Virus record (IMG/VR): IMGVR_UViG_3300020477_001611
Coordinates: 1-64,000 of that record
Source: a virus
DNA: 64,000 nt
Strand: one strand, 5' to 3'
The position numbers and the translations under genes are program-made. Below the pieces are notes generated by a model. The model ran no database searches. It saw only the letters and a list, made by a program, of their open reading frames with translations, and was not told the DNA's origin. Below are positions 1 through 64,000 of this stretch, in pieces. How positions within the stretch are numbered: position 1 is the stretch's first letter; every line of letters begins with the position of its first letter.

Positions 1-1323
1 AGCGTGGATTCCAGAACTAGTTCCCAGAGTTAAGCTTGTTGTGCCGGCTGGTTTAACAGTAGTACACCGAGCCGCTGGCTTAATATCTAAAATCTTAGCA
101 ACTCTTTCATTTTCTTCTTTAACAACTTTAGCAGCTTGCGTCATATCAAGATTTAATACTTTACCAGACGCAATTCCCGTCATAGAAACACCGATGAGCG
201 AATCTTTTTCAGTTGTTCTGCGCCACACATCTCTAAGATAATGAAAATCAGTATATCCGGCTTGAAGAGTTCCAATGAACGCTGCAGCCTTTGCTCGTTT
301 TTCTAGTTCTTCCTGAGATTCCACGTTGCTTACGTTAATTTCTGTGAGATTACAGAACTGATAAGGGCGTAATGCGATCTCGCAACACGGATTCGTGCCC
401 CAATCTTTATCGTTTGTAAAATAAAACCCGGGTTCTCCAGCACCTGAAGCCTTTACGCGCTCCCAGAGAGACTCAAACACCTCTTTCGTGATTCTATGTC
501 GTAATAATACGACAGAATTGTTTGCACGTCCGCGTTGTGGGTTTTTCTCCCACCAATTGCCAGTTTTGGCAGCCAACATCTCACCATCATCTGCAGAGAA
601 AAGGCTGATGAGAGCAGCACGGCGAATGCCGCCAGCGAGAACAGCATCGGCAATATGACAAACAATGTCATGTACCTCGATAGCTTGCAGCTTATCTCCA
701 TCATTTTTTTCATCTAAAATACCTCTAACCTTGAGCAGGCACTCTTTTAGTGGCTGTGGGCCCGGTGCTTTTCCACCCGAAGTAATTAGTCTCGCGCCCT
801 TTGGGCGGATGTCACTAAAGTCAAATCTTATGGTGGAGCCACCAAAAAAATAGCTTCTCACTAATGCTTTTACAGCATCTGCCCACCCTTCAATGCTATC
901 GCCGATCAAAAACCTACGAGATCGCTTAGGATTTGGCCTTCGGATTTCCGGTAACTTCTCAACATGGTGTTGCTGAACACTGTACCCAACACCAGTTCCA
1001 CCAAGCAATAGAAACATAATTTCACTAAAAACACGCCAATCATCAATAGGTGCAAACGCACAATTATAAATACGATTTGGGGCCACTTCAATTGGCTTGC
1101 CCCCGAACTGCATAGAGCGCATAGAGGGCAAAACCTTTTTATTGTGAACTAGCTTATAGGCCTCTGTGATTTCTTCTTTTAATTCTGGATAAGCTTTCCA
1201 ATGCATCCGCTTATTGCGATTGACCAGTTCTCTCCACGCCTCCCTGCGCTTTTTCTTAGGTAGATAGCGTGCGTACTTCATATATACGGTAATATCAGAT
1301 AAAATTTTAGTTTCTCGTTCCAT
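1..1323 (-). CDS. nrdJ: Class II (B12-dependent) ribonucleoside-triphosphate reductase, 3' part missing
   Basis: This enzyme reduces ribonucleotides to deoxyribonucleotides for phage DNA synthesis, using adenosylcobalamin to make the thiyl radical. The reading frame is open from the ATG to the window edge (441 codons), so the C-terminal part lies outside. Visible motifs match the monomeric Lactobacillus-type enzyme: YNCAF with Cys88, NPCCEIALRP at 311-320 and FCNL with Cys324. The 11-residue spacing of Cys313 and Cys324 equals that of the radical cysteine and its redox partner (C408/C419) in that family. PAGTTS lies at 425-430. The start is preceded by a G-rich site (AGGGGGGC) and overlaps the helicase gene by 17 bases, so the two are probably translated together. 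It differs from the class I NrdA/NrdB of T4. Confidence 0.93.
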   Translation of the reverse strand, partial: MERETKILSDITVYMKYARYLPKKKRREAWRELVNRNKRMHWKAYPELKEEITEAYKLVHNKKVLPSMRSMQFGGKPIEVAPNRIYNCAFAPIDDWRVFSEIMFLLLGGTGVGYSVQQHHVEKLPEIRRPNPKRSRRFLIGDSIEGWADAVKALVRSYFFGGSTIRFDFSDIRPKGARLITSGGKAPGPQPLKECLLKVRGILDEKNDGDKLQAIEVHDIVCHIADAVLAGGIRRAALISLFSADDGEMLAAKTGNWWEKNPQRGRANNSVVLLRHRITKEVFESLWERVKASGAGEPGFYFTNDKDWGTNPCCEIALRPYQFCNLTEINVSNVESQEELEKRAKAAAFIGTLQAGYTDFHYLRDVWRRTTEKDSLIGVSMTGIASGKVLNLDMTQAAKVVKEENERVAKILDIKPAARCTTVKPAGTTSLTLGTSSGIHA

Positions 1324-2683
1324 TTTTGCCCCCCTGCATTAATTCTTTATATTTTTCTTTTAGTAACTGTTCTTGTGTTTTTGCCGGCGTTTGAGTAGTG
1401 ACATTAACATCTTGCGACACAATATTGATTTTTACATTTGAAGTGTCCATATAAACGGGATACGCAAAGCCATCTGGGCCGAATCGATTTTTTGCCACAA
1501 AAAACCTCCCTCCATTGCTACTCTTATCTGTCAATGTTCGTGATAAAGTAAATATCAAGTCGGCGACAAAACACTTCGAAAAAGCTTCAGAAATACTTTC
1601 AATAGTGACCAATTCTGCATTATATCCAGACCGATTAGTCTGTGAAACAGTCCACAGCGGACATTCAAATATCTGTGCTATGCCGCGCAAATCTTCATAG
1701 ATTGTTTCCAAATCGTGGCGCTTCTCTCCATAACTTTTAATTGGTCGCACCAAATCTGCGTAATCTATTAAAATTAAATCTGGTTTAATTTCCGCGTTCT
1801 TTAACTTTTCTAAATGATTTTGAATTGTTTTAGTCGTAATCGAACGGGTTGCGTATTCCTTAACAAGCAAGCGACCGGAGACCCCCACAATTTTTTCTAA
1901 AATATGCTCTTTAAAGACTGTAACGTCGCCCAAAGGCACTCCAGTTAAGCAACTATCATACCGCCTAGCAACAGCAGTGTCGCTCAATTCAAGCGTGTAA
2001 TGTATAACGGTTTTGCCTTGTTTGAGGGCTGCTGCACCCAAATGCACCAAAATATGACTCTTCCCCGACCCGGTCCCTCCAATGGCGACACCCAACTCGC
2101 CAGAACCCAAGCCACCTTGCATAATTTCGTCCATCTTTGTCCAGCCGGTGCTAACAGGATCTCTTGCCTTAAGCTCAAAGCGCTTCTCAAAGTCTTTCAC
2201 ATAATCATACCCAAAATCGTTACTCTGTCCCAACTTTAAAGCTTCATTAATCAAATGAGAAATTTCATCAAAAGATGATTTTTCCAACAATGCAGCCGAT
2301 TTAATAATTGCGTCCTTCAGGCGCTGTTTTTTGCAAAAATCCAACGCACGATCTTTAATATACTGCTCTCCAGACACCTCTTGGTCTGTGTGTACCCTAA
2401 CTAAAAACTTTCTTACCTCTTCTTTTGCCAACTTATCTTCATCGCTTATCTCATTATTAACCAAAGACGCCATAAGTGAAAGCGTAGGGTGGACCGAATA
2501 CTTTTCCTTGTAGTCATAAATAAGCTTAACAAAGGCTTGAAGTGCCTTTGTTTCAAAATAATTTATATCTAAAACCTCGCCGACCTGATCGGCATAAGTT
2601 CTATCAAAAAGAATAAGCTTTGCTAAATTCTCCTGAAAAGAGTTTCCAAATTTTGAAAAATCCACCTTTTCGCTAGGCCTCAT
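1307..2683 (-). CDS. dnaB: Replicative DNA helicase, DnaB/T4 gp41 type
   Basis: A hexameric 5'-3' helicase that unwinds DNA at the phage fork and works with the primase encoded at 40.2-41.1 kb. The N-terminal helical domain occupies about residues 1-150. The RecA-type ATPase domain follows, with Walker A GGTGSGKS at 202-209, YTLELS with the catalytic Glu near 232, Walker B LILIDYADL at about 302-310 and the sensor segment TVSQTNRSG near 344-352. At 458 residues it is close to DnaB and T4 gp41 in size. It overlaps the upstream 5'-nuclease gene by 11 bases and the downstream reductase gene by 17 bases, indicating one co-transcribed unit. No intein or frameshift is seen. Confidence 0.93.
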   Translation of the reverse strand: MRPSEKVDFSKFGNSFQENLAKLILFDRTYADQVGEVLDINYFETKALQAFVKLIYDYKEKYSVHPTLSLMASLVNNEISDEDKLAKEEVRKFLVRVHTDQEVSGEQYIKDRALDFCKKQRLKDAIIKSAALLEKSSFDEISHLINEALKLGQSNDFGYDYVKDFEKRFELKARDPVSTGWTKMDEIMQGGLGSGELGVAIGGTGSGKSHILVHLGAAALKQGKTVIHYTLELSDTAVARRYDSCLTGVPLGDVTVFKEHILEKIVGVSGRLLVKEYATRSITTKTIQNHLEKLKNAEIKPDLILIDYADLVRPIKSYGEKRHDLETIYEDLRGIAQIFECPLWTVSQTNRSGYNAELVTIESISEAFSKCFVADLIFTLSRTLTDKSSNGGRFFVAKNRFGPDGFAYPVYMDTSNVKINIVSQDVNVTTQTPAKTQEQLLKEKYKELMQGGKNGTRN

Positions 2684-3641
2684 TATTCACCCTCTTGATT
2701 TTCCTCATGTGTGCAAACATATCTTCAAAAGATATTTCCGCGAAGCCATCTTGAATCATCATCTTCAACATCTCTGTTTTATTAAGTTCCTCGGGATAGT
2801 TTTTAACTGCCTCTTTCAAGATCGCAGCATTTTTTGGTGACAAACTATTACAATAAAGTTGCATTATTTGATAATTCTCAGCTAGTATTTTTTCCTTCTC
2901 CACCACTGCATTATACACCTTTATGTTGATGTTCTCAAGCATTTTCTCACTGTGGATCACTAAATCTTCTATCGAATACGACCTTTCTTCCTTTAAAAAC
3001 GGGAACCTTTTAGCTGCAGACTTTAAGCCGACGCCGCCAATTCCTTCGATATTGTCTGATTTATCTCCCGCCATGGCACGAGCAAGGGTGAAGTTGATAG
3101 GGTGTATATCAAATTTCTCCACAATATGATTCTTGTTTAAAATTTCTTTTTGAACCGGCCGATACAATAAGGTGGTGTCGTCCAACAATTGAAAGAAGTC
3201 TTTGTCTGACGAGACAATAACCTTTTGGGTGTCTCGATAGAGGCCACACAAAGCCGCAATTAAGTCGTCAGCTTCCGTATGATCCATCATCAATTGAGAT
3301 ATGGGAAGCTGATTAAAATATTCCATTAATCTTGATTGTTGCCATATCTTATTTTGAATTTCCTCCTGCTCGCTTAAAACGGTAACATCGCGGTTTAACC
3401 GAAGCGGCTTTTTGCGACCAGCCTTATAGCCGCTTTTTTGCGCCCTTCTCTTAGAAGAGCCTTCTCTGCCGTCCCAACAAATGAAAACCTTGGTAGGCTT
3501 TACCTCTCTGCATAATTTTTGTAAAATCTTTAAGCTCCCCTTAATGCCACCAATTGGTTGCCCATTGGTAGAAAGAGAGGGGTCCACTATGTATGCTCGA
3601 TAATACATATTGAGCATATCTACGATCATAATTCTGTCCAT
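2673..3641 (-). CDS. 5'-3' exonuclease / flap nuclease (FEN, T4 RNase H-like)
   Basis: This metal-dependent nuclease probably removes RNA primers and 5' flaps during lagging-strand synthesis, supplying the activity missing from the separate polymerase. The fold is shown by Asp8, FICWDG around Asp57, EADD at 123-126, SSDKD at 144-148, GDKSDN at 192-197 and the helix-hairpin segment GIGGVG just after it. These are the usual metal ligands of the PolA 5'-nuclease/FEN family. Its 322 residues match T4 RNase H in size. The ATG directly follows the T7 tract of a terminator hairpin, and the only ribosome binding site, AGAGG, lies in the hairpin's 3' arm. The gene has its own sigma-70-type promoter. 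Confidence 0.92.
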   Translation of the reverse strand: MDRIMIVDMLNMYYRAYIVDPSLSTNGQPIGGIKGSLKILQKLCREVKPTKVFICWDGREGSSKRRAQKSGYKAGRKKPLRLNRDVTVLSEQEEIQNKIWQQSRLMEYFNQLPISQLMMDHTEADDLIAALCGLYRDTQKVIVSSDKDFFQLLDDTTLLYRPVQKEILNKNHIVEKFDIHPINFTLARAMAGDKSDNIEGIGGVGLKSAAKRFPFLKEERSYSIEDLVIHSEKMLENINIKVYNAVVEKEKILAENYQIMQLYCNSLSPKNAAILKEAVKNYPEELNKTEMLKMMIQDGFAEISFEDMFAHMRKIKRVNNEA

Positions 3642-3678
3642 AAAAAAACCTCTGATAGAATCTTTATTCTATCAGAGG
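3642..3678 (-). terminator. Intrinsic terminator that also holds the 5'-nuclease ribosome binding site
   Basis: Read on the minus strand this is a perfect 13-base-pair stem (arm CCTCTGATAGAAT, loop AAAG, arm ATTCTATCAGAGG) followed by seven T and then directly by the ATG of the 5'-nuclease. It should end transcripts coming from uvsX and the 43-residue gene. The AGAGG at the end of the 3' arm is the only Shine-Dalgarno-like sequence before that ATG, so the folded stem would also hide it. Confidence 0.85.
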
Positions 3679-3694
3679 TTGAGAGAAGAGTCAA
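3666..3694 (-). promoter_or_regulatory. Sigma-70-type promoter of the 5'-nuclease/helicase/reductase unit
   Basis: On the minus strand TTGACT (3694-3689) and TAGAAT (3671-3666) are separated by exactly 17 bases, each hexamer matching the consensus at five of six positions. The -10 lies within the 5' arm of the terminator stem. The predicted transcript start, near 3659-3660, falls at the end of the loop or start of the 3' arm. Such an RNA could not form the hairpin and would leave the ribosome binding site free. Confidence 0.7.
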
Positions 3695-3700
3695 GCAGTG

Positions 3701-3832
3701 CTATCTACCTTGTCCTCTATAGGGTTTTTTATAGGTTCGTGATTTTTTATTATGATTTCTTTTAGTAAATTTACCATTTCCCTGCCTCGTCTTCTTTCTG
3801 CTGCCCTTTTTCTTATTTCCCTTCGCTGCCAT
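3701..3832 (-). CDS. 43-residue very basic protein of unknown function
   Basis: A short frame whose ATG overlaps the uvsX stop codon (TAATG), so it is probably translated by coupling to uvsX. Its 43 residues are dominated by Lys, Arg, Gly and Asn, starting MAAKGNKKKGSRKKTRQG and ending KKPYRGQGR, with one Phe, two Tyr and no acidic residue. Such a composition suggests nucleic-acid or ribosome binding, but no family is recognised. It lies between the recombinase and the terminator that ends this transcript. I infer a real gene from the coupled start, the clean stop and the filling of an otherwise empty gap; codon statistics could not be computed. Confidence 0.7.
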   Translation of the reverse strand: MAAKGNKKKGSRKKTRQGNGKFTKRNHNKKSRTYKKPYRGQGR

Positions 3833-4944
3833 TAGTTTTTCTCCTCAATATCTCCATAAAAGTCTTCAGCATTTCCAATACGCTTATCAAATTTCATTAC
3901 CACCTCTTTCTCTAAAAGGTCAATGACGCGATTATAAAACTTTTCTTCTTCTAGCTTTTTAACCCAAGTTTTAGATTGAAACTTCTCCGTTGTACCATCT
4001 TCATAATGTAATGTAAACCACGCGCCTGCATTTTTTAAGTGTTCTGAAGACTTGATGGCCTCAAGCCAACTTTCCTTATCCATAATTTTAACCTCTTGGC
4101 CGCCCCAAACAATCTTAAAACTGCACTCTCGGCCCTGAGTTCCAAAGCGGCTCTTTTCAATTTTTGCTTTCACCTCAGTTCCAATTCGAAACCCTTTATC
4201 ATCATAGATAAAACTAGCCTTCCCTTTCCGCGCTGTGAGCCACACACGCAGAGAATATGAGTAGGCTAGGGCCTTACCCCCCGGCGTGAAATACGGCGTC
4301 ACCATGGCCTCTGCTGGGCGTCTGGTGATGTTTGTCTTCAACTGGTTGAGAATCAACAATGTTGATTTAGTGTTGGCAATCGGCTGAATTAGCTTGGACA
4401 AGCCCTTAGAAAGGATACGAGGCTTTACCGCCATCGTGGATAAGGGATTGAAATCTGATTCAATGTCGCTAATAGACGGTGTTAGGGCCATAGAGTCCCA
4501 AATAAAAAGCATTTGACTGTCATTATTGGTCACCAAACTCTCTATTGTTTCTAACACAAATTCTACAGAACTAGCCTGAACATATAATAGGCTCTCTATA
4601 TCACAGCCAGCATTGGCCAAAAATTCCGGATCAATAGCCGATTCGGAATCAAAATAAATAACATCAATTCCCAACTTTTGAGCGTTGCCGGCAATTTGTG
4701 CCGCCATATAAGACTTACCAGTAGCCTCTAGGCCGGCGATTTCACTCACCTTTCCTACCGGAATGCCACCCCACTTTCCACGACAGATGATTCCATCAAG
4801 CCATTTGCAGCCGGTTGGAATGTACTGCTCCACTTGAGTGGGGTTATCATCCTTTAAAGAAAAAGCTACATTATAGCCTGCTTTCTTATTAATTAATTTT
4901 TTCATGTCGTCAATTTTTAATCGACCGACTTTAGTTTTTGCCAT
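3832..4944 (-). CDS. uvsX: UvsX/RecA-type recombinase
   Basis: This strand-exchange ATPase coats single-stranded DNA and drives recombination-dependent replication and repair. The ATPase core shows Walker A GLEATGKS at 71-78, DSES near 99-102, Walker B MLFIWDS at 145-151 and the LNQLKTN segment near 199-205, followed by the TPGGKALAY region typical of DNA-binding loop 2. At 370 residues it is close to T4 UvsX. It follows the gp32-like gene, as expected for partners in the same reaction, with a hairpin between them. The start is supported by TGGAGAAAAA just upstream. The acidic C-terminal tail (GDIEEKN) is short. Confidence 0.92.
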   Translation of the reverse strand: MAKTKVGRLKIDDMKKLINKKAGYNVAFSLKDDNPTQVEQYIPTGCKWLDGIICRGKWGGIPVGKVSEIAGLEATGKSYMAAQIAGNAQKLGIDVIYFDSESAIDPEFLANAGCDIESLLYVQASSVEFVLETIESLVTNNDSQMLFIWDSMALTPSISDIESDFNPLSTMAVKPRILSKGLSKLIQPIANTKSTLLILNQLKTNITRRPAEAMVTPYFTPGGKALAYSYSLRVWLTARKGKASFIYDDKGFRIGTEVKAKIEKSRFGTQGRECSFKIVWGGQEVKIMDKESWLEAIKSSEHLKNAGAWFTLHYEDGTTEKFQSKTWVKKLEEEKFYNRVIDLLEKEVVMKFDKRIGNAEDFYGDIEEKN

Positions 4945-4960
4945 TTTTTCTCCAGTGTTA

Positions 4961-4984
4961 AAGGGGGGGCCGAAGCCCCCCCTT
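4961..4984 (-). terminator. GC-rich hairpin between gp32-like gene and uvsX
   Basis: An almost uninterrupted stem (AAGGGGGGGC with GCCCCCCCTT) closes a four-base loop that reads TTCG on the minus strand. On that strand only TTTAACAC follows, a weak T tract, so it may act as a partial terminator that lowers uvsX expression relative to gp32, or as an mRNA-stabilising hairpin. On the plus strand it is followed by TTCTTTTT. Confidence 0.6.
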
Positions 4985-4988
4985 CTTT

Positions 4989-5699
4989 TTAGCTAAGCAA
5001 GTCTTTAAATGCTGCGTCAACGCTGCTGGGAGCGGCAGACTCTTTGTCGTCCCCTCCAGTATTCATGTAAGCATCAAGCATCGTCTGCACTTCCTCTGTG
5101 GTGCGCCGCTGAAAGAGCTTATCATATTCAATTGTGGTGGCCACGTATTCCGCAGTGAGATCTTTATCCTTGGCCAGCGGTGATGTTCGGCGGCTCGGAA
5201 AAAGATCCGTAGACGGGAACATTGCCCCCGGCGCCTTCCCATACTTAAGCGTAAGGTCTGTGCCGTTATCGGGATCAGTAATATCTCCATACTCTGGATT
5301 CAACACCAAATTTAGAAGCTTCTGATAAACAGTTTTGCTGTATCCCCAAAGACGAACGCCCTTTTCTTCTTCGCCGCGGACGACGACTGGTGAAAAGAAG
5401 CGCTGCTTTGCCATCAGCTTCTTAGCCAATTCACGACTTTCCTCAGTACCTTCATCAAAAAGCTTCCTGACAAAAGTATCCAAGGGACAATCATCTCCAA
5501 AATTTCGCTTTGGGCTCAAGAAGGCCTGATTGTCTCCCAAGTTGTAATGAAACCAGAACTCCTTAAAAGGGTCGCCATCTGGGTCTGGTACAATGCGAAT
5601 TGTTTGCTCCCCATCTTGCGGCTTCCAAAAAAGCTCCTTATTGCCGCGCCCTTCCAAGGACGCCATTTTACTCTTCATTTTTTCCATATTCAATGCCAT
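4989..5699 (-). CDS. 32: Single-stranded DNA-binding protein, T4 gp32-like
   Basis: This protein coats single-stranded DNA at the fork and loads recombination proteins. The central segment (FWKPQDGEQTIRIVP, then FWFHYNLG and FLSPKRNFGDDCPLD) is characteristic of the gp32 OB-fold core, and the acidic C-terminus ending in FKDLLS fits the usual partner-binding tail. The T4 zinc ligands are not all visible, so the protein may lack the zinc site. I place the start at the ATG at 5699 (MALNMEK) because TGGAGGAAAAA precedes it. The frame is open up to 5738, but the extra 13 codons lack a comparable site and touch the preceding gene's stop. It is the first gene before uvsX. Confidence 0.85.
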   Translation of the reverse strand: MALNMEKMKSKMASLEGRGNKELFWKPQDGEQTIRIVPDPDGDPFKEFWFHYNLGDNQAFLSPKRNFGDDCPLDTFVRKLFDEGTEESRELAKKLMAKQRFFSPVVVRGEEEKGVRLWGYSKTVYQKLLNLVLNPEYGDITDPDNGTDLTLKYGKAPGAMFPSTDLFPSRRTSPLAKDKDLTAEYVATTIEYDKLFQRRTTEEVQTMLDAYMNTGGDDKESAAPSSVDAAFKDLLS

Positions 5700-5737
5700 T
5701 TTTTCCTCCATAAGGTGGTTGATCTTTCCACCTAGCA

Positions 5738-6556
5738 TTATTGTTGTATTGCGTTAGTGTGGTAGACGATATAAACTCGATCTACGTCGTGCCCCGAATC
5801 AAAAATTGAATACGAGATAGACATATACTCATGTTCGACTGCCTTTTCTAACTTACTACCTATCAAAGATAACATATTTTTGCCCTCTTGTAAAGTGCTT
5901 TTATTTAGCGTAAAATAAAAGTGTTTTTGACGAACGTTTTTAATTTTAAAAAATTTATTTTCCTTTTCTTCGGCAAATTCATAAATTCCAAACGAAGTGA
6001 TCCTACAAACATCTAATATTCCCTCGCCGTTAGACATGAGTGCCTCGGCATTACTATAATAATCCATCAAATTAAACACATCAACGATTGTTTGATTTAT
6101 CTTAGAATAATATTCTGCAATCGATAAGTTTTTCACAACTTGCGCCATATCCGCATTTGAAAAAAGATATATGCGATCGATTAAGGTAGAACGGGCAAAT
6201 TCTTGCATCACCCCATATACAACGCGTTCTCGTTGTCTGGCCATCGTGTTCAAAAAGGATAAATCGGGGCGCACATACAAAAATTTTATTTTTTTATCCC
6301 GAAATTGTTCCAGCGTAGCTAATAATCCACCACTAATAACACCACCACCACAACAAACAAAAATTACCTCGTCTCCAACACACTTATGTAGTTCAGTAAA
6401 ATCAGGCACTCTCTCTTCGGCCTCTTCGACTGTGCTGCACTTAGGATATATAAAATCCGCGCCAGCATAATCAATCGTATAAACATTGTAATTGTCGTAT
6501 TGTTGAAAGCACCTAGCCACCTTGGAACCCCCCGTGCCGTACCCAATTATATCCAT
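5738..6556 (-). CDS. Diverged FtsZ/tubulin-fold protein
   Basis: The 272 residues follow the FtsZ plan. The N-terminus MDIIGYGTGGSKVARCF matches the first strand and nucleotide loop T1. Residues 64-81 (VIFVCCGGGVISGGLLAT) align with the strand plus tubulin signature loop, where FtsZ has GGGTGTG. YVRPDL, then IYLFSNADM around Asn134, follow in order. The C-terminal part (HFYFTLNK, helix, MSISYSIFD, VDRVYIVYHTN) matches the FtsZ activation domain. The signature loop is altered, and the catalytic NxDxxD loop appears lost: the likely counterparts are Tyr166 and Asn169. It may bind but not hydrolyse nucleotide. It overlaps the polymerase gene by 10 bases and lies directly before gp32, so it is expressed with replication genes. 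The assignment is by eye. Confidence 0.65.
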   Translation of the reverse strand: MDIIGYGTGGSKVARCFQQYDNYNVYTIDYAGADFIYPKCSTVEEAEERVPDFTELHKCVGDEVIFVCCGGGVISGGLLATLEQFRDKKIKFLYVRPDLSFLNTMARQRERVVYGVMQEFARSTLIDRIYLFSNADMAQVVKNLSIAEYYSKINQTIVDVFNLMDYYSNAEALMSNGEGILDVCRITSFGIYEFAEEKENKFFKIKNVRQKHFYFTLNKSTLQEGKNMLSLIGSKLEKAVEHEYMSISYSIFDSGHDVDRVYIVYHTNAIQQ

Positions 6557-7725
6557 CGCGTTTTCATTTCTCCTAGATTCTTTCCAGCCTTAACATTAGT
6601 CTTAAAGCGACCAAATCTTGTATTTTCAAATTCGTTCTTAAGTAGTGGCACTGAATTTAGATCTTCTTGTGCCACGTCCAACACCACGCTATCATGAATA
6701 ACAAAACTAATAAAGGATTTTCTCTTTTGTAAAATATTGCGCAGTTTATATACCTGTTCCAGAAACATATCAGATGCAGTGCTTTGAACTGTATAATTCA
6801 CCGCATGGAATTCATCGGCTTCTATTAGTCGATCAAAGGGGGTTGTCACCATTTTTCCATCCCAATATTTTTCCTTAATAAGGAGCCGATCATATGTTCT
6901 ATTCGCCAAATAATCTTTGGAATCTGGATTGTACAGCCATGCAAAAATACGCTCTTTAGCTTCGTCGCGAGTTGGTATTCCCCGAAAGACATTTTTTGCA
7001 TTCCAATCGTGAATGTCTTCCTTGGGCTGTTCCAATCCTAATAACCCCAAAAGTACTCTTAGTTCACATGCATTAAAGTCCAATTCTAGAAAAAAATCAT
7101 TTGTCGGTTGAACCACATTACGAAATTCGCGGTTCAGCGTTAAAATGGGAAAAGAGTCCGGGGTTGTGCTTAGTCGGCCAGTTTTAGTTCCGAACATATT
7201 ATAATATATGCGGCCTCGTCCTCCTTTGTATTTTTGTATAATCTTTTTTGCCCTCTCGTTGTCTGTCTTGTCATAAAGTGCGCGCACATCTAACTTTATC
7301 TCCCGCTTTTCTATTTCTCTTGTCAGTTTATGAATTTTTAACATGTGTTCATAGTTTTTGGGGCGCGCTCTATAAGAGTGGACATACGCCAGAGCTTCGT
7401 TTTTGGTGGTACAATACTCTTCTACAAAATCAAATGGCACCAGATCATAGAAACAATGTTGTCCTAAGTCTATTTTTGCGGCATGAAGACTTTTTAGATG
7501 AGCTTTCAGGCGGCTTTCCTGATTTGAAAATTTCTCTTTATTTTTTGGGTCACAGCACTCTAACAGACTGGCGCCGCTACAATAAAGATATAAATATTCC
7601 GCCTCCAGAGGAAGATTGGGGCAATATTTCCATGTTGCCGTTAACTGTTCCGGAGGATTTTTATAAAACTTATCAGCAAACAACCCCAAACACTCAATTT
7701 TAGAGTCTAAAATAGAAAAATACAC
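6547..7725 (-). CDS. polA: Family A DNA polymerase, polymerase domain only
   Basis: This is the likely replicative DNA polymerase. Motif A is LELDFNACELR at 213-223, motif B RDEAKERIFAWLY at 253-265, NYTVQSTASDM at 310-320 and motif C VIHDSVVLD around 342-350. TKTGRLSTT at 180-188 is the conserved thumb/palm junction. The metal-binding Asp216 and Asp345 are kept, but motif C reads HDS where the family usually has HDE. At 392 residues it is much shorter than PolA. About 130 N-terminal residues precede the thumb, with no recognisable 3'-5' exonuclease motifs, so proofreading must be absent or encoded elsewhere. Rhodothermus phage RM378 is a known T4-like phage with a split family A polymerase. 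The start is GTG with AGAGG upstream. Confidence 0.88.
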   Translation of the reverse strand: MYFSILDSKIECLGLFADKFYKNPPEQLTATWKYCPNLPLEAEYLYLYCSGASLLECCDPKNKEKFSNQESRLKAHLKSLHAAKIDLGQHCFYDLVPFDFVEEYCTTKNEALAYVHSYRARPKNYEHMLKIHKLTREIEKREIKLDVRALYDKTDNERAKKIIQKYKGGRGRIYYNMFGTKTGRLSTTPDSFPILTLNREFRNVVQPTNDFFLELDFNACELRVLLGLLGLEQPKEDIHDWNAKNVFRGIPTRDEAKERIFAWLYNPDSKDYLANRTYDRLLIKEKYWDGKMVTTPFDRLIEADEFHAVNYTVQSTASDMFLEQVYKLRNILQKRKSFISFVIHDSVVLDVAQEDLNSVPLLKNEFENTRFGRFKTNVKAGKNLGEMKTRWI

Positions 7726-7739
7726 ACAAACCTCTTTGT

Positions 7740-9278
7740 TTAAGGAGTGAACAAAGGATTTCCCTTGCCAAATACAAATATATAACTTTTTGGCGAAGAA
7801 GTCAAGTGTTTTTTGCCACGCGAGGAGGGAAGGCCCAAAGACCTCTCTAAGAAATAAAACGCTTCACGATTAAGAAGTTCCACTCTTTTTGTGGCCGGGT
7901 TTACTTTAAAAGAAGAACCAGCGCTGCTCTGAACCGCCGCATAATTGGGGACTTGCAGCAAAGAATAAAATTTTTCCTTCAAGTAAGAGCGCTGAGATAC
8001 TGGCATTCTTACTCCAGTCTCCATAATCCTAAAATCAACATATTGGTCGGTCAGCATCTTCTTGGGGAATAGCGTTGTTTGATCTGGAGGCATCAACCAA
8101 TTAAAATAATAATCGATATAAACACCAACAGAAGGTCGTAAATTTTGCATAGACTTGAATTCTTTCTGAAACAATTGTTTTAAATTTGTATCAGCCTCAT
8201 AAGAAGAGTAGGCTGGGTGTTTTGAAATAAACTTCTCATACATCCTCACAAGTGTCTGTGCAAAGAGGGCCAAATTTTTAACACCATAAACATCTTCATA
8301 ATATTGTTTATATGTTTCTACTGTAAGTCCCACTCCCGTCAACGAAAGGGCGCCCTTGAGGGCCGGCCTCATATATTTTTCGATCATAATATCCGACGAG
8401 AGGTCGGCAATCAACCTCCATGGATTGTTTGGATCAATTCTAAAGCCGTGCATTTTAGCCACATAGTTCAAAACTGGGAAACGAACATCGCTGATGACTT
8501 TAGATCTAAAGTTGTCTGATCCGATGTCTCCGTGAATTATATCTACAACAAGGCCGCTGGCGTATATAGAGTTGTGAGAGCTTTCATAGTAGGCCGGCTC
8601 AGTAAAAAAGAGGCCATTATTACGGATATAGGCAAAAAATAAATTATAAAAATCATTATAATTTTTAATTTTGCTGTTATATCTATTCGGCCTCAATACT
8701 TTGTCATAAAAGTCGTCATAAAGCGAATTATTGTCAACTAAATATTCAAAATACGATGGCACCGGTTCATAAGCGCGTGTTGCCTTAATCTGGTTTAATA
8801 TGCTACGAGGGTCACTTCTTCTTTTTTCATTGTACATCACAAGCAAATCATTGAAGGCTGCAGCGGCGAAGTCAACCAATTTCAGATCTGCAGAAACATT
8901 ACCGAGGGGAGCCCCAGCTTTTAAAGTAGTGAGAGAGCCATAATCATCAACCTTTCCGTAGTTTGGCTTCTCATACCAAGTGTCTAATTGATTTTTTAAA
9001 TTAACGCCCTTGGGGTTGTAGAGCCCAATGGGAAGATTTAACTCGTTGACATAAGTCTTATATGTGTTCCTATTTTTAAATAAAGCTTTAGTAGACGCAC
9101 TCTCATTGGCACTTGAAACATTGTTGGGGTCCACCCCAGAATCTTTAATAAAGGCTGCAGCCTCCTCAATAAACTCACTATAAACGGCTGCTGGCGCATC
9201 CATGTCTTCTGGCAACTCTTTTGCGCCCTGTAGGCCGCGAATATTAATTGTGACTGTTTTTTTAGTTTCAACCGTCAT
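7740..9278 (-). CDS. Unrecognised 512-residue protein, probably tail or baseplate
   Basis: I do not recognise this family. It begins MTVETKKTVTINIRGLQ, then becomes a mixed sequence rich in Tyr, Asn and Phe, typical of a soluble structural protein. No signal peptide, membrane segment or catalytic motif is visible. Its start overlaps the stop of the 865-residue gene by 4 bases (ATGA type coupling), and it is the last gene of the tail block before the replication genes. This suggests a role with the 865-residue protein in the tail tip or baseplate. The C-terminus (KSYIFVFGKGNPLFTP) is hydrophobic and ends only 15 bases before the polymerase start. Confidence 0.75.
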   Translation of the reverse strand: MTVETKKTVTINIRGLQGAKELPEDMDAPAAVYSEFIEEAAAFIKDSGVDPNNVSSANESASTKALFKNRNTYKTYVNELNLPIGLYNPKGVNLKNQLDTWYEKPNYGKVDDYGSLTTLKAGAPLGNVSADLKLVDFAAAAFNDLLVMYNEKRRSDPRSILNQIKATRAYEPVPSYFEYLVDNNSLYDDFYDKVLRPNRYNSKIKNYNDFYNLFFAYIRNNGLFFTEPAYYESSHNSIYASGLVVDIIHGDIGSDNFRSKVISDVRFPVLNYVAKMHGFRIDPNNPWRLIADLSSDIMIEKYMRPALKGALSLTGVGLTVETYKQYYEDVYGVKNLALFAQTLVRMYEKFISKHPAYSSYEADTNLKQLFQKEFKSMQNLRPSVGVYIDYYFNWLMPPDQTTLFPKKMLTDQYVDFRIMETGVRMPVSQRSYLKEKFYSLLQVPNYAAVQSSAGSSFKVNPATKRVELLNREAFYFLERSLGLPSSRGKKHLTSSPKSYIFVFGKGNPLFTP

Positions 9279-11872
9279 GCTTTATTGATTTTCACTCCGT
9301 ATAAATTGATATTGGTTTTTTCGGCACTAAGAATGTTAAAAAGATGCTTAACTAAAGTGACATCAGCCCATGGATTAAAAGTGATGTTTTGTAAATATCT
9401 TTTATTCTGCTCCTTCTTGGCCTGCTTGTTATTTTCGATTTCAGCCATACTGCAAACACGGTCGGCGGCAATATTGGTTTCATAGGAATTCGGCGTAATA
9501 ACATCTGTGACGCTCTTGATAAGATAAAAGCCGGACAAGCCCACTTCTTTTTCTTTTTCGATACCAAGGTTTGCTGCCGGAATATTAAAAATACCAGCCA
9601 CCCCATAGACATTATTTCCAAAAGTGGTAAGATTCGCTGCATAAAAATAAGGTGCGAATAGCCAATTAGTGTTCGTAGAGTTTAATAAAAGCAGCAGTGT
9701 CTGATAGTGGGGATTTTCAGTAGGCGAAAAGGAAACTTTCTTCAAAAGGCCAGCCGCTGCGCCGATTAAAACCCGATAATACCCCAGATCTAAATTGCGA
9801 GTTTTATTAAACACATCCTGTGCAAACAACGTACTTGTTTGTGGTGTCATAAGATCACTATTATTGTAAAAATTATTAGGGCCCGCGTGATAATGAATTA
9901 ATCTATTGTGGGCCTCATTGCTTATCATAAGCGCAAAAGAGTTTTTAAGAGGGTCCTCGGCGCCTTGAATAATTTCTTGGGACTGATTCCACGAAAGGGC
10001 GCCAGTATAACCATAAACCTGATATTTGATAGGAACTTGATAGGTGGGGTCAATACCATCATATAAAACGGCCGAAACTAAATCGCGCATTAACAAAGAG
10101 ATAAGAGTGCCAGCACCTATTGTTTTATTTTTTCTCAGAACGGCTTTAAGGTATAGGCGGAACACTTTCAAATCCACGAAAACATCACCTATATTACACC
10201 AATATTTTTGGCCATCAGGAAGGGCAACAAGAATATTGCCCAACATCACATAGGGAAGAATAGATTTAACTACGTCCCCCTTGTCGCTCACACCACCATC
10301 TTTTATATCCTCATCCGCAATGCGATAAATGGCCATTACGATGTCGCGAATGGTAGTGAACTTAAAAGTCTTTTTACCCCCCTTCTTAAAGGCTCCAAAA
10401 GAAGTGCGTAAAATCTTACCAATTTGTTTATCTAAAAACTGAGAGCCTTCGGTGCTTATTAGCTTATCTCCAACGGGGGGATCCTTGTCGATTTTCTCTT
10501 GAAGTTGCTTAACCACCTCTTTAACGTCATAAGTTGCAGTTCGCGATAATTCAATGCCCCCCTCAATACCAGCATATTTTACTTTAAAGTCCACTTTGGC
10601 AGTTTGTAGTTCCTTCTCCTTGAACGTGTAATTTACAGAATATGTCCCATCATAAATTCCTAAGTTATCTTCCAAAACAGCTTCAAAAATAGCAGGAAAA
10701 TATTGGGTATACTGTGCCTGAATATTAGCTCGATCTTGTCGTATAAGCCCTTGTATTTCATTTATATTCTCTTTTTGTTGCTTCTTGTCCATGCCCGGGG
10801 CGTCAAACGGGGGCCTAGTGCATTTTCTGCCTTGTAATTGACTTTCAATACATTCTTTATTTCTTTTCACACTTTCATACAGGCCAAGAAGTGTTGCAGC
10901 CTTTTTATCCACACCAGCCAATTCTTTTAATTTTTTCATAGTGAGGCGATTAACCTTAGTATTTCCAAAGGAAGTTGTTAAGCGGGTGCCCTTATGAAAT
11001 GCATCTAGGCCGATGCCGACATATTCGACAGTTAATTTAATAGATGCATCGTCAGCAAATTCAAAGTTGTGGCCGGCATAGTCCATTACGAACACCTTCT
11101 TTTCTTCGGCGTTAATAATTTCCTTCATCCCCCGAGCAATAATATCATCTGACACGGAATCCGCAACATTCCAGCCATATTCCAGCACAAGCGGGGCATT
11201 TGACCTAAAGCTGTTGGGCCGAATAAGCTCTGTATAACGAAGATCGGGATCGTGAGTAGAAAGGCCGTGCCATTTCGGAGCGGAAGCTACCTTTTCAGCG
11301 AACACTTGATAAGACTGAAAAAAATAAGTAATTTTTATGACGCCGGGATCAAACATATTCGCCGTCGCGTATTCCCTGCTGACTGTAACATTTTGAATTC
11401 CGGCGCCGTCGCCTTTGCCGAACTCAGGAAGGCGGCCGTATCCCGAAAGTGCTGTTTTCTTATCAAAAGAGATAATCTTTCTTTTTTTATAATTTTCAAA
11501 TTTACCATTCTTTTTTCTTGGTAATATGTATAATTGAATGTGAGGGCTTAGTGCTGCTTGCTGCTCAGGCTTCATTTTAAGCATGAAATCTACATACTTT
11601 TGTTTCTGTTCCTGACTTTTTATATAATTTTCTTTTATCTCAGCGTTTGATTTGCCGGGAATAATGTTGCGCTCCAAAGAGGTTTTAAACTTAGGGTGAA
11701 GGCCCAACACCTTTCCATTCGCATTTTTAAATTTTTGTTCATAAAACTCACTAAAAAATTTTCTTGCGACCTCATCTTTTGCCAATTGAGGGGTGATGAT
11801 GCGTGATAAAAAATACTGTAAGGTGGCCTCATCGTTTGCAGTGCGCTCTAAGTTTGGTAAATAAAGATCCAT
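9275..11872 (-). CDS. Large tail-tip or baseplate hub candidate (865 residues)
   Basis: The protein is real by length, context and its coupled end, but no named family is certain. Its middle part carries VSREYATANMFDPG, KITYFFQSYQVF and LVLEYGWN (about residues 165-240), a beta-rich pattern resembling tail hub proteins of large myoviruses. A Lys-rich segment around residues 340-375 looks like a flexible insertion (SVKRNKECIESQLQGRKC). Residues 620-800 contain further beta-rich sequence. It follows the gp53-like LysM gene and precedes an unknown gene whose start overlaps its stop. Location and size would fit a T4 gp27 or gp5 equivalent, but no lysozyme motif is seen. Confidence 0.7.
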   Translation of the reverse strand: MDLYLPNLERTANDEATLQYFLSRIITPQLAKDEVARKFFSEFYEQKFKNANGKVLGLHPKFKTSLERNIIPGKSNAEIKENYIKSQEQKQKYVDFMLKMKPEQQAALSPHIQLYILPRKKNGKFENYKKRKIISFDKKTALSGYGRLPEFGKGDGAGIQNVTVSREYATANMFDPGVIKITYFFQSYQVFAEKVASAPKWHGLSTHDPDLRYTELIRPNSFRSNAPLVLEYGWNVADSVSDDIIARGMKEIINAEEKKVFVMDYAGHNFEFADDASIKLTVEYVGIGLDAFHKGTRLTTSFGNTKVNRLTMKKLKELAGVDKKAATLLGLYESVKRNKECIESQLQGRKCTRPPFDAPGMDKKQQKENINEIQGLIRQDRANIQAQYTQYFPAIFEAVLEDNLGIYDGTYSVNYTFKEKELQTAKVDFKVKYAGIEGGIELSRTATYDVKEVVKQLQEKIDKDPPVGDKLISTEGSQFLDKQIGKILRTSFGAFKKGGKKTFKFTTIRDIVMAIYRIADEDIKDGGVSDKGDVVKSILPYVMLGNILVALPDGQKYWCNIGDVFVDLKVFRLYLKAVLRKNKTIGAGTLISLLMRDLVSAVLYDGIDPTYQVPIKYQVYGYTGALSWNQSQEIIQGAEDPLKNSFALMISNEAHNRLIHYHAGPNNFYNNSDLMTPQTSTLFAQDVFNKTRNLDLGYYRVLIGAAAGLLKKVSFSPTENPHYQTLLLLLNSTNTNWLFAPYFYAANLTTFGNNVYGVAGIFNIPAANLGIEKEKEVGLSGFYLIKSVTDVITPNSYETNIAADRVCSMAEIENNKQAKKEQNKRYLQNITFNPWADVTLVKHLFNILSAEKTNINLYGVKINKA

Positions 11873-11880
11873 AAACCCCC

Positions 11881-12228
11881 CTAAAGGCCGATAGCGCTTA
11901 AAACGTCTACGAGCGGCTTAGGAACCCTAATTAAATCCCCAACTTTAATGTGTTGTTCTGTGGGTTTTTGGTTGAACCATGCAATGACCCACCAATAACT
12001 TTCACTTCCATAATGTAGTGCAGAAAGTTTATAATATCTATCGCCAACACCCCAAACATGTGTTACATAACCAAAGTCCAATATTTCTTCAAAAGAGGGA
12101 TAAGAAAGGCGCGTGGTTTCTAATATTGGAATACCTTGTCGGCGCCCATATCGTTTAGAAAACATCTCGCGGTAGCCCAAATCATCATTAAATTTAGTTT
12201 TAGTTTTTGAGTAACGTGAAATAGGCAT
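11881..12228 (-). CDS. 53: Baseplate wedge protein gp53-like with LysM-type domain
   Basis: In T4, gp53 locks neighbouring wedges together in the baseplate. This 115-residue protein ends in a LysM-like fold: YYKLSALHYGSESYWWVIAWFNQ, then IKVGDLIRVP, the usual helix-strand pattern with a GD-x-I-x-VP end. The N-terminal half (YSKTKTKFNDDLGYREM, then ETTRLSYPSFEEIL) is the docking part seen in such small tail-tip proteins. It lies between a 274-residue tail-tip protein and the 865-residue hub candidate, with only 2-8 bases between genes. LysM folds also occur in the small hub connector of other contractile machines, so the exact position in the baseplate is less certain than the family. Confidence 0.75.
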   Translation of the reverse strand: MPISRYSKTKTKFNDDLGYREMFSKRYGRRQGIPILETTRLSYPSFEEILDFGYVTHVWGVGDRYYKLSALHYGSESYWWVIAWFNQKPTEQHIKVGDLIRVPKPLVDVLSAIGL

Positions 12229-12230
12229 AA

Positions 12231-13055
12231 TTATACATCTCCTAATATGGTGGCTTTGTTAATATCACGAGATATATTATCTTGTGTTTGACCATAGCTC
12301 TGAATATCTGTTTTATTAGTTAAAGTATTGCGGGTACGATACGGAAAATCATTTTTCTCGTTAAAGCCGCCGTTTTTAAAGCCAATTACATTCTCATGAA
12401 GAACGCCCATTGTAAAACTTAGTTTATAAGCGCGAAAATACAAGTTTTGTAAAAGCTGGTCTCCGTTGTCCATATAAACTCCATCCTGAAAGTCCATATC
12501 CCATGAAAATGCAGTAATGTAGCCCAACAACCCCTGCCATTGATTTCCGGCATTTAATATTAAATTGCCAAACTTAACCCTGATTAACGGAGGTGACGCC
12601 AATACGAGGTCTCCCTTAATAGAGTTGTATGTGGGGTAAAGATTTTCAATGAAGGTGTTCAGCTTCTTTAAGTTTTCGTTTGCATCATTTCTATCATAAC
12701 AGGGAATAGTTAAAGCCACATTTATAGTTCTCGTCGTGTTTGTATAGCGTGGGATGGGATCAGTGCGGCCATACACATTTTCAGGGCTAAAACCCACCTG
12801 ATAATTATCTTTAAAGCTTGTCATGTAAGCTGGAAGCGTAAGCGCTGGTGCGCTAATAAAATTTGTCATTCCAAGCAAAGAGGGCTCTGTTGTTGGAAAG
12901 GAAATGCGAATATTAGCAAAACTTAGCTGGTTTCGTATGGATGCCTCGGCCGGGTCGCATGTGGCCAAAGTCGGATCATAGCTAAGGCGGCTGGACAGTG
13001 TTTCAGCCAAGCCAGCATAACCATCACTCAAAAAAGATGATAATTGAATTGTCAT
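12231..13055 (-). CDS. Tail-tube cap or baseplate-tube junction candidate (gp48/gp54 region)
   Basis: This 274-residue protein has a beta-rich core with NVALTIPCYD, a helix with NLKKLNTFIENLYPTYN, LASPPLIRVKFGNLI, GLLGYITAFSWDMDF and LYFRAYKLSFTMGVLHE. That order is shared by small tail proteins joining the tube to the baseplate. In T4 the genes after the tape measure are 48 and 54, and this gene lies directly after the tape-measure candidate (3-base gap) and before gp53. The functional call therefore rests on order and on the general pattern, not on a diagnostic motif. No membrane or signal segment is present. Confidence 0.55.
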   Translation of the reverse strand: MTIQLSSFLSDGYAGLAETLSSRLSYDPTLATCDPAEASIRNQLSFANIRISFPTTEPSLLGMTNFISAPALTLPAYMTSFKDNYQVGFSPENVYGRTDPIPRYTNTTRTINVALTIPCYDRNDANENLKKLNTFIENLYPTYNSIKGDLVLASPPLIRVKFGNLILNAGNQWQGLLGYITAFSWDMDFQDGVYMDNGDQLLQNLYFRAYKLSFTMGVLHENVIGFKNGGFNEKNDFPYRTRNTLTNKTDIQSYGQTQDNISRDINKATILGDV

Positions 13056-13058
13056 TCA

Positions 13059-14489
13059 CTAAACTCCTCCCGCCGGGTTGGGCGTTGCCGTGTCGGCACC
13101 CGCCTTGATGGTCTGCTGGGCTGCGCCCTCCGTTATTGGCTTAAGCTGTGTTACTAAATTAGTCAAAGCGTTTTTTGCTGCCTTGACGGCCTCTGTAAAA
13201 TTGTCGGTTTCTCCAACGGCTTTAGCGCTAGCGCCAGTAAACTTATTAAGCATTGTTACTGCGCGGGGCATCGTTGTGCCCGCACCTGTAACGGCCGCCA
13301 TATCTCGTATTGTAATTAAAGCCTCTGTTGTTGCTGCCAACACATCCATTGGGGCAGTCGCCCTTCTAGCTCTGGCCACGATGTCGGCCATGGGATCGAT
13401 CCTAGTCGGCACTCCGCGCACTTCAGGTCGGCGCTGAAGGATGGCCATGGCGCCAGCGCCCCCAAGCTCTGGCAGCGTCGCTCCGATTGCGCGGAGAGCT
13501 TGGCTATAGACTTCAGGACTCATACCAGTGGGCAGTGGCCCCTTAGCACCGGGGGCCAGTCGTTGCATGGACCCAATGGCGCCCGTTAAGTTTTCTATAA
13601 TAGTCTGAGGCCGTTGTGCAATGTAGCCGCGTATATCCCCCATTTCGCCGCCCATAATGGCAGCCAAAGGAGCGAGGCCGCGGAATCTCTGGATTGCCTT
13701 TGGATAAGTTGCAAAACCCTCCACCATGGCACTAATCTGAACGGCATCTCGGCCGGTCTCACGAGCAAATTGGCCGATGGCTCCAGCAGCCTCTTTTACG
13801 ACACCCACGTCGCCCAAGGTCAACCATGTATCCTTTGATGCTATCATCACCCTTTCTAAAGTGCCCGGTAAAAGGTTATATTGTTTATTCAAAAGAGTAA
13901 TTTCGGCGGCGTTTGCGGCGGCGGCCTTGGCGCTCATGCCATATTGGCGGATAAAGATGTTTTGTAGACCTATTGCATCATTTTGTGCCGTTCCAAGTTT
14001 GACAGAGGCCTGCGTGAGCTTTTGTAGCATTCCCGTAGAAGATGCATACTGTTTTGCATTGCCAGCTAATATATTGCCATATATTTTTTCGCGTTCTATT
14101 AGCTCTTTGCTGGTGGTCCCCAGTCGTGCCGAGGCCTTTTGAAGCATCATGACCCTTGTGGCGGCTTCTGCTGCCGTTTCGCCATGGCGTGTGTAGGCGT
14201 AATTAGCAGCCTCTAGGGCTGCAGTGTACTCCGCAATTTGGGCAGCAGTTCTGGCACCGGGCACTGCTTGGCGTGGGTCAAGCACCCTCGTTGCCGCTTC
14301 TTCACCGACCCTAATCCCAGCTTGAGAAAAGGCCGCCAGCATTGCAGATGAGGCCGCGGCGCCGACAGCGCTACCAACGCCCTGACCAAAACTAGCGTCA
14401 AGCTGCTTTTTCATCGCAGTTGCGACTTGCGAACCTATCTTTTCTGGAAGATCATTTAATGTCTCTATTACTTGAACTAGCGTTGACAT
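13059..14489 (-). CDS. Tail tape-measure protein candidate (T4 gp29 position)
   Basis: The 476 residues are highly rich in Ala, Gly and Thr with long predicted helices, and a hydrophobic stretch SAVGAAASSAMLAAF near residues 38-52, as in tape-measure proteins that set tail length. It lies directly after the tail tube and gp26-type chaperone genes, the conserved position for a tape measure. It is somewhat shorter than T4 gp29 (590 residues), so a tail no longer than T4's would be expected if this is the ruler. The DNA here is visibly more GC-rich than the neighbouring genes, as Ala/Gly-rich coding would require. The gene overlaps the preceding short frame by 38 bases. Confidence 0.65.
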   Translation of the reverse strand: MSTLVQVIETLNDLPEKIGSQVATAMKKQLDASFGQGVGSAVGAAASSAMLAAFSQAGIRVGEEAATRVLDPRQAVPGARTAAQIAEYTAALEAANYAYTRHGETAAEAATRVMMLQKASARLGTTSKELIEREKIYGNILAGNAKQYASSTGMLQKLTQASVKLGTAQNDAIGLQNIFIRQYGMSAKAAAANAAEITLLNKQYNLLPGTLERVMIASKDTWLTLGDVGVVKEAAGAIGQFARETGRDAVQISAMVEGFATYPKAIQRFRGLAPLAAIMGGEMGDIRGYIAQRPQTIIENLTGAIGSMQRLAPGAKGPLPTGMSPEVYSQALRAIGATLPELGGAGAMAILQRRPEVRGVPTRIDPMADIVARARRATAPMDVLAATTEALITIRDMAAVTGAGTTMPRAVTMLNKFTGASAKAVGETDNFTEAVKAAKNALTNLVTQLKPITEGAAQQTIKAGADTATPNPAGGV

Positions 14490-14703
14490 CTTGCTGTTGT
14501 TCCTCTATCTCTTTCACATAAGTATCGAACACCCAATCTCTTTTGGCAACGGAAAATTTATATAAATCAGCAAATTGCCAATTTGTTTTCGTTACCAACA
14601 GATAAAGCAAACGATAAACATGCTCTATGTAATTAGAGGTCAGGCCAAAAAAAGTTTGCCTGAATGGGCACGCCTCCTTCCAAGAGCTTCTTGCACTTGT
14701 CAC
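14452..14703 (-). CDS. Short tail-assembly frame between gp26 and tape measure (gp51 position); start uncertain
   Basis: The frame encodes up to 83 residues with a helical, aromatic-rich core (LTSNYIEHVYRLLYLLVTK, then WQFADLYKFSVAKRDWVF). In T4, gene 51 follows gene 26 at this place, and in many tailed phages a second chaperone frame here is reached by ribosomal frameshifting. The only start in frame is a GTG at 14703 inside the gp26-type gene, with no ribosome binding site before it. The frame is +1 relative to that gene. It crosses a run of seven T where slippage could join the two, giving a product of about 324 residues. Which mode is used cannot be decided from sequence. Confidence 0.6.
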   Translation of the reverse strand: MTSARSSWKEACPFRQTFFGLTSNYIEHVYRLLYLLVTKTNWQFADLYKFSVAKRDWVFDTYVKEIEEQQQDVNASSSNRDIK

Positions 14704-15433
14704 ATTCAGTGCTATATTCTAATTTAACTTGGGGTGCGCTTTCGTAATAAATTTGTTTTAAATATCGGGAATCTCGGATAGGCATCGAAGCAATATATTC
14801 AGCTATCTTGCCCTTATTAGTTTCTCCATCCACAGAAAGAATAATTTTTAAATACAACTCTTGCAATGGAGACGTTTCAATACCATGTTTTTTCTTGGCT
14901 TCAACAGCCTTATCAATAGTTCTAAGCTGCTTGGGTGTAAGATGGCGGTACTCCACGGTTTTGTCGCCCTTTGGCAACGTAACCACCATGGTGCTGTCTG
15001 GGGTCAGTTCCACGTCTTCTCGGGAGCCTTCGGACAAAACCTTGTCGGACAAGCTAAGCTTTTCTTCGTTATGGTGGCTACAAGCATTACATTCAACGCC
15101 TACAACATATTCATCCCCATAAGCTTCTTGTCGAGCCGCATAGAGGATGGCTGTCTGGTCGCCGTCAAATAAATCTGAAGGGTCGAGCTTCTTATCCACT
15201 ATAACGCTTTTCAAGAATTTTTCAAATATAACCCCTTCTTCGATATACGAAGCATTAGTTAGGATATCCTCCTCCTTAGTCGTCATCATCTTTAATTCAA
15301 TTTTTGTGACGTTGTGAAGGGGGTGGTTGGGGGGATATAATTTCCCTTGAGATGGTAGTTCTGTATAATATGTTAAAGTTTCATATTCATTTGTCGTCGG
15401 GCTTTCTGCCGCCGATAAATCAAATCGATTCAT
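14633..15433 (-). CDS. 26: gp26-type baseplate hub / tail assembly chaperone protein
   Basis: This 266-residue protein follows the T4 gp26 (T4_baseplate family) plan: LPSQGKLYP near 26-34, then KIELKMMTTKEEDILTN, EKFLKSVIVD, AARQEAYGDEYVV, then a cysteine pair CNAC at 115-118 and a second pair CDKC near 244-247, which may bind zinc. Members of this family act in baseplate hub or tail assembly, not always as final virion parts. It lies between the tail tube and tape-measure genes, where assembly chaperones are encoded. Its last 20 codons overlap a second frame, and its end contains a seven-T run just before the stop. Confidence 0.75.
   Translation of the reverse strand: MNRFDLSAAESPTTNEYETLTYYTELPSQGKLYPPNHPLHNVTKIELKMMTTKEEDILTNASYIEEGVIFEKFLKSVIVDKKLDPSDLFDGDQTAILYAARQEAYGDEYVVGVECNACSHHNEEKLSLSDKVLSEGSREDVELTPDSTMVVTLPKGDKTVEYRHLTPKQLRTIDKAVEAKKKHGIETSPLQELYLKIILSVDGETNKGKIAEYIASMPIRDSRYLKQIYYESAPQVKLEYSTECDKCKKLLEGGVPIQANFFWPDL
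14647..14653 (-). other. Possible ribosomal frameshift site (seven T)
   Basis: In the gp26-type frame the codons are AAC TTT TTT TGG, followed four codons later by the stop. A +1 (or -2) slip on the T7 run would continue into the short downstream frame. An AAGGAGG sequence lies 19 bases upstream (14673-14679), farther than the spacing known to stimulate frameshifting. The short frame lacks its own good start, which is the main support. Confidence 0.4.
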
Positions 15434-15442
15434 TATTGCCTC

Positions 15443-16060
15443 TTAATAAGTTGTTTCCACATTACTTTTATTAAAGTAACTTACATTAGCCCAATCGTAG
15501 GCCAATGTTACGGATGCGCCGATTACACTGTCTGAGTTATAGCCGAGCTTATCAAATTTAACCTGTTTTACCCACGCATTAATCAAACTGTATTCTTCGT
15601 ATTTTTGGCCCGCCGGTGTAAGGACCTCAATTTTTACTGCGCCCAAAGTTGCCACCAAACTGGCTTTGCTCATGTCCTTTATATTGCTTAAATTAATCCT
15701 ATCAGGAGTATCATAACTGTTTTCTGTCATTTTTTTAAGCAAAATTCCAGCAACACTATCTGTTACATCGTTTGAAAACAACTCTATAACAGTAAATGTC
15801 ACATCATCCCACTCAATAGTCCCTAGCGGAAATTTTAATTTCCAATTTAAAAGTTGATAATCTTTACTTTTTGCAGTGTATGTGGGGCGTGTAACATCTT
15901 TTACGATACCAACTGGAATGCCATCTATACGAAGCACAAACCGGAAGCCTTGTTGGGCCTCCATTCGCGAGCCTTGTTGATAATTCGACATGTCGGCATC
16001 TCTTCGGAATGCCGAATCTCTCATCCTCTGACGTTTATTAATATCAGCAACAGTGCCCAT
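15443..16060 (-). CDS. 19: Tail tube protein, copy 2 (T4 gp19-like)
   Basis: This protein polymerises as hexameric rings into the inner tail tube through which DNA passes. The 205 residues contain the gp19 pattern: FRFVLRIDGIPVGIVKDVTRP, then LKFPLGTIEWDDVTFTVIE, VKIEVLTPAGQKYEEYSLI, NAWVKQVKFDKLGYNSDS and ASVTLAYDWANV. It follows a second tube-like gene of the same build, with a 20-base gap, and precedes the gp26-type chaperone. The extra 40 residues at the N-terminus (Arg- and Gln-rich) are not part of the core fold. A TATAATTAG sequence just upstream resembles the late box seen elsewhere, weakly. Confidence 0.85.
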   Translation of the reverse strand: MGTVADINKRQRMRDSAFRRDADMSNYQQGSRMEAQQGFRFVLRIDGIPVGIVKDVTRPTYTAKSKDYQLLNWKLKFPLGTIEWDDVTFTVIELFSNDVTDSVAGILLKKMTENSYDTPDRINLSNIKDMSKASLVATLGAVKIEVLTPAGQKYEEYSLINAWVKQVKFDKLGYNSDSVIGASVTLAYDWANVSYFNKSNVETTY

Positions 16061-16080
16061 AATGCCTTACCTTACTATAA

Positions 16081-16650
16081 TTAGGCTAAAGTATTATTTT
16101 GCGCTGGTTCGAAAACTTCTAAGTCCGCGAAGTCATATTGGAAAGTAACCGTAACAGTTGTCAACGCTTCACTTCCATAGTTTAAATCGCCATAGTTCAC
16201 ACCGGAAATCCATGCATTACGAAGGGTCCACTTCTCCACCATGTTGCCGGCAGAATCTAAAGCTTTGACCGCAATATCACCTAAATTACCATTGGTAAAA
16301 TTATTTTTAGAAAACGTCTGAAGCCACCCTTCGTTGTCGGCGCTCCACTCGGAAGGCAACACATAGCCGGCCTTTTTAACAGCATCGAAAAGGACACCAG
16401 AAACATCAGGATCAATTGGTTCTACAAGCTTAATTTGAAATTGATTCCATGTCAACCTTCCCGGGTATTTAAACGTATGTCCTAAAAACTGATGTGTTGC
16501 ACCAGCAGACACTGTAAAGTCCGGGCGCTGAGCCGTTAAAACCACCCACGCTGGAATATCGCCAATTGTCAAAATAAATTTAAATTCGCGTTTTGGCTCA
16601 ATCTTAGCTGATGCCCATGGTGGTAAAGGTGTAGTTTTATTAGCTGCCAT
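16081..16650 (-). CDS. 19: Tail tube protein, copy 1 (T4 gp19-like)
   Basis: This second tube-type protein of 189 residues lies directly after the sheath gene, the place of gene 19 in T4. It shows REFKFILTIGDIPAWVVL, TAQRPDF, HTFKYPGRLTWNQFQIKLVE, GDIAVKALDSAGNMVEKWTL, RNAWISGVNYGDLNYGSEAL and VTVTFQYDFADLEVF. These parts line up with the neighbouring copy over the whole core, at low but clear similarity. Because this copy is closer in order and size to gp19, it may form the main tube, and the other the tube end or a specialised segment. The start has GGAGAATAACA before it. Confidence 0.85.
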   Translation of the reverse strand: MAANKTTPLPPWASAKIEPKREFKFILTIGDIPAWVVLTAQRPDFTVSAGATHQFLGHTFKYPGRLTWNQFQIKLVEPIDPDVSGVLFDAVKKAGYVLPSEWSADNEGWLQTFSKNNFTNGNLGDIAVKALDSAGNMVEKWTLRNAWISGVNYGDLNYGSEALTTVTVTFQYDFADLEVFEPAQNNTLA

Positions 16651-16675
16651 TGTTATTCTCCTACTTTAAATAGTT

Positions 16676-19600
16676 TTAATCCTCAAAAGCTGCTCCAGTA
16701 TTAGTGATAACAAAGTCAATTGCAACAAATTCGATTGCCCTCGTGGGCTTCAAAAACACCTTTGCGTATAAGACATTTCTATCAATGAGGTCCGGGGTTG
16801 TGGTTGTTTCATCCAAAATCAACTTGTAATCATCCAGACCAAATCGCGCTTTCACGTCTGCCAAGAAGGGTTCTGCCTGACCGATGAACCTAGCCCACGT
16901 CTGGCGCACATTCGGCTCAAACAAGAGACCACTAGCTATTTGAGAAATTCCCTTTTTGACAAAGAGCATTAAGCGGCGAACATTAATACGATCCAGCGCA
17001 CTTCTTGTAACCTGTAGCGTCTTTTGACCAAAGATAACGATACCTTCGTTGGGGAAGGTTGCAATTGGATTAATGTTGGCCTTATAAAGGTCGTCACGGT
17101 CCTGTGCAGTAAGCTTCTTTGTAACACTGACCACGGGCAAGCCTGCAACGCCGGTTGATAAGCCTCCACGATTAAAGCCGGCCGGGGCGAACCATGGGGC
17201 GCGGACTCTATCTGTGTAAGCCATGGCCCCCAGAGCCACAACGGACGAAGGCATGTAAACCAATTTACTGCTAGCCGGGTCTCTTACCTGTACAAATGGG
17301 AAGTAAGCGCACCCATAGCTAGAATTAATTCCACGATTTTTAAGGTTTGTGATCGTGTTACTAATATCCGGGTAAGTAATGCCGTCATTGCCCTCATCGG
17401 CTGGAACGAAATCGCCCTTCAAATCAATAATGGCCAAGGCGTCTGCACGAGACTCGGCGGTCTGAATGAGATGGTATGTCAAGCTTTCGTTTGTGATGCC
17501 CGGGCAAGTTATCAAATTGTATTCAAAGAACTCAGAATCACGCGTAAGGTCAATTGATTCCTTGATTGTATTATAGGCATAATTTGTGCTTGGGGCACCG
17601 TCTAATAACTTGGTATTTCTAAATGGGTTTTGTTCCGTAATGTCTAAGCCATCGGCACCTGCAGCAAGGGGAATCGTAAACTTATTAATTGTTTTATCCA
17701 AAATCGACTTGTAATCATTGCCACTTTGGACAGAGACTGAGTCTCCTGCAACATAAGATCCAGAGGTCCAAACGAATTCATTCTTATTCGTATCTGGTTG
17801 GACGATTTCATCCATAGTGAAGACAAATTGATAATCCGTTTTGTCAGCAGAGCTTGGAGTATATAAACTACTCAAGTTTGAACTTAAAGGCCTGTTGAGA
17901 TCGATATAGTCACCATTAAAGCGCGGGTTTGTCTTTGATTTTCCAGACCAAGCACCCCAATAAGCGTTTGTATAATCCGGAACGTCGTCCTGCGACGAAC
18001 TCATACGAAGCTCATGTGCTGGGAAAAGCAGTTTAAGCCGCATTTCAGAATAATTCACGCCGTCGCTGCCCGTGGCTGTTTCTCCAAAACCAGAGCCGGT
18101 AAAAACGCTCAACATGCCCGGGCTCGTATTGCCTGCGCTTTGTTCCGCTGGCTGCCACACGCCATTGGTGGCACCGCCGCTTAAATAAAGCTTGGCGCGT
18201 AAAGCGTGGTCAAAGGCACCCGAAAGATTTGAGAGATAATTAATGTTGATGTCATAGGGCTTAATAGGACCAAAGTAGCCAAAGGGAAGGTATTCTTCAT
18301 TGGTTTGAGCACCGTCGACCGCTGCATTCATTTCGATGCGAATAAGTTTGGAACGGTTTGGCCAAGTCCCTTCAGTTGTTAAGCGTCGTGTGGTAGAATT
18401 AAAATACACATATTGATCGCCAATTTTAGCTGCAACATAATTTTCTGAATTGGGGTTAAGGTTGCAATTACTAAAGCGCTCTAAGATTATGGGCGCGGTA
18501 TCAGTATCGGTAGCATCTCGGACGAGTACATCAAAGGTCCCGTACTTATTAAATTGATCACTAGAATAGTCAACGTTGGTGATTGAAACCTTTAAATTCT
18601 TATTGGCCCAGTCGCCATAATCAAGCGCTACAAACTTAAATAATTTCTGTTGAGTAGTGTACTTATAATTAGCTTTATCAGCCACTGCGTCAAGAGTTTG
18701 CGCAAAAACCCAGCCGCTACGCGCATTGTTTCGGCTTTCTTTACCAGAGACCGTTCCGTCTTCGAAAGGAGTTTGTCGGGTGCCAAAGTTGTCTGCGGCG
18801 CTGGCCGAAGCCAGTGGTAAGATTAACCCAATGTAAGGGGCTGAAGCATCCCAATGCGACGCTGATGGCGTTGTGGAATCTCCCTGTGTGGCTCTCACGG
18901 CGCCCGGGCCTTCGTTCACGTCGGCGTCGGCGTTGCCCCGGGCCTTCTTCATCAAGAAGTTGTTAGCATAAGTCTCACCAAGCCAATAGCGCTCTCTTGA
19001 GCCCGAAGCTACGATATCTTTGTTAACCAAGGTTGGATTGGTATTAAAAACTTTGCGAGCATAATTTGAATCTGTGTCCGTCAGTGAAAACTTAATAACG
19101 CGGTTGGGGTAATCAGTATTGCTTCCCGTAATAGACACGGTAAAAGCACCATTGCTATCAGAAAAGATTAAGCGATTGGAGCCACTGGCAAAAGCATCAG
19201 TAGTACTAGCTGTCGCAGCGCTAGAGTTTGCATTACCGACAAGGCCCATGTATCCATCTTCCACGTACCAAACTGCCGTCAAAGATCCCGTAACAGAAAA
19301 ACTAGCGGTGAAGGCCGAAGAAGCACTAATTTCATTTGGCAAAACCCAAAGACCATAAGCGCTTCCGCTCCTTCCAAGCTGGGCAGCGTCGGCCGTTAAA
19401 GTGGGCGTGGCGTGTGCAGTGAGACGATTGCTGAGCACCCAGCCAGCCTCGCCGGCCGAGGTCGCATCTTTATTCTTGGAACCAAGGAGGCGCACATAGG
19501 TCAAGGGAGAAGAATTTCTCAACCAAGCTTGTGCGGCAAAGGGCCCATAAGTGGGAGACATGGTGTTCTCATTGCGCCACACATCATCGCCCTTTCCGCC

Positions 19601-19792
19601 GGCTGCCGGCTCACCAAAAATATTTATAAAATCTGCGTATGAATCAACAGTCACTGGTCGTAAGGCCGGCCCTTTGAGGGAGCGGCCGATAACCATAGGC
19701 CCTATTTCTCTTGGCTCGTTAGGCAACTGCGAATTGTCTATCTCATTAATAAAAACCCCGGGGGAAACAAATTTAAATTTTCTTATGCTCAT
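16676..19792 (-). CDS. 18: Tail sheath protein (T4 gp18-like), enlarged
   Basis: This subunit forms the contractile sheath around the tail tube. The N-terminus FVSPGVFINEIDNSQLP and GPMVIGRSLKGPALRPVTV is diagnostic for phage sheath proteins, and the C-terminal part (QVTRSALDRINVRRLMLFV, then FIGQAEPFLADVKARFGLD, ending with KPTRAIEFVAIDFVI) is the conserved core. At 1038 residues it is far longer than T4 gp18 (659). The extra length sits in the middle (about 110-700), rich in Ser, Thr and Asn, and probably forms surface-exposed domains. A box ACTATTTATA lies 31 bases before the start with GGGAGAG between, which fits a strongly expressed late gene. Confidence 0.95.
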   Translation of the reverse strand: MSIRKFKFVSPGVFINEIDNSQLPNEPREIGPMVIGRSLKGPALRPVTVDSYADFINIFGEPAAGGKGDDVWRNENTMSPTYGPFAAQAWLRNSSPLTYVRLLGSKNKDATSAGEAGWVLSNRLTAHATPTLTADAAQLGRSGSAYGLWVLPNEISASSAFTASFSVTGSLTAVWYVEDGYMGLVGNANSSAATASTTDAFASGSNRLIFSDSNGAFTVSITGSNTDYPNRVIKFSLTDTDSNYARKVFNTNPTLVNKDIVASGSRERYWLGETYANNFLMKKARGNADADVNEGPGAVRATQGDSTTPSASHWDASAPYIGLILPLASASAADNFGTRQTPFEDGTVSGKESRNNARSGWVFAQTLDAVADKANYKYTTQQKLFKFVALDYGDWANKNLKVSITNVDYSSDQFNKYGTFDVLVRDATDTDTAPIILERFSNCNLNPNSENYVAAKIGDQYVYFNSTTRRLTTEGTWPNRSKLIRIEMNAAVDGAQTNEEYLPFGYFGPIKPYDININYLSNLSGAFDHALRAKLYLSGGATNGVWQPAEQSAGNTSPGMLSVFTGSGFGETATGSDGVNYSEMRLKLLFPAHELRMSSSQDDVPDYTNAYWGAWSGKSKTNPRFNGDYIDLNRPLSSNLSSLYTPSSADKTDYQFVFTMDEIVQPDTNKNEFVWTSGSYVAGDSVSVQSGNDYKSILDKTINKFTIPLAAGADGLDITEQNPFRNTKLLDGAPSTNYAYNTIKESIDLTRDSEFFEYNLITCPGITNESLTYHLIQTAESRADALAIIDLKGDFVPADEGNDGITYPDISNTITNLKNRGINSSYGCAYFPFVQVRDPASSKLVYMPSSVVALGAMAYTDRVRAPWFAPAGFNRGGLSTGVAGLPVVSVTKKLTAQDRDDLYKANINPIATFPNEGIVIFGQKTLQVTRSALDRINVRRLMLFVKKGISQIASGLLFEPNVRQTWARFIGQAEPFLADVKARFGLDDYKLILDETTTTPDLIDRNVLYAKVFLKPTRAIEFVAIDFVITNTGAAFED

Positions 19793-19823
19793 TTAGAACT
19801 CTCCCAAAAACACTTTCTCTATG

Positions 19824-19833
19824 TATAAATAGT
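19824..19833 (-). promoter_or_regulatory. Candidate late promoter box of the sheath gene
   Basis: Minus strand ACTATTTATA, ending 31 bases before the sheath ATG, in the 61-base gap after the gp15-like gene. An AT-rich inverted repeat (GTTTTTGA, loop CCTT, TCAAAAAC) lies just upstream at 19832-19851. Same box as before the gp13-like and repeat-protein genes. Confidence 0.5.
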
Positions 19834-19853
19834 TTTTGAAAGGTCAAAAACCT

Positions 19854-20837
19854 CTAGGGTCGATATGGATCTTTTTCTTCTCGATTAACAATGCCATATT
19901 CATTTATGTCGCCCAATATTACGCGTTCGCGAGGAAATTTAATTTCTACAGCGTTTTCGTACTTGGCAACTTTTGGGCCAGCTTGGCTATCAGGGGCGCC
20001 CATGAGATAACCCAAGACATTAATTGATAAAGTAGATTCATAAACTCTTTCATTGTTCGCCATGGTCGCGATATTGTTTCTTATGCCATACTGCGGACTA
20101 ATAAAAGCCTCGTATTCATGCCCATCCGAACTTATTATAAATTGATTGATATTATTACTATAAACTAAAAAAGGCGAAAGTATTTCATTCATCTGCTGTT
20201 GATACTCTGCGCGTAGGCGAATGTTATAGGTGATATCATGATATATAGGGAGCGGCACCACTGAATATTCATAAACAACTTTTTCATTTTTATACTTAAA
20301 GGTATCCTGTTTAAATAACCTTAGTGCATTTGCATTTGCAAAATTTCTTGTTTTCGACTGTTTTATTTTTTTTGATAAAACAAAAGCAGTTCCATCCTCA
20401 CTTTTAAATATTTGTGCGGGAATGGGGCGCTTATTGGATGGAGTTTTAGCCACGGTTGTTCTTTCAATCGAAACCAACGGAAATATCAAAGCTTCAGATT
20501 TCTGAGATCTTAAGTCTTTGTCATTTTTCACTTGAAAAGCACGCTCTGTCATCCACATGATAGGAACGGTTTTCCAGCCTTTATTAGTGGTTGCCTCTGG
20601 CGTCACCTTATTTTTAACCCATTCGTAAAGAGCCTTGTCAATGGTCTCAAAAGTGGAGGGCACAAGAACATCATAGCGAGGTGTATGAATAAATTTTATC
20701 AACTCTTCCTTGCTGGAACATGGATAATAGCTCATCCCGACTTTGTGAAAGTTTCGACACTTAAGGCGCTGGGCTTCATAGAGCGCAGACCTTTTGTTGT
20801 TAAAGGCATAATTTTTCAGTATATTATTACTGGCCAT
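19854..20837 (-). CDS. 15: Tail completion / sheath-stabiliser protein, T4 gp15-like
   Basis: In T4, gp15 (and the related gp3) caps the tail and joins it to the neck. This 327-residue protein shows TVPIMWMTERAFQVKND, LIFPLVSIERTTVAKTP, PLPIYHDITYNIRLRAEYQQQ and EILSPFLVYS in that order, the pattern of the gp15/gp3 family (PVxYxxxERAF, then an interface helix and strand). It lies between the gp14-like neck gene and the sheath gene, as gene 15 does in T4 order. I place the start at the ATG at 20837 (MASNNIL), preceded by GAGAGGGAAAATTT. The open frame extends 12 codons further, overlapping the preceding gene more. Confidence 0.72.
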   Translation of the reverse strand: MASNNILKNYAFNNKRSALYEAQRLKCRNFHKVGMSYYPCSSKEELIKFIHTPRYDVLVPSTFETIDKALYEWVKNKVTPEATTNKGWKTVPIMWMTERAFQVKNDKDLRSQKSEALIFPLVSIERTTVAKTPSNKRPIPAQIFKSEDGTAFVLSKKIKQSKTRNFANANALRLFKQDTFKYKNEKVVYEYSVVPLPIYHDITYNIRLRAEYQQQMNEILSPFLVYSNNINQFIISSDGHEYEAFISPQYGIRNNIATMANNERVYESTLSINVLGYLMGAPDSQAGPKVAKYENAVEIKFPRERVILGDINEYGIVNREEKDPYRP

Positions 20838-21315
20838 CAAATTTTCCCTCTCTTGCCATAATGCAAGTAGCACTTATTTCAAAACTACTATCAGGATCAT
20901 CAAAAAGAAGCTTTCCTTCATCCAAAGCTACAATTTCAAAAAACAAATCACCATATTTAACAAAATCGCCAACCCTCACATATAAATTTTGATCTTCGGT
21001 TAGTCGGCGTCGATGGAAATTTACTGTTATAGAAGGCCTTCGATCAATTCCATAGGGTGTATACTCGGTCCTAGATCCATTCCACTTCACGCGTGCATAT
21101 ACCCGAATTGGATTGTCGTAGGTTTTGTTAATGGCCTCCCCATACAATTCATGGTAATCAGTTTTTTCTATGCTTATTGGGAAATATAAGATTTGCTGTC
21201 CTACAACCCTTTCTAAGACCTCGTCGTTTATTTGCTTAACAAAATTCTTTTCTTTATCACCAGTGAAAAGAGGGGGCGGTGGATTATCTAATCTTTTCCA
21301 TCTATCATCTGCCAT
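20827..21315 (-). CDS. 14: Neck protein, T4 gp14-like
   Basis: The 162-residue protein carries FVKQINDEVLERVVGQQILYF, TDYHELYGEAINKTYDNPIR, VNFHRRRL and VGDFVKYGDLFFEIV. This resembles the gp14 neck family, where a strand-rich domain follows a helix with a GxxIxYxP segment. In T4, gp13 and gp14 close the head and connect the tail. It lies directly after the gp13-like gene (4-base gap) and before the gp15-like gene, in T4 order. It is shorter than T4 gp14 (256 residues), so the call leans on order as well as pattern. Confidence 0.65.
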   Translation of the reverse strand: MADDRWKRLDNPPPPLFTGDKEKNFVKQINDEVLERVVGQQILYFPISIEKTDYHELYGEAINKTYDNPIRVYARVKWNGSRTEYTPYGIDRRPSITVNFHRRRLTEDQNLYVRVGDFVKYGDLFFEIVALDEGKLLFDDPDSSFEISATCIMAREGKFDGQ

Positions 21316-21319
21316 TCAT

Positions 21320-22615
21320 TTATCCCACAAAGACCGGAACAGGCACTTGCTTTAAAGTCTCTGCCACATCCTTATTAAGCTTGGCATCCCTTTCAGCCAA
21401 CTTGGCATATGTTAACTCATCCAAGATTTTAATAAGCTCATCACGAAGAGCGCTTTGTTCTGCTTTGGCCTGACTCAACAAATCTGCCGCATTTAAATTA
21501 ACATTGCCACCGGGCAATGGGATGGTATTGCCTAGTTTACCGCGTATTTGGCCCAACATCTCTTTCGACAGCGCCAGTGCATATCGGCGTATCCACTGTT
21601 TTCCTATTGAATTTATATTAGCAAAGGGAATATTGGCAAAGGGTAGTGTGTTCATATTATTAATGCCTTCTGCCCCTTCGCGCTTATCACTGTATTCTTC
21701 CCATGAATCTTTTTGCACTGTAAAAGTAAACCAAAACTTTTCTGGTGAAGACTGAATGGGCTCGGGAAATAGTCTTAGTTTGTTATTATGTATCTCATAT
21801 GAATAGTTTGACACTCTAGTCCTAATTGAATCTTCATACATTATAGCTTGTAATTTATTTTGCCACGTTGGGATGACCTCAAATTGAGAATCATCAGAAT
21901 ATTGTCCATAAGTTGACATATTTCCAATAACGTTTAAACCTCCGTAATAAGCAAAGAATCGCCACATAGAGCGAGGCGTCCTGTAAAACACCTCTCTAAT
22001 CGTAATTTTATTATTGCCAACAACATCTCCTGAGCCGGTTAAGCCGTCAACTAATTCACCGGATGCCACGCTTTGTGAAACAATACTTTGCAAATCATAG
22101 TCTTGAATGCTTGCTGTGGTTGAAAAAGACGCCGAATAAACATTTAAATCGCCGTTGAGATCAGCCTGAGTGGCGATGCCCGATGCTGCTCGTTGAGCAT
22201 ATTGAAACGTGTAACGAGGGAATCTTAAAGAAACATCTGAGCCACTTAAAGCATGGCCGCTCGTTATTTGACCATCTTGGTCAAAACTTGCCGTTGTGTT
22301 GCCTAATAAATCCCCCAATGAATTCTTTGCCTGATGGACATTGACAATATAAGAATACTCCAAACATGCCTCTTCATAGGCGGCGTACACATTATATTCA
22401 GTAATTTCGATATCAAGAACATCACCACCCAGCTTTTTATACACGTATCCAACTTGATCGGAGGCCCCCGAGATAAAGCTAGTATTACCAGCCAAACTCA
22501 TATAAATTCCCACCGGAAGAGGATTGGTTGTCGAATTAACATTTGATGTAGTTCCAGTAATGGGCAATATAGATTTATTACTTGTGCTAGCTGGTGTTAA
22601 AGTTGGAAGAGCCAT
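21320..22615 (-). CDS. 13: Neck protein, T4 gp13-like
   Basis: In T4, gp13 joins the portal vertex to gp14 and the tail. The signature here is YVYKKLGGDVLDIEITEYNV, then an acidic helix (YAAYEEACLEYSYIV) near residues 60-95. Near the C-terminus IGKQWIRRYALALSKEMLGQ, IRGKLGNTIPLPGG and VNLNAADLLSQA follow, which match the gp13 family of T4-like phages. The 431 residues exceed T4 gp13 (309), with a Ser/Thr-rich insertion around 110-205 and a Lys-rich coiled end. A terminator and a box ACTATTTATA lie directly upstream, so the gene probably starts a transcript that runs through the tail genes. TAGGAGATAAGTAT precedes the ATG. Confidence 0.8.
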   Translation of the reverse strand: MALPTLTPASTSNKSILPITGTTSNVNSTTNPLPVGIYMSLAGNTSFISGASDQVGYVYKKLGGDVLDIEITEYNVYAAYEEACLEYSYIVNVHQAKNSLGDLLGNTTASFDQDGQITSGHALSGSDVSLRFPRYTFQYAQRAASGIATQADLNGDLNVYSASFSTTASIQDYDLQSIVSQSVASGELVDGLTGSGDVVGNNKITIREVFYRTPRSMWRFFAYYGGLNVIGNMSTYGQYSDDSQFEVIPTWQNKLQAIMYEDSIRTRVSNYSYEIHNNKLRLFPEPIQSSPEKFWFTFTVQKDSWEEYSDKREGAEGINNMNTLPFANIPFANINSIGKQWIRRYALALSKEMLGQIRGKLGNTIPLPGGNVNLNAADLLSQAKAEQSALRDELIKILDELTYAKLAERDAKLNKDVAETLKQVPVPVFVG

Positions 22616-22634
22616 ATACTTATCTCCTAATCAC

Positions 22635-22644
22635 TATAAATAGT
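22635..22644 (-). promoter_or_regulatory. Candidate late promoter box of the gp13-like gene
   Basis: Minus strand ACTATTTATA, 19 bases before the ATG and shortly after the hairpin terminator at 22656-22688. A promoter is needed here if the terminator works, which supports the box as its core element. If it acts as a -10, the leader would be about 11 bases and include TAGGAGA. Confidence 0.6.
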
Positions 22645-22655
22645 TATATAATGAA

Positions 22656-22688
22656 AGAACCCCCTTGCCATTTTAGCAAAGAGGTTCT
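22656..22688 (-). terminator. Intrinsic terminator after the Lys/Ala/Pro repeat gene
   Basis: On the minus strand AGAACCTCTTTGC pairs with GCAAGGGGGTTCT over 13 positions, including two G-U pairs, around a 7-base loop, followed by TTCATTATATAA. The pairing is complete only for minus-strand RNA, which shows its direction. Confidence 0.7.
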
Positions 22689-22708
22689 ATAGGTATCTTT
22701 TTATTTAT

Positions 22709-22927
22709 TTACTTTTTTGTTTTTGGCTTGTGAGAGGGCGCCCTTGCATAAGATTTTGCTTTAGGCGCAGCTTTAGGCGCAGCTTTCGGTGCTGCTTTCG
22801 GTGCTGCTTTCGGTGCTGCTTTAAGCACCGGAGTTTCTTTAGGTGTGGCCTTTGATTCCGAAGCCTTTGGCGCCGCGGCGGCCTTCTTCTTAGCCGCCAA
22901 CCACATTTTCTTCTTTTTCTTACCCAT
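22709..22927 (-). CDS. Basic Lys/Ala/Pro repeat protein (72 residues)
   Basis: The protein begins MGKKKKKMWLAAKKKAAAA and then carries five KAAP units, ending in a Lys-rich tail. No acidic residue occurs in the last 35 positions. The composition resembles the tail of histone H1 or bacterial histone-like proteins, so DNA or RNA contact in the head is possible, but no function is established. It lies right after the major capsid gene but is separated from it by a strong terminator, and it has its own promoter box and GGGGAG site. It is followed by another terminator, so it forms a single-gene transcript. The repeat count could vary between relatives by slippage. Confidence 0.75.
   Translation of the reverse strand: MGKKKKKMWLAAKKKAAAAPKASESKATPKETPVLKAAPKAAPKAAPKAAPKAAPKAKSYARAPSHKPKTKK
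22758..22829 (-). repeat. Six 12-base tandem units coding for KAAP
   Basis: Two gctttaggcgca units (22758-22781), three gctttcggtgct units (22782-22817) and a diverged sixth, as read on the plus strand. The two unit types differ at synonymous positions, suggesting separate rounds of duplication within the gene. Confidence 0.9.
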
Positions 22928-22945
22928 AATAAGTCTCCCCTTTAA

Positions 22946-22955
22946 TATAAATAGT
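22946..22955 (-). promoter_or_regulatory. Candidate late promoter box of the Lys/Ala/Pro repeat gene
   Basis: Minus strand ACTATTTATA, 18 bases before the ATG, lying just after the T tract of the terminator that follows the capsid gene. Its position between a strong terminator and the next start codon is the best evidence that the box is a promoter element. Confidence 0.62.
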
Positions 22956-22958
22956 TCT

Positions 22959-22993
22959 CCATAAAAGAAAACCCCCGCTCCGAAGAGCGGGGG
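22959..22993 (-). terminator. Intrinsic terminator after the major capsid gene
   Basis: Minus strand CCCCCGCTC, loop TTCG, GAGCGGGGG, then TTTTCTTTTAT. A perfect 9-base-pair GC-rich stem with a stable UUCG-type loop and a T-rich tail, 37 bases after the capsid stop codon. Confidence 0.9.
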
Positions 22994-23029
22994 CCGGAAT
23001 ATAATTCCTAGATGATTAGATCACCTGAC

Positions 23030-24898
23030 TTAGCCGCCAGACTCACCATTCAGTCCGCGCACGACAACAACGCCGTACATATCAGGACGGACCATCTTCT
23101 TGGCGTAACGAGTCAGCACACCCTTGCGAGGCGTGAAGTCTTCGACACCGAAGATGGTGGGCGTGACCTGCAGCGGAACATAAGGAGCGTACACATAGCC
23201 ACTTTCAAGGAAGCTATTGCCCTTACGGCCACACAGGACCAAGTTTCTCGGGAAGTAGGGGTCAATATAGACATCCCACTTCTTCGAAATGTTACCCACT
23301 TTGACAGCACCAGCCATGCCATTATCATCAACCGAGACCTGAGCACGGAACCCAGCGGTGAATTCCAGAATGCTAGCAACCTCGGGTGAAGTCACGATAA
23401 AGTTGGCGCCGCCGCGAAGCGTCTTACGGTGAATGCGGGCCGACACGTCATTGATCGTCTCAATGAGAGTCTCGTACCATTCACTAACCGTTCCGGTGAA
23501 GTCCGGAGCAAGGGCCGAAGCACCAATTTCCGCACCAGTTTCACGATTAACGAACAGACCCGGCGATCGGGACCAGTAAAGAACACCACCAGTAGCACCC
23601 TTGACCAGATCGTTAACGATTTCACGATCGATCTCAAGTGCAACCTGCTCAGACAGAATGCCCGTCAACTCAACTTCAGCGTCGAGATTGTGGTAAGCAT
23701 TCAAGTCCTGACCAAGCTCTGGCGACCACTTAGCCTTAAGCTTCTTGGTCGTTGCGGTAACAGCCACGGAATCAACTTTGATGTCGATCTCGGGAATGTC
23801 ATTACGCTGATCGGCCCACGCTGGCGTTGCAGCCAACGTACCTTCCAATAAGAACTGCGAGCCGACGACCGCGCCCGGAACACCGGTAACGGTGCCATAG
23901 GAATCATCAGTGGCAAAGACAAAGTTGTCGTTCCACGTTCCAGTCACGGAAGTTGCAAGTGCTTGGATCACATTGGCACGCGACCAAGAACCATCGGTCA
24001 TCGAGGCCGTTGATTGGTACACGAGCATGATTGTCTCACGATCACTTTCTGCACCAGTAAGATCCGATAAGCGCCTAGTTAAACGACGAACCTGCGTTCC
24101 GCAGATACCGTTTTCACTAGATGACACCTTAGCCAAGGTGCCGGCTGCAACTTCGGAGCCAATACCAGAAGCCGCACCGGAAAGCGTAATCGAGATAAAG
24201 TTATCTTCATCAAGATTGCTAAAGGTGGACATCGGTGTGGTAACACACATCAAAGCCGACCCAGAAACATCCGGGTCATATTGAAGCAACTGCTGCCATC
24301 GAGTCTGGCTGGCCGAATCAGCAGGACTGTTCGTTGTAACCATCTCATCACTTGTACCCGAAGCCCAAAGGGTGAGGGTAGCATCTTCTGCTTTCTGCTG
24401 AGTAGACGAATAACCTTGATTTAAGCTGTAAAAAGAAAGCTCGTCAAAATCGACGGCGTCTTGAACAGTAAGGCTAACACCACCCGTAATCTGCGAGCCG
24501 ACCGCATCGCCGCCATACAGCGAACTATCCTTGGGGTAGCCACCAGCACTATCAGCAGTGCCGAAGGTGAAGTCCAAGAAGAAGATGAGGCCCGAGGGCA
24601 AGCTCATCGGCTGGACGCTAACAAGATCATTAGCGATCAGGCCACCGAAAACACGACGCACGATCGGGAATGCAACTGCTGCAAAACCCTGAACGTCGCC
24701 AGCGGCCATCGTTGAAGCTTCACGAAGAAGCTCTTTGGCTTGGTTCTCTAAAAGAACGGCCATGTTGTTTTTATGACGATCATCTCCCAGTCCTTCTAAA
24801 AGGCCAGTGGACTCCCACTTATTAAGTAGGGCCGCACCTTCCTTCTGGAGATCACGAGAAACAATGTTTTCTGTCAATCTTTCAATAATTGTAGACAT
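23030..24898 (-). CDS. 23: Major capsid protein (T4 gp23-like)
   Basis: This subunit builds the hexamers of the head. The segment DVQGFAAVAFPIVRRVFGGL followed by IANDLVSVQPMSLPSGLIF is diagnostic of gp23 in T4-like phages, and VDPYFPRNLVLCGRKG-type sequence near the end agrees. At 622 residues it is longer than T4 gp23 (521), with the extra length in the middle (insertion domain region). The N-terminal part is probably removed by the prohead protease: Leu/Ile-x-Glu sites lie at residues 8-10, 33-35 and 49-51 (LLE before NQAKELL). GGAGGAAAAAC precedes the start. It follows the scaffold gene and ends at a strong terminator, consistent with high expression. Confidence 0.97.
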   Translation of the reverse strand: MSTIIERLTENIVSRDLQKEGAALLNKWESTGLLEGLGDDRHKNNMAVLLENQAKELLREASTMAAGDVQGFAAVAFPIVRRVFGGLIANDLVSVQPMSLPSGLIFFLDFTFGTADSAGGYPKDSSLYGGDAVGSQITGGVSLTVQDAVDFDELSFYSLNQGYSSTQQKAEDATLTLWASGTSDEMVTTNSPADSASQTRWQQLLQYDPDVSGSALMCVTTPMSTFSNLDEDNFISITLSGAASGIGSEVAAGTLAKVSSSENGICGTQVRRLTRRLSDLTGAESDRETIMLVYQSTASMTDGSWSRANVIQALATSVTGTWNDNFVFATDDSYGTVTGVPGAVVGSQFLLEGTLAATPAWADQRNDIPEIDIKVDSVAVTATTKKLKAKWSPELGQDLNAYHNLDAEVELTGILSEQVALEIDREIVNDLVKGATGGVLYWSRSPGLFVNRETGAEIGASALAPDFTGTVSEWYETLIETINDVSARIHRKTLRGGANFIVTSPEVASILEFTAGFRAQVSVDDNGMAGAVKVGNISKKWDVYIDPYFPRNLVLCGRKGNSFLESGYVYAPYVPLQVTPTIFGVEDFTPRKGVLTRYAKKMVRPDMYGVVVVRGLNGESGG

Positions 24899-24927
24899 AA
24901 TTGTTTTTCCTCCATGTTAAAATAATG

Positions 24928-25977
24928 TCAATCATTATCTTTTGTTATCCCTGCCAGTACTTGCCATCGAGTAGACGCGGGCTTTGTAGCCTTTGCCTCT
25001 TTGGGCTTTTGGGCATGAATAAGTAAAGATGAAGAGGTTCGTTTTCCTACTGCTTCACTCAGTGATTCTGGCTTCGCCTTAGACGATGGGCCCACTGCGC
25101 CTTGAAGAGTTTCATAAACTATCTCCGCTTGCTCAGATGACTGAGCTTTGTTGATGGACTCGACAACTGTTTGTTTTTGTCGCTCATTCAGGGAGTCGTC
25201 CACAAGTACTTTGTTAGTATAAAGCAGTTTTGCGTTATACAACTCGACTTCTTTAAATTTTTCTGCAATCTTTCTTAAGTTAGAATTTAACTTTTTGTTT
25301 TCTTCTAAAAGCTTCGCATTTGTTTTACTAAACTTTTTATGTTCTTTCTTAAGGTTTTCGTTCTCTGCTTCAAGCTCTCCATTGTATTCTTCAATTTGTT
25401 TTAACACATCTAGTACAATAGACTCTTGCTTCTTTTGAGCAATTGTGGCCCCGTAAGCCCGAGTGCCGCCAACAGGGACGCCTTCATAATCCATTCGGAG
25501 AGTTTCCATAAGCTCATCGGCTTCTTCATCTGTAATTTCTACTTCTTCGTCTTCCTCAACGATCATAGAATCATCATCTCCAGCGTCCTCTTCGCCGGCC
25601 TCTTCCAGAGCCTCTACTTCGGCGGCCTCGGCCAACAAGTCTTCAATATTAATATCTACTTCCTCGCCCTCTTCCAATTCACTTAATTCAGTTCCTTCAA
25701 GAAAAGCATAGGCATCACCCTTTTCATCAGCCTCGGCCAACTGCTCATCAACCGCGCTCTTGACATCAACATCTTCTGGCGCATCTTGGCCAAAAGATGT
25801 TGCGGTAGCTCCCTGATCTTGTTCATTAAGCGAATCTAAATCCTCTTCCAAAAGCTGATCTACCGCGTCTTTAATATGTGAAGAATATTTTTGTATAACC
25901 GCCTGCTCTGCACTCTTAACTGCGGCTTCCCGCAAAGAGGTGGCATCTACGATTGCTTGTTCTAACATTGTTGACAT
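24928..25977 (-). CDS. 22: Prohead core scaffold protein (T4 gp22-like)
   Basis: The scaffold forms the prohead core and is later degraded by the gp21 protease. Residues 40-160 are very acidic (Asp/Glu runs such as LSELEEGEEVDINIEDLLAE). They are followed by a coiled coil (LEENKKLNSNLRKIAEKF, then VELYNAKLLYTNKVL) and the conserved SLNERQKQTVVESINKAQ segment seen in gp22 proteins. Several Leu-x-Glu protease sites occur throughout. It lies directly before the capsid gene, its assembly partner, as in T4. A box ACTATTTATT lies 26 bases upstream and AAGGAGAG precedes the ATG, so a transcript for scaffold and capsid probably begins here. The length of 349 residues exceeds T4 gp22 (269). Confidence 0.88.
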   Translation of the reverse strand: MSTMLEQAIVDATSLREAAVKSAEQAVIQKYSSHIKDAVDQLLEEDLDSLNEQDQGATATSFGQDAPEDVDVKSAVDEQLAEADEKGDAYAFLEGTELSELEEGEEVDINIEDLLAEAAEVEALEEAGEEDAGDDDSMIVEEDEEVEITDEEADELMETLRMDYEGVPVGGTRAYGATIAQKKQESIVLDVLKQIEEYNGELEAENENLKKEHKKFSKTNAKLLEENKKLNSNLRKIAEKFKEVELYNAKLLYTNKVLVDDSLNERQKQTVVESINKAQSSEQAEIVYETLQGAVGPSSKAKPESLSEAVGKRTSSSLLIHAQKPKEAKATKPASTRWQVLAGITKDND

Positions 25978-26003
25978 TAAGGACTCTCCTTATTATTACT
26001 CTT

Positions 26004-26013
26004 AATAAATAGT
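26004..26013 (-). promoter_or_regulatory. Candidate late promoter box of scaffold and capsid genes
   Basis: Minus strand ACTATTTATT, 26 bases before the scaffold ATG, in the 78-base gap after the LamG-type gene. It differs from the sheath box only at the last base. Confidence 0.5.
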
Positions 26014-26055
26014 AATTAAAATTTTAAAATGACTTAGGCGAACACAATGACTCTT

Positions 26056-26895
26056 TTAAGCGACATACATCTCGGTAATACCACTATTAACCATTAAAGC
26101 CTTGCCTAGGCGAAATGCCTCGCCCGATTCGAGAAATCTATTTATAATTAAAAATTCACGGATATCGCCAGCGAGAGGCAAATCGGCTCCGTTATTTCGG
26201 GCGCCCAGATTAGCGCCTGTGTTCCACAAGAAATCATTAGTGTTGTTTGCGGTCGTTTCCGACTCGACGGAGGCTGGCTCCGAATTTATGTATGGAACAA
26301 TTGCATCAGGGTTTTCTCCCCTGTCAAAACAAGAAATAAAAATATTATCTTTTACGGTGGCGGCTGTCACAGTACCCTCCGCGCCGCCCGGGCCTTCCGC
26401 AGACACTGCGTCTTCAGTAGTGTTATAAAATTGCGCTGCATACTGGCCTGCCCAATAAGCGGCCCCAACTTCAAAGATTACAGAGTTTTTGCCAGTTTGT
26501 GACGTATTGCCAACAGAGGCAATTGTACACACTTCTGTAGACGATCCATTAATCTGGTTAGCTGTCCAAGCCAAACAATCATGGACGGCATTGCTGGCGC
26601 TAGCAAACAATACCGATGGGCGATTATTAAAACCAGCAGCTTTAAAGGCCGGCTTCTTAGCTGCAGTTGATTGTGCTGGGGCGGTACCAAGTTTGGCACT
26701 CCACGATGCCAATGCATCGCCGTCAGACGCTGCTATATCATCAGCATCAAGCCAGACCGCTGTATCAGCGCCTGCTATTGATCGAATAACGCTATCTGCA
26801 CCTTTGCCACGATCTGCAACGTTTTGCCTTCCAGCAGCTGTAGAACTGAGTGATTTCGCTGTTCTTGCACCAAAGCCACCACGCTGAATCGGCAT
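26056..26895 (-). CDS. LamG/concanavalin-like surface protein of the head gene cluster
   Basis: The 279-residue protein starts with an Arg/Gly/Ser-rich segment and then carries a jelly-roll domain. AVWLDADDIAASDGDALASW and NNRPSVLFASASN mark the beginning, and GDIREFLIINRFLESGEAF the end (about residue 245 on), as in LamG-type folds that bind sugars or act as spacers. Lying between the 168-residue gene and the scaffold gene, it is more likely a head surface decoration protein than a tail fibre. Its start codon overlaps the stop of the 168-residue gene by one base. No catalytic residues are apparent. Confidence 0.65.
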   Translation of the reverse strand: MPIQRGGFGARTAKSLSSTAAGRQNVADRGKGADSVIRSIAGADTAVWLDADDIAASDGDALASWSAKLGTAPAQSTAAKKPAFKAAGFNNRPSVLFASASNAVHDCLAWTANQINGSSTEVCTIASVGNTSQTGKNSVIFEVGAAYWAGQYAAQFYNTTEDAVSAEGPGGAEGTVTAATVKDNIFISCFDRGENPDAIVPYINSEPASVESETTANNTNDFLWNTGANLGARNNGADLPLAGDIREFLIINRFLESGEAFRLGKALMVNSGITEMYVA

Positions 26896-27401
26896 TAACC
26901 TACTCCGGAAGAGCCTGACCAGTTGCCTGACAAGTGGCTCGGATTAATTCCAGTGAGGCCGGCGATGATAGAGCCAGTACATCCAGCGGTGTTGGCGCCA
27001 CCAGCCGCGTCGCCGGAGGCAATCATAAAAACGCTTGTGACGCGCCACTCCCCAGTAAACGACTCCCCATTATTAAGAACAAAGTAGTTAGAATCGACAT
27101 CCGCGTTGGGGCCTATGGTGCCACTAAGGCTGAACCCTACCCGCATAGGAGAGTTGCTCCCAGTGTGAGTATTGGCCACGGTAAGCCATCTCGTAACGGC
27201 GGGAAATGTCACTTCAACGTGGGCATCTTGCGCGGTGGCGACTGGAATGTCAATGTCCGACCGCAAAAACGGAACGCCGCTCATTTGGTATTGGCCAACT
27301 TTACCCAAGCCGGCGCTGGGGTATAAATATCTATTGTTAGCGAATCTCTGGTTGGCTGTTACGGCATTGCCGGGTGCTTCGCTTGGTGGTGGGTGGCTCA
27401 T
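26895..27401 (-). CDS. Probable head decoration protein, unrecognised family (168 residues)
   Basis: I do not recognise a named family. The protein is rich in Gly, Ser, Asn and Thr, with beta-type segments (AHVEVTFPAVTRWLTVANTH, then GEWRVTSVFMIASGD) and a glycine-rich end (LSGNWSGSSGVG). No membrane segment or cysteine pattern is present. It lies between bS21 and a LamG-type protein, and overlaps both neighbours by 1-4 bases, so these are translated together within the head block. The composition and place suggest a virion surface protein. Confidence 0.65.
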   Translation of the reverse strand: MSHPPPSEAPGNAVTANQRFANNRYLYPSAGLGKVGQYQMSGVPFLRSDIDIPVATAQDAHVEVTFPAVTRWLTVANTHTGSNSPMRVGFSLSGTIGPNADVDSNYFVLNNGESFTGEWRVTSVFMIASGDAAGGANTAGCTGSIIAGLTGINPSHLSGNWSGSSGVG

Positions 27402-27604
27402 TTCTTACTCCTTTTAGGCTCTAATTTTAATTTTTCCAATGCTCTTTTGCGGGCCGCGGCCTTTCTTCTTTTAACAACAGATGGCTTTTCGTAATACATT
27501 CTTTTTTTGTATTCCTCTAATATTCCTGCGTTTTTAACTTTTCGTGAAAAGCGTTTTATTAATTGCTCCGTACTTTCGTTTCTTCTAAGATAAACAGTAC
27601 TCAT
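27398..27604 (-). CDS. rpsU: Ribosomal protein bS21 (phage copy)
   Basis: The 68 residues match bacterial bS21 over the full length. The order is LRRNESTEQLIKRFSRKV, then NAGILEEYKKRMYYEKPS, then VKRRKAAARKRALEK, against the E. coli order VRENEPF, RRFKRSCEKAG, REFYEKP and a basic end. bS21 binds the small subunit near the anti-Shine-Dalgarno region and affects translation initiation. Phage copies are known from metagenomes and from a Pelagibacter phage. They are thought to replace the host protein and favour phage messages. No Shine-Dalgarno sequence precedes this ATG, unlike most genes here. The gene lies inside the head cluster and overlaps the next gene by 4 bases, suggesting late expression. 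Confidence 0.92.
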   Translation of the reverse strand: MSTVYLRRNESTEQLIKRFSRKVKNAGILEEYKKRMYYEKPSVVKRRKAAARKRALEKLKLEPKRSKK

Positions 27605-27621
27605 AACTACTATAATTAGTC

Positions 27622-28044
27622 TTAAATTAATTTAGACCAATTTTTCCCCCCTAAGTCTACAATCCCGGAAATATCTACGCCGGGGTCTTTTGGAGCAACC
27701 CCAGCTAAAGAACTCTGAGGCTTTGAAGGGTCCGTACTTGATACGGGCGTAGTTCCTTCAAAAACATTTATTCCATTATAGGCGTCTTTATTAACTGCGT
27801 CTAAAAGCATTTTGCGTGTCTCGTTAAGTTTTTCTCTAGCGGCTTTTTCAGCCTTATTGTTATCAACCCTGCGTGTTTTTGTCTTTTGAACTGGTTGTTT
27901 TTGCTCAATAATCGGGGTGTTGTGAGAAAGGCCTTTGGACACTTCCATAATTATATTCGACAACAACCCCTCGGTCAAAAGAACCTCATGCAAACACTCT
28001 TTGATAAGTGGCTTTAAAATTTTTTTTAAATCAGACTTCTTCAT
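27622..28044 (-). CDS. Prohead-internal protein candidate with cleavable leader (140 residues)
   Basis: The N-terminus MKKSDLKKILKPLIKECLHE followed by VLLTEG is an amphipathic leader ending in Leu-Thr-Glu before Gly, the (L/I)xE site used by T4-type prohead proteases. The 125- and 197-residue proteins in this window share the leader type. The rest is polar, with a basic stretch near residues 50-75 (KTKTRRVDNNKAEKAAREK) and a Pro/Ser-rich end. It follows the protease gene with a 14-base overlap. I infer a protein packed in the prohead and trimmed there. No enzymatic motif is seen. Confidence 0.7.
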   Translation of the reverse strand: MKKSDLKKILKPLIKECLHEVLLTEGLLSNIIMEVSKGLSHNTPIIEQKQPVQKTKTRRVDNNKAEKAAREKLNETRKMLLDAVNKDAYNGINVFEGTTPVSSTDPSKPQSSLAGVAPKDPGVDISGIVDLGGKNWSKLI

Positions 28045-28657
28045 GGCTTTCCAATATTGAATTCATCAATCTATTAACACGATCGTTTTTATTAAAAACC
28101 GGCGTTGTTTCCTTGTGTTCTCTCAACTGGCTCATAAACGCACCCTTCGTAGATGGGTCTGCAACAACATCAAAACATATCAATTGAAAATCTTCTTGTA
28201 CGACGATGTCGCCGCCCTGAGTCTCGTTAACTGACCCTAGGCCGCGGGAAGATATGCCGCACTGTACTCCACTCTCTACTAGAGATTTAAGAATGTTGCC
28301 CATGGGAGTGGGGAGCACTTTAATAACTCCTTTAACCACGTTACCCTCCGTCCAATAGCGAGTTACCATGTGTGAAACATTTTTTAATTCGACAACAGAA
28401 CTGTCCGGGTGGTCCATCTCGCCGAGGGCGCGCTTTTCATCAATTAACTTTTGATAATTTTTCATTTCACGCAATAAAACGTTGGGGGGATATACGCGGC
28501 CGTTGCCGTTCTTCTCGCCGCCGTGTTGAAGAATGCCAGTTAAAAAAAGGCTTTTATTTTCCGCAACCTCTTTCTTTTCCCCTTCAGTAAGAAGATCTTC
28601 ACAATAGCCATTTTCACACAAGGCATAATATTCTCTTAAAAGATATTTCTTTTCCAT
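28031..28657 (-). CDS. 21: Prohead core protease (T4 gp21-like)
   Basis: This serine protease, related in fold to herpesvirus assemblins, cleaves scaffold, capsid and other head proteins during maturation. Key features are NGRVYPPNVLLREM, then GEMDHPDSSVVEL with the catalytic His, and CGISSRGLGS with the catalytic Ser, all diagnostic for gp21. VVADPSTKGAFM follows. An LLTEG sequence near residue 25 is a likely self-cleavage site. I place the start at the ATG at 28657 (MEKKYLLREYY), giving 208 residues. The frame is open to a TTG at 28684, nine codons further, which would overlap the preceding gene. It lies between two leader-bearing proteins, its probable substrates. Confidence 0.92.
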   Translation of the reverse strand: MEKKYLLREYYALCENGYCEDLLTEGEKKEVAENKSLFLTGILQHGGEKNGNGRVYPPNVLLREMKNYQKLIDEKRALGEMDHPDSSVVELKNVSHMVTRYWTEGNVVKGVIKVLPTPMGNILKSLVESGVQCGISSRGLGSVNETQGGDIVVQEDFQLICFDVVADPSTKGAFMSQLREHKETTPVFNKNDRVNRLMNSILESHEEV

Positions 28658-28661
28658 TTTA

Positions 28662-29039
28662 TTATTCAACGCCTCCAGCCTCAACGTCAGTGTCCAACGC
28701 CTTGTTTCCTGTTTCTTTTGCCTGATTGATCATTTTTTGAAATTGATCGCTCAGCGTGGTTAACATTGTAGTTGCGTCTTCTTCAGAGGCGCCGGCATAT
28801 ACAAGGGCCCTGCTCATCGAGGTTAAAGCTTGCCCAACGAGGGCCTGTGACGCGTTTGTTCTAGCGGCTGCAGCCTGTTTAATCTCATCTTGTGCAGCAT
28901 CAATGGCTACTTGCGGGTCGGGGAGGTCGGCATCTTGTCCCGCAGTTGGAGCATAATTCTGAGTGCCCCCGGCGCCAAGCTGCTCATCCAATATGCACTC
29001 AAGAACAAGTTGCTTAAGTTGTTTTAATGTCACTTTCAT
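28662..29039 (-). CDS. Prohead-internal protein candidate (125 residues)
   Basis: The start MKVTLKQLKQLVLECILDEQ is an amphipathic leader ending at Leu-Asp-Glu, a fitting prohead-protease site. The mature part is Ala- and Gln-rich and helical (VAIDAAQDEIKQAAAARTNA, then TLSDQFQKMINQAKETG), without cysteine beyond the leader. Such small helical proteins next to gp21 are internal or scaffold-assisting head proteins in T4-like phages (compare gp67/gp68 by place, not by sequence). A TATTTATA box lies 68 bases upstream, in the only sizable gap nearby. Function beyond this is unknown. Confidence 0.68.
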   Translation of the reverse strand: MKVTLKQLKQLVLECILDEQLGAGGTQNYAPTAGQDADLPDPQVAIDAAQDEIKQAAAARTNASQALVGQALTSMSRALVYAGASEEDATTMLTTLSDQFQKMINQAKETGNKALDTDVEAGGVE

Positions 29040-29107
29040 AAGATATGTACCCCGTCACTTACCCTTACAACAATTTGTTGGTGGGCGTAACATCCAATGA
29101 TTGTCAG

Positions 29108-29115
29108 TATAAATA
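29108..29115 (-). promoter_or_regulatory. Weaker candidate late promoter box before the protease block
   Basis: Minus strand TATTTATA, 68 bases before the ATG at 29039, in a 76-base gap. It shares only the eight-base core with the stronger boxes. The gap also contains a short imperfect hairpin (CAACA around AAT with TGTTG). Confidence 0.35.
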
Positions 29116-29412
29116 TTAATTCCGTTTGACATTGATTCCTTCATCTCCGAATATCATACTCAGGGCATAAGAAGTCCCCGAGCTAAGCCCACCCAACAAA
29201 ATAGGATTTGCCCAATTTAACTCAAAAGTAAATAGTTCTGTATAGAAAGAAATTCCATAGAGCAAAACGCCGACCCAAAAGCCGAGACACATGGGGCAAT
29301 GAAACAACTCTCCGAGAAATCCTTTAGCTGGTCTTATTTTTTCTAAAATCGACCCATAAACCAAAATCTGTGTCAAACCATATGACACTAAAATAAAATA
29401 TATTAATTCCAC
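29116..29412 (-). CDS. Small membrane protein with CxxC (98 residues)
   Basis: The protein has a hydrophobic N-terminal segment (LIYFILVSYGLTQILVYG), a loop with FHCPMCLGFWVGVLLYGISF that joins a Cys-x-x-Cys to a second membrane segment, and a third hydrophobic stretch (NPILLGGLSSGTSYALSMIF). The F-x-C-x-x-C-x-x-FW motif recalls a family of small membrane proteins known as DUF1360, tentatively. It could act in the host envelope; it is not a clear holin. It lies between two head-cluster genes, with 1 base between it and the 192-residue gene. Function unknown. Confidence 0.6.
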   Translation of the reverse strand: MELIYFILVSYGLTQILVYGSILEKIRPAKGFLGELFHCPMCLGFWVGVLLYGISFYTELFTFELNWANPILLGGLSSGTSYALSMIFGDEGINVKRN

Positions 29413-29413
29413 T

Positions 29414-29992
29414 TTATATCCTGTATAACAAGCCGTAATATTGTGTGTAGAAGGGATCTAAAGTTCCCTTTTGTGCCTTTTGAGGAACTTCGCCGTACTC
29501 TGTGCTATCTTCGGCCGAAGGGTCGGTGTAGTCTGCAGTAACTTCATGCTCGTAATCAAGAACCCTCATGGCCTTTGGCACCTCCTCTTTCAGCCACATA
29601 TAGATGGTGAGCAGCAGGGCCTGTATTGAATCAACTTTATCATTAATGGGATAAACAGCTTCCAAGCTTCCCAGTAAATTTCCTGCCTGAATTGTATCGG
29701 ACAAAATAACTCCCTTGGTCTGTAAAAAGTTGAAAAAATGATCTTGATACGGATAAGGATCTATTTTAGCATTTTTCTTAGAAAAAGTAACAATCTTATT
29801 TTTCTTTGGCATTAAAACTATATCAAACAAAGGGTGATCATAGATCATATAATCATCGTTTAAAGTTCGGCGTATATCAAGGCGTATCTCCTCCGATGGC
29901 CTCTCCTCCACCCTCACTATTACCTGCTCTGGCGCTGGTTCTGCAATTTTAATTTTTAATTCGTCTATCTTACGCATCAGATTTAGTCTCAT
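29414..29992 (-). CDS. Unrecognised 192-residue protein of the portal-protease interval
   Basis: No family is recognised. The first 45 residues are helical and charged (MRKIDELKIKIAEPAPEQVI), followed by a compact part with DDYMIYDHPLFDIVLMPKK and a long helix around VDSIQALLLTIYMWLKEEV. The acidic end (DPSAEDSTEYGEVPQ) precedes a Tyr-rich tail. The ATG at 29992 or the one at 29977 could be the start; both overlap the preceding gene by a few codons, which suggests coupled translation. Place among portal, core and protease genes suggests a head-assembly role. Confidence 0.65.
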   Translation of the reverse strand: MRLNLMRKIDELKIKIAEPAPEQVIVRVEERPSEEIRLDIRRTLNDDYMIYDHPLFDIVLMPKKNKIVTFSKKNAKIDPYPYQDHFFNFLQTKGVILSDTIQAGNLLGSLEAVYPINDKVDSIQALLLTIYMWLKEEVPKAMRVLDYEHEVTADYTDPSAEDSTEYGEVPQKAQKGTLDPFYTQYYGLLYRI

Positions 29993-30785
29993 ATACCAAT
30001 TCTTGTATTTTTAATATTTGTGTTAACATTTCTTCATTAATAAGTTGGCCACTAAAAGAATTCACGACTTCCAAAATCTTTTGAGACTTGTTCACCAAAT
30101 CTTCATCCGAACTTAAACTGTCGTTTCTTTCTATTAAGGTAATCTCTTTCTTTAGACGCCCTATTTCTTCGTTTAAATAAGCTTTTAGTTCTAGCCCGTT
30201 ATCTTGAAAAGAGGAGATATATTTGCTTAAAAGTTCACGCTGTTCTTCTTTAAGAGACCCATATGTTTTATTAAATTTTTCTGTAAAAACTTTTAAAGTG
30301 GCACTAGAAACTTTTAAATCCTTTGGGCGCCGGTCTGGGGCAGCGGTCATATATTTTACAACCTTGCGTTCTAAAAGTACCTTGTCCTTCAATTTTGTCT
30401 CAGTTGAAAATATCTGTGATAATGTCGCCAAGTGTCGATAATTTGGGACGAAATTAGAAAAAACTTGGGGGGACACATGTTTGTTTATCACTTGAATCAA
30501 CTGTGATTGAAGGCCGTAGGCCTTTTTGTGGTTTATTTTCTCGTAACGCAGTTTAACAGCCTCTAAAAGGCGGTGCGCCTCACTCTCTTTCAGTTCCCTA
30601 ATGTTGAGAACCTCACTATAAAGATCCAACTCCTGTCTAAGAGTTGTGCCCTTTCCAAAAAATTCCTTTAAGGCCTTCAAAATTAAAGACTTCTTATAAG
30701 ATTCATTATGTACTGTGGCCCTTGTCAACTCTTTTATAAGAGCCTCGTATAGAAAAGCCGTATTGCGTCGTTTATTGTGCCTCAT
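29970..30785 (-). CDS. Helical protein following the portal, unrecognised (271 residues)
   Basis: The protein starts MRHNKRRNTAFLYEALIKEL and is helical and Lys/Glu-rich throughout, including ELDLYSEVLNIRELKESEAH and a long C-terminal helical part (EEIGRLKKEITLIERND). Such proteins directly after the portal gene are common in aquatic T4-like phages, but no function is known to me. I place the start at the ATG at 30785 because AAGGGAAGAAAAAC precedes it. The open frame extends 9 codons further, into the portal gene. It overlaps the portal end by 14 bases. A portal-core or internal head role is a guess. Confidence 0.65.
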   Translation of the reverse strand: MRHNKRRNTAFLYEALIKELTRATVHNESYKKSLILKALKEFFGKGTTLRQELDLYSEVLNIRELKESEAHRLLEAVKLRYEKINHKKAYGLQSQLIQVINKHVSPQVFSNFVPNYRHLATLSQIFSTETKLKDKVLLERKVVKYMTAAPDRRPKDLKVSSATLKVFTEKFNKTYGSLKEEQRELLSKYISSFQDNGLELKAYLNEEIGRLKKEITLIERNDSLSSDEDLVNKSQKILEVVNSFSGQLINEEMLTQILKIQELVYETKSDA

Positions 30786-32757
30786 GTTTTTCTTCCCTTT
30801 TTTCCAAACCATTTATCAAATTTTTAATTTCATGATTCAAGCTTAATAGATTCTTCTCCATCTCTTCACTATAATTAGATTTGTTTTCATTAACAATGCC
30901 ATTATATAAACTAGAACCAAATTTTGCGCGTTTGCCACCTTGAGGCAAATCTTTAAAATGTTTCTTTCGTGGGGCGCTGGTCGTGCGTTTATCCACCTTC
31001 ACAGGCTCATACCACTTGCCTTTAGATTTTGGAGTAGAGGTTTTTTCCTTCCCTGTTAAAATATTTTGTTTAACCCACTTTAACTCATCAATTTCTCCGT
31101 CTATATCGCGCTTTCCAACGGGACCTTCCGGAGTGGCCAGAAGAATGTCTTCGGGAGCCTCTTCTGCTGGCGCGTCGGGCGGCGCAACTTCAATCTCGGG
31201 AGCGGCCTCGGCAGCGGCTTCTTCGCCTTCGTCACCCCCAAGAGCACCTTCAAGACCACCCTCAAGGCCTGTCATTGCTGCAGCACCAGCTTCGGCGCCG
31301 GCTACCTCTGCAATCGCAGCCATCGATGCATCCACTTTCTTATCATAAAAGCGCTCTCGTTGATTTCTCACAAATTCGTCTTGAGAAATATCCAACACGT
31401 TTTGAGAAATCCACCTCTTACTATACCAATTTGCCATAGCCTTGTCTGCGATATCCAACTTGCTATTGAGCGTTTCTATCTCTTGCATCGTTGCAATTCT
31501 TGACGGATTGTGCAATTTTATTGAAAAGCCCAACAGGTCGCTGCCCCTATACCCTATTGTATATAGATGAACAATTGCCACCTTCTCAAGCTCTGAAATA
31601 ACCGATCTCTGTATTCTTTGAATAGTTCTGGCAAAACGAATATCTTTTTGAGAGAGGGCGGTGTCGGCCTCTCCAGTCCCTTCGGCCCGGGACAAATAGG
31701 CAGCAGGAATCTTAATAGCGGCGAACATCTTATCCCTTAAATATTTAACATCATCGATATCGTTTTTCCAAGAATTTCCGGGTAAATTAACTATTTCTGT
31801 AGCCGCAGTACCATTTCTCACGGGAATAAAGAAGTCCTCTTCAATAGACATGGGATTATAGCGCAAATCAGCTTGGCCGCTTGTAGAGTCAACCACCTGA
31901 TGACGCTTCATCTGAGTCATGATTTTTTGCATATACTGCTCTACATCTTCAGGGGGAATTCCACCAACATCAATTTTAAACACTCTTCTGTCTGGGGCCC
32001 TTACAATTCTATAAGCAATCATCGCATCTTCTAAAAGTATTAACTGACGCCAGACGCGGCGGGCTGGGTCTAAGATGCTTGTGCCATATGGGGCATATTT
32101 ATCATTGCCCAAAATGCGGAAGTGGGCCACTTGCCAATTCTCAAAAGTGAGGCCTCCCGTATTCCACTGATATTGCACATAACTGGGGTTGGAAGGGTCT
32201 TGACCCTCCATCCTCTCTATTTCAATACTTGGCAGCCCGATTAAGGATTGAACCCCCAAAGTATCATCAATATCCATGTAGGCAAAAAGATCACCGTATT
32301 TCACCATTGAGCGAACCCACCCAAAAAGGTTAAAATTAACGTTTAAGACCTTATAAAAAAGCGTCTCAAGAATGCCACGAATTTCTTCATTCGGGCATTC
32401 AATAATCACAGAGTCCTTAAAATGACTATTGGCGGTAATCTCGTCTGCATAAATATCCAATGCTGAAGCCAACTCTGGCATAAACTCCATTTGATCAAAG
32501 TCAGAATATCGCGTTGACCTATCAAGGTTGTTCATCATCGCCGTGGAAATAGTTTCGTAGGGGTTATATGATTTCCTCTTAAACTGCTGCCCTGAAACGG
32601 ATTTAAATTTAGGGGCATAAATATCAGCGCGGAATTTACGATTATTCCTCGTTTGTTGAGCTTGATAATTTACAATTGGGCCCGAAAAGAGCTTTGTAAG
32701 CCTCTGAAAAAGCGGACTTTGTGGATTTCTTGGATTATTTCTTTTTTTATTTGCCAT
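30772..32757 (-). CDS. 20: Portal protein (T4 gp20-like)
   Basis: The portal forms the dodecameric ring for DNA entry and nucleates head assembly. The gp20 features are SYNPYETISTAMMNNLDRST, YSDFDQMEFMPELASALDIY, ADEITANS, then GWVRSMVKYGDLFAYMDID and ILDPARRVWRQLILLEDAMI, AYRIVRAPDRRVFKID. The order agrees along the whole core. At 661 residues it is longer than T4 gp20 (524). The excess is a C-terminal extension (about 480-640) rich in Ala, Glu, Gly and Pro, probably flexible. It follows the terminase gene by 4 bases. ATG follows a TATTTATA box by 60 bases, located inside the terminase gene. Confidence 0.95.
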   Translation of the reverse strand: MANKKRNNPRNPQSPLFQRLTKLFSGPIVNYQAQQTRNNRKFRADIYAPKFKSVSGQQFKRKSYNPYETISTAMMNNLDRSTRYSDFDQMEFMPELASALDIYADEITANSHFKDSVIIECPNEEIRGILETLFYKVLNVNFNLFGWVRSMVKYGDLFAYMDIDDTLGVQSLIGLPSIEIERMEGQDPSNPSYVQYQWNTGGLTFENWQVAHFRILGNDKYAPYGTSILDPARRVWRQLILLEDAMIAYRIVRAPDRRVFKIDVGGIPPEDVEQYMQKIMTQMKRHQVVDSTSGQADLRYNPMSIEEDFFIPVRNGTAATEIVNLPGNSWKNDIDDVKYLRDKMFAAIKIPAAYLSRAEGTGEADTALSQKDIRFARTIQRIQRSVISELEKVAIVHLYTIGYRGSDLLGFSIKLHNPSRIATMQEIETLNSKLDIADKAMANWYSKRWISQNVLDISQDEFVRNQRERFYDKKVDASMAAIAEVAGAEAGAAAMTGLEGGLEGALGGDEGEEAAAEAAPEIEVAPPDAPAEEAPEDILLATPEGPVGKRDIDGEIDELKWVKQNILTGKEKTSTPKSKGKWYEPVKVDKRTTSAPRKKHFKDLPQGGKRAKFGSSLYNGIVNENKSNYSEEMEKNLLSLNHEIKNLINGLEKREEKHEAQ

Positions 32758-32761
32758 GTTT

Positions 32762-34354
32762 TTACCTTAAGAAGAATGGTAAGTCAGTAATTTTTACCAC
32801 GCTACGATTCTTGTCTCTATAAATATGTCTATTTCCTCTATTCACACCTTGCTGGCCGACAATTCTAGTGTCTAACGACTTGTTGCTCGTCATTATGGAA
32901 TTCAGCATAACTTTCTTATATGCTGCATCCTGCTCATTAACCACAAGTGCTGTCTCTCTTACCCAGCACCCAATGGCCGCGGCCAACACCAAATCATCGT
33001 TATAGCTCCTCATTGCCTCTGCTTTTCCATTGTTCCAAATAAAGGTCTTTAACTCATTGAAAAGCCTTTTGGATCTAATTTTAATAGCTTTGTTGCGGAT
33101 CATCTCCTCTAATTTTGCGATAATAAGAGGGCGCGTCTTTACTGTGGTGGAAAAACCAGCAGTAATTGCAGTTGATTGTTCTGCTAAGTGTTGATCAACA
33201 TACTGGTGTGTAGATTTTTTAGAATGATAGATGTTGCGATGACCCATTTCTTTTAATTTGTTTAAAACGGCTATTCCTATGGAGTTGTTCTCCACCACCG
33301 TCAAACACCCCCCATATTGGCTGGAAGTGTCATAGATCATTTGTGCAAACATATCAAGGGGCAACTTCCCTTGGTACTCCACACAAATTCTCATATCAAC
33401 GGAATCAAAAACATACATAGTCGAGCGGTCGCGACCGTCGCCCCTAGCAACGTCAGCGGACAAGAAATATTTCTTTCCATCTTCATACTGGTCCCAAATC
33501 CATAAATTTCGATCAAAGCCCGTTTTATATTTTGGCTCTTCTAGTTCTTTCTCACGAATTCTAGTTAAGTCATCGCCATGAATTAAAGTGTCGCCCGACA
33601 TATTAAAATTGCACTCCAATTCCTGTGCGATTTCTCTTCGGGACATGTTTTTTGTCTCTTTTTCAAACCACTCTTGATCTCGATCGGGATGAAGTTGCCA
33701 TGGAAGTTTCACTGCGTTGAAATCATTTAACCCTTGTTCTGCCTCAGAGTATAGCTTATGGAAGAGATTTCCTACGCCCTTCGGAGTTGAAACAATAATA
33801 CAATTACCGCCAGTTGATAAGGTGGGGTACAAGCCGGCCCACAACTCATCCATCCCCTCGATAATGGCCGCCTCATCAATTACCAACAAGGATAGTGCTT
33901 CAGAGCGGCCGGCGTCGCCAGATGTAGAGATTGCTTTTACCTGAGAACCATTGTCCAACTCAAAAGAATTTTTATTGTCCACTGTAATCTGAGATATCAT
34001 CATCCATTCAGGGGCATGTTTTAACGCAAATTTAACCTTCTTTACTAAATTGGCCGCAGTGCTCAGTTTTGTTGCCATCACAACAACATTCTTATTTCGA
34101 TGAAATAAAATAAGCCAAGCCACATAAGCAGCACTAGTAGTGGAAATACCCAATTGGCGTGCCTTTAAAACAATATTAAAACGATAATTCTGAAAATCAT
34201 CTACTAATGTTTCTTGAAAATCATATAAATTAAAAGGTAGCACATCCTTCATTGGATGGGATACTTTAACATAGTTATTAATAAAATACGCAGGATTTCG
34301 GCCGCATTGAAGGATCTCTTTCTTTATCTGGCTTTTGGTTAAGCGATAACTCAT
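32762..34354 (-). CDS. 17: Terminase large subunit (T4 gp17-like)
   Basis: The motor pumps DNA into the prohead and cuts concatemers. The ATPase domain has the Walker A variant KARQLGISTTSA at 64-75, Walker B LLVIDEA at 156-162 and STPKG at 189-193. The nuclease domain begins after residue 280, with FLSADVARGDGRDRS around the metal-binding Asp301 and further acidic residues such as YNDDLVLAAAIG near the end. At 530 residues it is slightly shorter than T4 gp17 (610). It lies directly before the portal gene, the two docking partners. AAAGAGAGGAATG gives a good start signal. Confidence 0.95.
   Translation of the reverse strand: MSYRLTKSQIKKEILQCGRNPAYFINNYVKVSHPMKDVLPFNLYDFQETLVDDFQNYRFNIVLKARQLGISTTSAAYVAWLILFHRNKNVVVMATKLSTAANLVKKVKFALKHAPEWMMISQITVDNKNSFELDNGSQVKAISTSGDAGRSEALSLLVIDEAAIIEGMDELWAGLYPTLSTGGNCIIVSTPKGVGNLFHKLYSEAEQGLNDFNAVKLPWQLHPDRDQEWFEKETKNMSRREIAQELECNFNMSGDTLIHGDDLTRIREKELEEPKYKTGFDRNLWIWDQYEDGKKYFLSADVARGDGRDRSTMYVFDSVDMRICVEYQGKLPLDMFAQMIYDTSSQYGGCLTVVENNSIGIAVLNKLKEMGHRNIYHSKKSTHQYVDQHLAEQSTAITAGFSTTVKTRPLIIAKLEEMIRNKAIKIRSKRLFNELKTFIWNNGKAEAMRSYNDDLVLAAAIGCWVRETALVVNEQDAAYKKVMLNSIMTSNKSLDTRIVGQQGVNRGNRHIYRDKNRSVVKITDLPFFLR
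32818..32825 (-). promoter_or_regulatory. Weaker candidate late promoter box before the portal gene
   Basis: Minus strand CATATTTATAGAG, inside the last codons of the terminase gene and 60 bases before the portal ATG. It lacks the AC of the strong box and lies in coding sequence, so it may be chance. Confidence 0.3.
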
Positions 34355-34362
34355 TCCTCTCT

Positions 34363-34875
34363 TTACTCATAATTCCTAGTCGCCTTCATAAAATCAACAA
34401 TTTTATCAAAAGGTTCCTTCTCTGGCTCAGAAACATCTTTCGAAATATTTTGAATAGTGTAGACCTTTGTTGCTTGAATCCAACTTCGTTTTCTATTCAT
34501 ATATTGAAGCAGAATGTCTGCCTCTCCCTCATCCTTAAGCTTTAAAGTTTTCCCTGTTATCTTCTTAAACTTCTTTTTAAGGTGTTTCTGGATATTGTCG
34601 ATCGTCTCCTCGACCTCTCCCTCATATTTTGCTGGGCCTTTTCGATGAACGTGGTGCATAGGAGCTTCGGCCTGATAGTTAATATAGAGTTTATCGCCAT
34701 TAATCTTTACTTTAAACCCGTCCATCTGGTTTTCTCTGGAAACGTAGACAGAATTATCCACCTCTCGCTTTAGGCCAATCGTAATCGGCTCGCCCTTTTC
34801 ATCGTAAGCACCATCGTATGAATCCGCTGCGGCTTGGGAAATCCCCCTCACAACTTCTAAAACATCATTTGCCAT
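34363..34875 (-). CDS. Unrecognised 170-residue protein directly before the terminase
   Basis: No family is recognised with certainty. The N-terminal half is a beta-type region (DNSVYVSRENQMDGFKVKIN, then GDKLYINYQAEAPMHHVHR) and the C-terminal half basic and helical (NIQKHLKKKFKKITGKTLKL, then NRKRSWIQATKVYTIQ). In T4 the small terminase subunit gp16 (164 residues) occupies this place, so the size fits, but no helix-turn-helix is evident and the beta-rich N-terminus argues against it. It overlaps the zinc-type gene upstream by 11 bases, so it is co-translated. It could be a virion or packaging accessory protein. Confidence 0.6.
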   Translation of the reverse strand: MANDVLEVVRGISQAAADSYDGAYDEKGEPITIGLKREVDNSVYVSRENQMDGFKVKINGDKLYINYQAEAPMHHVHRKGPAKYEGEVEETIDNIQKHLKKKFKKITGKTLKLKDEGEADILLQYMNRKRSWIQATKVYTIQNISKDVSEPEKEPFDKIVDFMKATRNYE

Positions 34876-35254
34876 CTATACTTGGCCTCCATCCACTTTT
34901 CCATCGTTCTTCTCGGCCGTCTACATGTGTAATGTAGCACCTAAAACAACAACCGTATTTTGTCATATACAACTGGTCCTTCAACCTTGTATATATTTGA
35001 CACACACAACATGTCCGTTCCATGCTCTTCATAAATAGTTTTTTATTAATTAAAAGACCATTTGATTCTTCGGGCGTCTCGTGTCGCGTCTTTTTTAGTT
35101 CACTCTCTCGTAACTCAGCTAGCTGCTCTAAATATTCCTTTTCCTTTTCGGGCGACCAAAACTCAGCAGGGTTTTTGATTGCCAATTCCCCATATCGTTC
35201 TTTTATCGCCTTTTCTAATTTTACCGCATATTGTGGATCTTTTTCAGGTTTCAT
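34865..35254 (-). CDS. Four-plus cysteine zinc-ribbon-like protein (129 residues)
   Basis: After a helical, charged first half (AIKERYGELAIKNPAEFW, then KEKEYLEQLAELRESELKK), the second half carries CCVCQIYTRLKDQLYMTKYG followed by CCFRCYITHVDGREERW: a CxxC-x17-CxxC pattern likely to bind zinc. GWRP closes the domain. I place the start at the ATG at 35254, which overlaps the TGA of the preceding gene (ATGA). The longer open frame to 35332 would add 26 residues overlapping a real gene. Proteins of this layout occur near terminase genes in aquatic phages, but their role is not known to me. Confidence 0.65.
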   Translation of the reverse strand: MKPEKDPQYAVKLEKAIKERYGELAIKNPAEFWSPEKEKEYLEQLAELRESELKKTRHETPEESNGLLINKKLFMKSMERTCCVCQIYTRLKDQLYMTKYGCCFRCYITHVDGREERWKSGWRPSIDGK

Positions 35255-35697
35255 TTTTGTACTTTTACCGCTGCATAAAAAATACCCAACGATAAGGCAA
35301 CACCACTTATAAGGCCGCCGGCAAACCACCAATGACTGTAAGCGTTGGGTTGATCGAGTGTTATTTTTTCAAGATGATTGATTTGATTATTTTTGATTTT
35401 TAAAATTGCACCATACTTTTTTTCAGTGGCCTCCAGTGAAGCCTTGACAGTGGACGTTAGCATATCACATTTTGCCTTTTCCTTAGCTGCGCTGTGTTTA
35501 AGTTGCAACGAACACTCTAGCTGGCCTTTTTCTTTGGACGCCAAAAGGACCGCGTTAGCTTCATAGTTGTAAAGAATGCCGTTATAGGGGGCCTTTTGTC
35601 CCTGTTTGATCTCTGCTACTTTCGGGTTAGAATAAGAATTAACAGGAATAAGAATAATCAAAAATGCTAATAATGTACTAACCAGTCGCATCATCAT
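35251..35697 (-). CDS. Secreted, C-terminally anchored coiled-coil protein; lysis candidate
   Basis: The likely start at 35697 gives MMMRLVSTLLAFLIILIPVN, a signal peptide, followed by GQKAPYNGILYNYEANAVLL, a helical middle with Cys at two places (LECSLQLKH, then KAKCDML) and a C-terminal membrane segment (WWFAGGLISGVALSLGIFYA). The product thus lies outside the inner membrane with its end anchored. The arrangement with the preceding membrane-coiled-coil gene (20-base overlap) resembles spanin pairs, but there is no lipobox, so it is not a standard outer spanin. The three adjacent ATG codons leave the exact start open. Confidence 0.55.
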   Translation of the reverse strand: MMMRLVSTLLAFLIILIPVNSYSNPKVAEIKQGQKAPYNGILYNYEANAVLLASKEKGQLECSLQLKHSAAKEKAKCDMLTSTVKASLEATEKKYGAILKIKNNQINHLEKITLDQPNAYSHWWFAGGLISGVALSLGIFYAAVKVQK

Positions 35698-36109
35698 GTA
35701 TGTGTACCAATTCAAAACCGAACTCACTAGCAATTTGTGCGGTTCTGCCCTCTGGATCATTATGCGTCTCTTTAACAATTTTTTTAACCTTTTTCTTTTC
35801 CCACTCTTTTAAATCTAGTTTCTGCTTTTTATATTCTTCATCAAGCTGCATTAGTGTTTTATTGTAGTCCTCAATAATTTTATCGCGCTTGGTCAACTCT
35901 TCTTGGTGGGCATTGTTAATCGCCTCAATTTCCTTTTGGTGAGATTCTTTTGAAAGCTTAAAGGCGTCCATAACGCCATCAACGTTCTTGTTCTTTTTAA
36001 AGAGATATACCATGACAATAGTATACAGCCCAAGTGCAAAATAATACCAGTATTTAACAGTGGTAGCCCACACCTTCTTACAAAATGTCTTAACTGCTAA
36101 CCAAGTCAT
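35678..36109 (-). CDS. N-terminally anchored coiled-coil protein; inner spanin-like topology
   Basis: One membrane segment near residues 20-38 (YWYYFALGLYTIVMVYLF) is followed by a long charged coiled coil (MDAFKLSKESHQKEIEAINN, then KRDKIIEDYNKTLMQLDEEY) and a short mixed end (FGFELVHIHDD). This type II topology with a periplasmic coiled coil matches inner spanins, which act with an outer partner in the last step of lysis. The following gene would be the partner by overlap. No endolysin is seen in the window, so the lysis role stays an inference; a tail or membrane-scaffold role is also possible. Confidence 0.55.
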   Translation of the reverse strand: MTWLAVKTFCKKVWATTVKYWYYFALGLYTIVMVYLFKKNKNVDGVMDAFKLSKESHQKEIEAINNAHQEELTKRDKIIEDYNKTLMQLDEEYKKQKLDLKEWEKKKVKKIVKETHNDPEGRTAQIASEFGFELVHIHDDATG

Positions 36110-36111
36110 TT

Positions 36112-36705
36112 TTACTCTTCGAAGGGAGAATCCTCGCCACCACCAACAACGGGACCTTCGCGGCGGTGAGATAGTGCGGTTGGGGAAGTCACAGAGCCAT
36201 CGATATCCACCTCGGTCTTCTCTTCATGATCCTCTTCGTCATAATAGTCTTCGATTTCTACCTTTATCGGATCAATACCAACGGCTCGCATTAACTCATC
36301 AAGGCCGTCGATATAGTCATTAGAACGTGTTTTTATTTCTTCACGGGCGTTGTTTAAAATGGGTGATAACTCTGCGGCACGGGTGCCCTCTACATCCACC
36401 CCCAGCTTTTCAATATCCTCGTGAAAACTATTATGAGCCTCTATAATAGATTCATAAAAGGTTTCCATAATTGATTTCATTCGCGCCACTGCTCGTTTTT
36501 CATCTGGGTCAAGCTTCGCCGTAGCTGCAGCAGTGGTGGGATCACCGCCCATCAAGGCCTTCATACCCTTAAAAACCCTTGCTATTGGGCCGGCGCCAGC
36601 GGCGGCAACTTCGCCTTTCCACTTTGCCCTAAGTCTATCAAGAACCCCTTCTTCTAAAAGTTCCTCATAGACAATCTCTTTTAACTGCTTTTTAGTAAGT
36701 TTCAT
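36112..36705 (-). CDS. Prohead-internal protein candidate with cleavable leader (197 residues)
   Basis: The start MKLTKKQLKEIVYEELLEEG is the same type of amphipathic leader as in the 140- and 125-residue head proteins, again with a Leu-x-Glu site (LEE before Gly). The mature part is helical (DEKRAVARMKSIMETFYESI, then ELSPILNNAREEIKTRSND) with a Gly/Ala-rich stretch at 30-60 and an acidic end (EDYYDEEDHEEKTEVDI). I infer that it enters the prohead and is trimmed by gp21, although it lies 8 kb from the protease gene in a block of small membrane proteins. Function unknown. Confidence 0.62.
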   Translation of the reverse strand: MKLTKKQLKEIVYEELLEEGVLDRLRAKWKGEVAAAGAGPIARVFKGMKALMGGDPTTAAATAKLDPDEKRAVARMKSIMETFYESIIEAHNSFHEDIEKLGVDVEGTRAAELSPILNNAREEIKTRSNDYIDGLDELMRAVGIDPIKVEIEDYYDEEDHEEKTEVDIDGSVTSPTALSHRREGPVVGGGEDSPFEE

Positions 36706-36708
36706 TGT

Positions 36709-36903
36709 TTATTTTCCTTTGAAGCGAGCCACCACGTCAACGAAACCTTGTGTTCCGACGTATGCTGTGGCGATGATCATCCACTGCTCTGAATCTACTT
36801 TTTCTGCCAAGAGCAATCCCGTTGTAGTTAGCCAAACGAGAAGTTTCTTTGACATAAATCTCTCTAAATTTTGATCTATAAATGCTTTTGCTGCTGCCAC
36901 CAT
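36709..36903 (-). CDS. Small membrane protein, holin-like (64 residues)
   Basis: Starting at the ATG at 36903, preceded by a clear GGAGGGTAGA site, the protein has two weakly hydrophobic segments (KKLLVWLTTTGLLLAE and WMIIATAYVGTQGFVDVV) separated by a short polar turn (KVDSEQ). Two-segment small proteins of this type include phage holins, which open the membrane at lysis. Nothing diagnostic is present, and no lysozyme lies next to it. The open frame extends 12 codons further, but that part lacks a ribosome binding site. It follows the cysteine-rich micropeptide gene by 14 bases. Confidence 0.5.
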   Translation of the reverse strand: MVAAAKAFIDQNLERFMSKKLLVWLTTTGLLLAEKVDSEQWMIIATAYVGTQGFVDVVARFKGK

Positions 36904-36917
36904 TCTACCCTCCGTGG

Positions 36918-36986
36918 TTATTTGGTTCCGCAGCAGCATGAGCAGCTACAGAGTTCCTGACAATTACAATTTTCACATCCGCACAT
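36918..36986 (-). CDS. Cysteine-rich 22-residue micropeptide
   Basis: A short frame of 22 codons starts MCGCENCNCQELCSC and holds nine cysteines (41 percent), including three in a row near the end, then GTK and the stop. GTGAGGATAAAAAA precedes the ATG and includes the stop of the fused nuclease-ATPase gene, giving a good ribosome binding site. The frame fills the gap before the holin-like gene. Cys-x-Cys and Cys-Cys spacing recalls metallothioneins and small metal-binding peptides, so metal binding is the natural guess. It could also be redox-active. Its reality rests on the ribosome site and the striking composition. Confidence 0.6.
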   Translation of the reverse strand: MCGCENCNCQELCSCSCCCGTK

Positions 36987-36996
36987 TTTTTTATCC

Positions 36997-39900
36997 TCAC
37001 TGGTTGACGTAAGCATAACCGTCGTCTGTCTTCATAATGTCGATGGTCATATCTACAGTGTCTTTTAAAGACTCTATGTGAGTAATTAGTATTACAATAT
37101 CAAAATAGCTCTTCAACATCTCCAGTATGCGCGTAAAGCTCTCAAGATGTTCTTCGTCTAAAGCAGCACCGGGTTCATCCAAGATAATAAGATTGCACTT
37201 GGGCATGTTGCTAATATTTAACAAAGCAATCCTGATGGCAACGGCGGCTAGAGTTTTTTCTGCTCCAGAACCATTTTCAAGAGGCCGCGGCTCATGTTTG
37301 GGATGATGAATGAAAATATCAAGTTTGTTACCATCTTTTTCAAAATAAACTTCAAAGTTTACAATATTGGCCAACACCTTTGAGATTTCTTCATTAAGAA
37401 CTGGAAGTGCCTTGTTGATAATATCAAAAGCGATCCCGTTGCTGTGCATACACGTTAAAAACAGATGGTGCGCTGAGTATTCTGCACTCAGCCTATCTTG
37501 CTCTGTTTTTAAATGCTGTAAGTTTTCAAGTTTTTGTTCCAAGGCGCCATGTGAGCCAATCAAAGAATAGAGGCACTCATCACACTCATCAATCTTCTTT
37601 TGTCTCTCTTCGACTTCATTCTTTTTTGTTGCCAACTCTGAGTATAGTTTTTCTGTATTCTCTAGAAGTTCTCTATTTTCTTCGTAGTAGCGAATCTTTT
37701 TCCATAAGTTTTGTATTAATGAAGTGCTCTTTACTAAATTGCCTGACATTCTTTCATGTTGGAATTTTAAATTCATCAGTAGAGACTCTTCATCTTTTCT
37801 CTTATCAGTCAGCCTGTTAAAGTTCTCAATCCTCGACCTGATTTTAAAAAGATCTAGTTTTTCTAACTCAGTGGCCTTTAATGATAGCCTCTCTTTAAGA
37901 TCTTCAACAACCTTTTCAGCTATCTCCACCTGCTTCTTTGCGCTATTTGCATCTTTAATAAACTTACAGGTGGTAATAAATTGATTACCACAAGGCACTT
38001 CATTTAAAATATTTGTCTGCCTATTAAAATTGCTAAGATCTTTTTCAGAGTGTCCCTTCTTTTGTGTAAGTTTTACAATCTCTTTTTCTATCTCATCAGC
38101 GCGGTCAGATTCGCTATTAAGATTAACAATGCCGAGTGCGCTCAAGAGCTTTTCACTCTTTTGTAAAAAAATCTCTTTTTCCTCGATTTGCTGAAGGGTA
38201 TCTTCTATCTTCTTAACCAATTCATCTTCGCGAACTTGCTGATCAAGCAGTTGCTGCCTCACCTCTTTAATATGAATAATTTCGTCTGGCAAGTCAAAAA
38301 GGGCTGCTTCCAACTCCGTAATTTCCTGTTGAAGCGCACCCAACTCTATTTTTAAACCAGCGCACTCATTTTTCTTTTTCGCTACGTCTGCCCCCGCTTC
38401 AAAAATTTCTTCTTTGACCTTCTTCATGTCCTCGTCATAATCAATATCTTTGATCCTTTTTAGGACCCCTCGCAGTTCTGATACCTCTTCTTTAGCTAGC
38501 TTAAATTTCTTTTCAAAGAACTCCAAGTCCAAGAACTTAGCAAGGATCTCCTTGCGCCTTGTCGAGCCTTCGTTAATAAACTGCATAGAGCCAAGCTGAG
38601 AAGACATAGATGTTAACAAAAAGTCTTCTAGCGTTCCTAACATTTTTTTAATGTTTCTATCAGTGCCGTGTCTTTCAGTAGAATTAAGGTTGTATGTCCT
38701 GTTCATAACGTTATCAGTGCATACAAATTCTACATCGGTTTTTGCCTCATTCGTAACAGCGCCTTTAAGCTTCTTAACGTATTTATTTGATTCCCTTGAA
38801 ATCGTGTAAGTTTTATTACCCGCTTCAATCTCCACCACCGCAGACCCTTGATCCTTGTGCTCATTGATAATGTTGTAATTCTTTCGAATATTTTTAGAAG
38901 TATTATTATAAATTGCGTAGAGTAAACTATCAATGACGCTAGATTTACCACTATAGTTTTTACCAAAGATTCCAACAGTTCCAGCAAGTTTAGTAAAATC
39001 CAGTTCGTTCCCTTCCCCATAATTGAAGAGATTGTCCCACTTGAAATTTTTGATTTTCCACGAAACATTTCTAGTGGTATCCTCACTGGCCTCTGCCAAG
39101 GTGTTGTATTTTGCATTAAGAGAGTATACTTCATTTAAAGTCTCCTCATCAATATTGTACTCCTTTAAATATTCCGCTATAAGTTTTTCTTGTACACCCT
39201 GATCACGCAAATTTTCATGAATGACAGAATCTACTTCTTTTTCGACACTAATCCGCTTTGCGGCGTGGGCGCGATTCAGGAAAGAAATAGACTCTGGTTT
39301 AAAGCGTTTCTTGGCGATATCCACGGCTTTTCTGAAGATTTCGATGCTCTGGTTGTCTGAGGAAACTAAACGCAGCCTAGCGCCTTCTGGGGGCCTTGCT
39401 GACTTGGGGATTCTTCCCTTGGGAGTCAAGTTGATCGTGAAGAAAGGTTTGGGGTTGATTAGCTGATGGAAATCGCAAGTAAAGTTTTCTTTATCCTTGA
39501 TGTCCCAAAGTAAAAATCCCTTGTCTAGTGATTCTCCAAAGTTCTGTTGAATAAGAGAACCCGGGTATCTAGCTTTGCCATGATTATCCACAATCTGGTT
39601 TGTTCTGTGGATGTCTCCCAACAAGCCATAATCAAAATTCTCTAAGAAATCGATGTCTATTTCGCCATGCTCCATAACCCAGCCAGTGTCCGTTTTTGAT
39701 CCAGCAACAGCACCGTGATAAAGTGCTAAGTTGATTTTGTTCGGGTCTGATGGTGGCGCCCACTTGTCCTGATCAAGAATAGAAAGAACATTAAGCACAA
39801 TGCCCCCACCAACATCCACCTCTTTTGTATATTTATGAAAGTGAATGTTGGGGTCTTCCAACGCCTCAACAAGTGGTGTAACCGCGTCAAGACGGCTGGA

Positions 39901-40158
39901 GTTTTTAACATTACAATCGTGATTGCCCAAAATCATATGCAATGGAGCAATCTTCGCTAGGCTGGTGAACAGCCACGAAGTTAAATTAAAATACTCTGGA
40001 CTCAGATTACACTTGGTGTGTGCTGTGTCTCCTGTATTAACAATAATGTCTGGTTTAAGTTCTTCCAGCTTATCAAATAGCTGTTGAAAAACTTCTCTAT
40101 ATTCATAGTGATACTTATAGTTTCGCACATGAATATCGCTAATGTGCGCAATTTTCAT
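36997..40158 (-). CDS. Fused SbcD-SbcC (Mre11-Rad50, T4 gp47-gp46) nuclease/ATPase
   Basis: The N-terminal part (about 1-340) is an Mre11-type phosphodiesterase: SDIHVRN with Asp8/His10, NTGDTAH around Asp44, LGNHDCN at 78-83, YHG at 147-149 and GDIH at 181-184. The C-terminal part, from about residue 366, is a Rad50/SMC ATPase. It has Walker A GKNYSGKSS at 399-407, long coiled coils, a hook region with two cysteines (CGNQFITTC), signature NGSGAEKT near 960, Walker B LIILDEPGAALDEE near 990 and VILITHIE. In T4 these are separate genes 47 and 46. The complex resects DNA ends for recombination-dependent replication, and works with UvsX and gp32. No stop or frameshift separates the parts, and 1053 residues is about the sum of the two T4 proteins minus little. 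Confidence 0.93.
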   Translation of the reverse strand: MKIAHISDIHVRNYKYHYEYREVFQQLFDKLEELKPDIIVNTGDTAHTKCNLSPEYFNLTSWLFTSLAKIAPLHMILGNHDCNVKNSSRLDAVTPLVEALEDPNIHFHKYTKEVDVGGGIVLNVLSILDQDKWAPPSDPNKINLALYHGAVAGSKTDTGWVMEHGEIDIDFLENFDYGLLGDIHRTNQIVDNHGKARYPGSLIQQNFGESLDKGFLLWDIKDKENFTCDFHQLINPKPFFTINLTPKGRIPKSARPPEGARLRLVSSDNQSIEIFRKAVDIAKKRFKPESISFLNRAHAAKRISVEKEVDSVIHENLRDQGVQEKLIAEYLKEYNIDEETLNEVYSLNAKYNTLAEASEDTTRNVSWKIKNFKWDNLFNYGEGNELDFTKLAGTVGIFGKNYSGKSSVIDSLLYAIYNNTSKNIRKNYNIINEHKDQGSAVVEIEAGNKTYTISRESNKYVKKLKGAVTNEAKTDVEFVCTDNVMNRTYNLNSTERHGTDRNIKKMLGTLEDFLLTSMSSQLGSMQFINEGSTRRKEILAKFLDLEFFEKKFKLAKEEVSELRGVLKRIKDIDYDEDMKKVKEEIFEAGADVAKKKNECAGLKIELGALQQEITELEAALFDLPDEIIHIKEVRQQLLDQQVREDELVKKIEDTLQQIEEKEIFLQKSEKLLSALGIVNLNSESDRADEIEKEIVKLTQKKGHSEKDLSNFNRQTNILNEVPCGNQFITTCKFIKDANSAKKQVEIAEKVVEDLKERLSLKATELEKLDLFKIRSRIENFNRLTDKRKDEESLLMNLKFQHERMSGNLVKSTSLIQNLWKKIRYYEENRELLENTEKLYSELATKKNEVEERQKKIDECDECLYSLIGSHGALEQKLENLQHLKTEQDRLSAEYSAHHLFLTCMHSNGIAFDIINKALPVLNEEISKVLANIVNFEVYFEKDGNKLDIFIHHPKHEPRPLENGSGAEKTLAAVAIRIALLNISNMPKCNLIILDEPGAALDEEHLESFTRILEMLKSYFDIVILITHIESLKDTVDMTIDIMKTDDGYAYVNQ

Positions 40159-40167
40159 ATAATAACC

Positions 40168-41109
40168 TCAAAATTTAATGCCAGCGAACAGCAAAGAAAG
40201 ATCACTCGTTATAGGAGTTGCATTTTCTTTTTTAATCTGGAACTGCTCCTTGGTCATTTCGCCAACGTCTTTAAACGCGCCTACATCTATTTTAAAGACT
40301 TTTATTCCATATTTCAAGAAGTTTTTTATAATTTTCTCTTCCTTGTAAGAAACATCGGGATCTAAAGCCAAGTATATCAAAGGCTTGTGTTCAACTATTT
40401 TTTGAAACAAATAAGACCCTTCCTTAAGAGTCGAACCCAAAAGGGGAATCGTATTTGTCCCTCCCACGATGGCATCAAACACCCCCTCTACTATTGTAAC
40501 TGGCTTAAAAAAATTAATATTTAATTCATTGAAAATGATTTCATTCTTTGCAACGGAAGGATTCAAATATTTTTTTTGACCTTTATTATAAGAGCGGGCA
40601 ATAAAATAATTTACATCGCCGTTTATATCAAACGAAGGGATAATCAAACGCCCGCTGTATTCCCCACTTGGACAGTAGCCAATTTTCCACCTAACTATAT
40701 CTTTTGTGTAGACGCGACGTTTCTTAAGATAGGAGATTGGCCCCAACGAAGAAAGGGGAAGGTCTGTGTCCGTAAGAGAGACAAACTCTTTAGGCAGGTT
40801 CAACGTTGGCCTACGAATTGAACCCCCCTTTTTGAAAAGCTCATTTAATTTACTTTCTATATCAGAAAAGTCAACTATGTTATTTAATCTTTTCCATGCG
40901 TCAAGATGTTCAATCGTGCCAAATCGCTTAATTAAGTATATTATTTTACTTCCTGATTTATCACACACCCAACATTTAAACTTGTTTTTTCCCAAATTAA
41001 CTGAGAGTTTCTTTTTTGGGTGGCCACAGTAACCACAATTAAACAAGACCTCATCGCCCGAACGATAATAAGACCCTAAAACTTCTTTTAATAATTTTAA
41101 TTTTTCCAC
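40168..41109 (-). CDS. dnaG: DNA primase, DnaG/T4 gp61 type
   Basis: This primase makes RNA primers at the fork with the DnaB-type helicase. The N-terminal zinc ribbon has Cys25, Cys28, Cys46 and Cys49 (CGYCGH and CWVCD). The middle contains YLKKRRVYTKDIVRWKIGYC, then RLIIPSFDINGDVNYFIARS typical of DnaG-type cores. The TOPRIM domain has VEGVFDA at 207-213 and LALDPD at 247-252. At 313 residues it is about the size of T4 gp61 (342). The start is GTG at 41109. A consensus sigma-70 promoter ends exactly there, which would give an almost leaderless mRNA. It follows the RuvC-like gene by 8 bases. Confidence 0.9.
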   Translation of the reverse strand: MEKLKLLKEVLGSYYRSGDEVLFNCGYCGHPKKKLSVNLGKNKFKCWVCDKSGSKIIYLIKRFGTIEHLDAWKRLNNIVDFSDIESKLNELFKKGGSIRRPTLNLPKEFVSLTDTDLPLSSLGPISYLKKRRVYTKDIVRWKIGYCPSGEYSGRLIIPSFDINGDVNYFIARSYNKGQKKYLNPSVAKNEIIFNELNINFFKPVTIVEGVFDAIVGGTNTIPLLGSTLKEGSYLFQKIVEHKPLIYLALDPDVSYKEEKIIKNFLKYGIKVFKIDVGAFKDVGEMTKEQFQIKKENATPITSDLSLLFAGIKF

Positions 41110-41116
41110 AGAACCT

Positions 41117-41144
41117 ATTATACACTATTCTGTTGTTTTGTCAA
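41117..41144 (-). promoter_or_regulatory. Consensus sigma-70 promoter of the primase gene
   Basis: Minus strand TTGACA (41144-41139) and TATAAT (41122-41117), both full consensus, separated by 16 bases. It lies in the end of the RuvC-like gene. The expected start of transcription is at about 41109-41111, on or next to the primase GTG, so the message would be nearly leaderless. Confidence 0.75.
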
Positions 41145-41642
41145 GTGTGCATAAAGCGCCAACACCATGCTGTCTGCCCTATCATAGCTTCCCGGTTTTG
41201 GGTTCCCCGCCTTGGTCAGTTCGTATTTAAAGTCGGGGATTGTTTTCTCTACATGCTCCAGAACAACCTCTTTTGCCTTTTGTCCTCGTTTAACCTTTAT
41301 ACCAACGCTTTTTCTTGCCGTCGTCGCGGAAACATATTCTGGCTCTATGCCCGTCAAGCGGTAACACATCCAACTAACAACACCATTAAATTTTGATAGA
41401 GTTGTTAGTGTCTTTGCTGATGAAAAACCGGGACGGAACATCTGCAATGATTGCTCTATCACTATTTTTGTAATGGGGAATTTTATTTTTGTGTCAAGGA
41501 GTCGCGTGCGAATAAAAGCCGCCTTTTCAAAAAAGTTTTTATATTTACGAGTATCCCAAGCCTCGCACATTAAAACATTACCTTTCTTGTCAATCACTGT
41601 TGCGCCGGTAATGCTGGTTGAAATATCTAGTCCAAGTATCAT
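41118..41642 (-). CDS. ruvC: RuvC-like Holliday junction resolvase
   Basis: The 174-residue RNase H-fold nuclease likely resolves branched DNA before packaging, the job of gp49 in T4, which belongs to another family. Catalytic acids are visible at Asp6 (GLDISTSITG), Glu63 (IVIEQSL) and Asp154/Asp157 (YDRADSMVLAL). The order strand-Glu-Asp-x-x-Asp is that of RuvC. A basic loop (KVKRGQKAKEVV) lies between. No good ribosome binding site precedes the ATG; TATAAT occurs twice just upstream in an AT-rich gap. It begins the DNA-metabolism block and is followed by the primase. Confidence 0.82.
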   Translation of the reverse strand: MILGLDISTSITGATVIDKKGNVLMCEAWDTRKYKNFFEKAAFIRTRLLDTKIKFPITKIVIEQSLQMFRPGFSSAKTLTTLSKFNGVVSWMCYRLTGIEPEYVSATTARKSVGIKVKRGQKAKEVVLEHVEKTIPDFKYELTKAGNPKPGSYDRADSMVLALYAHLTKQQNSV

Positions 41643-41654
41643 ATTATAATGATA

Positions 41655-43118
41655 TTATAAATCTATCTTTAATTTAAATGTATAATCTTGGGCATTCGTT
41701 TTTTTGATAGGAGTGGCCAATTTTGCTATCCCGACAAGATTGTGTTCATCATCGTATACATTTATTTTAGAGATGTATGTTTGATCTTGATAGGAGGATG
41801 AGTAATTTGCAAAATTACCCGACACTGTATTTGCCAAGGAAACTTTGTTGTCTTCTATATAAGCTACCGAACTAGTTTGCTTGACGAAGGTCTTCTGGTA
41901 GTCACTCCCTGATACGAGCCCTGAGCGTTGAATAAACGTTGGATTGTTAGACCAATTTAATTCGTTTTTGTTCGCATGGGCAAACATTGTTAAAGTGTTG
42001 ATGGGGTTGGTACCTTGAAAAGAAAGCGTATATGAAGAACTAACGGCTGAAAAGCTTTGAGAAATCTCTGAATCTGTTTTTTTAATATAAGAATCATATG
42101 CTCCAAAATGGACCCATCGAGGATTATCTTTAAAGCCAGCCCTTAATGTGGTGGGATTCGGAGTTTCTATGGGACAAAGATATCCATCACTTACCTCATC
42201 GCTTAAACTGTAATTGCCTGTTACTAGCAGCATTCCTTCATTGTACATAACAACGCCAATTGTACTAGAGTCGGAAGGCCCGTAAGTTTCTATTAACTCA
42301 CCATTCTGGCGGCTATCTTTGGCGGTTGCTATAAGGGTGCCGGTAACATAGAAATTTAACTCAACGCTTCCGGGCTTTATTTTTGTGCCTCGATAAATAT
42401 AGGGAACTTGAAAAAGCGTCATATACTTTTGATAAGGCGCCGCGGCCAATTCTATACTGCCATCTTTATCTGCATTGCTTGGATTAGCACTCGTTCCATT
42501 GATCGAATTAAAATATCTTTGTGGAAATGCAGCGTCAGCAGTGCCGGAAATATAATATTTATTATAATCAAAAAAAGGGCTCATCGGGCGATAATAATCT
42601 ATAACACTTTCTAAAGCTAACATCCTTCTAACGCTACCACTGAAAGCGAGGCCGGTTCCCCAAACAGACCCCGAGAGTTCAAAACTAGAATAGGGGGCTG
42701 ATGATCCTGCGCCAACCAAAAATTCTCGCGTTATTGAAGACGACAAAGGATAGGCAAGATAAATATCGGCACCCTGACCTACTTGTGTATACCCTGACGG
42801 CTTATTAAAGTTAGATGGTAGATCTGCCGCGGCACTGATTAAATCATACTTAGACTTGGAAGATGATGCATCTGTCACGAAAGTTATATTTTCAGGATTT
42901 TCATTTTTAGTTATAAAACCGTAAGCAAGATTATCTGCAATCAACTGTCGGTCAACATTCAACTCATAAAGCGATATACTTCCACTGGGGACGAGATTTC
43001 CCTGACTTATTTGGTTATTGATATAAGCTTCATTCTGATAAAAGGTTACATCATACCTTGGATAGGTTTTAAGAGTGCTGTTAAAAAGATCATTAGGCCC
43101 GAATTTATATTTTGGCAT
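41655..43118 (-). CDS. Structural protein with C-terminal module shared with the next gene (487 residues)
   Basis: This protein is Ser-, Tyr- and Asn-rich, without cysteine-based or catalytic motifs, as expected of a virion protein. Its last 100 residues (HANKNELNWSNNPTFI, then YISKINVYDDEHNLVGIAKL, ATPIKKTNAQDYTFKLKIDL) match the corresponding part of the 364-residue protein of the preceding gene, so the two are paralogues by this module. The module is familiar from baseplate or tail proteins of aquatic T4-like phages. It lies last in the baseplate and fibre block. Its exact place in the virion is not known. The spacing to the preceding gene is 7 bases. Confidence 0.7.
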   Translation of the reverse strand: MPKYKFGPNDLFNSTLKTYPRYDVTFYQNEAYINNQISQGNLVPSGSISLYELNVDRQLIADNLAYGFITKNENPENITFVTDASSSKSKYDLISAAADLPSNFNKPSGYTQVGQGADIYLAYPLSSSITREFLVGAGSSAPYSSFELSGSVWGTGLAFSGSVRRMLALESVIDYYRPMSPFFDYNKYYISGTADAAFPQRYFNSINGTSANPSNADKDGSIELAAAPYQKYMTLFQVPYIYRGTKIKPGSVELNFYVTGTLIATAKDSRQNGELIETYGPSDSSTIGVVMYNEGMLLVTGNYSLSDEVSDGYLCPIETPNPTTLRAGFKDNPRWVHFGAYDSYIKKTDSEISQSFSAVSSSYTLSFQGTNPINTLTMFAHANKNELNWSNNPTFIQRSGLVSGSDYQKTFVKQTSSVAYIEDNKVSLANTVSGNFANYSSSYQDQTYISKINVYDDEHNLVGIAKLATPIKKTNAQDYTFKLKIDL

Positions 43119-43125
43119 ATTTTCA

Positions 43126-44220
43126 TCAATAGTCTAAACGAACACGTATAGTCACATCATTTGAAGTAGTCTTCTTGATGGGCTCACTTAATTTTGCAGT
43201 CGCGACTAACGCCCCCTGAGCATTGTACATTCCCACTGTTGTAATATAAGAAAATGGAGGATTTTTAGGATCACTGGCTTTGACCCTAATTTGGCTCGCA
43301 CTTAAATAGGTGGGGTTGCTGCTGAAATTAAATTCATTATGATTAGCTCTACAGAAATAAATTGTAGAATTCAATTCAGTTGTGTTGTTAAATTGAACGT
43401 TCTTAAGTCGATGAATCAGGCCGGCGTTCAAGACATCCATGGTACCAGTTATAATACTGTTGTTGTAGCCGGTTACAACCCCCTCTACACTTGCTGAAAT
43501 AAACTGCGATGTAGCCGTGCTTGAAACGTTGCGGCTCAAACTTTGAGAAACATCTAAAACCGCAATGCCCGCCTGATAATATAAAGTGCCAACGGCTGTT
43601 CCAGTTGCCGAGCCGACACGCAACGTAGAATATTCTCCTATTGGAGAATTAGTATCGTTAAAACTAGATGTGGCGCCATAATCACCAATAGTGATGGTAG
43701 CCTCGCCATTGCCATCAAACGGAAGATTATAAGTTCCAGTTCCCAAAGTCAGGCGAAAAGTATCTTTTTGTATTTCATCTTTTGTTAATAATCTACTAAA
43801 ATTAATAAACATGGGCGCTGTGATTTGACGCAAAGAGGTGTCATAACTGCTTGAAATGCGAAACTTATCGATTGAGCCCGTGGCGTCGTAGCCCATTAAA
43901 AGCTGCCCCATCTGGCTATAGATATTTTGCTTGTCCGTAGAGCCCGAAGAGATAGCCGCTGTGCCGGGTAAGCCGGCGACATTAGCAGAGGCTAAAAAAT
44001 TAGTCTCATCAACGCCGAGTGTAACATCAAATAGGTGGTTTGCCGAAGAGCTTAAATAGGGGTAATCATAAATGGAGGTAAACAAGCCAGCACTATATGT
44101 CTTAAGATTCTCTCCGCTATAAGTGCCAGATATAACCGACCCTGTAATCGGAATGTTCTCGTGAAGAAGAGTTTTGTTTGTAGTAACGTCATCTTTTGTT
44201 AATGGTTTTAAAGTCGTCAT
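43126..44220 (-). CDS. Structural protein, paralogue of the following gene product (364 residues)
   Basis: A Ser/Thr/Gly-rich protein with repeated short strands. Its C-terminal part reads NHNEFNFSSNPTYLSASQ, then YITTVGMYNAQGALVATAKL and SEPIKKTTSNDVTIRVRLDY, matching the 487-residue protein encoded next. The module probably forms the contact to a common partner in the baseplate. There is no trace of signal or membrane sequence. It lies between the 321- and 487-residue genes of the same block, with 15- and 7-base gaps. I cannot name its T4 counterpart. Confidence 0.7.
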   Translation of the reverse strand: MTTLKPLTKDDVTTNKTLLHENIPITGSVISGTYSGENLKTYSAGLFTSIYDYPYLSSSANHLFDVTLGVDETNFLASANVAGLPGTAAISSGSTDKQNIYSQMGQLLMGYDATGSIDKFRISSSYDTSLRQITAPMFINFSRLLTKDEIQKDTFRLTLGTGTYNLPFDGNGEATITIGDYGATSSFNDTNSPIGEYSTLRVGSATGTAVGTLYYQAGIAVLDVSQSLSRNVSSTATSQFISASVEGVVTGYNNSIITGTMDVLNAGLIHRLKNVQFNNTTELNSTIYFCRANHNEFNFSSNPTYLSASQIRVKASDPKNPPFSYITTVGMYNAQGALVATAKLSEPIKKTTSNDVTIRVRLDY

Positions 44221-44235
44221 ATTTTTTTTCCTACC

Positions 44236-45201
44236 TTACGAAGCTGCCCTTACGAATCTAAAGGGAATGTTAACGCTAATTCCCGTCTTATCTCCACGTA
44301 CCCTAACTATAGCATCAATGGTTTTAGCGGTCGTATTTCCACTAGCCTTCTGAGTCGGGAAATAACTAGAGACATCCGTACCGATCGTGTCAAATAAATA
44401 ATCGCTATTGGCAATATCAGAAGAGCCCCATAAAGAAAATTTAAGTCGTTGGCCGCGGGGTCCGGAAATTACTGAGTCTCCCTGAGATGCGTCCGGGGCA
44501 GATGTATAAAAATCAGCCGCACTTAAAACGTAAGTGGCTATATTGTTTGTATCGATGAAAGAGGCGTCAATTGGATCTCCGTTGGGGTTAACAACCTTCC
44601 CGAGCCTATCATCAATTTCTAGAATATAGGTATCTTCAACCAGATCTGCTGGGACGCTCGTATTCCACGATATGGCCGTTGTATCTAAGCCCTGATCTAC
44701 AGCCACTGCAGTCGTGTAGGCCGTGGTGAATGAGGTGCCATCAATGAAGCCATCGGGAACAGTTTTCTGATTAGGGTCAGATGTGTCCCTATTTTCTGTA
44801 TATTTCTTTACTGCGGTATCGTTAACCAACACCACAAACTGGTTAGATGTTCCACCATTGTCAGTGGAGGTGGCATATGGCATTCCAACCATAGAGGTGG
44901 CGTTAATGCGAGCGACAGGCAAATAAAGCTGTTCATTCAGGCCCTTAAGAGTTATTAATCTTTGCTTAATGGCCGCGGCAGCCTCGGGGATAGCCTCCAA
45001 CACAGGAGTTTTTAAAATGTTCAAGTCGCGGTTTGCGCTGGACTTTGAAGTGTCATAAAGTGAGTAGTTTATTTCGTCGTCGCCAAGAGCAAAACTAACT
45101 ATTCTAAAACTTCCATCAGCCCGGGCTAACATCTTCCGGCCGACATCGGTTAGGACAGCGTCTAAAATAATATCACCACTGTTGTCTAAAAAAGAACTCA
45201 T
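44236..45201 (-). CDS. Structural protein with conserved LTDVGRKML N-terminal module (321 residues)
   Basis: The N-terminus MSSFLDNSGDIILDAVLTDV followed by GRKMLARAD and VSFALGDDEINYSLYD is conserved in many T4-like aquatic phages. A related version starts the 295-residue protein at 50.1 kb (VIDFRLTRVGREKLSRGELK). The rest is beta-rich, and ends with TIDAIVRVRGDKTGISVNIP, a strand-rich closing part. Such proteins are virion components near the baseplate; no enzymatic motif is visible. A box ACTATTTATT is 27 bases upstream and AAGGGGAAAAAA precedes the ATG, suggesting that a transcript starts here. Confidence 0.7.
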   Translation of the reverse strand: MSSFLDNSGDIILDAVLTDVGRKMLARADGSFRIVSFALGDDEINYSLYDTSKSSANRDLNILKTPVLEAIPEAAAAIKQRLITLKGLNEQLYLPVARINATSMVGMPYATSTDNGGTSNQFVVLVNDTAVKKYTENRDTSDPNQKTVPDGFIDGTSFTTAYTTAVAVDQGLDTTAISWNTSVPADLVEDTYILEIDDRLGKVVNPNGDPIDASFIDTNNIATYVLSAADFYTSAPDASQGDSVISGPRGQRLKFSLWGSSDIANSDYLFDTIGTDVSSYFPTQKASGNTTAKTIDAIVRVRGDKTGISVNIPFRFVRAAS

Positions 45202-45228
45202 TTTTTTCCCCTTAATACGGTTATCACA

Positions 45229-45238
45229 AATAAATAGT
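45229..45238 (-). promoter_or_regulatory. Candidate late promoter box before the 321-residue structural gene
   Basis: Minus strand ACTATTTATT, 27 bases before the ATG, in a 53-base gap. Identical to the box before the scaffold gene over ten bases. Confidence 0.5.
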
Positions 45239-45254
45239 CATTCAAAACTTATTT

Positions 45255-48239
45255 TTACTCAAGCCATTCACCAGCTTGTCCGTTATTCAAAACTTCTTCT
45301 ACGTTTGAAATATCTTTTAAAGTTTCATATAGATCCGACCACTCTGGATCATCTTTGAACTTCTTCAATAATGTAAATAGGTTCTCGCATTCATTTTTGT
45401 TGGTCGCCTTGTTGGCCAATTCTGTTAGCACGCCAGCCACCATGGCCAAAACTAAATTTCCAGACGACATCATCACTTTTTGCCAGCCGGCGACGCTGCA
45501 CTTGCCAGTTTTGGGATAAAACTTTTCAACGGCTGCAGCCAGAGGGTCTTCCCACGAAACCAAAACATCGTCAGGGGTGGCACTAAGAACCCCTATAGCC
45601 GGGTCGTGTTTGTCCTTTCTATACAAAATATTAAAATCAACCTTGCGACCAGTTTTGTTAGAAGTAATTCTCATTTTAAACTGTGGCTGTGTTACATCAA
45701 TATCCGAAAAAACCGAAGGGGCTAAATAGCCCAAATCTGGAATTTTTTGCTTTATGTTGGGCGCAGACTGTAAAAGGGCCGGTTCTAATCTCACCTTTTG
45801 AGTGAAAGTTTTTTCCGTCTTTCTCTCCGGTGGCGTATCTTGGCCTATCTCCACAATATCCACCAATGGATATACAGTCCCCCCTTCATCAAAAATTTTC
45901 ACTGAATAAACCTGTGAAGGATATGAAACTAAGCCGATATTGCCCACCGCCCTAAACAAAAAATAATGTTGCACATTTGGTTCGATGTCCAAAATGGTGT
46001 GGCTCCCTTCCTTGATTATATTAACCTCTTTCTTTAATGTTTCAAAATCCTTCACCGACGTGGGAGGAACATCACCACTAAGCTGATAAACGCGGACGCT
46101 TTGCCATGGCTGGTCCTGAAACGGGACTGTGGTGTCCCCCACTGCTTTTTCGGGATTTTGAGTTTTATAAAAATCCTGAGCCTTTTGCCAGCCGGCCTCC
46201 CAATTTTCTTTTTTAATCTCTTTTAGAATAACTCCCTCGTCACCGCCAACCGAAACATGTTTAAAATTAAATAAAATTTTATTATTTATTCCCCTGAAAG
46301 GGTAAAACTCAACCCACGCTGGGACTGGCGGGTATTTGAAATTAGATATAGATTTTGTCTGACTAGGTTTAATAGTCCCCACTTCGCGAACTTCCCAAGC
46401 TATTTTCTCATTGTAATCAAAAGAATACATCAAACCTGTAGAAGTGTCAGTCGCTTCTGTACTTAAAACGTAAGAAGAGTAGACTACCGGCATTAAAATT
46501 AATGAAGTCACAGCATACTCATAGATAGAATCATAAAAAAGCTGTGAATCGTATAGGGCTATAAGCTCCTTGTCAGACGTGGCATCTTGAGTGTCAATCA
46601 TGAACGATTGAATTGGAGATGTCTGAACGCTATTATATTTTGCCACCCTGTTTCCTATTGTAATAATTTTATGTTGTGACTGCAGAGATGCAGGAAGATC
46701 TTTCTCCCAAGAATTTGGTGTATCCAACAATTGAGCCGAGCCGTGAAAAAGGCTCATAAGCGGAAACGCGGCTGGTGCTGACACAACTTTATATTCCTTA
46801 TCTACCAACATATCAGGGTAGGTGGACATCTTAGTATAGGGCGCTGCGACGCCTATATTTTTTAAATATTGGGCTGAAACGGCAGACCACGTATTGGCAT
46901 CTGTCCAATCCCTGTCTTTTGACAGCGGCATAAAATTCGTTGAGTAACTAGCTAAATGACTTTTTACAATATTGAGGGTAGGTGGATTTAAACGCTCATC
47001 AGCGCCGGGTGTAAAAACTTGGTTATTTTCGTTCAAAAATTGTAAATAGCCTAAAATCCAATAAGCATAAGATCCTTGAGGGAGCTTATGCTTCAATTTC
47101 AATCGCAAGTCGGGAGGCACCAAGTCTTTCAAGGTTATTTGTAGTCTCTTGTAAAAAGGAATATTGTGAGATGCTCCGTTTATGGTCGTAACACTTTTTT
47201 TGGCCGTGTCGATATCCAACAAAACATGAGATGCTTGCGGCCATGACATTAACTCAGAAGTATAAGATAACACATTTGCTACATCGATAGTGTTACCATC
47301 AGGTGTCGTTGTGGGGGGCGCCTTGTCGACCACATCTTCATATGCAAAAGCCAGAGATGTCTCTTTCTTAACCCCCTCCTCTGTGCTAGGCTTTAAGAGC
47401 CGGCCGAAGTCATCAATATAATTTTCCACCGTTGTTAGGCCCACGGGCATTGCTGCCTGATCTGGATTGGTTTTTGGACTATAATAGTATGACCGCCGCG
47501 TTTGGCCAATTTTCTTTTCAATTTTTAACTCATATAGTTTTTTCATCAAGTCATCTAATAAAAGACGACGAGCTTCTGGAGTGGCAGCATAAGGGGGTAT
47601 GGATTTTTGTAGCATGTCTACATAACTGGAGCCTCCCCACAGACTATAATTCCACCCCTTTTTACCTTTAGGCAAGTACATATGTAGCAAGAGAATTAAA
47701 GCCACCAGTGCATTAGAGTGCGCCTCAATAGTAATTTTAAGCTTACGCGTCTCGTAAGGCATCTGGCCCGGAGGCCTCACCTCATTAACAATGTATTCCA
47801 AAGGGCCGCCCTTTCCAACATGCTGCTGGAGTTGTTGGTTGACTAATAAATAAAGCCAATCCTTCTGAGTGAAATTGGCATTAATAAACGGGCCACTGGT
47901 CATGCCAAAAGCTGGGCATTTACCATCCGAATTGGGCATACACATATAATCAATAAAACCCTCAATGCTCCATGTTGATTTCACATTCTTAAAATAGGAA
48001 GAGGCCATTTGTGATAAATAAGATTTATAATTATACTGAGTGAGGGCATCCGAGATGGTGGGGGAAAACATGATCTTGTCTGGGTGCCATGGATTCTTAA
48101 ACCACACGCGGTTGAGTATATAAGCTAGCGGATCTCCTATCGGATAGGATGCGTTCATCGTAGTCTCATACAAATCCTCTCCCAAGGACTGAGCGTAAGA
48201 GCCGGCACTAATCTTTAAGCTTTTCTTTTTTTCCACCAT
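45255..48239 (-). CDS. Large structural protein with FN3-like segment (994 residues)
   Basis: No family name is recognised for the whole protein. The first half is a mixed alpha/beta region (GDPLAYILNRVWFKNPWHPD, then STWSIEGFIDYMCMPNSDGK). In the C-terminal third, VRVYQLSGDVPPTSVKDFET and HYFLFRAVGNIGLVSYPSQV, YSVKIFDEGG form a fibronectin type III-like pattern (frame residues Y-x-FRAV, S-x-PS-x-Y). The last part is helical (VLAMVAGVLTELANKATNKN). Length and position next to the 601-residue gene (3-base gap) suggest a baseplate or fibre component. No signal peptide, repeat or catalytic site is seen. Confidence 0.7.
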   Translation of the reverse strand: MVEKKKSLKISAGSYAQSLGEDLYETTMNASYPIGDPLAYILNRVWFKNPWHPDKIMFSPTISDALTQYNYKSYLSQMASSYFKNVKSTWSIEGFIDYMCMPNSDGKCPAFGMTSGPFINANFTQKDWLYLLVNQQLQQHVGKGGPLEYIVNEVRPPGQMPYETRKLKITIEAHSNALVALILLLHMYLPKGKKGWNYSLWGGSSYVDMLQKSIPPYAATPEARRLLLDDLMKKLYELKIEKKIGQTRRSYYYSPKTNPDQAAMPVGLTTVENYIDDFGRLLKPSTEEGVKKETSLAFAYEDVVDKAPPTTTPDGNTIDVANVLSYTSELMSWPQASHVLLDIDTAKKSVTTINGASHNIPFYKRLQITLKDLVPPDLRLKLKHKLPQGSYAYWILGYLQFLNENNQVFTPGADERLNPPTLNIVKSHLASYSTNFMPLSKDRDWTDANTWSAVSAQYLKNIGVAAPYTKMSTYPDMLVDKEYKVVSAPAAFPLMSLFHGSAQLLDTPNSWEKDLPASLQSQHKIITIGNRVAKYNSVQTSPIQSFMIDTQDATSDKELIALYDSQLFYDSIYEYAVTSLILMPVVYSSYVLSTEATDTSTGLMYSFDYNEKIAWEVREVGTIKPSQTKSISNFKYPPVPAWVEFYPFRGINNKILFNFKHVSVGGDEGVILKEIKKENWEAGWQKAQDFYKTQNPEKAVGDTTVPFQDQPWQSVRVYQLSGDVPPTSVKDFETLKKEVNIIKEGSHTILDIEPNVQHYFLFRAVGNIGLVSYPSQVYSVKIFDEGGTVYPLVDIVEIGQDTPPERKTEKTFTQKVRLEPALLQSAPNIKQKIPDLGYLAPSVFSDIDVTQPQFKMRITSNKTGRKVDFNILYRKDKHDPAIGVLSATPDDVLVSWEDPLAAAVEKFYPKTGKCSVAGWQKVMMSSGNLVLAMVAGVLTELANKATNKNECENLFTLLKKFKDDPEWSDLYETLKDISNVEEVLNNGQAGEWLE

Positions 48240-48242
48240 TGT

Positions 48243-50048
48243 CTAAAAGCCCCCCTCGCCGATCAGATAAAAAATTCCATTATAATATTCAGAATGTCCT
48301 TTGACCCTGCAAAGAATTGCCTGCTGGCCAGTCAATTGATCAACAACCGAACTACCCAAATCTTTCCACACAAAACCAGCCACCGTGTCCTTTAAGAAAT
48401 CTAAATACTCAAATTCATATTTTTGCTCAGAAACTGTTGTCAGTGTAGTAAACTTTGGCAGCGAAGTAATCGATGTCAACGCTTCTTGAATCTCGTCTGA
48501 TTCTCCACAATTAATATCTAAATTTTTATCATTTCTAAGCTTATCAGCTGCTAATATTTCTTTTATATTTATAACTTTAAAAGAAGGTATTAATTGAAGA
48601 GTCGATGTTAGATCAAATGACTTGACATTTAGTTTTGCCAATGTATCTTTCCCCTCGGTGGCACCCTGAAAAGTTGAGCCCGCCGAAGCCTTTAAGTTAT
48701 AATTTGCCACAGTAGACAAAGGTAAATTTAAATTTATATTACTCTGTATCCTCACCCGCTGTAAAAAAGAAAAATCATAAAAAGTTAATGGTGTTTTAGG
48801 GTAAGTAAATTTAGGATATGTAATAGCGGTCGATGGTTTGTTGTTTTTAACAATTTTAGTTTTATCAGAATCCAACTTAGATGTAATCTCTCCAATAAAA
48901 TCAAAAAGTATTTTTTGATATTCCAAATCAGAAACCGCCACGCTCTCATTAACCAGTGCATCAAACTCCATTGGTATTGGCTCCTTAGTATAAAAAGCAC
49001 TAACAGTTGCAGAAATAAAACCTTTATCCTGTTTGTTGTCTTCTATTTGAGTAATATAGTTGCGTGCAGTCTTTTTAGTTCGATCATCAAAAAGCATTCT
49101 CAATTCCAAATCGTATTCAGTAACCCGGCTCACGTCTCTAATAGAAAAATCAAAGAACAGTTTCCCTGAAGAATTGCCCACCTTAAGATCCTTAGCAACA
49201 TTACAATCGGCCACCACAGTTGATACCACCACTTGATTGTCTGGTCTTTTTAATTTCTTTAAATAAACTTGGCTCTTTAAAACAAAGGCGCTCCAATCAG
49301 GAATAGCCGAAGCCAAACTTGGAAATGCAGCGTAAACACTTAAAAACTTTTCCATGTCAAAAGCAAAAACCCCAAGCATCTCGTCTGTGGGTGACGCAGT
49401 ATAATAAATGTTGGAAAGGTATTTTTCCTCAAAAAGCTTTAATTTTGCTTGAGCTTGCGAGAATAAAGGCGATGTAAAATCTAAAATAGAAAAATTAACT
49501 GGTATTTGTGGGAGGCTTTTTATGTTGGCGTTCCCCTTGTCAAAGAGCTTAGTTTGGTAGACTATCCCTTCTTTGGTGTTTTCATCAAATAAAGAAACAA
49601 AAATCTTAAAGTTCTGATAATCACGATTAATATTTAAACTTATCCGCTTTGTCATTATTTCGTCTAAAGTGCAAGCCATCTGAGGTATCACAAGCGTCCC
49701 CAGTTTTTGATCTTCCGTTCTATTGCTTGTAAAAAAAATAGACTCAATAACGGAGCGTGAAGCTTCACTGCTACTAAAATTAAAATCATTCAAATAGCTC
49801 AATAAATTTTGATCAGCAAAAATTATATTTGCATTCGGAAAATTAAAGTCATCTTCACGCTCAACATAATTCAATGAAAATGTAGCCACGTCGCCACTTA
49901 TAACCGGAGTTGTAACTTCAATTTGAAAATCGCCCTCCACAACAGATGATAGCTCGGGTGGCCACACAAACAATAAATCATTATCATAATTTAATTCTTC
50001 TGTGGTAGCCCCTTGTACGGCGCTCATGAGACTATAAAGGCTAGCCAT
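48243..50048 (-). CDS. Unrecognised 601-residue structural protein
   Basis: The protein is beta-rich, with strands such as GDFQIEVTTPVISGDVATFS, then KIFVSLFDENTKEGIVYQTK, and later DVSRVTEYDLELRMLFDDRT, mixed with helical connections. There are only three cysteines and no membrane segment. It lies between the 295-residue and 994-residue genes with gaps of 2-3 bases, so the three are co-expressed and probably physically joined in the baseplate or side structures. I do not recognise a T4 counterpart. Confidence 0.68.
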   Translation of the reverse strand: MASLYSLMSAVQGATTEELNYDNDLLFVWPPELSSVVEGDFQIEVTTPVISGDVATFSLNYVEREDDFNFPNANIIFADQNLLSYLNDFNFSSSEASRSVIESIFFTSNRTEDQKLGTLVIPQMACTLDEIMTKRISLNINRDYQNFKIFVSLFDENTKEGIVYQTKLFDKGNANIKSLPQIPVNFSILDFTSPLFSQAQAKLKLFEEKYLSNIYYTASPTDEMLGVFAFDMEKFLSVYAAFPSLASAIPDWSAFVLKSQVYLKKLKRPDNQVVVSTVVADCNVAKDLKVGNSSGKLFFDFSIRDVSRVTEYDLELRMLFDDRTKKTARNYITQIEDNKQDKGFISATVSAFYTKEPIPMEFDALVNESVAVSDLEYQKILFDFIGEITSKLDSDKTKIVKNNKPSTAITYPKFTYPKTPLTFYDFSFLQRVRIQSNINLNLPLSTVANYNLKASAGSTFQGATEGKDTLAKLNVKSFDLTSTLQLIPSFKVINIKEILAADKLRNDKNLDINCGESDEIQEALTSITSLPKFTTLTTVSEQKYEFEYLDFLKDTVAGFVWKDLGSSVVDQLTGQQAILCRVKGHSEYYNGIFYLIGEGGF

Positions 50049-50050
50049 TT

Positions 50051-50938
50051 TTACCCTCCGCTCCCCGGCTCAACACACTCATCTTCTGTAGTTTTTACGG
50101 TCATATCTTCATCGACAAATGTAACTTTAGTTTTGCCAACAGCTTCGTCGGTAGCAATATTAAAATACCATTCTACAGAATCTTCTGTTATGATTTCATC
50201 ATTAAAATAGAGTGGCTTCATCTCTTTAAGGTTGTTCTCTTGGTCATACTCGTACTTATAAACCTCAATTGTGAAACCGTGAGAAGACGATAATACATTT
50301 TCCTCTTGAACAAGCATCGTGAAATCATCAAATGATTTTTTTAAAAACATCACTGAATTTTCGTTGCCCTTTGGAAAAACATCTTGGGTTGTAAGATTTT
50401 TACTAGCAGCTAATTGCTTATTAAAAAACGCACTTTTTGAAGTTGAATTAGTGTCTGTTTTATCAACCCCTTCGTAAGTTCTTAACTTATAATCGCATCT
50501 TAAATCTAATTGAGGAACTTTTTCTCGGCTCCCCCCTGCTGCAGCGGCAGCTTCAGGAAGATCATAACTAATCTGCGTCGAGCCAGTAACTAATTGGCCT
50601 GCGAGCATTTTAATAGACCATGCTGGTTTATAACTATCAAAGATACTAAATGTTCCCAAGCTTGGATATTGATTTGCCAAGGGTTTTCTCTTTTCTTTAA
50701 AATTAATGGCTTTCTGAAACCCGGACTGGGCTTTTATATATGGCCCCTGTTTGATTCTATCAGAAGCTTCATTTTGTTCTTCGGTGTCGGTTCGGTTGGC
50801 CCAAGCAATGTCATAAAGAACACCCTCATCAAAAAACTCATAATAAGCAGGCTTCAACTCGCCCCTTGACAACTTTTCCCTGCCAACTCGCGTAAGTCGA
50901 AAATCAATCACCTCTTCTTTTCTATCAAAAAACGTCAT
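50051..50938 (-). CDS. Structural protein with LTRVGREKL N-terminal module (295 residues)
   Basis: The N-terminus MTFFDRKEEVIDFRLTRVGR, EKLSRGELKPAYYEFFDEGV and LYD resembles the start of the 321-residue protein (LTDVGRKMLARAD, then DDEINYSLYD). Both share an LTxxGRxxL plus acidic loop module found in many aquatic T4-like phages. The later part is beta-rich (HGFTIEVYKYEYDQENNLKE). It follows the giant 3140-residue gene, with a gap of 21 bases. The module probably mediates contact to the baseplate or a fibre. Function is otherwise unknown. Confidence 0.7.
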   Translation of the reverse strand: MTFFDRKEEVIDFRLTRVGREKLSRGELKPAYYEFFDEGVLYDIAWANRTDTEEQNEASDRIKQGPYIKAQSGFQKAINFKEKRKPLANQYPSLGTFSIFDSYKPAWSIKMLAGQLVTGSTQISYDLPEAAAAAGGSREKVPQLDLRCDYKLRTYEGVDKTDTNSTSKSAFFNKQLAASKNLTTQDVFPKGNENSVMFLKKSFDDFTMLVQEENVLSSSHGFTIEVYKYEYDQENNLKEMKPLYFNDEIITEDSVEWYFNIATDEAVGKTKVTFVDEDMTVKTTEDECVEPGSGG

Positions 50939-50959
50939 TTAATAAACTCTTTCTTATAA

Positions 50960-53900
50960 TTAGCCATAATATGCTTTTTCCCACGATACATGATCTTTAC
51001 ATGGCATCCAATATTGACCCATAGCATGTACCTGCCCTTGACAGCCTTCGTTGGTGTAGCTCTCAGATGTTGCTATTGCAGCGTTTCGATCTTCATAAAG
51101 CTCTTCTGGCGGGATGCTGGCTAGTGGATCCTCTTCTTCCTCTGCCGGCTCCTCTTCTTCGTAAACACAACTGCCATCATCAACTGTTGCCTTTTCATTA
51201 TAGTTGTTGGCGTTAGAATCCGTGCACCCATAGATGATTTCATCCTCAATGCCAGCCTCAAATGGGTCTTCCTCTTCGAAAGCGCCGAGGTCGGACAGGT
51301 CACCAGTAAAAAGCTCATCAGATCTTGAAGGAGGCATCTCATCTGCGCTATCCTCTAACACGCACTTGCAATTTTTACACACATAGCCGCCATCAGTATC
51401 GCACGTTCCAAGGGCTCCGTCACTGCTGCACTCCGCGTCGGGATTAGGCTCACAAGAAACCGTCACGTCGCTAGATAAGGCGCTCATGGTGGTCTTGCAG
51501 GTGTGACACTCTGGGCAGTCATCATCGTTCTTGCAAACCGGCTCTTCTTCTTCCCGTGGCGGCACATATGGTAGCCCGCACTTAATAACCAATTCTTCAA
51601 AAGATTGTCCCTGTTCTGGCGACAACTCTATCCCCAGTGATAAAAGCTCTTGTAAACGAGCCAACTCTTGCAGTTCGGGTGATGAACAAATTGCTTGTGT
51701 TGGCGCAGCGGTGTTTGTTGGCGCTGAGATGGTAAGTGGTTCGCCAAGGGCTGCTCTTTTCGCAATGACCTCTTCAGGTCTAATATAGCCACCACCACGA
51801 ATATCTTTTATTCTATTGGGTGCATCGTTTCTGACCTCAAAACCGACTTCCATCTTACCTAGCTCGATCAACGAGAAATAATCATAGGGCCAATTATAGG
51901 AAAAGCGCTGGGCGATTGGATAACGATAAGCGGGCACCCCAGTCAATGCTGCTTGTGTAACATAATAATCGTATTCGGCTCGCTTTTTAATTTTGAAAAT
52001 ACGCCATCTTATATCTTTAGGTATCTTTTTGTCCCTAAATCCATTATATTGAAAAATTGTTGGTGATAACAATTCGCCATCCACCAATGGATGTTCTATA
52101 ATAACAGTCTCAGTTTCGGGGGTAACAGCTTGGGAGGGCATCACCCCCTGCCACCATTTTGATAGATCTGCCTGTGTTAGTGTAGAAGTAAACTCGCTAA
52201 TATACATTGAAAATGGTGGATTAACATTGCCATATTCCTCCTTTGTAGTTGGCACCCTTTTGGCCTGATCTCGTTTCCAGACGAAATCATAAATAGGGGG
52301 CACCACATACTTATCCATTTTCTTAATCATATCTGCAACCGAATTAGTCGTTAGGCGGTCCTGCCTTACATCGGCATAGCTTTTTTCAAAAATGTTAAAT
52401 GGAATTTCAAAGTATGTTTCTTCACCAGTTTCACAATCTACATAAAAAGGTATGGCACATATTGCTTCTTCCACAATTTGTTCAGCCTTAAATCGCCCAA
52501 TGGGCTCAGGTCGACTTGCAAAACCACAGGCTTCCACCAATGACCCTGTTAGTTCGCGGTTAATTGCATCTGGATATACGGAGTTTCCGCTCCACGAGGC
52601 CTTGCTCAGTTTCATGTTGAGGCGCGTGGCAGTGCCCGAAAGTTCTGTAGCTGCAACATCTGAAAACTGATGCCACATTCCCCTAGTACCGCACACGGTG
52701 CCCGCCGTGCCGATCGAGTGGGGATTTGGCTCGGCCGTTGGTGCGACTGGGTTGGCTGTGCTAGCATCACCATCTTTAAAGAAGTTTAATACAGGCGCCT
52801 CCCACTTTGTTCGTATTGTCCACCTCTTATCTGCATCAAGCTCAAACATGTCAATACTTGCTGACAAAGCCATGAAGCTGGCCGACGAGGGTACCATGGA
52901 ATTGCTGTTAATGGCAGTGGCACACGCATTATTTCCAGCGCCATTTAGCTCAGTCCAACTGTTTGAATTTCGTATGGTTGAATTGGCAATGATATCCGAA
53001 AATGAAAAAGAAGATTGGCCGACCTTTCCGCTACTTGGCAGTAAATTGGTGGGATCGAACTCTAATGTCGCTCTTGTGTAGGCGGGGGCGGAATAATGGA
53101 ACGAGGAGCCGCCGAAGACATCGCCAATGCAGGCGGCGGGGGCGCCGCAGCCATAACAGTTGTTGGCGGCAACAAAATCAAAATACGCCGCTTGTCCCTC
53201 ATATGCCATAAACATCACCCCGGGTGGGGCATGATGAATATAGGGATATGGTCCAAAAGCTGCGGGGTTTGAATATTGTACAAAAGAGACTGGCTTTGTT
53301 ATTATAACGTCCATTGCAAACTTTTTGACGCCGGCGCTTGAACTCAATGGCCCTTCAAAGGTCCATGATGATTCTGGCGCAGATTTAAAAGTTGTTAGGC
53401 CATCTAGGAAAAAATTGGGCACTTCTGCAAAAAAATTATGAGCAGCGTACTGGTAAAGTCCATCTGTTTTATTGACGGCACCGGTGGTGTCTTGCACTAT
53501 CGGCATCGGACTATGGGCCGAATAATAGCTGCCGCTACTGGGGCATATTTGAAAAATGTTGCCCACATATTCATGAGGGGCCAATATTGCATCAAAGGGT
53601 GCGCGTGATTCAAATTCTTGATCAATGCTTGCAGATGCGCGGCCGGCGATAGTCGATTTATAAGGGAAATCACAAGCAAGGCCGGCCTTGATGGAGTTAT
53701 AGCCAATCCCGGGGGCCCAAAATGGCATTAAAGAAGTCTCATAAGTGGGAGAGTTTCCAAGCGGAATGCTGGACGGCGTATTTCCGGGCCCTTGGTCGTA
53801 GTCTGAATTGGCATAAGACTGAGAGAAAATCTGCGCCAACTGAACTGTTCTTTGTTGTGGGTAGAAACCATCCTTGGGCAAAATTTGCTTTACGACATCA

Positions 53901-56900
53901 AACGCCAGTCTTATGGCTGTCGGCTCTCCATAATAGTCTTTCAATTCCTGTAAGTAAGTTAATTTACTAGTAGTCGCATATCTTTCTATAGAATCTCTCC
54001 TAGATTCTGTATCTCCCGCAGGAGCACCGACGCCGCCATGGCCAGTAAAGCCGCTACCGGTCAGGGCGTATTCATATATATTGTTAACATAATTGCCGCC
54101 ATGAGAAATATGCACTTCCCTAACAAAATTAGAAATTGTAAATTCGGGCATGAGGGAATAATCTTGCCCAATTAACTTTGCATCTTTTGAAAAATCATCG
54201 TAAGAGGTAAAAAAGGCACCAGTGCCAGCCTGAGCCTGTACCACATTCTTAGCGCGGCTTGTATCTAGTGTGAATGCATATCGAGAGTTTATTTCGCCGG
54301 CGACGATGGCGCCTTGGCCAGTAGAGCCTGTATTTCTCATTATGACGCCCGATTCTTCATGATCTGCTGCGGCGCCGGTCGTAGAAACATCCATAGGCCA
54401 GCCGCTGGCCGTTATATTGGTGCCAGCGATATCAGCAAGAACATTATCTTCGCGTATTGCGAGAAGATCGCTCTTCCAAAAAGAAACGTATTGTTCTCTT
54501 TCGCGTATTAAATTGCGGAAAACATTTTCATCCTTTGGAAATAGAACCTCAGAGTATAAAATGTTCTTCCACTTGCCGCTTAATTTATAAAAATCTGAAT
54601 TTTGTAAATCTCTTGTAGGAGCGTTTAAATCAAAATTCTTATTTTCTATTGCATTCTTTTCCTTGCTGTAGTCCCGAGCGAAATAATGATATTCGTTGCC
54701 AAAAGCATATTCTATGGTGCCCGTCACATCATCGATAGCCTGAATTACCTTTTTATGTTTAATTGTAACGGGCGATTGCACTAAATCAGTGCGACTGTCA
54801 ATTAGCTTATTTCGATTATCATCAAGCACTTTTCTCACATTTTGATAAAGACTGTATTTCCTTAAATCATTTGCCGCTTTTGTTTGACGCACCCGAAGTT
54901 GTTTCCAAGTCGGCCAACCATATGGACCATTATTGTTTAACAAAAAGGTATTGGTGGAAATAGCCTGATATTGCTGTGCGTGAGTTTCTCCAAGCGTATA
55001 AATATTAAAGTACGATGAGGTGGTGGAGGCAGTTGTAAATATATTACTAGCTGTATCAAAAGTGCCTAAAACTATAGTATTATCTCCAACAAAAGAAACT
55101 CCTTGCGTATTGCCGCCATAAGTAGCAGCCTTTGCGCCCGGGACGGGGTACCATGAGAAGTGGCCGCCGCTGATGAACTGGATGCTAGCTGAATATTCAT
55201 AGCCATAAATTGGTGAATAATCACTTGCAGTAGCATCATTCTCAAACCCGTTTCCGGTTCCATATTCAGGGCCCGAACTTGTCAAAAGGCCCGGAGCGGT
55301 TGTAAGAAGTGCCTCGTTTGGATATCCCCTCTTTTGAGCAATCCAAGAGTCTGCTATCCAACGATACTGCACATCCGACTTGGGAATGCCGTGGCCCACA
55401 TAGGCGTTGTCGTATACTGTCTTGGGAGATTCCAACGATGAGGATATCTGATAGCCCACGTTTCGCTGATTCTTTTGATAAGAGCCGCTTGGGGCCAACA
55501 AGACCGAATCGTAGCCGCCACTAAGAGCGTGCCTTGTTAGCAGTGTCTGCAGCGCATTTCTCACTACCAAGTTTCTGTAAGGAAGGGCATTGTAGACAGA
55601 ATACTCTGCACTTTCCACATCAAGGGCGTTTTCTGCAGAAGTTTCGGGGCCGCCGGGTGCGGAGAACCTATTAACAATAATGCTATCAGTGCTGCCCGTT
55701 AAATCGCGGCGCAAGGCTGCTCGATCATCGAAAGTTATATTGGTTACAGTTTCTATTGCGTCGTTAGTAACGCCGCTGCCGGTGGTACCCAGAGAGAGAA
55801 TATAATATCTATTATTTTCGCGGCGCCCAGATGTTTGTACGATCTCGTAATTGTAATTATAGTTATTATAATTTATTCCAATTGAATTCGAAACTTTAAT
55901 GTTTGCTATGTTTACTGGGCTTTTGGCGCCTGCCGCTCTTAAAAGAGTTCCCACTGGGCGGTCTTTATCATATTCACCGTCAACTATTCTTGGATTCCTA
56001 AGCTCAAAGCCATCTGTTGCATGGTCGGCAAAGTTTAATTGATAGCCCTCTTTGCGAACTCTGGCGTCTCCAGACGAAGAATAGTTTAAAAGATTTCCAT
56101 GTCTATATTGATAGCCGCCGACCTGTTCTTCGGTGTAAGTTCCTTGCATTGGCACTTCTTTATCAAAATGATAAGAGTCAACATGGGCGTTAACAAGGTC
56201 GGCATTATTCCCCAAAGTCGTTGCCAATATTTGTTGATAAGCCGAGGGTGTCTCGCCCGATGCACTCAAAATGGTGAATGGCAAATAAGAGTAAGGTGGA
56301 AGTTGTGTTGAATCTTCGTTTGTTGAAACTGAAATTGGGAAACGGCGCCGCCCATTAGAAGTTTCATCGCGTGAACCAGAATAAGTATAATACGGCGTAT
56401 TATTAATGTTTTTAACCGCATTCGACAGGCCGGCACGAGATAGGATGGAAATTCCATCTGTTGCCGCCCTTTCAGAAAAAGTCCCTAAATAATAATTTGG
56501 TCGCGATTCATTGTTTAAATTCACGCCTGCGTGGAGAGATCGGTATGCAGCCATATCAAAATTGCTATAAGGCGTTGCGCTACGAGAGTAAACCATGGCT
56601 GCATTATTTTGTAAAGCATAGCGGCTGTGGTTAGCTGGTGCACTTACATTTAAAATACCCGTTGAATCGCGGCGGGCGCTGAAGCGCCACCAGATACGAC
56701 CCTCAGATTGATTTGTGACCACTGGGTCAGTAGGTGCCCTGATCTTACTAACCGTGGGGTAATCCTCTAATCGTGGCTCCCGTTGGTTGGGGGTGAGCCC
56801 CTTAGAACGCTGCATGTCTCTGGGGAATGGAGCATTTCCTGCGAATGAATTCCTAATTGGAATTTGAAGATTGGGATCCGCTCCGCTACCATCCTTTGGT

Positions 56901-59900
56901 GGTGGGGGTGGACTATCATCATCAAATTCGGGATCACCGCCTCCGCTGCCGTCGCCGCCTTGACCGCCTCCGCTCGAAGGTGATCCCTTGACTAAATCCA
57001 AATCTTGCAATTCTTTTATCTTTGTATATTTGTGTCTATATTTATTCCTCTCCAGAATATGATTTTCAATAACGCTGCGAGCCTTATCGGCCGCGTTCGC
57101 AGAGGCGGGTATCAAATTGTTTAAAACGCCGTCTAGGGCTCCATCAATCCATTTATATAAATTGATATACTTTTCAACATCCGGATTGTTACTAATATTT
57201 TGGAAAAATAAATACCGCAACTTTTCCATAGCCTTATAGTTGGGCCGATACATGTTTACCGGTTCGCCAATTAAATTATTAAAATCACTAATCGATGCAA
57301 AAAAGCCCAACATCGCCTTAGAGATCGTATCGTACATACTGGCCTCGACGGCAAAGAAGTATTTATTTGGCCTTGATAGGCGTGTGAAAAGAGTGTCGTC
57401 TCGCGAAAGAACCTTTACCAAGTCTGAAGTATAAAGATTTTCAGGAAGTTGCTGACGGCTGCTATCAATAAACTTAAAATCTACCACATTCGTAGAGGAT
57501 TCACTAAACTCACTTCCTTGGCCGGCATAATTTGGCCCAACAAGATCAGAATAATTGCCTAGGGGATATCGATTAACGGATCCTGTTGAGGAGCCAGAAG
57601 TGACATCTTTAATTAAAAATTTTCCGCTTGAGTCACTGCCCGTAACATTGTCAAAGTTCCAATACAACGCTAGCGTCTCTATTTTTGGAATATAAGTCCC
57701 CGAAAGAAGCCCCTCGTAAACAAAAGTATTCCTTTCGGGGTACAAACGCCCATATGAACTTACGTCCATAGCGTGCTTTTGAATCTCTTCGTTGGTTAAA
57801 TAATCATACCACACGCGGGTTGAGACAAGGCGCGTATTTGTTTCATTTTGAAGCGCGCCAGTAATGTTAGTCCGATCCGCCCCAAGATAAATACGCTTAC
57901 TGGAGCCGGTCAAAAATGGCCCTGCAGTGTCCGCTACATTCACAGATGCTGAAACAGAAAACTCATTTATTTTAGTACCCAAGCTATAATTGACGCCATA
58001 AAACTCGTAACTAGCTGTAGGGGAGGAGACTGCCTCAGAAGAAAATGGATATTTTTCTGGTCTTATTCTGAGAGCAAAATTCCACTTCTGATTTTCGTAC
58101 ACATTGTCATAGTAGGATGAAGTGAGGGTTGGAAACTCTCCCTGTGAAGATGTAACATAAAAATAGGTTTTATTATTATTGTTGGTGTGTGCATATACCT
58201 TTAAGCCCGCAGGATCATTAGCAGGAACTGTAGTATCAGTAGAATTTGGAGTGGTGCTTGCACTATGGATACCAAACAAAGAAGAAGTTTTTAATTTTGG
58301 CAAATTCCCATCGGGAAAGTTTACAAATTTTGGAAAAAAGATTTCGGCTTCATAGGTAAAGGGAATATCAGCATCAGAGGCTGCGGGCAGATAACCATTA
58401 TCCCCTGTACTACTAGCTGCCAAAGATGGATCAGGATATTGATAAACCACTGCTTGGCGGCTTGTTGAGCTTTTATAACCGGAAAGATCTATTACTTTAT
58501 GCTTAATTGCGGTATTTTCACGATTTTCTCGTAAATCATATTCTTGATTATCAGCATACATGTTGAGGCGAATCACCTCATCATCCACACCAAAACACCG
58601 GAACAAGTTTCTAAAGGCTTTCTCGGTTCCCTTCGCTTTGTTAATATAGGCTAAATTATTATAAATGTTTTGAAAAATTAAGTTTTTTACTTTGAAAACT
58701 TTTTCTTCATAAAGCCTTTTATCGTCTTTCGACAAGACCTCCTGAATTACCCCAGTGTCTATAAACATGCCGGGAATATCAAAACCAAAAGATTTTAAAT
58801 TTCTATGAGTTTGTGGATTTGGTTTAATTTGAGATCCACTAACATAGGAGGGATCCTTTAAACTGGTAAGGGCCCCGATTTGCCCATACAAAACGTCCAA
58901 ATAGCTTCCCAAGGTCTGGCAGGTTTTTTCAATTAAATAACCATTCGCGGCGTCCTCGTCGCGGGCCCACTGCGGGATTGAATTATAAAGGCTTCCAAAA
59001 TTATTTATATCATAGTCGGAACCAGACACAGTCATGTTGGTTTTATAAGTCACAACATCTGGCTGTGTCGCATAAATAACCGGGTCTCCCTTTTCAGTTG
59101 CGACGCCACTCAATGTAATCGCACTTCCGGTTTGCCTAGAGTACGACGAATTATAGCCAGACCAGACACCGTTGGTTAAGCGACCAGAATAATCTAGAAC
59201 AACAGAATCCACCGAAGACGTAAGCGTTATTCCCTCATTAAATTTATAATAAACACTGAGTTTTAAGGGGTCATCATCATTGACCTTCGATGTGTCGGTA
59301 TTACCACCGCCCCCAATATCAAAGAAGTAGTTACGTCCGATCTGCTGGGCGTTTCGCGCCTCTTTCCAATAACGAAACTCATCAATTGAGCCAGAAAGGC
59401 CGCCATAGCCTGTTAAGCCAAAAGTTCCGGCGAGGCTGTCTCCACAGGCGCCTATCGTTCCAATTAGATTACCACTCATAGCTGTAGGCAACGCAGTTGA
59501 CAAAGTAAAATTTACTTCCGTTTCAAAATTTCCATCAAGATAGGCAACAATCCTCATGTTTGTGGCCGAAGTTTCCTGCATAGTGATGGCGTAGTGATGC
59601 CATGTTGAATCTGCAAAAGTGGTAAGAGAGGGAAGGGTGAGATTGGTATAAAACTTGTTTACCAAGGCCGGATTATACTGAGCGTAGGACAGCCAAAAGG
59701 TGTTGTTGTTTAAGCTATGGCGGATATACAACCCCAACTCGTGGCCCGGGTTGCCGTGGCTTGTTTGACCTCCACTAACATGAAATATCATTTCATCAGT
59801 AGTGCCGCCGGCTCCGACGAGTGGTGGAAAATCATCCTTCTTCATCCAAAACTCGATAGTGCTGCCGCTGGCCCAGTTAGCCTCTAGGCTGCCAACTTGA

Positions 59901-60382
59901 TTTGTAGTCGTATCATAGATGAGATCCTTTGTAAAACCATCAAAATAAACATATTGAGGATCGTTACTTAAACCAAAATTACCATTTGTAGCAACCTTTG
60001 TACCCCATGTCGGCGTGCCAAAGTTGGCATATCCCGTTTTGCGCGGATATTCGTTTTCTAAAACATATTGGCCGATCGGAGTTAAATCATTTTCAAATTT
60101 TAATCTTTCGGCTCGTGAGCCATCATAAGGGTATTGTCCCACAATACGATCGACGGTATCAACGTAGTATCGTTTTGCAGATCCAAATTTGACAAAGTTG
60201 GCAGGGTCGCTGTAATCCAACTCTGGAATAAACTCAAACTTCTTTCTTGTGTATTCTTTGACATAGGCTGCTGACTCAACATCTGTTGTAAAAGACTGCG
60301 CAGAGCCTGATTGTACAGAGCGCAGTTCGGTAGTCGGACTTAATTGTTCGGCCTTGTTTCGTTTAAAAAACTTTTTTGTCAT
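50960..60382 (-). CDS. Giant 3140-residue structural protein with LamG domain and cysteine-rich end
   Basis: The protein takes 15 percent of the window. A LamG-type domain lies at about 145-355 (SGSTIEFWMKKDDFP, STWHHYAITMQE, then GSIDEFRYWKEARNAQQIGR). A second related region follows near 715-880. A Gly/Asp/Pro linker (GGGQGGDGSGGGDPEFDDD) near residue 1145 divides the chain. Long Tyr/Asn/Ser-rich stretches follow. Near 2950-3000 is a region with CKNDDDCPECHTCKTT, near 3050 the motif CTDSNANNYNEKATVDDGSC, and the end carries YWMPCKDHVS. It starts at the stop of the DNRLRE-like gene. T4 gp7 (1032 residues) is the large wedge protein after gp6; this giant may combine a wedge role with surface or fibre domains, which is inference. 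Confidence 0.82.
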   Translation of the reverse strand: MTKKFFKRNKAEQLSPTTELRSVQSGSAQSFTTDVESAAYVKEYTRKKFEFIPELDYSDPANFVKFGSAKRYYVDTVDRIVGQYPYDGSRAERLKFENDLTPIGQYVLENEYPRKTGYANFGTPTWGTKVATNGNFGLSNDPQYVYFDGFTKDLIYDTTTNQVGSLEANWASGSTIEFWMKKDDFPPLVGAGGTTDEMIFHVSGGQTSHGNPGHELGLYIRHSLNNNTFWLSYAQYNPALVNKFYTNLTLPSLTTFADSTWHHYAITMQETSATNMRIVAYLDGNFETEVNFTLSTALPTAMSGNLIGTIGACGDSLAGTFGLTGYGGLSGSIDEFRYWKEARNAQQIGRNYFFDIGGGGNTDTSKVNDDDPLKLSVYYKFNEGITLTSSVDSVVLDYSGRLTNGVWSGYNSSYSRQTGSAITLSGVATEKGDPVIYATQPDVVTYKTNMTVSGSDYDINNFGSLYNSIPQWARDEDAANGYLIEKTCQTLGSYLDVLYGQIGALTSLKDPSYVSGSQIKPNPQTHRNLKSFGFDIPGMFIDTGVIQEVLSKDDKRLYEEKVFKVKNLIFQNIYNNLAYINKAKGTEKAFRNLFRCFGVDDEVIRLNMYADNQEYDLRENRENTAIKHKVIDLSGYKSSTSRQAVVYQYPDPSLAASSTGDNGYLPAASDADIPFTYEAEIFFPKFVNFPDGNLPKLKTSSLFGIHSASTTPNSTDTTVPANDPAGLKVYAHTNNNNKTYFYVTSSQGEFPTLTSSYYDNVYENQKWNFALRIRPEKYPFSSEAVSSPTASYEFYGVNYSLGTKINEFSVSASVNVADTAGPFLTGSSKRIYLGADRTNITGALQNETNTRLVSTRVWYDYLTNEEIQKHAMDVSSYGRLYPERNTFVYEGLLSGTYIPKIETLALYWNFDNVTGSDSSGKFLIKDVTSGSSTGSVNRYPLGNYSDLVGPNYAGQGSEFSESSTNVVDFKFIDSSRQQLPENLYTSDLVKVLSRDDTLFTRLSRPNKYFFAVEASMYDTISKAMLGFFASISDFNNLIGEPVNMYRPNYKAMEKLRYLFFQNISNNPDVEKYINLYKWIDGALDGVLNNLIPASANAADKARSVIENHILERNKYRHKYTKIKELQDLDLVKGSPSSGGGQGGDGSGGGDPEFDDDSPPPPPKDGSGADPNLQIPIRNSFAGNAPFPRDMQRSKGLTPNQREPRLEDYPTVSKIRAPTDPVVTNQSEGRIWWRFSARRDSTGILNVSAPANHSRYALQNNAAMVYSRSATPYSNFDMAAYRSLHAGVNLNNESRPNYYLGTFSERAATDGISILSRAGLSNAVKNINNTPYYTYSGSRDETSNGRRRFPISVSTNEDSTQLPPYSYLPFTILSASGETPSAYQQILATTLGNNADLVNAHVDSYHFDKEVPMQGTYTEEQVGGYQYRHGNLLNYSSSGDARVRKEGYQLNFADHATDGFELRNPRIVDGEYDKDRPVGTLLRAAGAKSPVNIANIKVSNSIGINYNNYNYNYEIVQTSGRRENNRYYILSLGTTGSGVTNDAIETVTNITFDDRAALRRDLTGSTDSIIVNRFSAPGGPETSAENALDVESAEYSVYNALPYRNLVVRNALQTLLTRHALSGGYDSVLLAPSGSYQKNQRNVGYQISSSLESPKTVYDNAYVGHGIPKSDVQYRWIADSWIAQKRGYPNEALLTTAPGLLTSSGPEYGTGNGFENDATASDYSPIYGYEYSASIQFISGGHFSWYPVPGAKAATYGGNTQGVSFVGDNTIVLGTFDTASNIFTTASTTSSYFNIYTLGETHAQQYQAISTNTFLLNNNGPYGWPTWKQLRVRQTKAANDLRKYSLYQNVRKVLDDNRNKLIDSRTDLVQSPVTIKHKKVIQAIDDVTGTIEYAFGNEYHYFARDYSKEKNAIENKNFDLNAPTRDLQNSDFYKLSGKWKNILYSEVLFPKDENVFRNLIREREQYVSFWKSDLLAIREDNVLADIAGTNITASGWPMDVSTTGAAADHEESGVIMRNTGSTGQGAIVAGEINSRYAFTLDTSRAKNVVQAQAGTGAFFTSYDDFSKDAKLIGQDYSLMPEFTISNFVREVHISHGGNYVNNIYEYALTGSGFTGHGGVGAPAGDTESRRDSIERYATTSKLTYLQELKDYYGEPTAIRLAFDVVKQILPKDGFYPQQRTVQLAQIFSQSYANSDYDQGPGNTPSSIPLGNSPTYETSLMPFWAPGIGYNSIKAGLACDFPYKSTIAGRASASIDQEFESRAPFDAILAPHEYVGNIFQICPSSGSYYSAHSPMPIVQDTTGAVNKTDGLYQYAAHNFFAEVPNFFLDGLTTFKSAPESSWTFEGPLSSSAGVKKFAMDVIITKPVSFVQYSNPAAFGPYPYIHHAPPGVMFMAYEGQAAYFDFVAANNCYGCGAPAACIGDVFGGSSFHYSAPAYTRATLEFDPTNLLPSSGKVGQSSFSFSDIIANSTIRNSNSWTELNGAGNNACATAINSNSMVPSSASFMALSASIDMFELDADKRWTIRTKWEAPVLNFFKDGDASTANPVAPTAEPNPHSIGTAGTVCGTRGMWHQFSDVAATELSGTATRLNMKLSKASWSGNSVYPDAINRELTGSLVEACGFASRPEPIGRFKAEQIVEEAICAIPFYVDCETGEETYFEIPFNIFEKSYADVRQDRLTTNSVADMIKKMDKYVVPPIYDFVWKRDQAKRVPTTKEEYGNVNPPFSMYISEFTSTLTQADLSKWWQGVMPSQAVTPETETVIIEHPLVDGELLSPTIFQYNGFRDKKIPKDIRWRIFKIKKRAEYDYYVTQAALTGVPAYRYPIAQRFSYNWPYDYFSLIELGKMEVGFEVRNDAPNRIKDIRGGGYIRPEEVIAKRAALGEPLTISAPTNTAAPTQAICSSPELQELARLQELLSLGIELSPEQGQSFEELVIKCGLPYVPPREEEEPVCKNDDDCPECHTCKTTMSALSSDVTVSCEPNPDAECSSDGALGTCDTDGGYVCKNCKCVLEDSADEMPPSRSDELFTGDLSDLGAFEEEDPFEAGIEDEIIYGCTDSNANNYNEKATVDDGSCVYEEEEPAEEEEDPLASIPPEELYEDRNAAIATSESYTNEGCQGQVHAMGQYWMPCKDHVSWEKAYYG

Positions 60383-61866
60383 TATCCCACCCTAAATGTA
60401 AAGGTCTCGTTAAGTTCTCGGTATCTGGTGCCATACTTATAAAGAAATTTAAGACCATACTTAAAATCAGTCTCCAACATTGACATATCCAAATTAAAAT
60501 AACTGCCGGAAACATCGTAAGACAACTTAGTATACGCTGGCTCTGAAGAGCTTCCAGTTCCGTAATTAATAATTGTTAGGTCATCGACCACTCGATAAAG
60601 CTTATAATACATTTCAGGTATAACGACCGATTTGGCATCTGTTGTCGCCACCGTATAAACGTTAGGGCTCCAATTTTTGTTCCTTGTGTATAATCTAAAA
60701 CGAGCATTTTCTTTTGTAGAATACTCTCGCTTTAAATTAGTAATTTTACAAACATATGCTGGCTCCTCATCGTCGCCGCGGTCGTCAAATCGATTAACCT
60801 CTATTGATCCCGTAAAATATTGTGTATTTCTGTCGCCATCGTCGGCAGGCTGTGAGCCAGTGCTCCACACGTCATAAATTAATGAAGCTGTTGTATTCAT
60901 ATACACCGAAGCGGTATATATTCCTGTTAAATTTTGACCATTTATGTATGCCAAACTTGCAGTAAAAGAAGAGCTAACGCTGCTTGTAAGAGAATTGGCA
61001 TGTAAGGTAACAAACATGTAATCGCTTGTAAGCGTAGGAATGTTTTTTAAAGTGCCGCGAATACGATTATAAAAATATAAAGTATTTAAATTATCAGCAG
61101 CCGAGGCCAGCGAACTACTCGCATAAAAGTCGCCGCGATTGTCTGGACGGGAGTCGTTCCAGCGGGCCTCAATCACTGGCCTCTTGTAAAAATATTGACT
61201 ATTGCGTGCAAAAAATCGCTTAGTATAATAAGACGTGGTGCTGCCCGACAATTCTTGAGAGCCTGTCAAATAGACTCCAAAGCCGTAACTGCTTGTATTA
61301 GTATTAAGCCACTCTTCCATTTGAGCAGTAATATCCATTTCAAGATCTTCTAGTCCCGTACTAAAAGTTTGTTTTGCAGAGGGTGCCAAATCATTTCCAA
61401 GAGACCCCGTTAAAAAGTCGCCACCCTCATTCTTCCAATCGTCTGAAGAAGCAGTGTTTTGTTGCCAATTGCTGGCTCCTAAATCTTTATAGTCCTCCAT
61501 ATCCAGACCGATACCCTCAGTCCACGAACTAGAAATAGCTGACGCAACCAAGGTGAAATCTCGTGGAGTGGTGGTACTGTGTTCAGCATTAAAAAGTCGC
61601 AAATAAAAATTTACATTTCCAGAGGTCGGAAGATCGCCGTTGTCGCGGCTCCCACTAATACTGGCCGTGGTTGTTCCAACAACAGGGAAATCAATTAAAA
61701 TTCTGGCGGCCTCTTGTGAAGATGTTGAACTTTGCGCATAGAGGTTGAAGACTTCTAAAATATCAGAAGCGCCCATATTAGAGCCAGTCCCTCTTGTAGA
61801 CAAGTTGTTGGCATACGCATTAGTAATTGTATTATCTTTTGTGGCATAAAATCTTTTAATAGGCAT
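60382..61866 (-). CDS. Structural protein after gp6, DNRLRE-like start (494 residues)
   Basis: The N-terminal 100 residues (RFYATKDNTITNAYANNLST, then GASDILEVFNLYAQSSTSSQ, AARILIDFP) follow the layout of DNRLRE-type domains: a variable strand, a marker of identical units and a closing IDF strand. The rest is beta-rich with many Ser, Thr and Tyr, and ends in YRELNETFTFRVG. It starts at the last base of gp6 and ends at the first base of the giant gene (one-base overlaps), so the three are translated together. I infer a baseplate or fibre-attachment role. No T4 equivalent is recognised by sequence. Confidence 0.68.
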   Translation of the reverse strand: MPIKRFYATKDNTITNAYANNLSTRGTGSNMGASDILEVFNLYAQSSTSSQEAARILIDFPVVGTTTASISGSRDNGDLPTSGNVNFYLRLFNAEHSTTTPRDFTLVASAISSSWTEGIGLDMEDYKDLGASNWQQNTASSDDWKNEGGDFLTGSLGNDLAPSAKQTFSTGLEDLEMDITAQMEEWLNTNTSSYGFGVYLTGSQELSGSTTSYYTKRFFARNSQYFYKRPVIEARWNDSRPDNRGDFYASSSLASAADNLNTLYFYNRIRGTLKNIPTLTSDYMFVTLHANSLTSSVSSSFTASLAYINGQNLTGIYTASVYMNTTASLIYDVWSTGSQPADDGDRNTQYFTGSIEVNRFDDRGDDEEPAYVCKITNLKREYSTKENARFRLYTRNKNWSPNVYTVATTDAKSVVIPEMYYKLYRVVDDLTIINYGTGSSSEPAYTKLSYDVSGSYFNLDMSMLETDFKYGLKFLYKYGTRYRELNETFTFRVG

Positions 61867-63656
61867 TATTTCACGGCTCCCACTATATCAATGTCTGGAT
61901 ATTTTATTTCCATAACCACGTTCTCTGGTACAATAATAAATCTCCCATCGGCTGTTGTTGCATTATCAATATCAAAATCATAAGTGCTATAATTGGTACC
62001 CGTTTTTTGTACTATTTTAACGGTCTGTGCGTCAACAACATCAGGGATATCGTTTAAAACGCGATAGATATCAGATATATAAAATGGTGCTCCAAATAAT
62101 AATTGCTCAGCAAATTTTTGCTTAAGAGCACTATTGCACTTCTCTAGAATTTCAGTTTGATTTGCATCTAATTTTCCCAATACCGTAAACTCAATACCAA
62201 TGTTGACAATCTGTCCGTCTAAAATATCAATAGTATCATTTATCATCTTATACTGGCTTAGCCAAATTTTGAGATTTTCTTTAATAGTTGAGCTACTTTG
62301 AGCCAACCTTCCATTAACGTCCTCAGACACCACATAAAGGTTAAGGTTCCTCTTAAAAGAATCTTTATCCTGAACAATGTTGGCCCTCTTAACAGCCCCA
62401 AGCTTAGGTGGCATTCGATAAATGATACTTAAATAATCTTGACGTGTGACTGCTCTGTTTTGTGAAGCGTAGGCATCAATAGCCCTTGTACGAATCTCCT
62501 CTGCGGTAAGATCTTTAATATCTCCAACCAAAGGTTCTTCATTTTCCACATCTAAGCTCGCGACAATTGTCTGATAATTATCACTAGATGGCAGATCATC
62601 AGTTGTGAATGAAAGCTCTGGGGTAACTACGGTGTTAATTGCGCCGGCGGCTGTATTAACAGAATCACTGTCATTCCTCCTATAGGTAACGATTAACTGC
62701 CCCTGTGGTGGGACTATTCCAAATTTGTCTGTCTTTAACAAAATTGAAGGATCAAACGAATCGTCAGAATAATAATTTCTGGCATATCGGTTCAAAGCTA
62801 CATCCGTTGGATCAGGGAATTCATTGTCTGTCAAAGTTGACTCCGAGCCATATCCAAATCTTAAAGAGGTGACTCCTTCATCATCGACTTCTACAATAAA
62901 CCGGCGCGGTACCAACTTTTCTCGCAAAATATAGGGGGCATCTTCAGTGTCAGTGCTTGGATTTCTCAAAGCCTGATATACCGTATTTTGTGATAAGTAC
63001 GGAACTTCGCTATATTCATTTCCTTCTGCATCAACCACTGAGATAATCTCTGAAATATTTTCGCCACCCAAATCCAGCTTAAGGAACTTTTTATAACTTC
63101 CGACCGTCAAAATTTCCGTCTCTGTTATTCCCGATATAACATCTCCATAAGCTTTATAGGCGTAAGTCTTGGCGGAACCATCTGAATTCATCTCCGCTAC
63201 AACCTTTTGAACGTCACTTCGGGTAAAGTCAACATCGGATGAAAGAATAAAAGAATTGCCGGCCGATGAGGCAAGTGTGGTGCCCGCTTTCAAAATGGGA
63301 ACTAAATCAGAATCGGGATCGCCAGTTGAGTTGGAGGGAACCTGCACATAAAATGCGCACTTTCCTGTAGCTGTAAAAGCTTGAGGCCTCTTATATCCTA
63401 ATTGTTTTGCCAAAGAAAAAAGGTTTTTCTTTTCAATAGCCGTGTCCAAATAGGTTTCATTGGCCTGATAATCTAAATAAAATGATAGTACATCACCAAC
63501 ATAAGCCACCATATCCATCATCAAGGAACCAAATGATGCTTCGCTAAAATCTTGATAAGTGTCAGGGTAATAAACCTTGGCATAATTAATCAAGTCTGCT
63601 TTGATACTCTCAAAGTCTCGGTTTGTATATTTAACTGGTGTAGTTTTTTTAGCCAT
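61866..63656 (-). CDS. 6: Baseplate wedge protein gp6-like (phage J-type)
   Basis: This wedge protein forms the inner ring of the baseplate. The N-terminal signature YTNRDFESIKADLINYAKVY, YPDTYQDFSEASFGSLMMDM, VAYVGDVLSFYLDYQANETY, then LDTAIEKKNLFSLAKQLGYK is diagnostic for gp6 and related baseplate J-like proteins. LTAEEIRTRAIDAYASQNRA and VTRQDYLSIIYRMPP in the middle are also typical. The 596 residues are close to T4 gp6 (660). It follows gp25 by 16 bases; gp25 and gp6 are partners in the wedge. AAGACGAATAA precedes the ATG, a weak site. Confidence 0.93.
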   Translation of the reverse strand: MAKKTTPVKYTNRDFESIKADLINYAKVYYPDTYQDFSEASFGSLMMDMVAYVGDVLSFYLDYQANETYLDTAIEKKNLFSLAKQLGYKRPQAFTATGKCAFYVQVPSNSTGDPDSDLVPILKAGTTLASSAGNSFILSSDVDFTRSDVQKVVAEMNSDGSAKTYAYKAYGDVISGITETEILTVGSYKKFLKLDLGGENISEIISVVDAEGNEYSEVPYLSQNTVYQALRNPSTDTEDAPYILREKLVPRRFIVEVDDEGVTSLRFGYGSESTLTDNEFPDPTDVALNRYARNYYSDDSFDPSILLKTDKFGIVPPQGQLIVTYRRNDSDSVNTAAGAINTVVTPELSFTTDDLPSSDNYQTIVASLDVENEEPLVGDIKDLTAEEIRTRAIDAYASQNRAVTRQDYLSIIYRMPPKLGAVKRANIVQDKDSFKRNLNLYVVSEDVNGRLAQSSSTIKENLKIWLSQYKMINDTIDILDGQIVNIGIEFTVLGKLDANQTEILEKCNSALKQKFAEQLLFGAPFYISDIYRVLNDIPDVVDAQTVKIVQKTGTNYSTYDFDIDNATTADGRFIIVPENVVMEIKYPDIDIVGAVK

Positions 63657-63672
63657 TTATTCGTCTTCCCTG

Positions 63673-64000
63673 CTATAGAAATTGATTCTCAATATCCAAT
63701 TCTAACTTATCTGACACCCCCAAAGTTGGAATAATATATTCTATCTGTAAGACAACCATATTTTTTTCTCTTATCAGGTCGGTCTTTAAATTCGTTATGT
63801 TTATATAAGGTAAATATTTAGATGTTTGATCAAATACTCGTTCTCTCAAAAGCTCTAAAGTTTCGGAAGTGACACTCTCAAACAACATCCGTTGAAATCC
63901 GACGCCAAAATTAACATCCATAATCTTTTCACCGGGCATTGTTAAAACCATGTGCTTAAAGTTTTGTTTTGCGGTCTCTGATAAGTCTTTTGTAAGTCCA
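63673..64000 (-). CDS. 25: Baseplate wedge protein gp25-like, 5' end outside the window
   Basis: This small protein has the GpW/gp25 fold and starts the wedge-sheath contact in T4. Visible signature: VLTMPGEKIMDVNFGVGFQR, MLFE, then TLELLRERVFDQTSKYLPYI and LQIEYIIPTLGVSDKLELDI. The first internal ATG is at 63951, but the frame remains open upstream to the window edge (LTKDLSETAKQNFKH before it), which matches the gp25 N-terminal helix and shows that the real start lies beyond base 64000. At least 109 codons are present, against 132 residues for T4 gp25. The following gene is gp6. Confidence 0.9.
   Translation of the reverse strand, partial: GLTKDLSETAKQNFKHMVLTMPGEKIMDVNFGVGFQRMLFESVTSETLELLRERVFDQTSKYLPYINITNLKTDLIREKNMVVLQIEYIIPTLGVSDKLELDIENQFL

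Follow-up and report, generated by a model that had tools for sequence, protein, structure and literature searches.

In IS10 fold-back inhibition, RNA read into the transposon from flanking DNA folds into a hairpin that masks the ribosome site of the transposase, whereas transcripts of the internal promoter lack this hairpin; unlike the phage element described here, the arrangement defends a transposon against outside transcription and lies within terminal inverted repeats. In bacteriophage T4, it is established that the read-through RNAs of e (lysozyme), soc, 49 and I-TevI form hairpins that hide the ribosome site, and that a promoter lying within or beside the 5′ hairpin strand yields a translated RNA without that strand (PMC3014915, PMC2988022). 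For sigG of Bacillus subtilis, the relevant part of the source proposes a long hairpin that blocks translation of spoIIG read-through RNA and is unable to form in RNA started at PsigG (PMC5942855).

The element analysed here, located between a UvsX/RecA-like recombinase gene and a 5′-nuclease gene of a phage, differs from these systems in several respects. The T4 leaders carry late promoters (TATAAATA) that depend on gp55 and serve late genes, whereas the element has a sigma70-type promoter with a −35 box and an extended −10 box (TTGACT-17-TAGAAT, not the T4 late motif) and serves replication genes. The parts of the T4 papers considered here describe no terminator role for the leaders, whereas the hairpin of the element is accompanied by a T tract. 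Similarly, sigG belongs to bacterial sporulation and has a sigmaF/sigmaG promoter, and the portion of its source drawn on here describes no terminator role for its hairpin. With intrinsic (Rho-independent) terminators, the element shares a GC-rich stem base, a short loop and a U tract directly after the stem, but it additionally holds the −10 box and part of the spacer of the promoter of the next gene in the same orientation. A model of the element gave no match in 100 kb of T4 including e, soc and 49, and Rfam contained no curated family matching at the element. A literature search, with subscription journals mostly outside its coverage, found no promoters embedded in terminators described for such phages. 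A sigma70-type promoter inside a terminator with a U tract, retained by a phage family at a single junction while the hairpins change, appears to be undescribed.

Structure, conservation and predicted transcripts of the element

The window, i.e., the whole stretch of DNA analysed, comprises the first 64 kb of a viral record of 101,154 bases. The main genes of the record lie on the minus strand and are tightly packed, and the record is that of a tailed phage, judging by its tail-tube, baseplate, portal, terminase and capsid families. The gene order at the element is DNA polymerase A, an unknown gene, a gp32-like SSB, UvsX/RecA, a 43-aa basic ORF, the element, 5′-nuclease, DnaB helicase and ribonucleotide reductase (Table 1). 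A domain search of the record found no sigma70 region 2 or region 4 domains, and the controls were silent in a search of the record for a single-subunit RNA polymerase. A search of a phage collection at the DNA level, using the 6.8 kb that surround the site, gave no match. A nuclease search of genome contigs found no relative and thus provided no host clue. A strong GC-rich hairpin was also observed between SSB and UvsX (window 4961-4984, minus strand; e.g., GGGGGGGC-TTCG-GCCCCCCC); it lacks a promoter and has no more than a short T run. It also occurred, with varying sequence, ahead of UvsX in L003, L006, L014, L018 and L026, so that UvsX has hairpins on both flanks.

Table 1. Coordinates of the element and neighbouring genes in the window.
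Feature	Position	Strand	Evidence or remark
−35 hexamer TTGACT, outside the hairpin	3694-3689	−	TTGAC invariant in 22/22 distinct elements
Spacer between −35 and −10, 17 nt		−	sequence
−10 hexamer TAGAAT, at the inner end of the 5′ arm	3671-3666	−	preceded by TGA
Extended −10, TG	3674-3673	−	sequence
Hairpin 5′ arm, AACCTCTGATAGAAT	3680-3666	−	folding; compensatory pair changes
Loop, AAAG	3665-3662	−	sequence
Hairpin 3′ arm, ATTCTATCAGAGGTT	3661-3647	−	folding; covariation
Shine-Dalgarno-like AGAGG within the 3′ arm	3653-3649	−	sequence
T tract, seven T, two within the stem, adjoining the start codon	3648-3642	−	sequence
Nuclease ATG	3641-3639	−	sequence
UvsX/RecA-like recombinase, last main gene of the upstream unit	3832..4944	−	PF00154, phrog_97
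Small, basic 43-aa ORF separating UvsX from the element	3701..3832	−	position not common to all relatives
5′-3′ exonuclease/flap endonuclease, first gene of the putative restarted unit	2673..3641	−	PF02739, phrog_107
DnaB-like replicative helicase	1307..2683	−	phrog_19, PF03796
Ribonucleotide reductase, truncated by the record end	1..1323	−	by eye approximately the same protein as the full-length one in L059

The preliminary description had read TTGACT-17-TAGAAT with its −10 box in the 5′ arm of a hairpin, AGAGG in the 3′ arm, then seven T and ATG. The sequence bears out each of these points, on the minus strand. The hairpin is perfect, as described, but its stem consists of 15 base pairs rather than 13, the outer AA/TT having been left out. 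Promoter and hairpin together are packed in 56 bp. The predicted folding energy of the window element was −36.6 kcal/mol, compared with −23.2 kcal/mol for shuffled sequences (z −4.4; 0/200 shuffles as good). The pattern TTGA[CT] plus TGnTAnnAT at the spacing of the element occurred once in the 64 kb. Promoter-like sites in general were frequent (48 observed versus 28 expected in 12 kb), and given this frequency the promoter match by itself would not impress. Neither the scan nor the element model found further copies of the element in the 101-kb record.

A protein search with the nuclease identified 57 viral contigs. The composite was present within 60 bases before the nuclease ATG in the window and in 37 of these contigs, giving 22 distinct sequences (class A) when near-identical contigs were merged by exact sequence only, the records being uncultured and many of them fragments. 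Conservation across the window and 37 further contigs places the composite far beyond chance. The −35 box was TTGACT in 21 of the distinct elements and TTGACA in one, and the −10 box was TAGAAT in 21 and TAGACT in one, at a constant spacing of 17 nt despite a drifting spacer sequence. These hexamers, their conservation and a spacing within 16-18 nt are those of a sigma70-type promoter. The last bases of the −10 box need no pairing, and its closing T was invariant even where unpaired; together with the position of TTGACT outside the stem, this indicated that the promoter is conserved in its own right.

In the core stem of class A, 237 of 242 cells were Watson-Crick pairs and five were G-U, with no A-C and no other mismatches; three pairs had changed on both sides. 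At the unconstrained stem position immediately preceding the −10 box, the pair was A-T, G-C, C-G or T-G. Covariation in class A was 0.257, compared with 0.135 in shuffled alignments (0/500 as high) and ≤0.09 when the stem was slid. Although the 3′ arm does not belong to the promoter, the TCTA within it was invariant and its other bases tracked the 5′ arm, indicating that the hairpin, too, is conserved in its own right. A second clade had 57 Watson-Crick and 13 G-U stem cells and no A-C. The wobbles occurred in the sense strand only, and because a DNA palindrome would have no reason for such a one-strand preference, the selected form is the sense RNA. The comparison of the 22 distinct elements therefore indicates that both signals are genuine and were selected separately, namely a sigma70-type promoter and an RNA hairpin. 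Among the class A contigs, UvsX was 82-89% identical to that of the window, and the nuclease after the element, on the same contigs, only about 60-67%; recombination may have a boundary at this junction, or the nuclease may be fast-evolving.

Predicted hairpin energies ranged from −14.6 to −24.8 kcal/mol over 37 elements. As in an intrinsic terminator, folding and covariation point to a stable hairpin in the transcript, and a U tract follows right after the stem. All 22 class A elements had six or seven T among the seven bases before the ATG. The T run listed in the preliminary description proved exceptional, since at least six T before the start were found only at the two element genes among 198 ORF starts in two genomes. 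A terminator requires such a tract, whereas the distance from ribosome site to start codon could be filled without one. In several elements, however, the U tract is interrupted (TTATTTT), making the strength of termination uncertain.

Counting +7 from the −10 box, transcription would start at position 3659 in the window, within a probable range from the loop to about 3658. In all 37 elements the same count fell 0-9 nt beyond the point where the 3′ arm begins. A start at or in the 3′ arm implies that local RNA would lack the 5′ arm, in line with the preliminary description. The ribosome site lay in the 3′ arm in 25/37 elements, with predicted open probabilities of 0.001 in read-through RNA and 0.55 in local RNA. 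For AGAGG in the window the corresponding values were 0.00 and 0.42. The proposed hiding of the site in read-through RNA was thus supported by prediction, whereas its release in local RNA appeared only partial (0.42 in the window, 0.12 in L059). AGGGG, a weak Shine-Dalgarno sequence, was common in the clade of the window. In 11/37 elements the site was downstream of the T tract, with predicted open probabilities of 0.49 in read-through and 0.65 in local RNA and an unchanged promoter-hairpin geometry; the T4-type pattern, i.e., a site paired in read-through RNA and free in local RNA, was therefore predicted for the window but not for these 11 relatives. They suggest that the transcriptional part is general and that a translational part was added in some lineages. 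Since the site lies outside the hairpin in many relatives, hiding is presumably not the general purpose and is predicted to be an added layer in the clade of the window and a few others. The earlier suggestion that the local promoter alone determines the expression of nuclease, helicase and reductase went too far, because hiding would act on the nuclease alone. The helicase has its own start and could be translated from read-through RNA, so that only termination could insulate the whole unit.

UvsX-nuclease junctions across the wider family

A profile search yielded 80 loci and a further search yielded 30. The family loci, 2.1 Mb in total, were scanned for promoters whose −10 box is overlaid by a hairpin with a T tail. 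The thresholds of the scans, and those of a separate calling of junction signals that was freer in geometry, were set for this analysis. The scan found 38 distinct matches, the geometry of which was partly imposed by the demand for a −10 box near the hairpin. All but one stray (37/38) lay just before a nuclease or a deaminase-nuclease cassette, although this junction is over-represented because the scanned records were gathered via the nuclease. The matches were mostly located 15-200 nt past UvsX, usually directly after it. Applied to 270 kb from T4, SPO1, lambda, KVP40 and two distant relatives, the scan gave no match.

Promoters and terminators were also called separately at 90 distinct junctions. 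Both signals were present at 36, a terminator alone at four, a promoter alone at 26 and neither at 24. Where both were present, the −10 box was inside the hairpin in 35/36; L253, one of the four junctions with a terminator alone, also had the two superposed, with a weaker −10 box. More than half of the examined junctions were without such an element.

The hairpin sequences fell into about 12 classes, many of them without mutual resemblance; examples are AACCCCTGCTAGAAT (the type in the window), GCCCTCACTTGGTATAATACTAGGTGAGGG (L241), AACCCTCCTCGGTTATACTGAGGAGGGTT (L181) and ATCCCCCGTACC..GGTACGGGGGAT (L229). On the nuclease tree, the class of the window formed one clade (100/99), and the presence of the element required about 10 gains or losses, at least eight of them on well-supported branches. 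Judging from these distributions, either the element has been gained and lost frequently, or the promoter has persisted while hairpins were rebuilt around it. Under both histories, the overlay would be what is kept. The retention of the layout with unrelated hairpin sequences suggested that the layout itself is the selected trait.

Proposed function and rival explanations

These observations are, quite probably, best explained by a stop-and-restart boundary between the UvsX unit and the nuclease-helicase-reductase unit. A polymerase arriving from the SSB-UvsX side would transcribe both arms of the hairpin, and the hairpin with its U tract would end the incoming RNA. In any RNA that reads through, the folding predictions suggest that the hairpin would occupy the ribosome site of the nuclease. 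The embedded sigma70-type promoter, whose −10 box belongs to the 5′ arm, would drive nuclease, helicase and ribonucleotide reductase. Its transcripts would have their 5′ ends in the loop or in the first part of the 3′ arm and, lacking the 5′ arm, would form no hairpin, escape termination and keep the ribosome site more open. Across the family, stop-and-restart looks like the general function.

A T4-like translational switch, in which the hairpin would mainly hide the ribosome site of the nuclease and termination would be weak or absent, seems fairly unlikely. T4 e and I-TevI are documented cases of the same principle (PMC3014915, PMC2988022), and the 25/37 elements with a site in the 3′ arm and predicted opening only in local RNA agree with it. 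The promoter-hairpin geometry is nevertheless the same in the 11/37 elements with a downstream site, the T tract is retained although exceptional for the genome, and hiding would leave helicase and reductase unsilenced. It is very unlikely that the overlay reflects genome compaction of no regulatory meaning, whereby a needed terminator and a needed promoter were superposed for space and hiding is a by-product. Tight gene packing would favour such an origin, and with the predicted start downstream of the 5′ arm the overlap is mechanically workable; against this, a small ORF or extra genes come and go beside an unchanged element, and most other terminators are not overlaid (5/48 are, in partly selected records).

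That a phage or host repressor binds the palindrome as a DNA operator over the −10 box is highly improbable. A palindrome does cover the core promoter in every case, but its sequence is wholly different between relatives, with no conserved half-site, and a T tract follows it. The variable stem position changes with its partner, the mismatches are G-U in the sense RNA only and never A-C, and scan and model found no second copy in the 101-kb record, all of which fit an operator poorly. A plain terminator after UvsX with an accidental promoter-like match would be in keeping with the abundance of such matches in the DNA of the window; this is extremely improbable given that the clade has kept the −35 box, the spacing and the unpaired −10 bases despite drift in the spacer sequence, and that the signals are superposed in 35/36 of the junctions with both.

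A stop-and-restart boundary might also act as a hand-over device, in which a polymerase halted at the hairpin stays on the DNA, retreats by about 20-30 bp and initiates again at the embedded promoter. In post-termination recycling, polymerase retained on the DNA diffuses and restarts at nearby promoters (PMC6978380). Recycling has been seen in vitro at the single-molecule level, and its use by the element is purely hypothetical; we consider hand-over unlikely. If it occurred, firing of the replication unit would be coupled to UvsX transcription without a continuous RNA. 

Under the stop-and-restart reading itself, the RNA of the promoter would begin beyond the 5′ arm and escape the surrounding terminator, which offers a compact way to separate adjacent transcription units. 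The element could also serve as a natural template for asking whether terminator-released polymerases restart at the nearest promoter, and it is a warning for annotation pipelines that predict promoters and terminators separately.

Related signals elsewhere in these genomes

The overlay was not a rule for all terminators of these phages. The idea that every terminator holds a promoter was rejected, because only 5/48 terminators were overlaid, compared with 1% at control positions, in seven records partly picked for having one. A plain terminator without an embedded promoter was located right after the major capsid gene of the window (23011-22960, minus strand; GGCCCCCGCTC-ttcg-GAGCGGGGGTT plus a T run), and this terminator was the one weak match of the element model in the record. 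A relaxed palindrome pattern found further stems in the viral contigs, with no promoter ahead of them.

Other arrangements were observed in relatives. In L089, L102 and L103, a lineage without the element before the nuclease, TTGACA-17-TATGAT precedes the helicase near 3941, with its −10 box in the loop of a GATCTAG/CTAGATC palindrome that has no T run. In L140, L149, L154 and L198, which form one clade, a plain TTGACA promoter lies just before the nuclease, with only about 5-10 nt separating the end of its −10 box from the ATG, which would suit a leaderless mRNA. The cultured distant relative Microcystis phage Mel-JY01 (L276) shares the gene order RecA, nuclease, helicase and has a terminator-like hairpin, CGGGCG..CGCCCGTTTT (about 4880-4911), at its RecA-nuclease junction, with no embedded promoter at the threshold used. 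L087 encodes an adenylosuccinate-synthetase-like gene (16268-17266, minus strand; record about 99268-100266). Its best PHROG was 2-aminooxy adenylosuccinate synthetase (PurZ-like), with scores below all NCBIfam cut-offs, and the gene might be related to a modified base.

What the first reader, a model, noticed from the sequence alone, without database searches (positions are those of the whole stretch)
5738..6556. FtsZ/tubulin-fold protein with altered GTPase loops inside the replication block
Seen: T1-like GYGTGGS, a GGGVISGG loop where FtsZ has GGGTGTG, RPDL and SNAD segments in FtsZ order, and an FtsZ-like C-terminal beta-alpha-beta-beta domain. The catalytic NxDxxD loop seems replaced (Tyr166, Asn169). 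Known: phage tubulins such as PhuZ organise the phiKZ-type nucleus, but they keep the GTPase signature. Inference: a diverged, perhaps non-hydrolysing FtsZ-fold protein, co-expressed with polymerase and gp32. It could block host FtsZ by mimicry, act as a cap, or organise replication sites. I know of no description of such a gene in this setting.
Basis: partly seen in the sequence, partly recalled or inferred. Interest (0 to 1): 0.75.

Follow-up and report, generated by a model that had tools for sequence, protein, structure and literature searches.

The report
Core tubulin-fold protein of marine T4-like phages
A large group of uncultured, mostly marine T4-like phages carries, always between its DNA polymerase gene and its single-strand-binding-protein gene, a gene for a tubulin/FtsZ-shaped protein that keeps the nucleotide pocket but has lost the loop that normally lets these proteins burn GTP, so a cytoskeleton-type protein seems to be built into their core replication machinery.

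Summary
The 272-aa protein (5738-6556, minus strand) is predicted with high confidence to have the two-domain FtsZ/tubulin fold: pLDDT 91, best 50 PDB matches all FtsZ, E down to 1e-12. A second member (pLDDT 95) gives the same result, with TubZ among its matches. A family profile also finds TubZ/RepX by sequence alone (E 3.5e-5). The nucleotide-pocket positions are unusually conserved.

New here: this is not a stray gene. I collected 147 relatives from viral metagenomes. All 76 SSB loci with upstream DNA carry it, and all 91 loci holding the three genes have the order PolA, this gene, SSB. It often overlaps the polymerase stop codon, is single copy, and co-inherits with its neighbours. The nearest named phages lack it, and three queries found nothing in 50,697 phage records. 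FtsZ mimicry against the host is therefore less likely than a core replication-linked role. I judge it a new family of the tubulin/FtsZ superfamily, probably a nucleotide-binding scaffold. Binding, polymerisation and function are untested.

The parts
5738..6556 (-). Tubulin/FtsZ-fold protein (272 aa), here called Z
   Evidence: ORF; AF2 model and fold search; family of 147 ORFs
6524..6544 (-). T1 loop GYGTGGS (residues 5-11), family consensus GLGxAGC
   Evidence: G5 and G7 95%, G10 93% of 89 non-redundant members
6326..6349 (-). T4 loop GGGVISGG (residues 70-77), family consensus GxGxxSG
   Evidence: G72 84%; strict [SAG]GG[TS]G[TSA]G in 0 of 89
6149..6160 (-). T6 loop SNAD (residues 133-136) with N134
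   Evidence: N134 85%; aligned to FtsZ IPND and TubZ IDNAK
6050..6121 (-). Core helix H7 (residues 146-169) with N154; most members have HMxN near its end
   Evidence: AF2 secondary structure; N154 88%, H at 162 92%, N at 165 88%
6002..6049 (-). Shortened T7-equivalent loop (residues 170-185); no NxDxxD, no H8
   Evidence: 0 of 89 members with NxDxx[DE]; 170-183 less conserved than the protein mean (p 0.007); acid at 182 in 68 of 89, R185 in 80 of 89
5744..6001 (-). C-terminal beta-alpha-beta-beta domain (S7 to S10, H10), H9 replaced by a hairpin
   Evidence: AF2 models
6547..7725 (-). Family A DNA polymerase (392 aa), directly upstream; its end overlaps the Z start by 10 nt
   Evidence: PF00476 E 2.8e-14, phrog_17 E 2.4e-16; sequence
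6570..6574 (-). AGGAG, possible ribosome-binding site of Z, inside the polymerase gene
   Evidence: read from the sequence
4989..5699 (-). gp32-type single-strand DNA-binding protein (probable start ATG at 5699, behind GGAGG)
   Evidence: PF08804 E 9e-13, phrog_1192 E 1e-26; homologues start MALDxKKM
3832..4944 (-). UvsX/RecA recombinase
   Evidence: phrog_97 E 5e-47
2673..3641 (-). 5'-3' exonuclease
   Evidence: PF02739 E 5e-28
1307..2683 (-). DnaB-type replicative helicase (gp41)
   Evidence: phrog_19 E 1.5e-70

Best explanation
Z is a new family of the tubulin/FtsZ superfamily, nearest to TubZ by sequence and to FtsZ/TubZ by fold, and a core gene of one uncultured T4-like lineage. Shown by computation: the two-domain fold, a conserved nucleotide-pocket sequence, loss of the canonical T7 motif and of H8/H9, fixed position between PolA and SSB, single copy, and joint inheritance with its neighbours. 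Inferred: it binds a guanine nucleotide, does not hydrolyse it efficiently by the canonical mechanism, and acts as a nucleotide-dependent oligomeric scaffold made together with polymerase and SSB, which holds or positions the phage replication machinery or its DNA. Identity is near certain (about 0.95); the scaffold mechanism is a bet (about 0.4).
For: Fold. Sequence link to TubZ: (E 3.5e-5, colinear over T4, T6, H7 and the T7 region). Weak FtsZ profile match: (P 6e-4 and 0.0085 with two settings). Pocket positions more conserved than random positions, p 5e-5. A second conserved polar set at the ends of H5 and H7 and at the T7 place (Q118, R122, S123, H162, N165, E/D182, R185) would, by tubulin topology, lie on the face opposite the nucleotide, as expected of a head-to-tail assembling protein (inference, no coordinates at hand). 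Context: 76 of 76 SSB loci with upstream DNA, 91 of 91 loci in the order PolA-Z-SSB with about two thirds overlapping or abutting the polymerase stop, and pairwise identities correlated with those of the polymerase (r 0.77) and SSB (r 0.80), p 5e-4. Single copy in 8 of 8 records of the lineage.
Against: No biochemical data. The strict T4 signature is met by no member and T4 is poorly kept in some subclades (SCGKISAA, GDEIVCAA). T7/H8, a main part of the longitudinal interface of tubulins, is gone, which speaks against canonical filaments. No physical contact with polymerase or SSB was tested. The best-80 SSB scan favours close relatives, so 76 of 76 describes this lineage and not all T4-like phages. 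The sets of positions tested for conservation were chosen after seeing the alignment, the second set fully so.
Confidence: 0.5

Rival explanations
1. Replisome accessory subunit: Z no longer assembles into filaments but works as a monomer or dimer that binds PolA, SSB or helicase (loader, clamp-like tether), with the nucleotide as a switch.
For: Universal place between PolA and SSB and translational overlap; no gp45 clamp and no gp59 helicase loader found in the records of the lineage that were searched; polymerase is only 392 aa; loss of T7/H8.
Against: The sister phages also have this minimal PolA-SSB-UvsX-exo-helicase block without Z, so this replisome type does not require a tubulin fold; no binding shown.
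Confidence: 0.3
2. DNA segregation or positioning system like TubZ/PhuZ: a hydrolysing polymer using an unorthodox T7.
For: Closest sequence relative is TubZ/RepX; acid at 182 in 76% and R or K at 185 in 94% of members.
Against: No NxDxx[DE] in any member, H8 missing, no long C-terminal helix and tail as in TubZ and PhuZ; no canonical tubulin partner in the searched records.
Confidence: 0.12
3. Host-takeover protein that blocks host division by imitating or capping FtsZ.
For: FtsZ fold. Other phages block FtsZ with small early proteins, and the plant protein ARC3 uses an FtsZ-like domain to restrain FtsZ (background knowledge, not tested here).
Against: Invariant core gene in the replication operon rather than a variable early gene; 8-16% identity to FtsZ and no FtsZ-type C-terminal peptide; contact elements T7/H8 lost.
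Confidence: 0.1
4. A dinucleotide (NAD-type) Rossmann protein, which the first reader named as the refuting outcome.
For: N-terminal GxGxxG with an acidic residue at the end of strand 2 (G5, G7, G10, D29); TrkA_N match in 9 of 50 members, best E 8.8e-6.
Against: Whole-chain fold searches list only FtsZ and TubZ in the best 50; conserved T4, T6 and H7 positions and the C-terminal domain fit tubulins. NAD instead of GTP as ligand of a tubulin fold is not excluded.
Confidence: 0.05

Closest known systems
TubZ / RepX (type III partition tubulins of plasmids and phages; PDB 4ei7, 2xka)
   Same: Only significant sequence match among solved structures that fits the whole fold (E 3.5e-5); T4, T6, H7 and T7 regions colinear; fold TM up to 0.74 by query
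   Different: Z is about 110 aa shorter than 4ei7, lacks the T7 motif, H8, H9 and the long C-terminal helix and tail, and sits between PolA and SSB
Bacterial and archaeal FtsZ
   Same: Same fold (best E 1.3e-13), T1 glycines, T6 and H7 asparagines in place
   Different: No NxDxxD, no strict GGGTGTG, no C-terminal conserved peptide, about 12% identity
PhuZ / PhiKZ TubZ
   Same: Phage-encoded tubulin fold
   Different: PhuZ keeps a catalytic T7 aspartate (PMC3678025) and belongs to phiKZ-type jumbo phages; Z belongs to T4-like phages with PolA, gp32 and UvsX
A0A6J5RW92, FtsZ-annotated protein of an uncultured Caudovirales phage
   Same: Best viral fold match (E 6.5e-12, TM 0.76 by query)
   Different: 452 aa; its sequence and genome context could not be read here

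Membership tests
Tubulin/FtsZ superfamily (fold) | Rossmann-type GTPase domain, core helix H7, C-terminal beta-alpha-beta-beta domain | tested here: met
   (predicted structures)
Tubulin/FtsZ superfamily (sequence) | Significant profile similarity | tested here: met
   TubZ E 3.5e-5; PF00091 stays below its cut-off, best E 0.007
Tubulin/FtsZ superfamily (GTPase) | T4 signature [SAG]GGTG[SA]G | tested here: not met
   0 of 89; relaxed GxGxxSG common
Tubulin/FtsZ superfamily (GTPase) | T7 NxDxx[DE] catalytic loop | tested here: not met
   0 of 89; acid at 182 in 68 of 89
Tubulin/FtsZ superfamily (GTPase) | GTP binding, hydrolysis, filament formation | not testable with these tools
   needs purified protein
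FtsZ | C-terminal linker and conserved peptide for FtsA/ZipA | tested here: not met
   chain ends right after S10 in the window; short variable tails elsewhere
FtsZ | Passes the Pfam Tubulin cut-off | tested here: not met
TubZ/PhuZ | Long C-terminal helix and tail for filament contacts | tested here: not met
   no helix after S10 in the window; 7-residue helix in L242
TubZ | Adjacent TubR gene and tubC repeats | not tested
   neighbours are PolA and SSB; no dedicated search for a centromere was made
NAD-binding Rossmann enzymes | Whole-chain fold match to a dehydrogenase | tested here: not met
   none among the best 50 of two searches

The most novel reading that the evidence does not exclude
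A tubulin-superfamily protein has become a structural part of a viral replisome: a GTP-locked or nucleotide-gated oligomer that tethers PolA, SSB and helicase, universal in a widespread lineage of marine T4-like phages.
Probability: 0.3. Interest if true: 0.9.

Novelty: new variant of a known kind. Interest (0 to 1): 0.72.

Why it matters
Phage tubulins are known from jumbo-phage nuclei and from plasmid-like partition, where hydrolysis drives dynamics. A universal tubulin-fold gene in the replication operon of a widespread T4-like lineage, with the pocket kept and the catalytic loop gone, would extend the superfamily to a static or switch-like role in DNA replication and give a first handle on this uncultured lineage.

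Tried and rejected
Single-sequence Pfam, PHROG and PDB searches found nothing usable. A direct scan with the window protein found no relative; going through the neighbouring polymerase did. The idea that Z serves a phage-encoded canonical FtsZ was dropped: no PF00091 match in 12 records of the lineage. The idea that the ~130-aa gene at this place in the sister phages is a remnant of Z was dropped (hhalign P 0.85). FtsZ hits in INPHARED 'phages' look mostly like bacterial chromosome contamination and were used only as FtsZ sequences. The weak DUF6119 and F-actin-cap Pfam hits were taken as chance. The host of the lineage could not be determined.

Full report
What is there. The window is the first 64 kb of a 101-kb virus record of a T4-like myovirus: gp23-type capsid and T4-type terminase, gp32-type SSB, UvsX, 5'-3' exonuclease, DnaB-type helicase. 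It starts inside the last codons of a 392-aa family A DNA polymerase (10-nt overlap at 6547-6556, AGGAG at 6570-6574) and is followed by the SSB, whose real start is probably ATG 5699.

Is it a tubulin fold? By single-sequence search it is an orphan. Relatives were found by walking from the polymerase and then with family members and the SSB as queries; iterated HMM searches gave 147 ORFs, 89 of them non-redundant at 85% after dropping fragments. AlphaFold2, fed only with family members, gave pLDDT 91.3 and pTM 0.89 for the window protein and 94.8 and 0.92 for a second member, L242. Both models find FtsZ first in the PDB (E 1.3e-12 and 1.3e-13), with TubZ reaching the highest TM (0.74) for the second. 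A 50-member profile finds TubZ/RepX by sequence at E 3.5e-5, colinear over T4, T6, H7 and the T7 region. Profile-profile comparison with FtsZ is weak but colinear through the GTPase domain.

What is kept and what is lost. T1 glycines (93-95%), D29 (88%), G72 (84%), N134 (85%) and N154 (88%) are kept; as a set the pocket positions are more conserved than random positions (p 5e-5). The strict T4 signature and NxDxx[DE] occur in 0 of 89. Between H7 and S7 there are only about 16 residues, with no H8, and H9 is replaced by a hairpin. An acidic residue at 182 (76%) and R185 (90%) remain at the T7 place, so a crippled or unorthodox hydrolysis is possible. A further conserved set (Q118, R122, S123, H162, N165, R185; in the window protein itself 162 is N and 165 is D) lies at the far ends of H5 and H7; from tubulin topology I infer that this is the face opposite the nucleotide.

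Distribution and context. In 76 of 76 SSB loci with DNA upstream, Z lies in front of SSB. In 91 of 91 loci with all three genes the order is PolA-Z-SSB on one strand, about two thirds with Z overlapping or abutting the polymerase stop, the rest with one or more genes between. Z is single copy in 8 of 8 records. Pairwise identities of Z track those of PolA (r 0.77) and SSB (r 0.80). The nearest named phages, Flavobacterium phage immuto, Microcystis phage Mel-JY01 and the 484-kb LR756508, share the PolA-SSB-UvsX-exonuclease-helicase block but lack Z and have an unrelated ~130-aa gene between PolA and SSB. Three Z queries find nothing in 50,697 phage records. Note the bias: the SSB scan kept the 80 best matches, so the statement holds for this lineage.

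How it probably works. A gene that is universal in its lineage, coupled to the polymerase gene and inherited with it is likely to be a replication component or organiser, not a variable anti-host factor. With pocket kept and T7/H8 lost, the simplest reading is a nucleotide-binding, poorly hydrolysing scaffold or switch. Whether it assembles, and on what, is open. [quoted passage not shown] The 2010 survey also notes FtsZ-superfamily members that lack key motifs (PMC2875224). A survey of jumbo phages describes tubulin homologues in the nucleus and segregation settings (PMC7824862). I found no description of this family in the papers searched, though that library does not hold everything.

Verdict. 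Observation confirmed; interpretation partly supported and extended. A new family within a known superfamily, in a setting not described before as far as I could find, with function unproven.

Noticed in passing
L077 1346-1801, L078 5885-6274, L248 9374-9763: The sister phages share an orphan ~130-150 aa protein (HRKKESNTLYTINALN) between PolA and SSB where this lineage has Z; possibly an analogous factor.
   Followed up: partly
6547-7725: Very short family A polymerase (392 aa); no gp45 clamp or gp59 loader found in the records of the lineage that were searched.
   Followed up: partly
7740-9278 and 9275-11872: Two large ORFs (512 and 865 aa) upstream of the polymerase without PHROG match.
   Followed up: no
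50960-60382: A single ORF of 3140 aa in the structural block.
   Followed up: no
L167 and L168 (right of the window, 64-101 kb of the record): Long run of genes that look like nucleotide-sugar epimerases/dehydratases, transketolase-like halves and glycosyltransferases, plus adenylosuccinate synthetase, ClpP and PhoH-like genes (by eye).
   Followed up: no
INPHARED records such as CAKLQH020000013.1 and OR846604.1: Several 'phage' records carry ordinary chromosomal-looking ftsZ, probably host contamination.
   Followed up: no
L015, L018, L019, L022, L023 between polymerase and Z: One subclade has extra genes inserted there, including a NUDIX-like and a small conserved protein (by eye).
   Followed up: no
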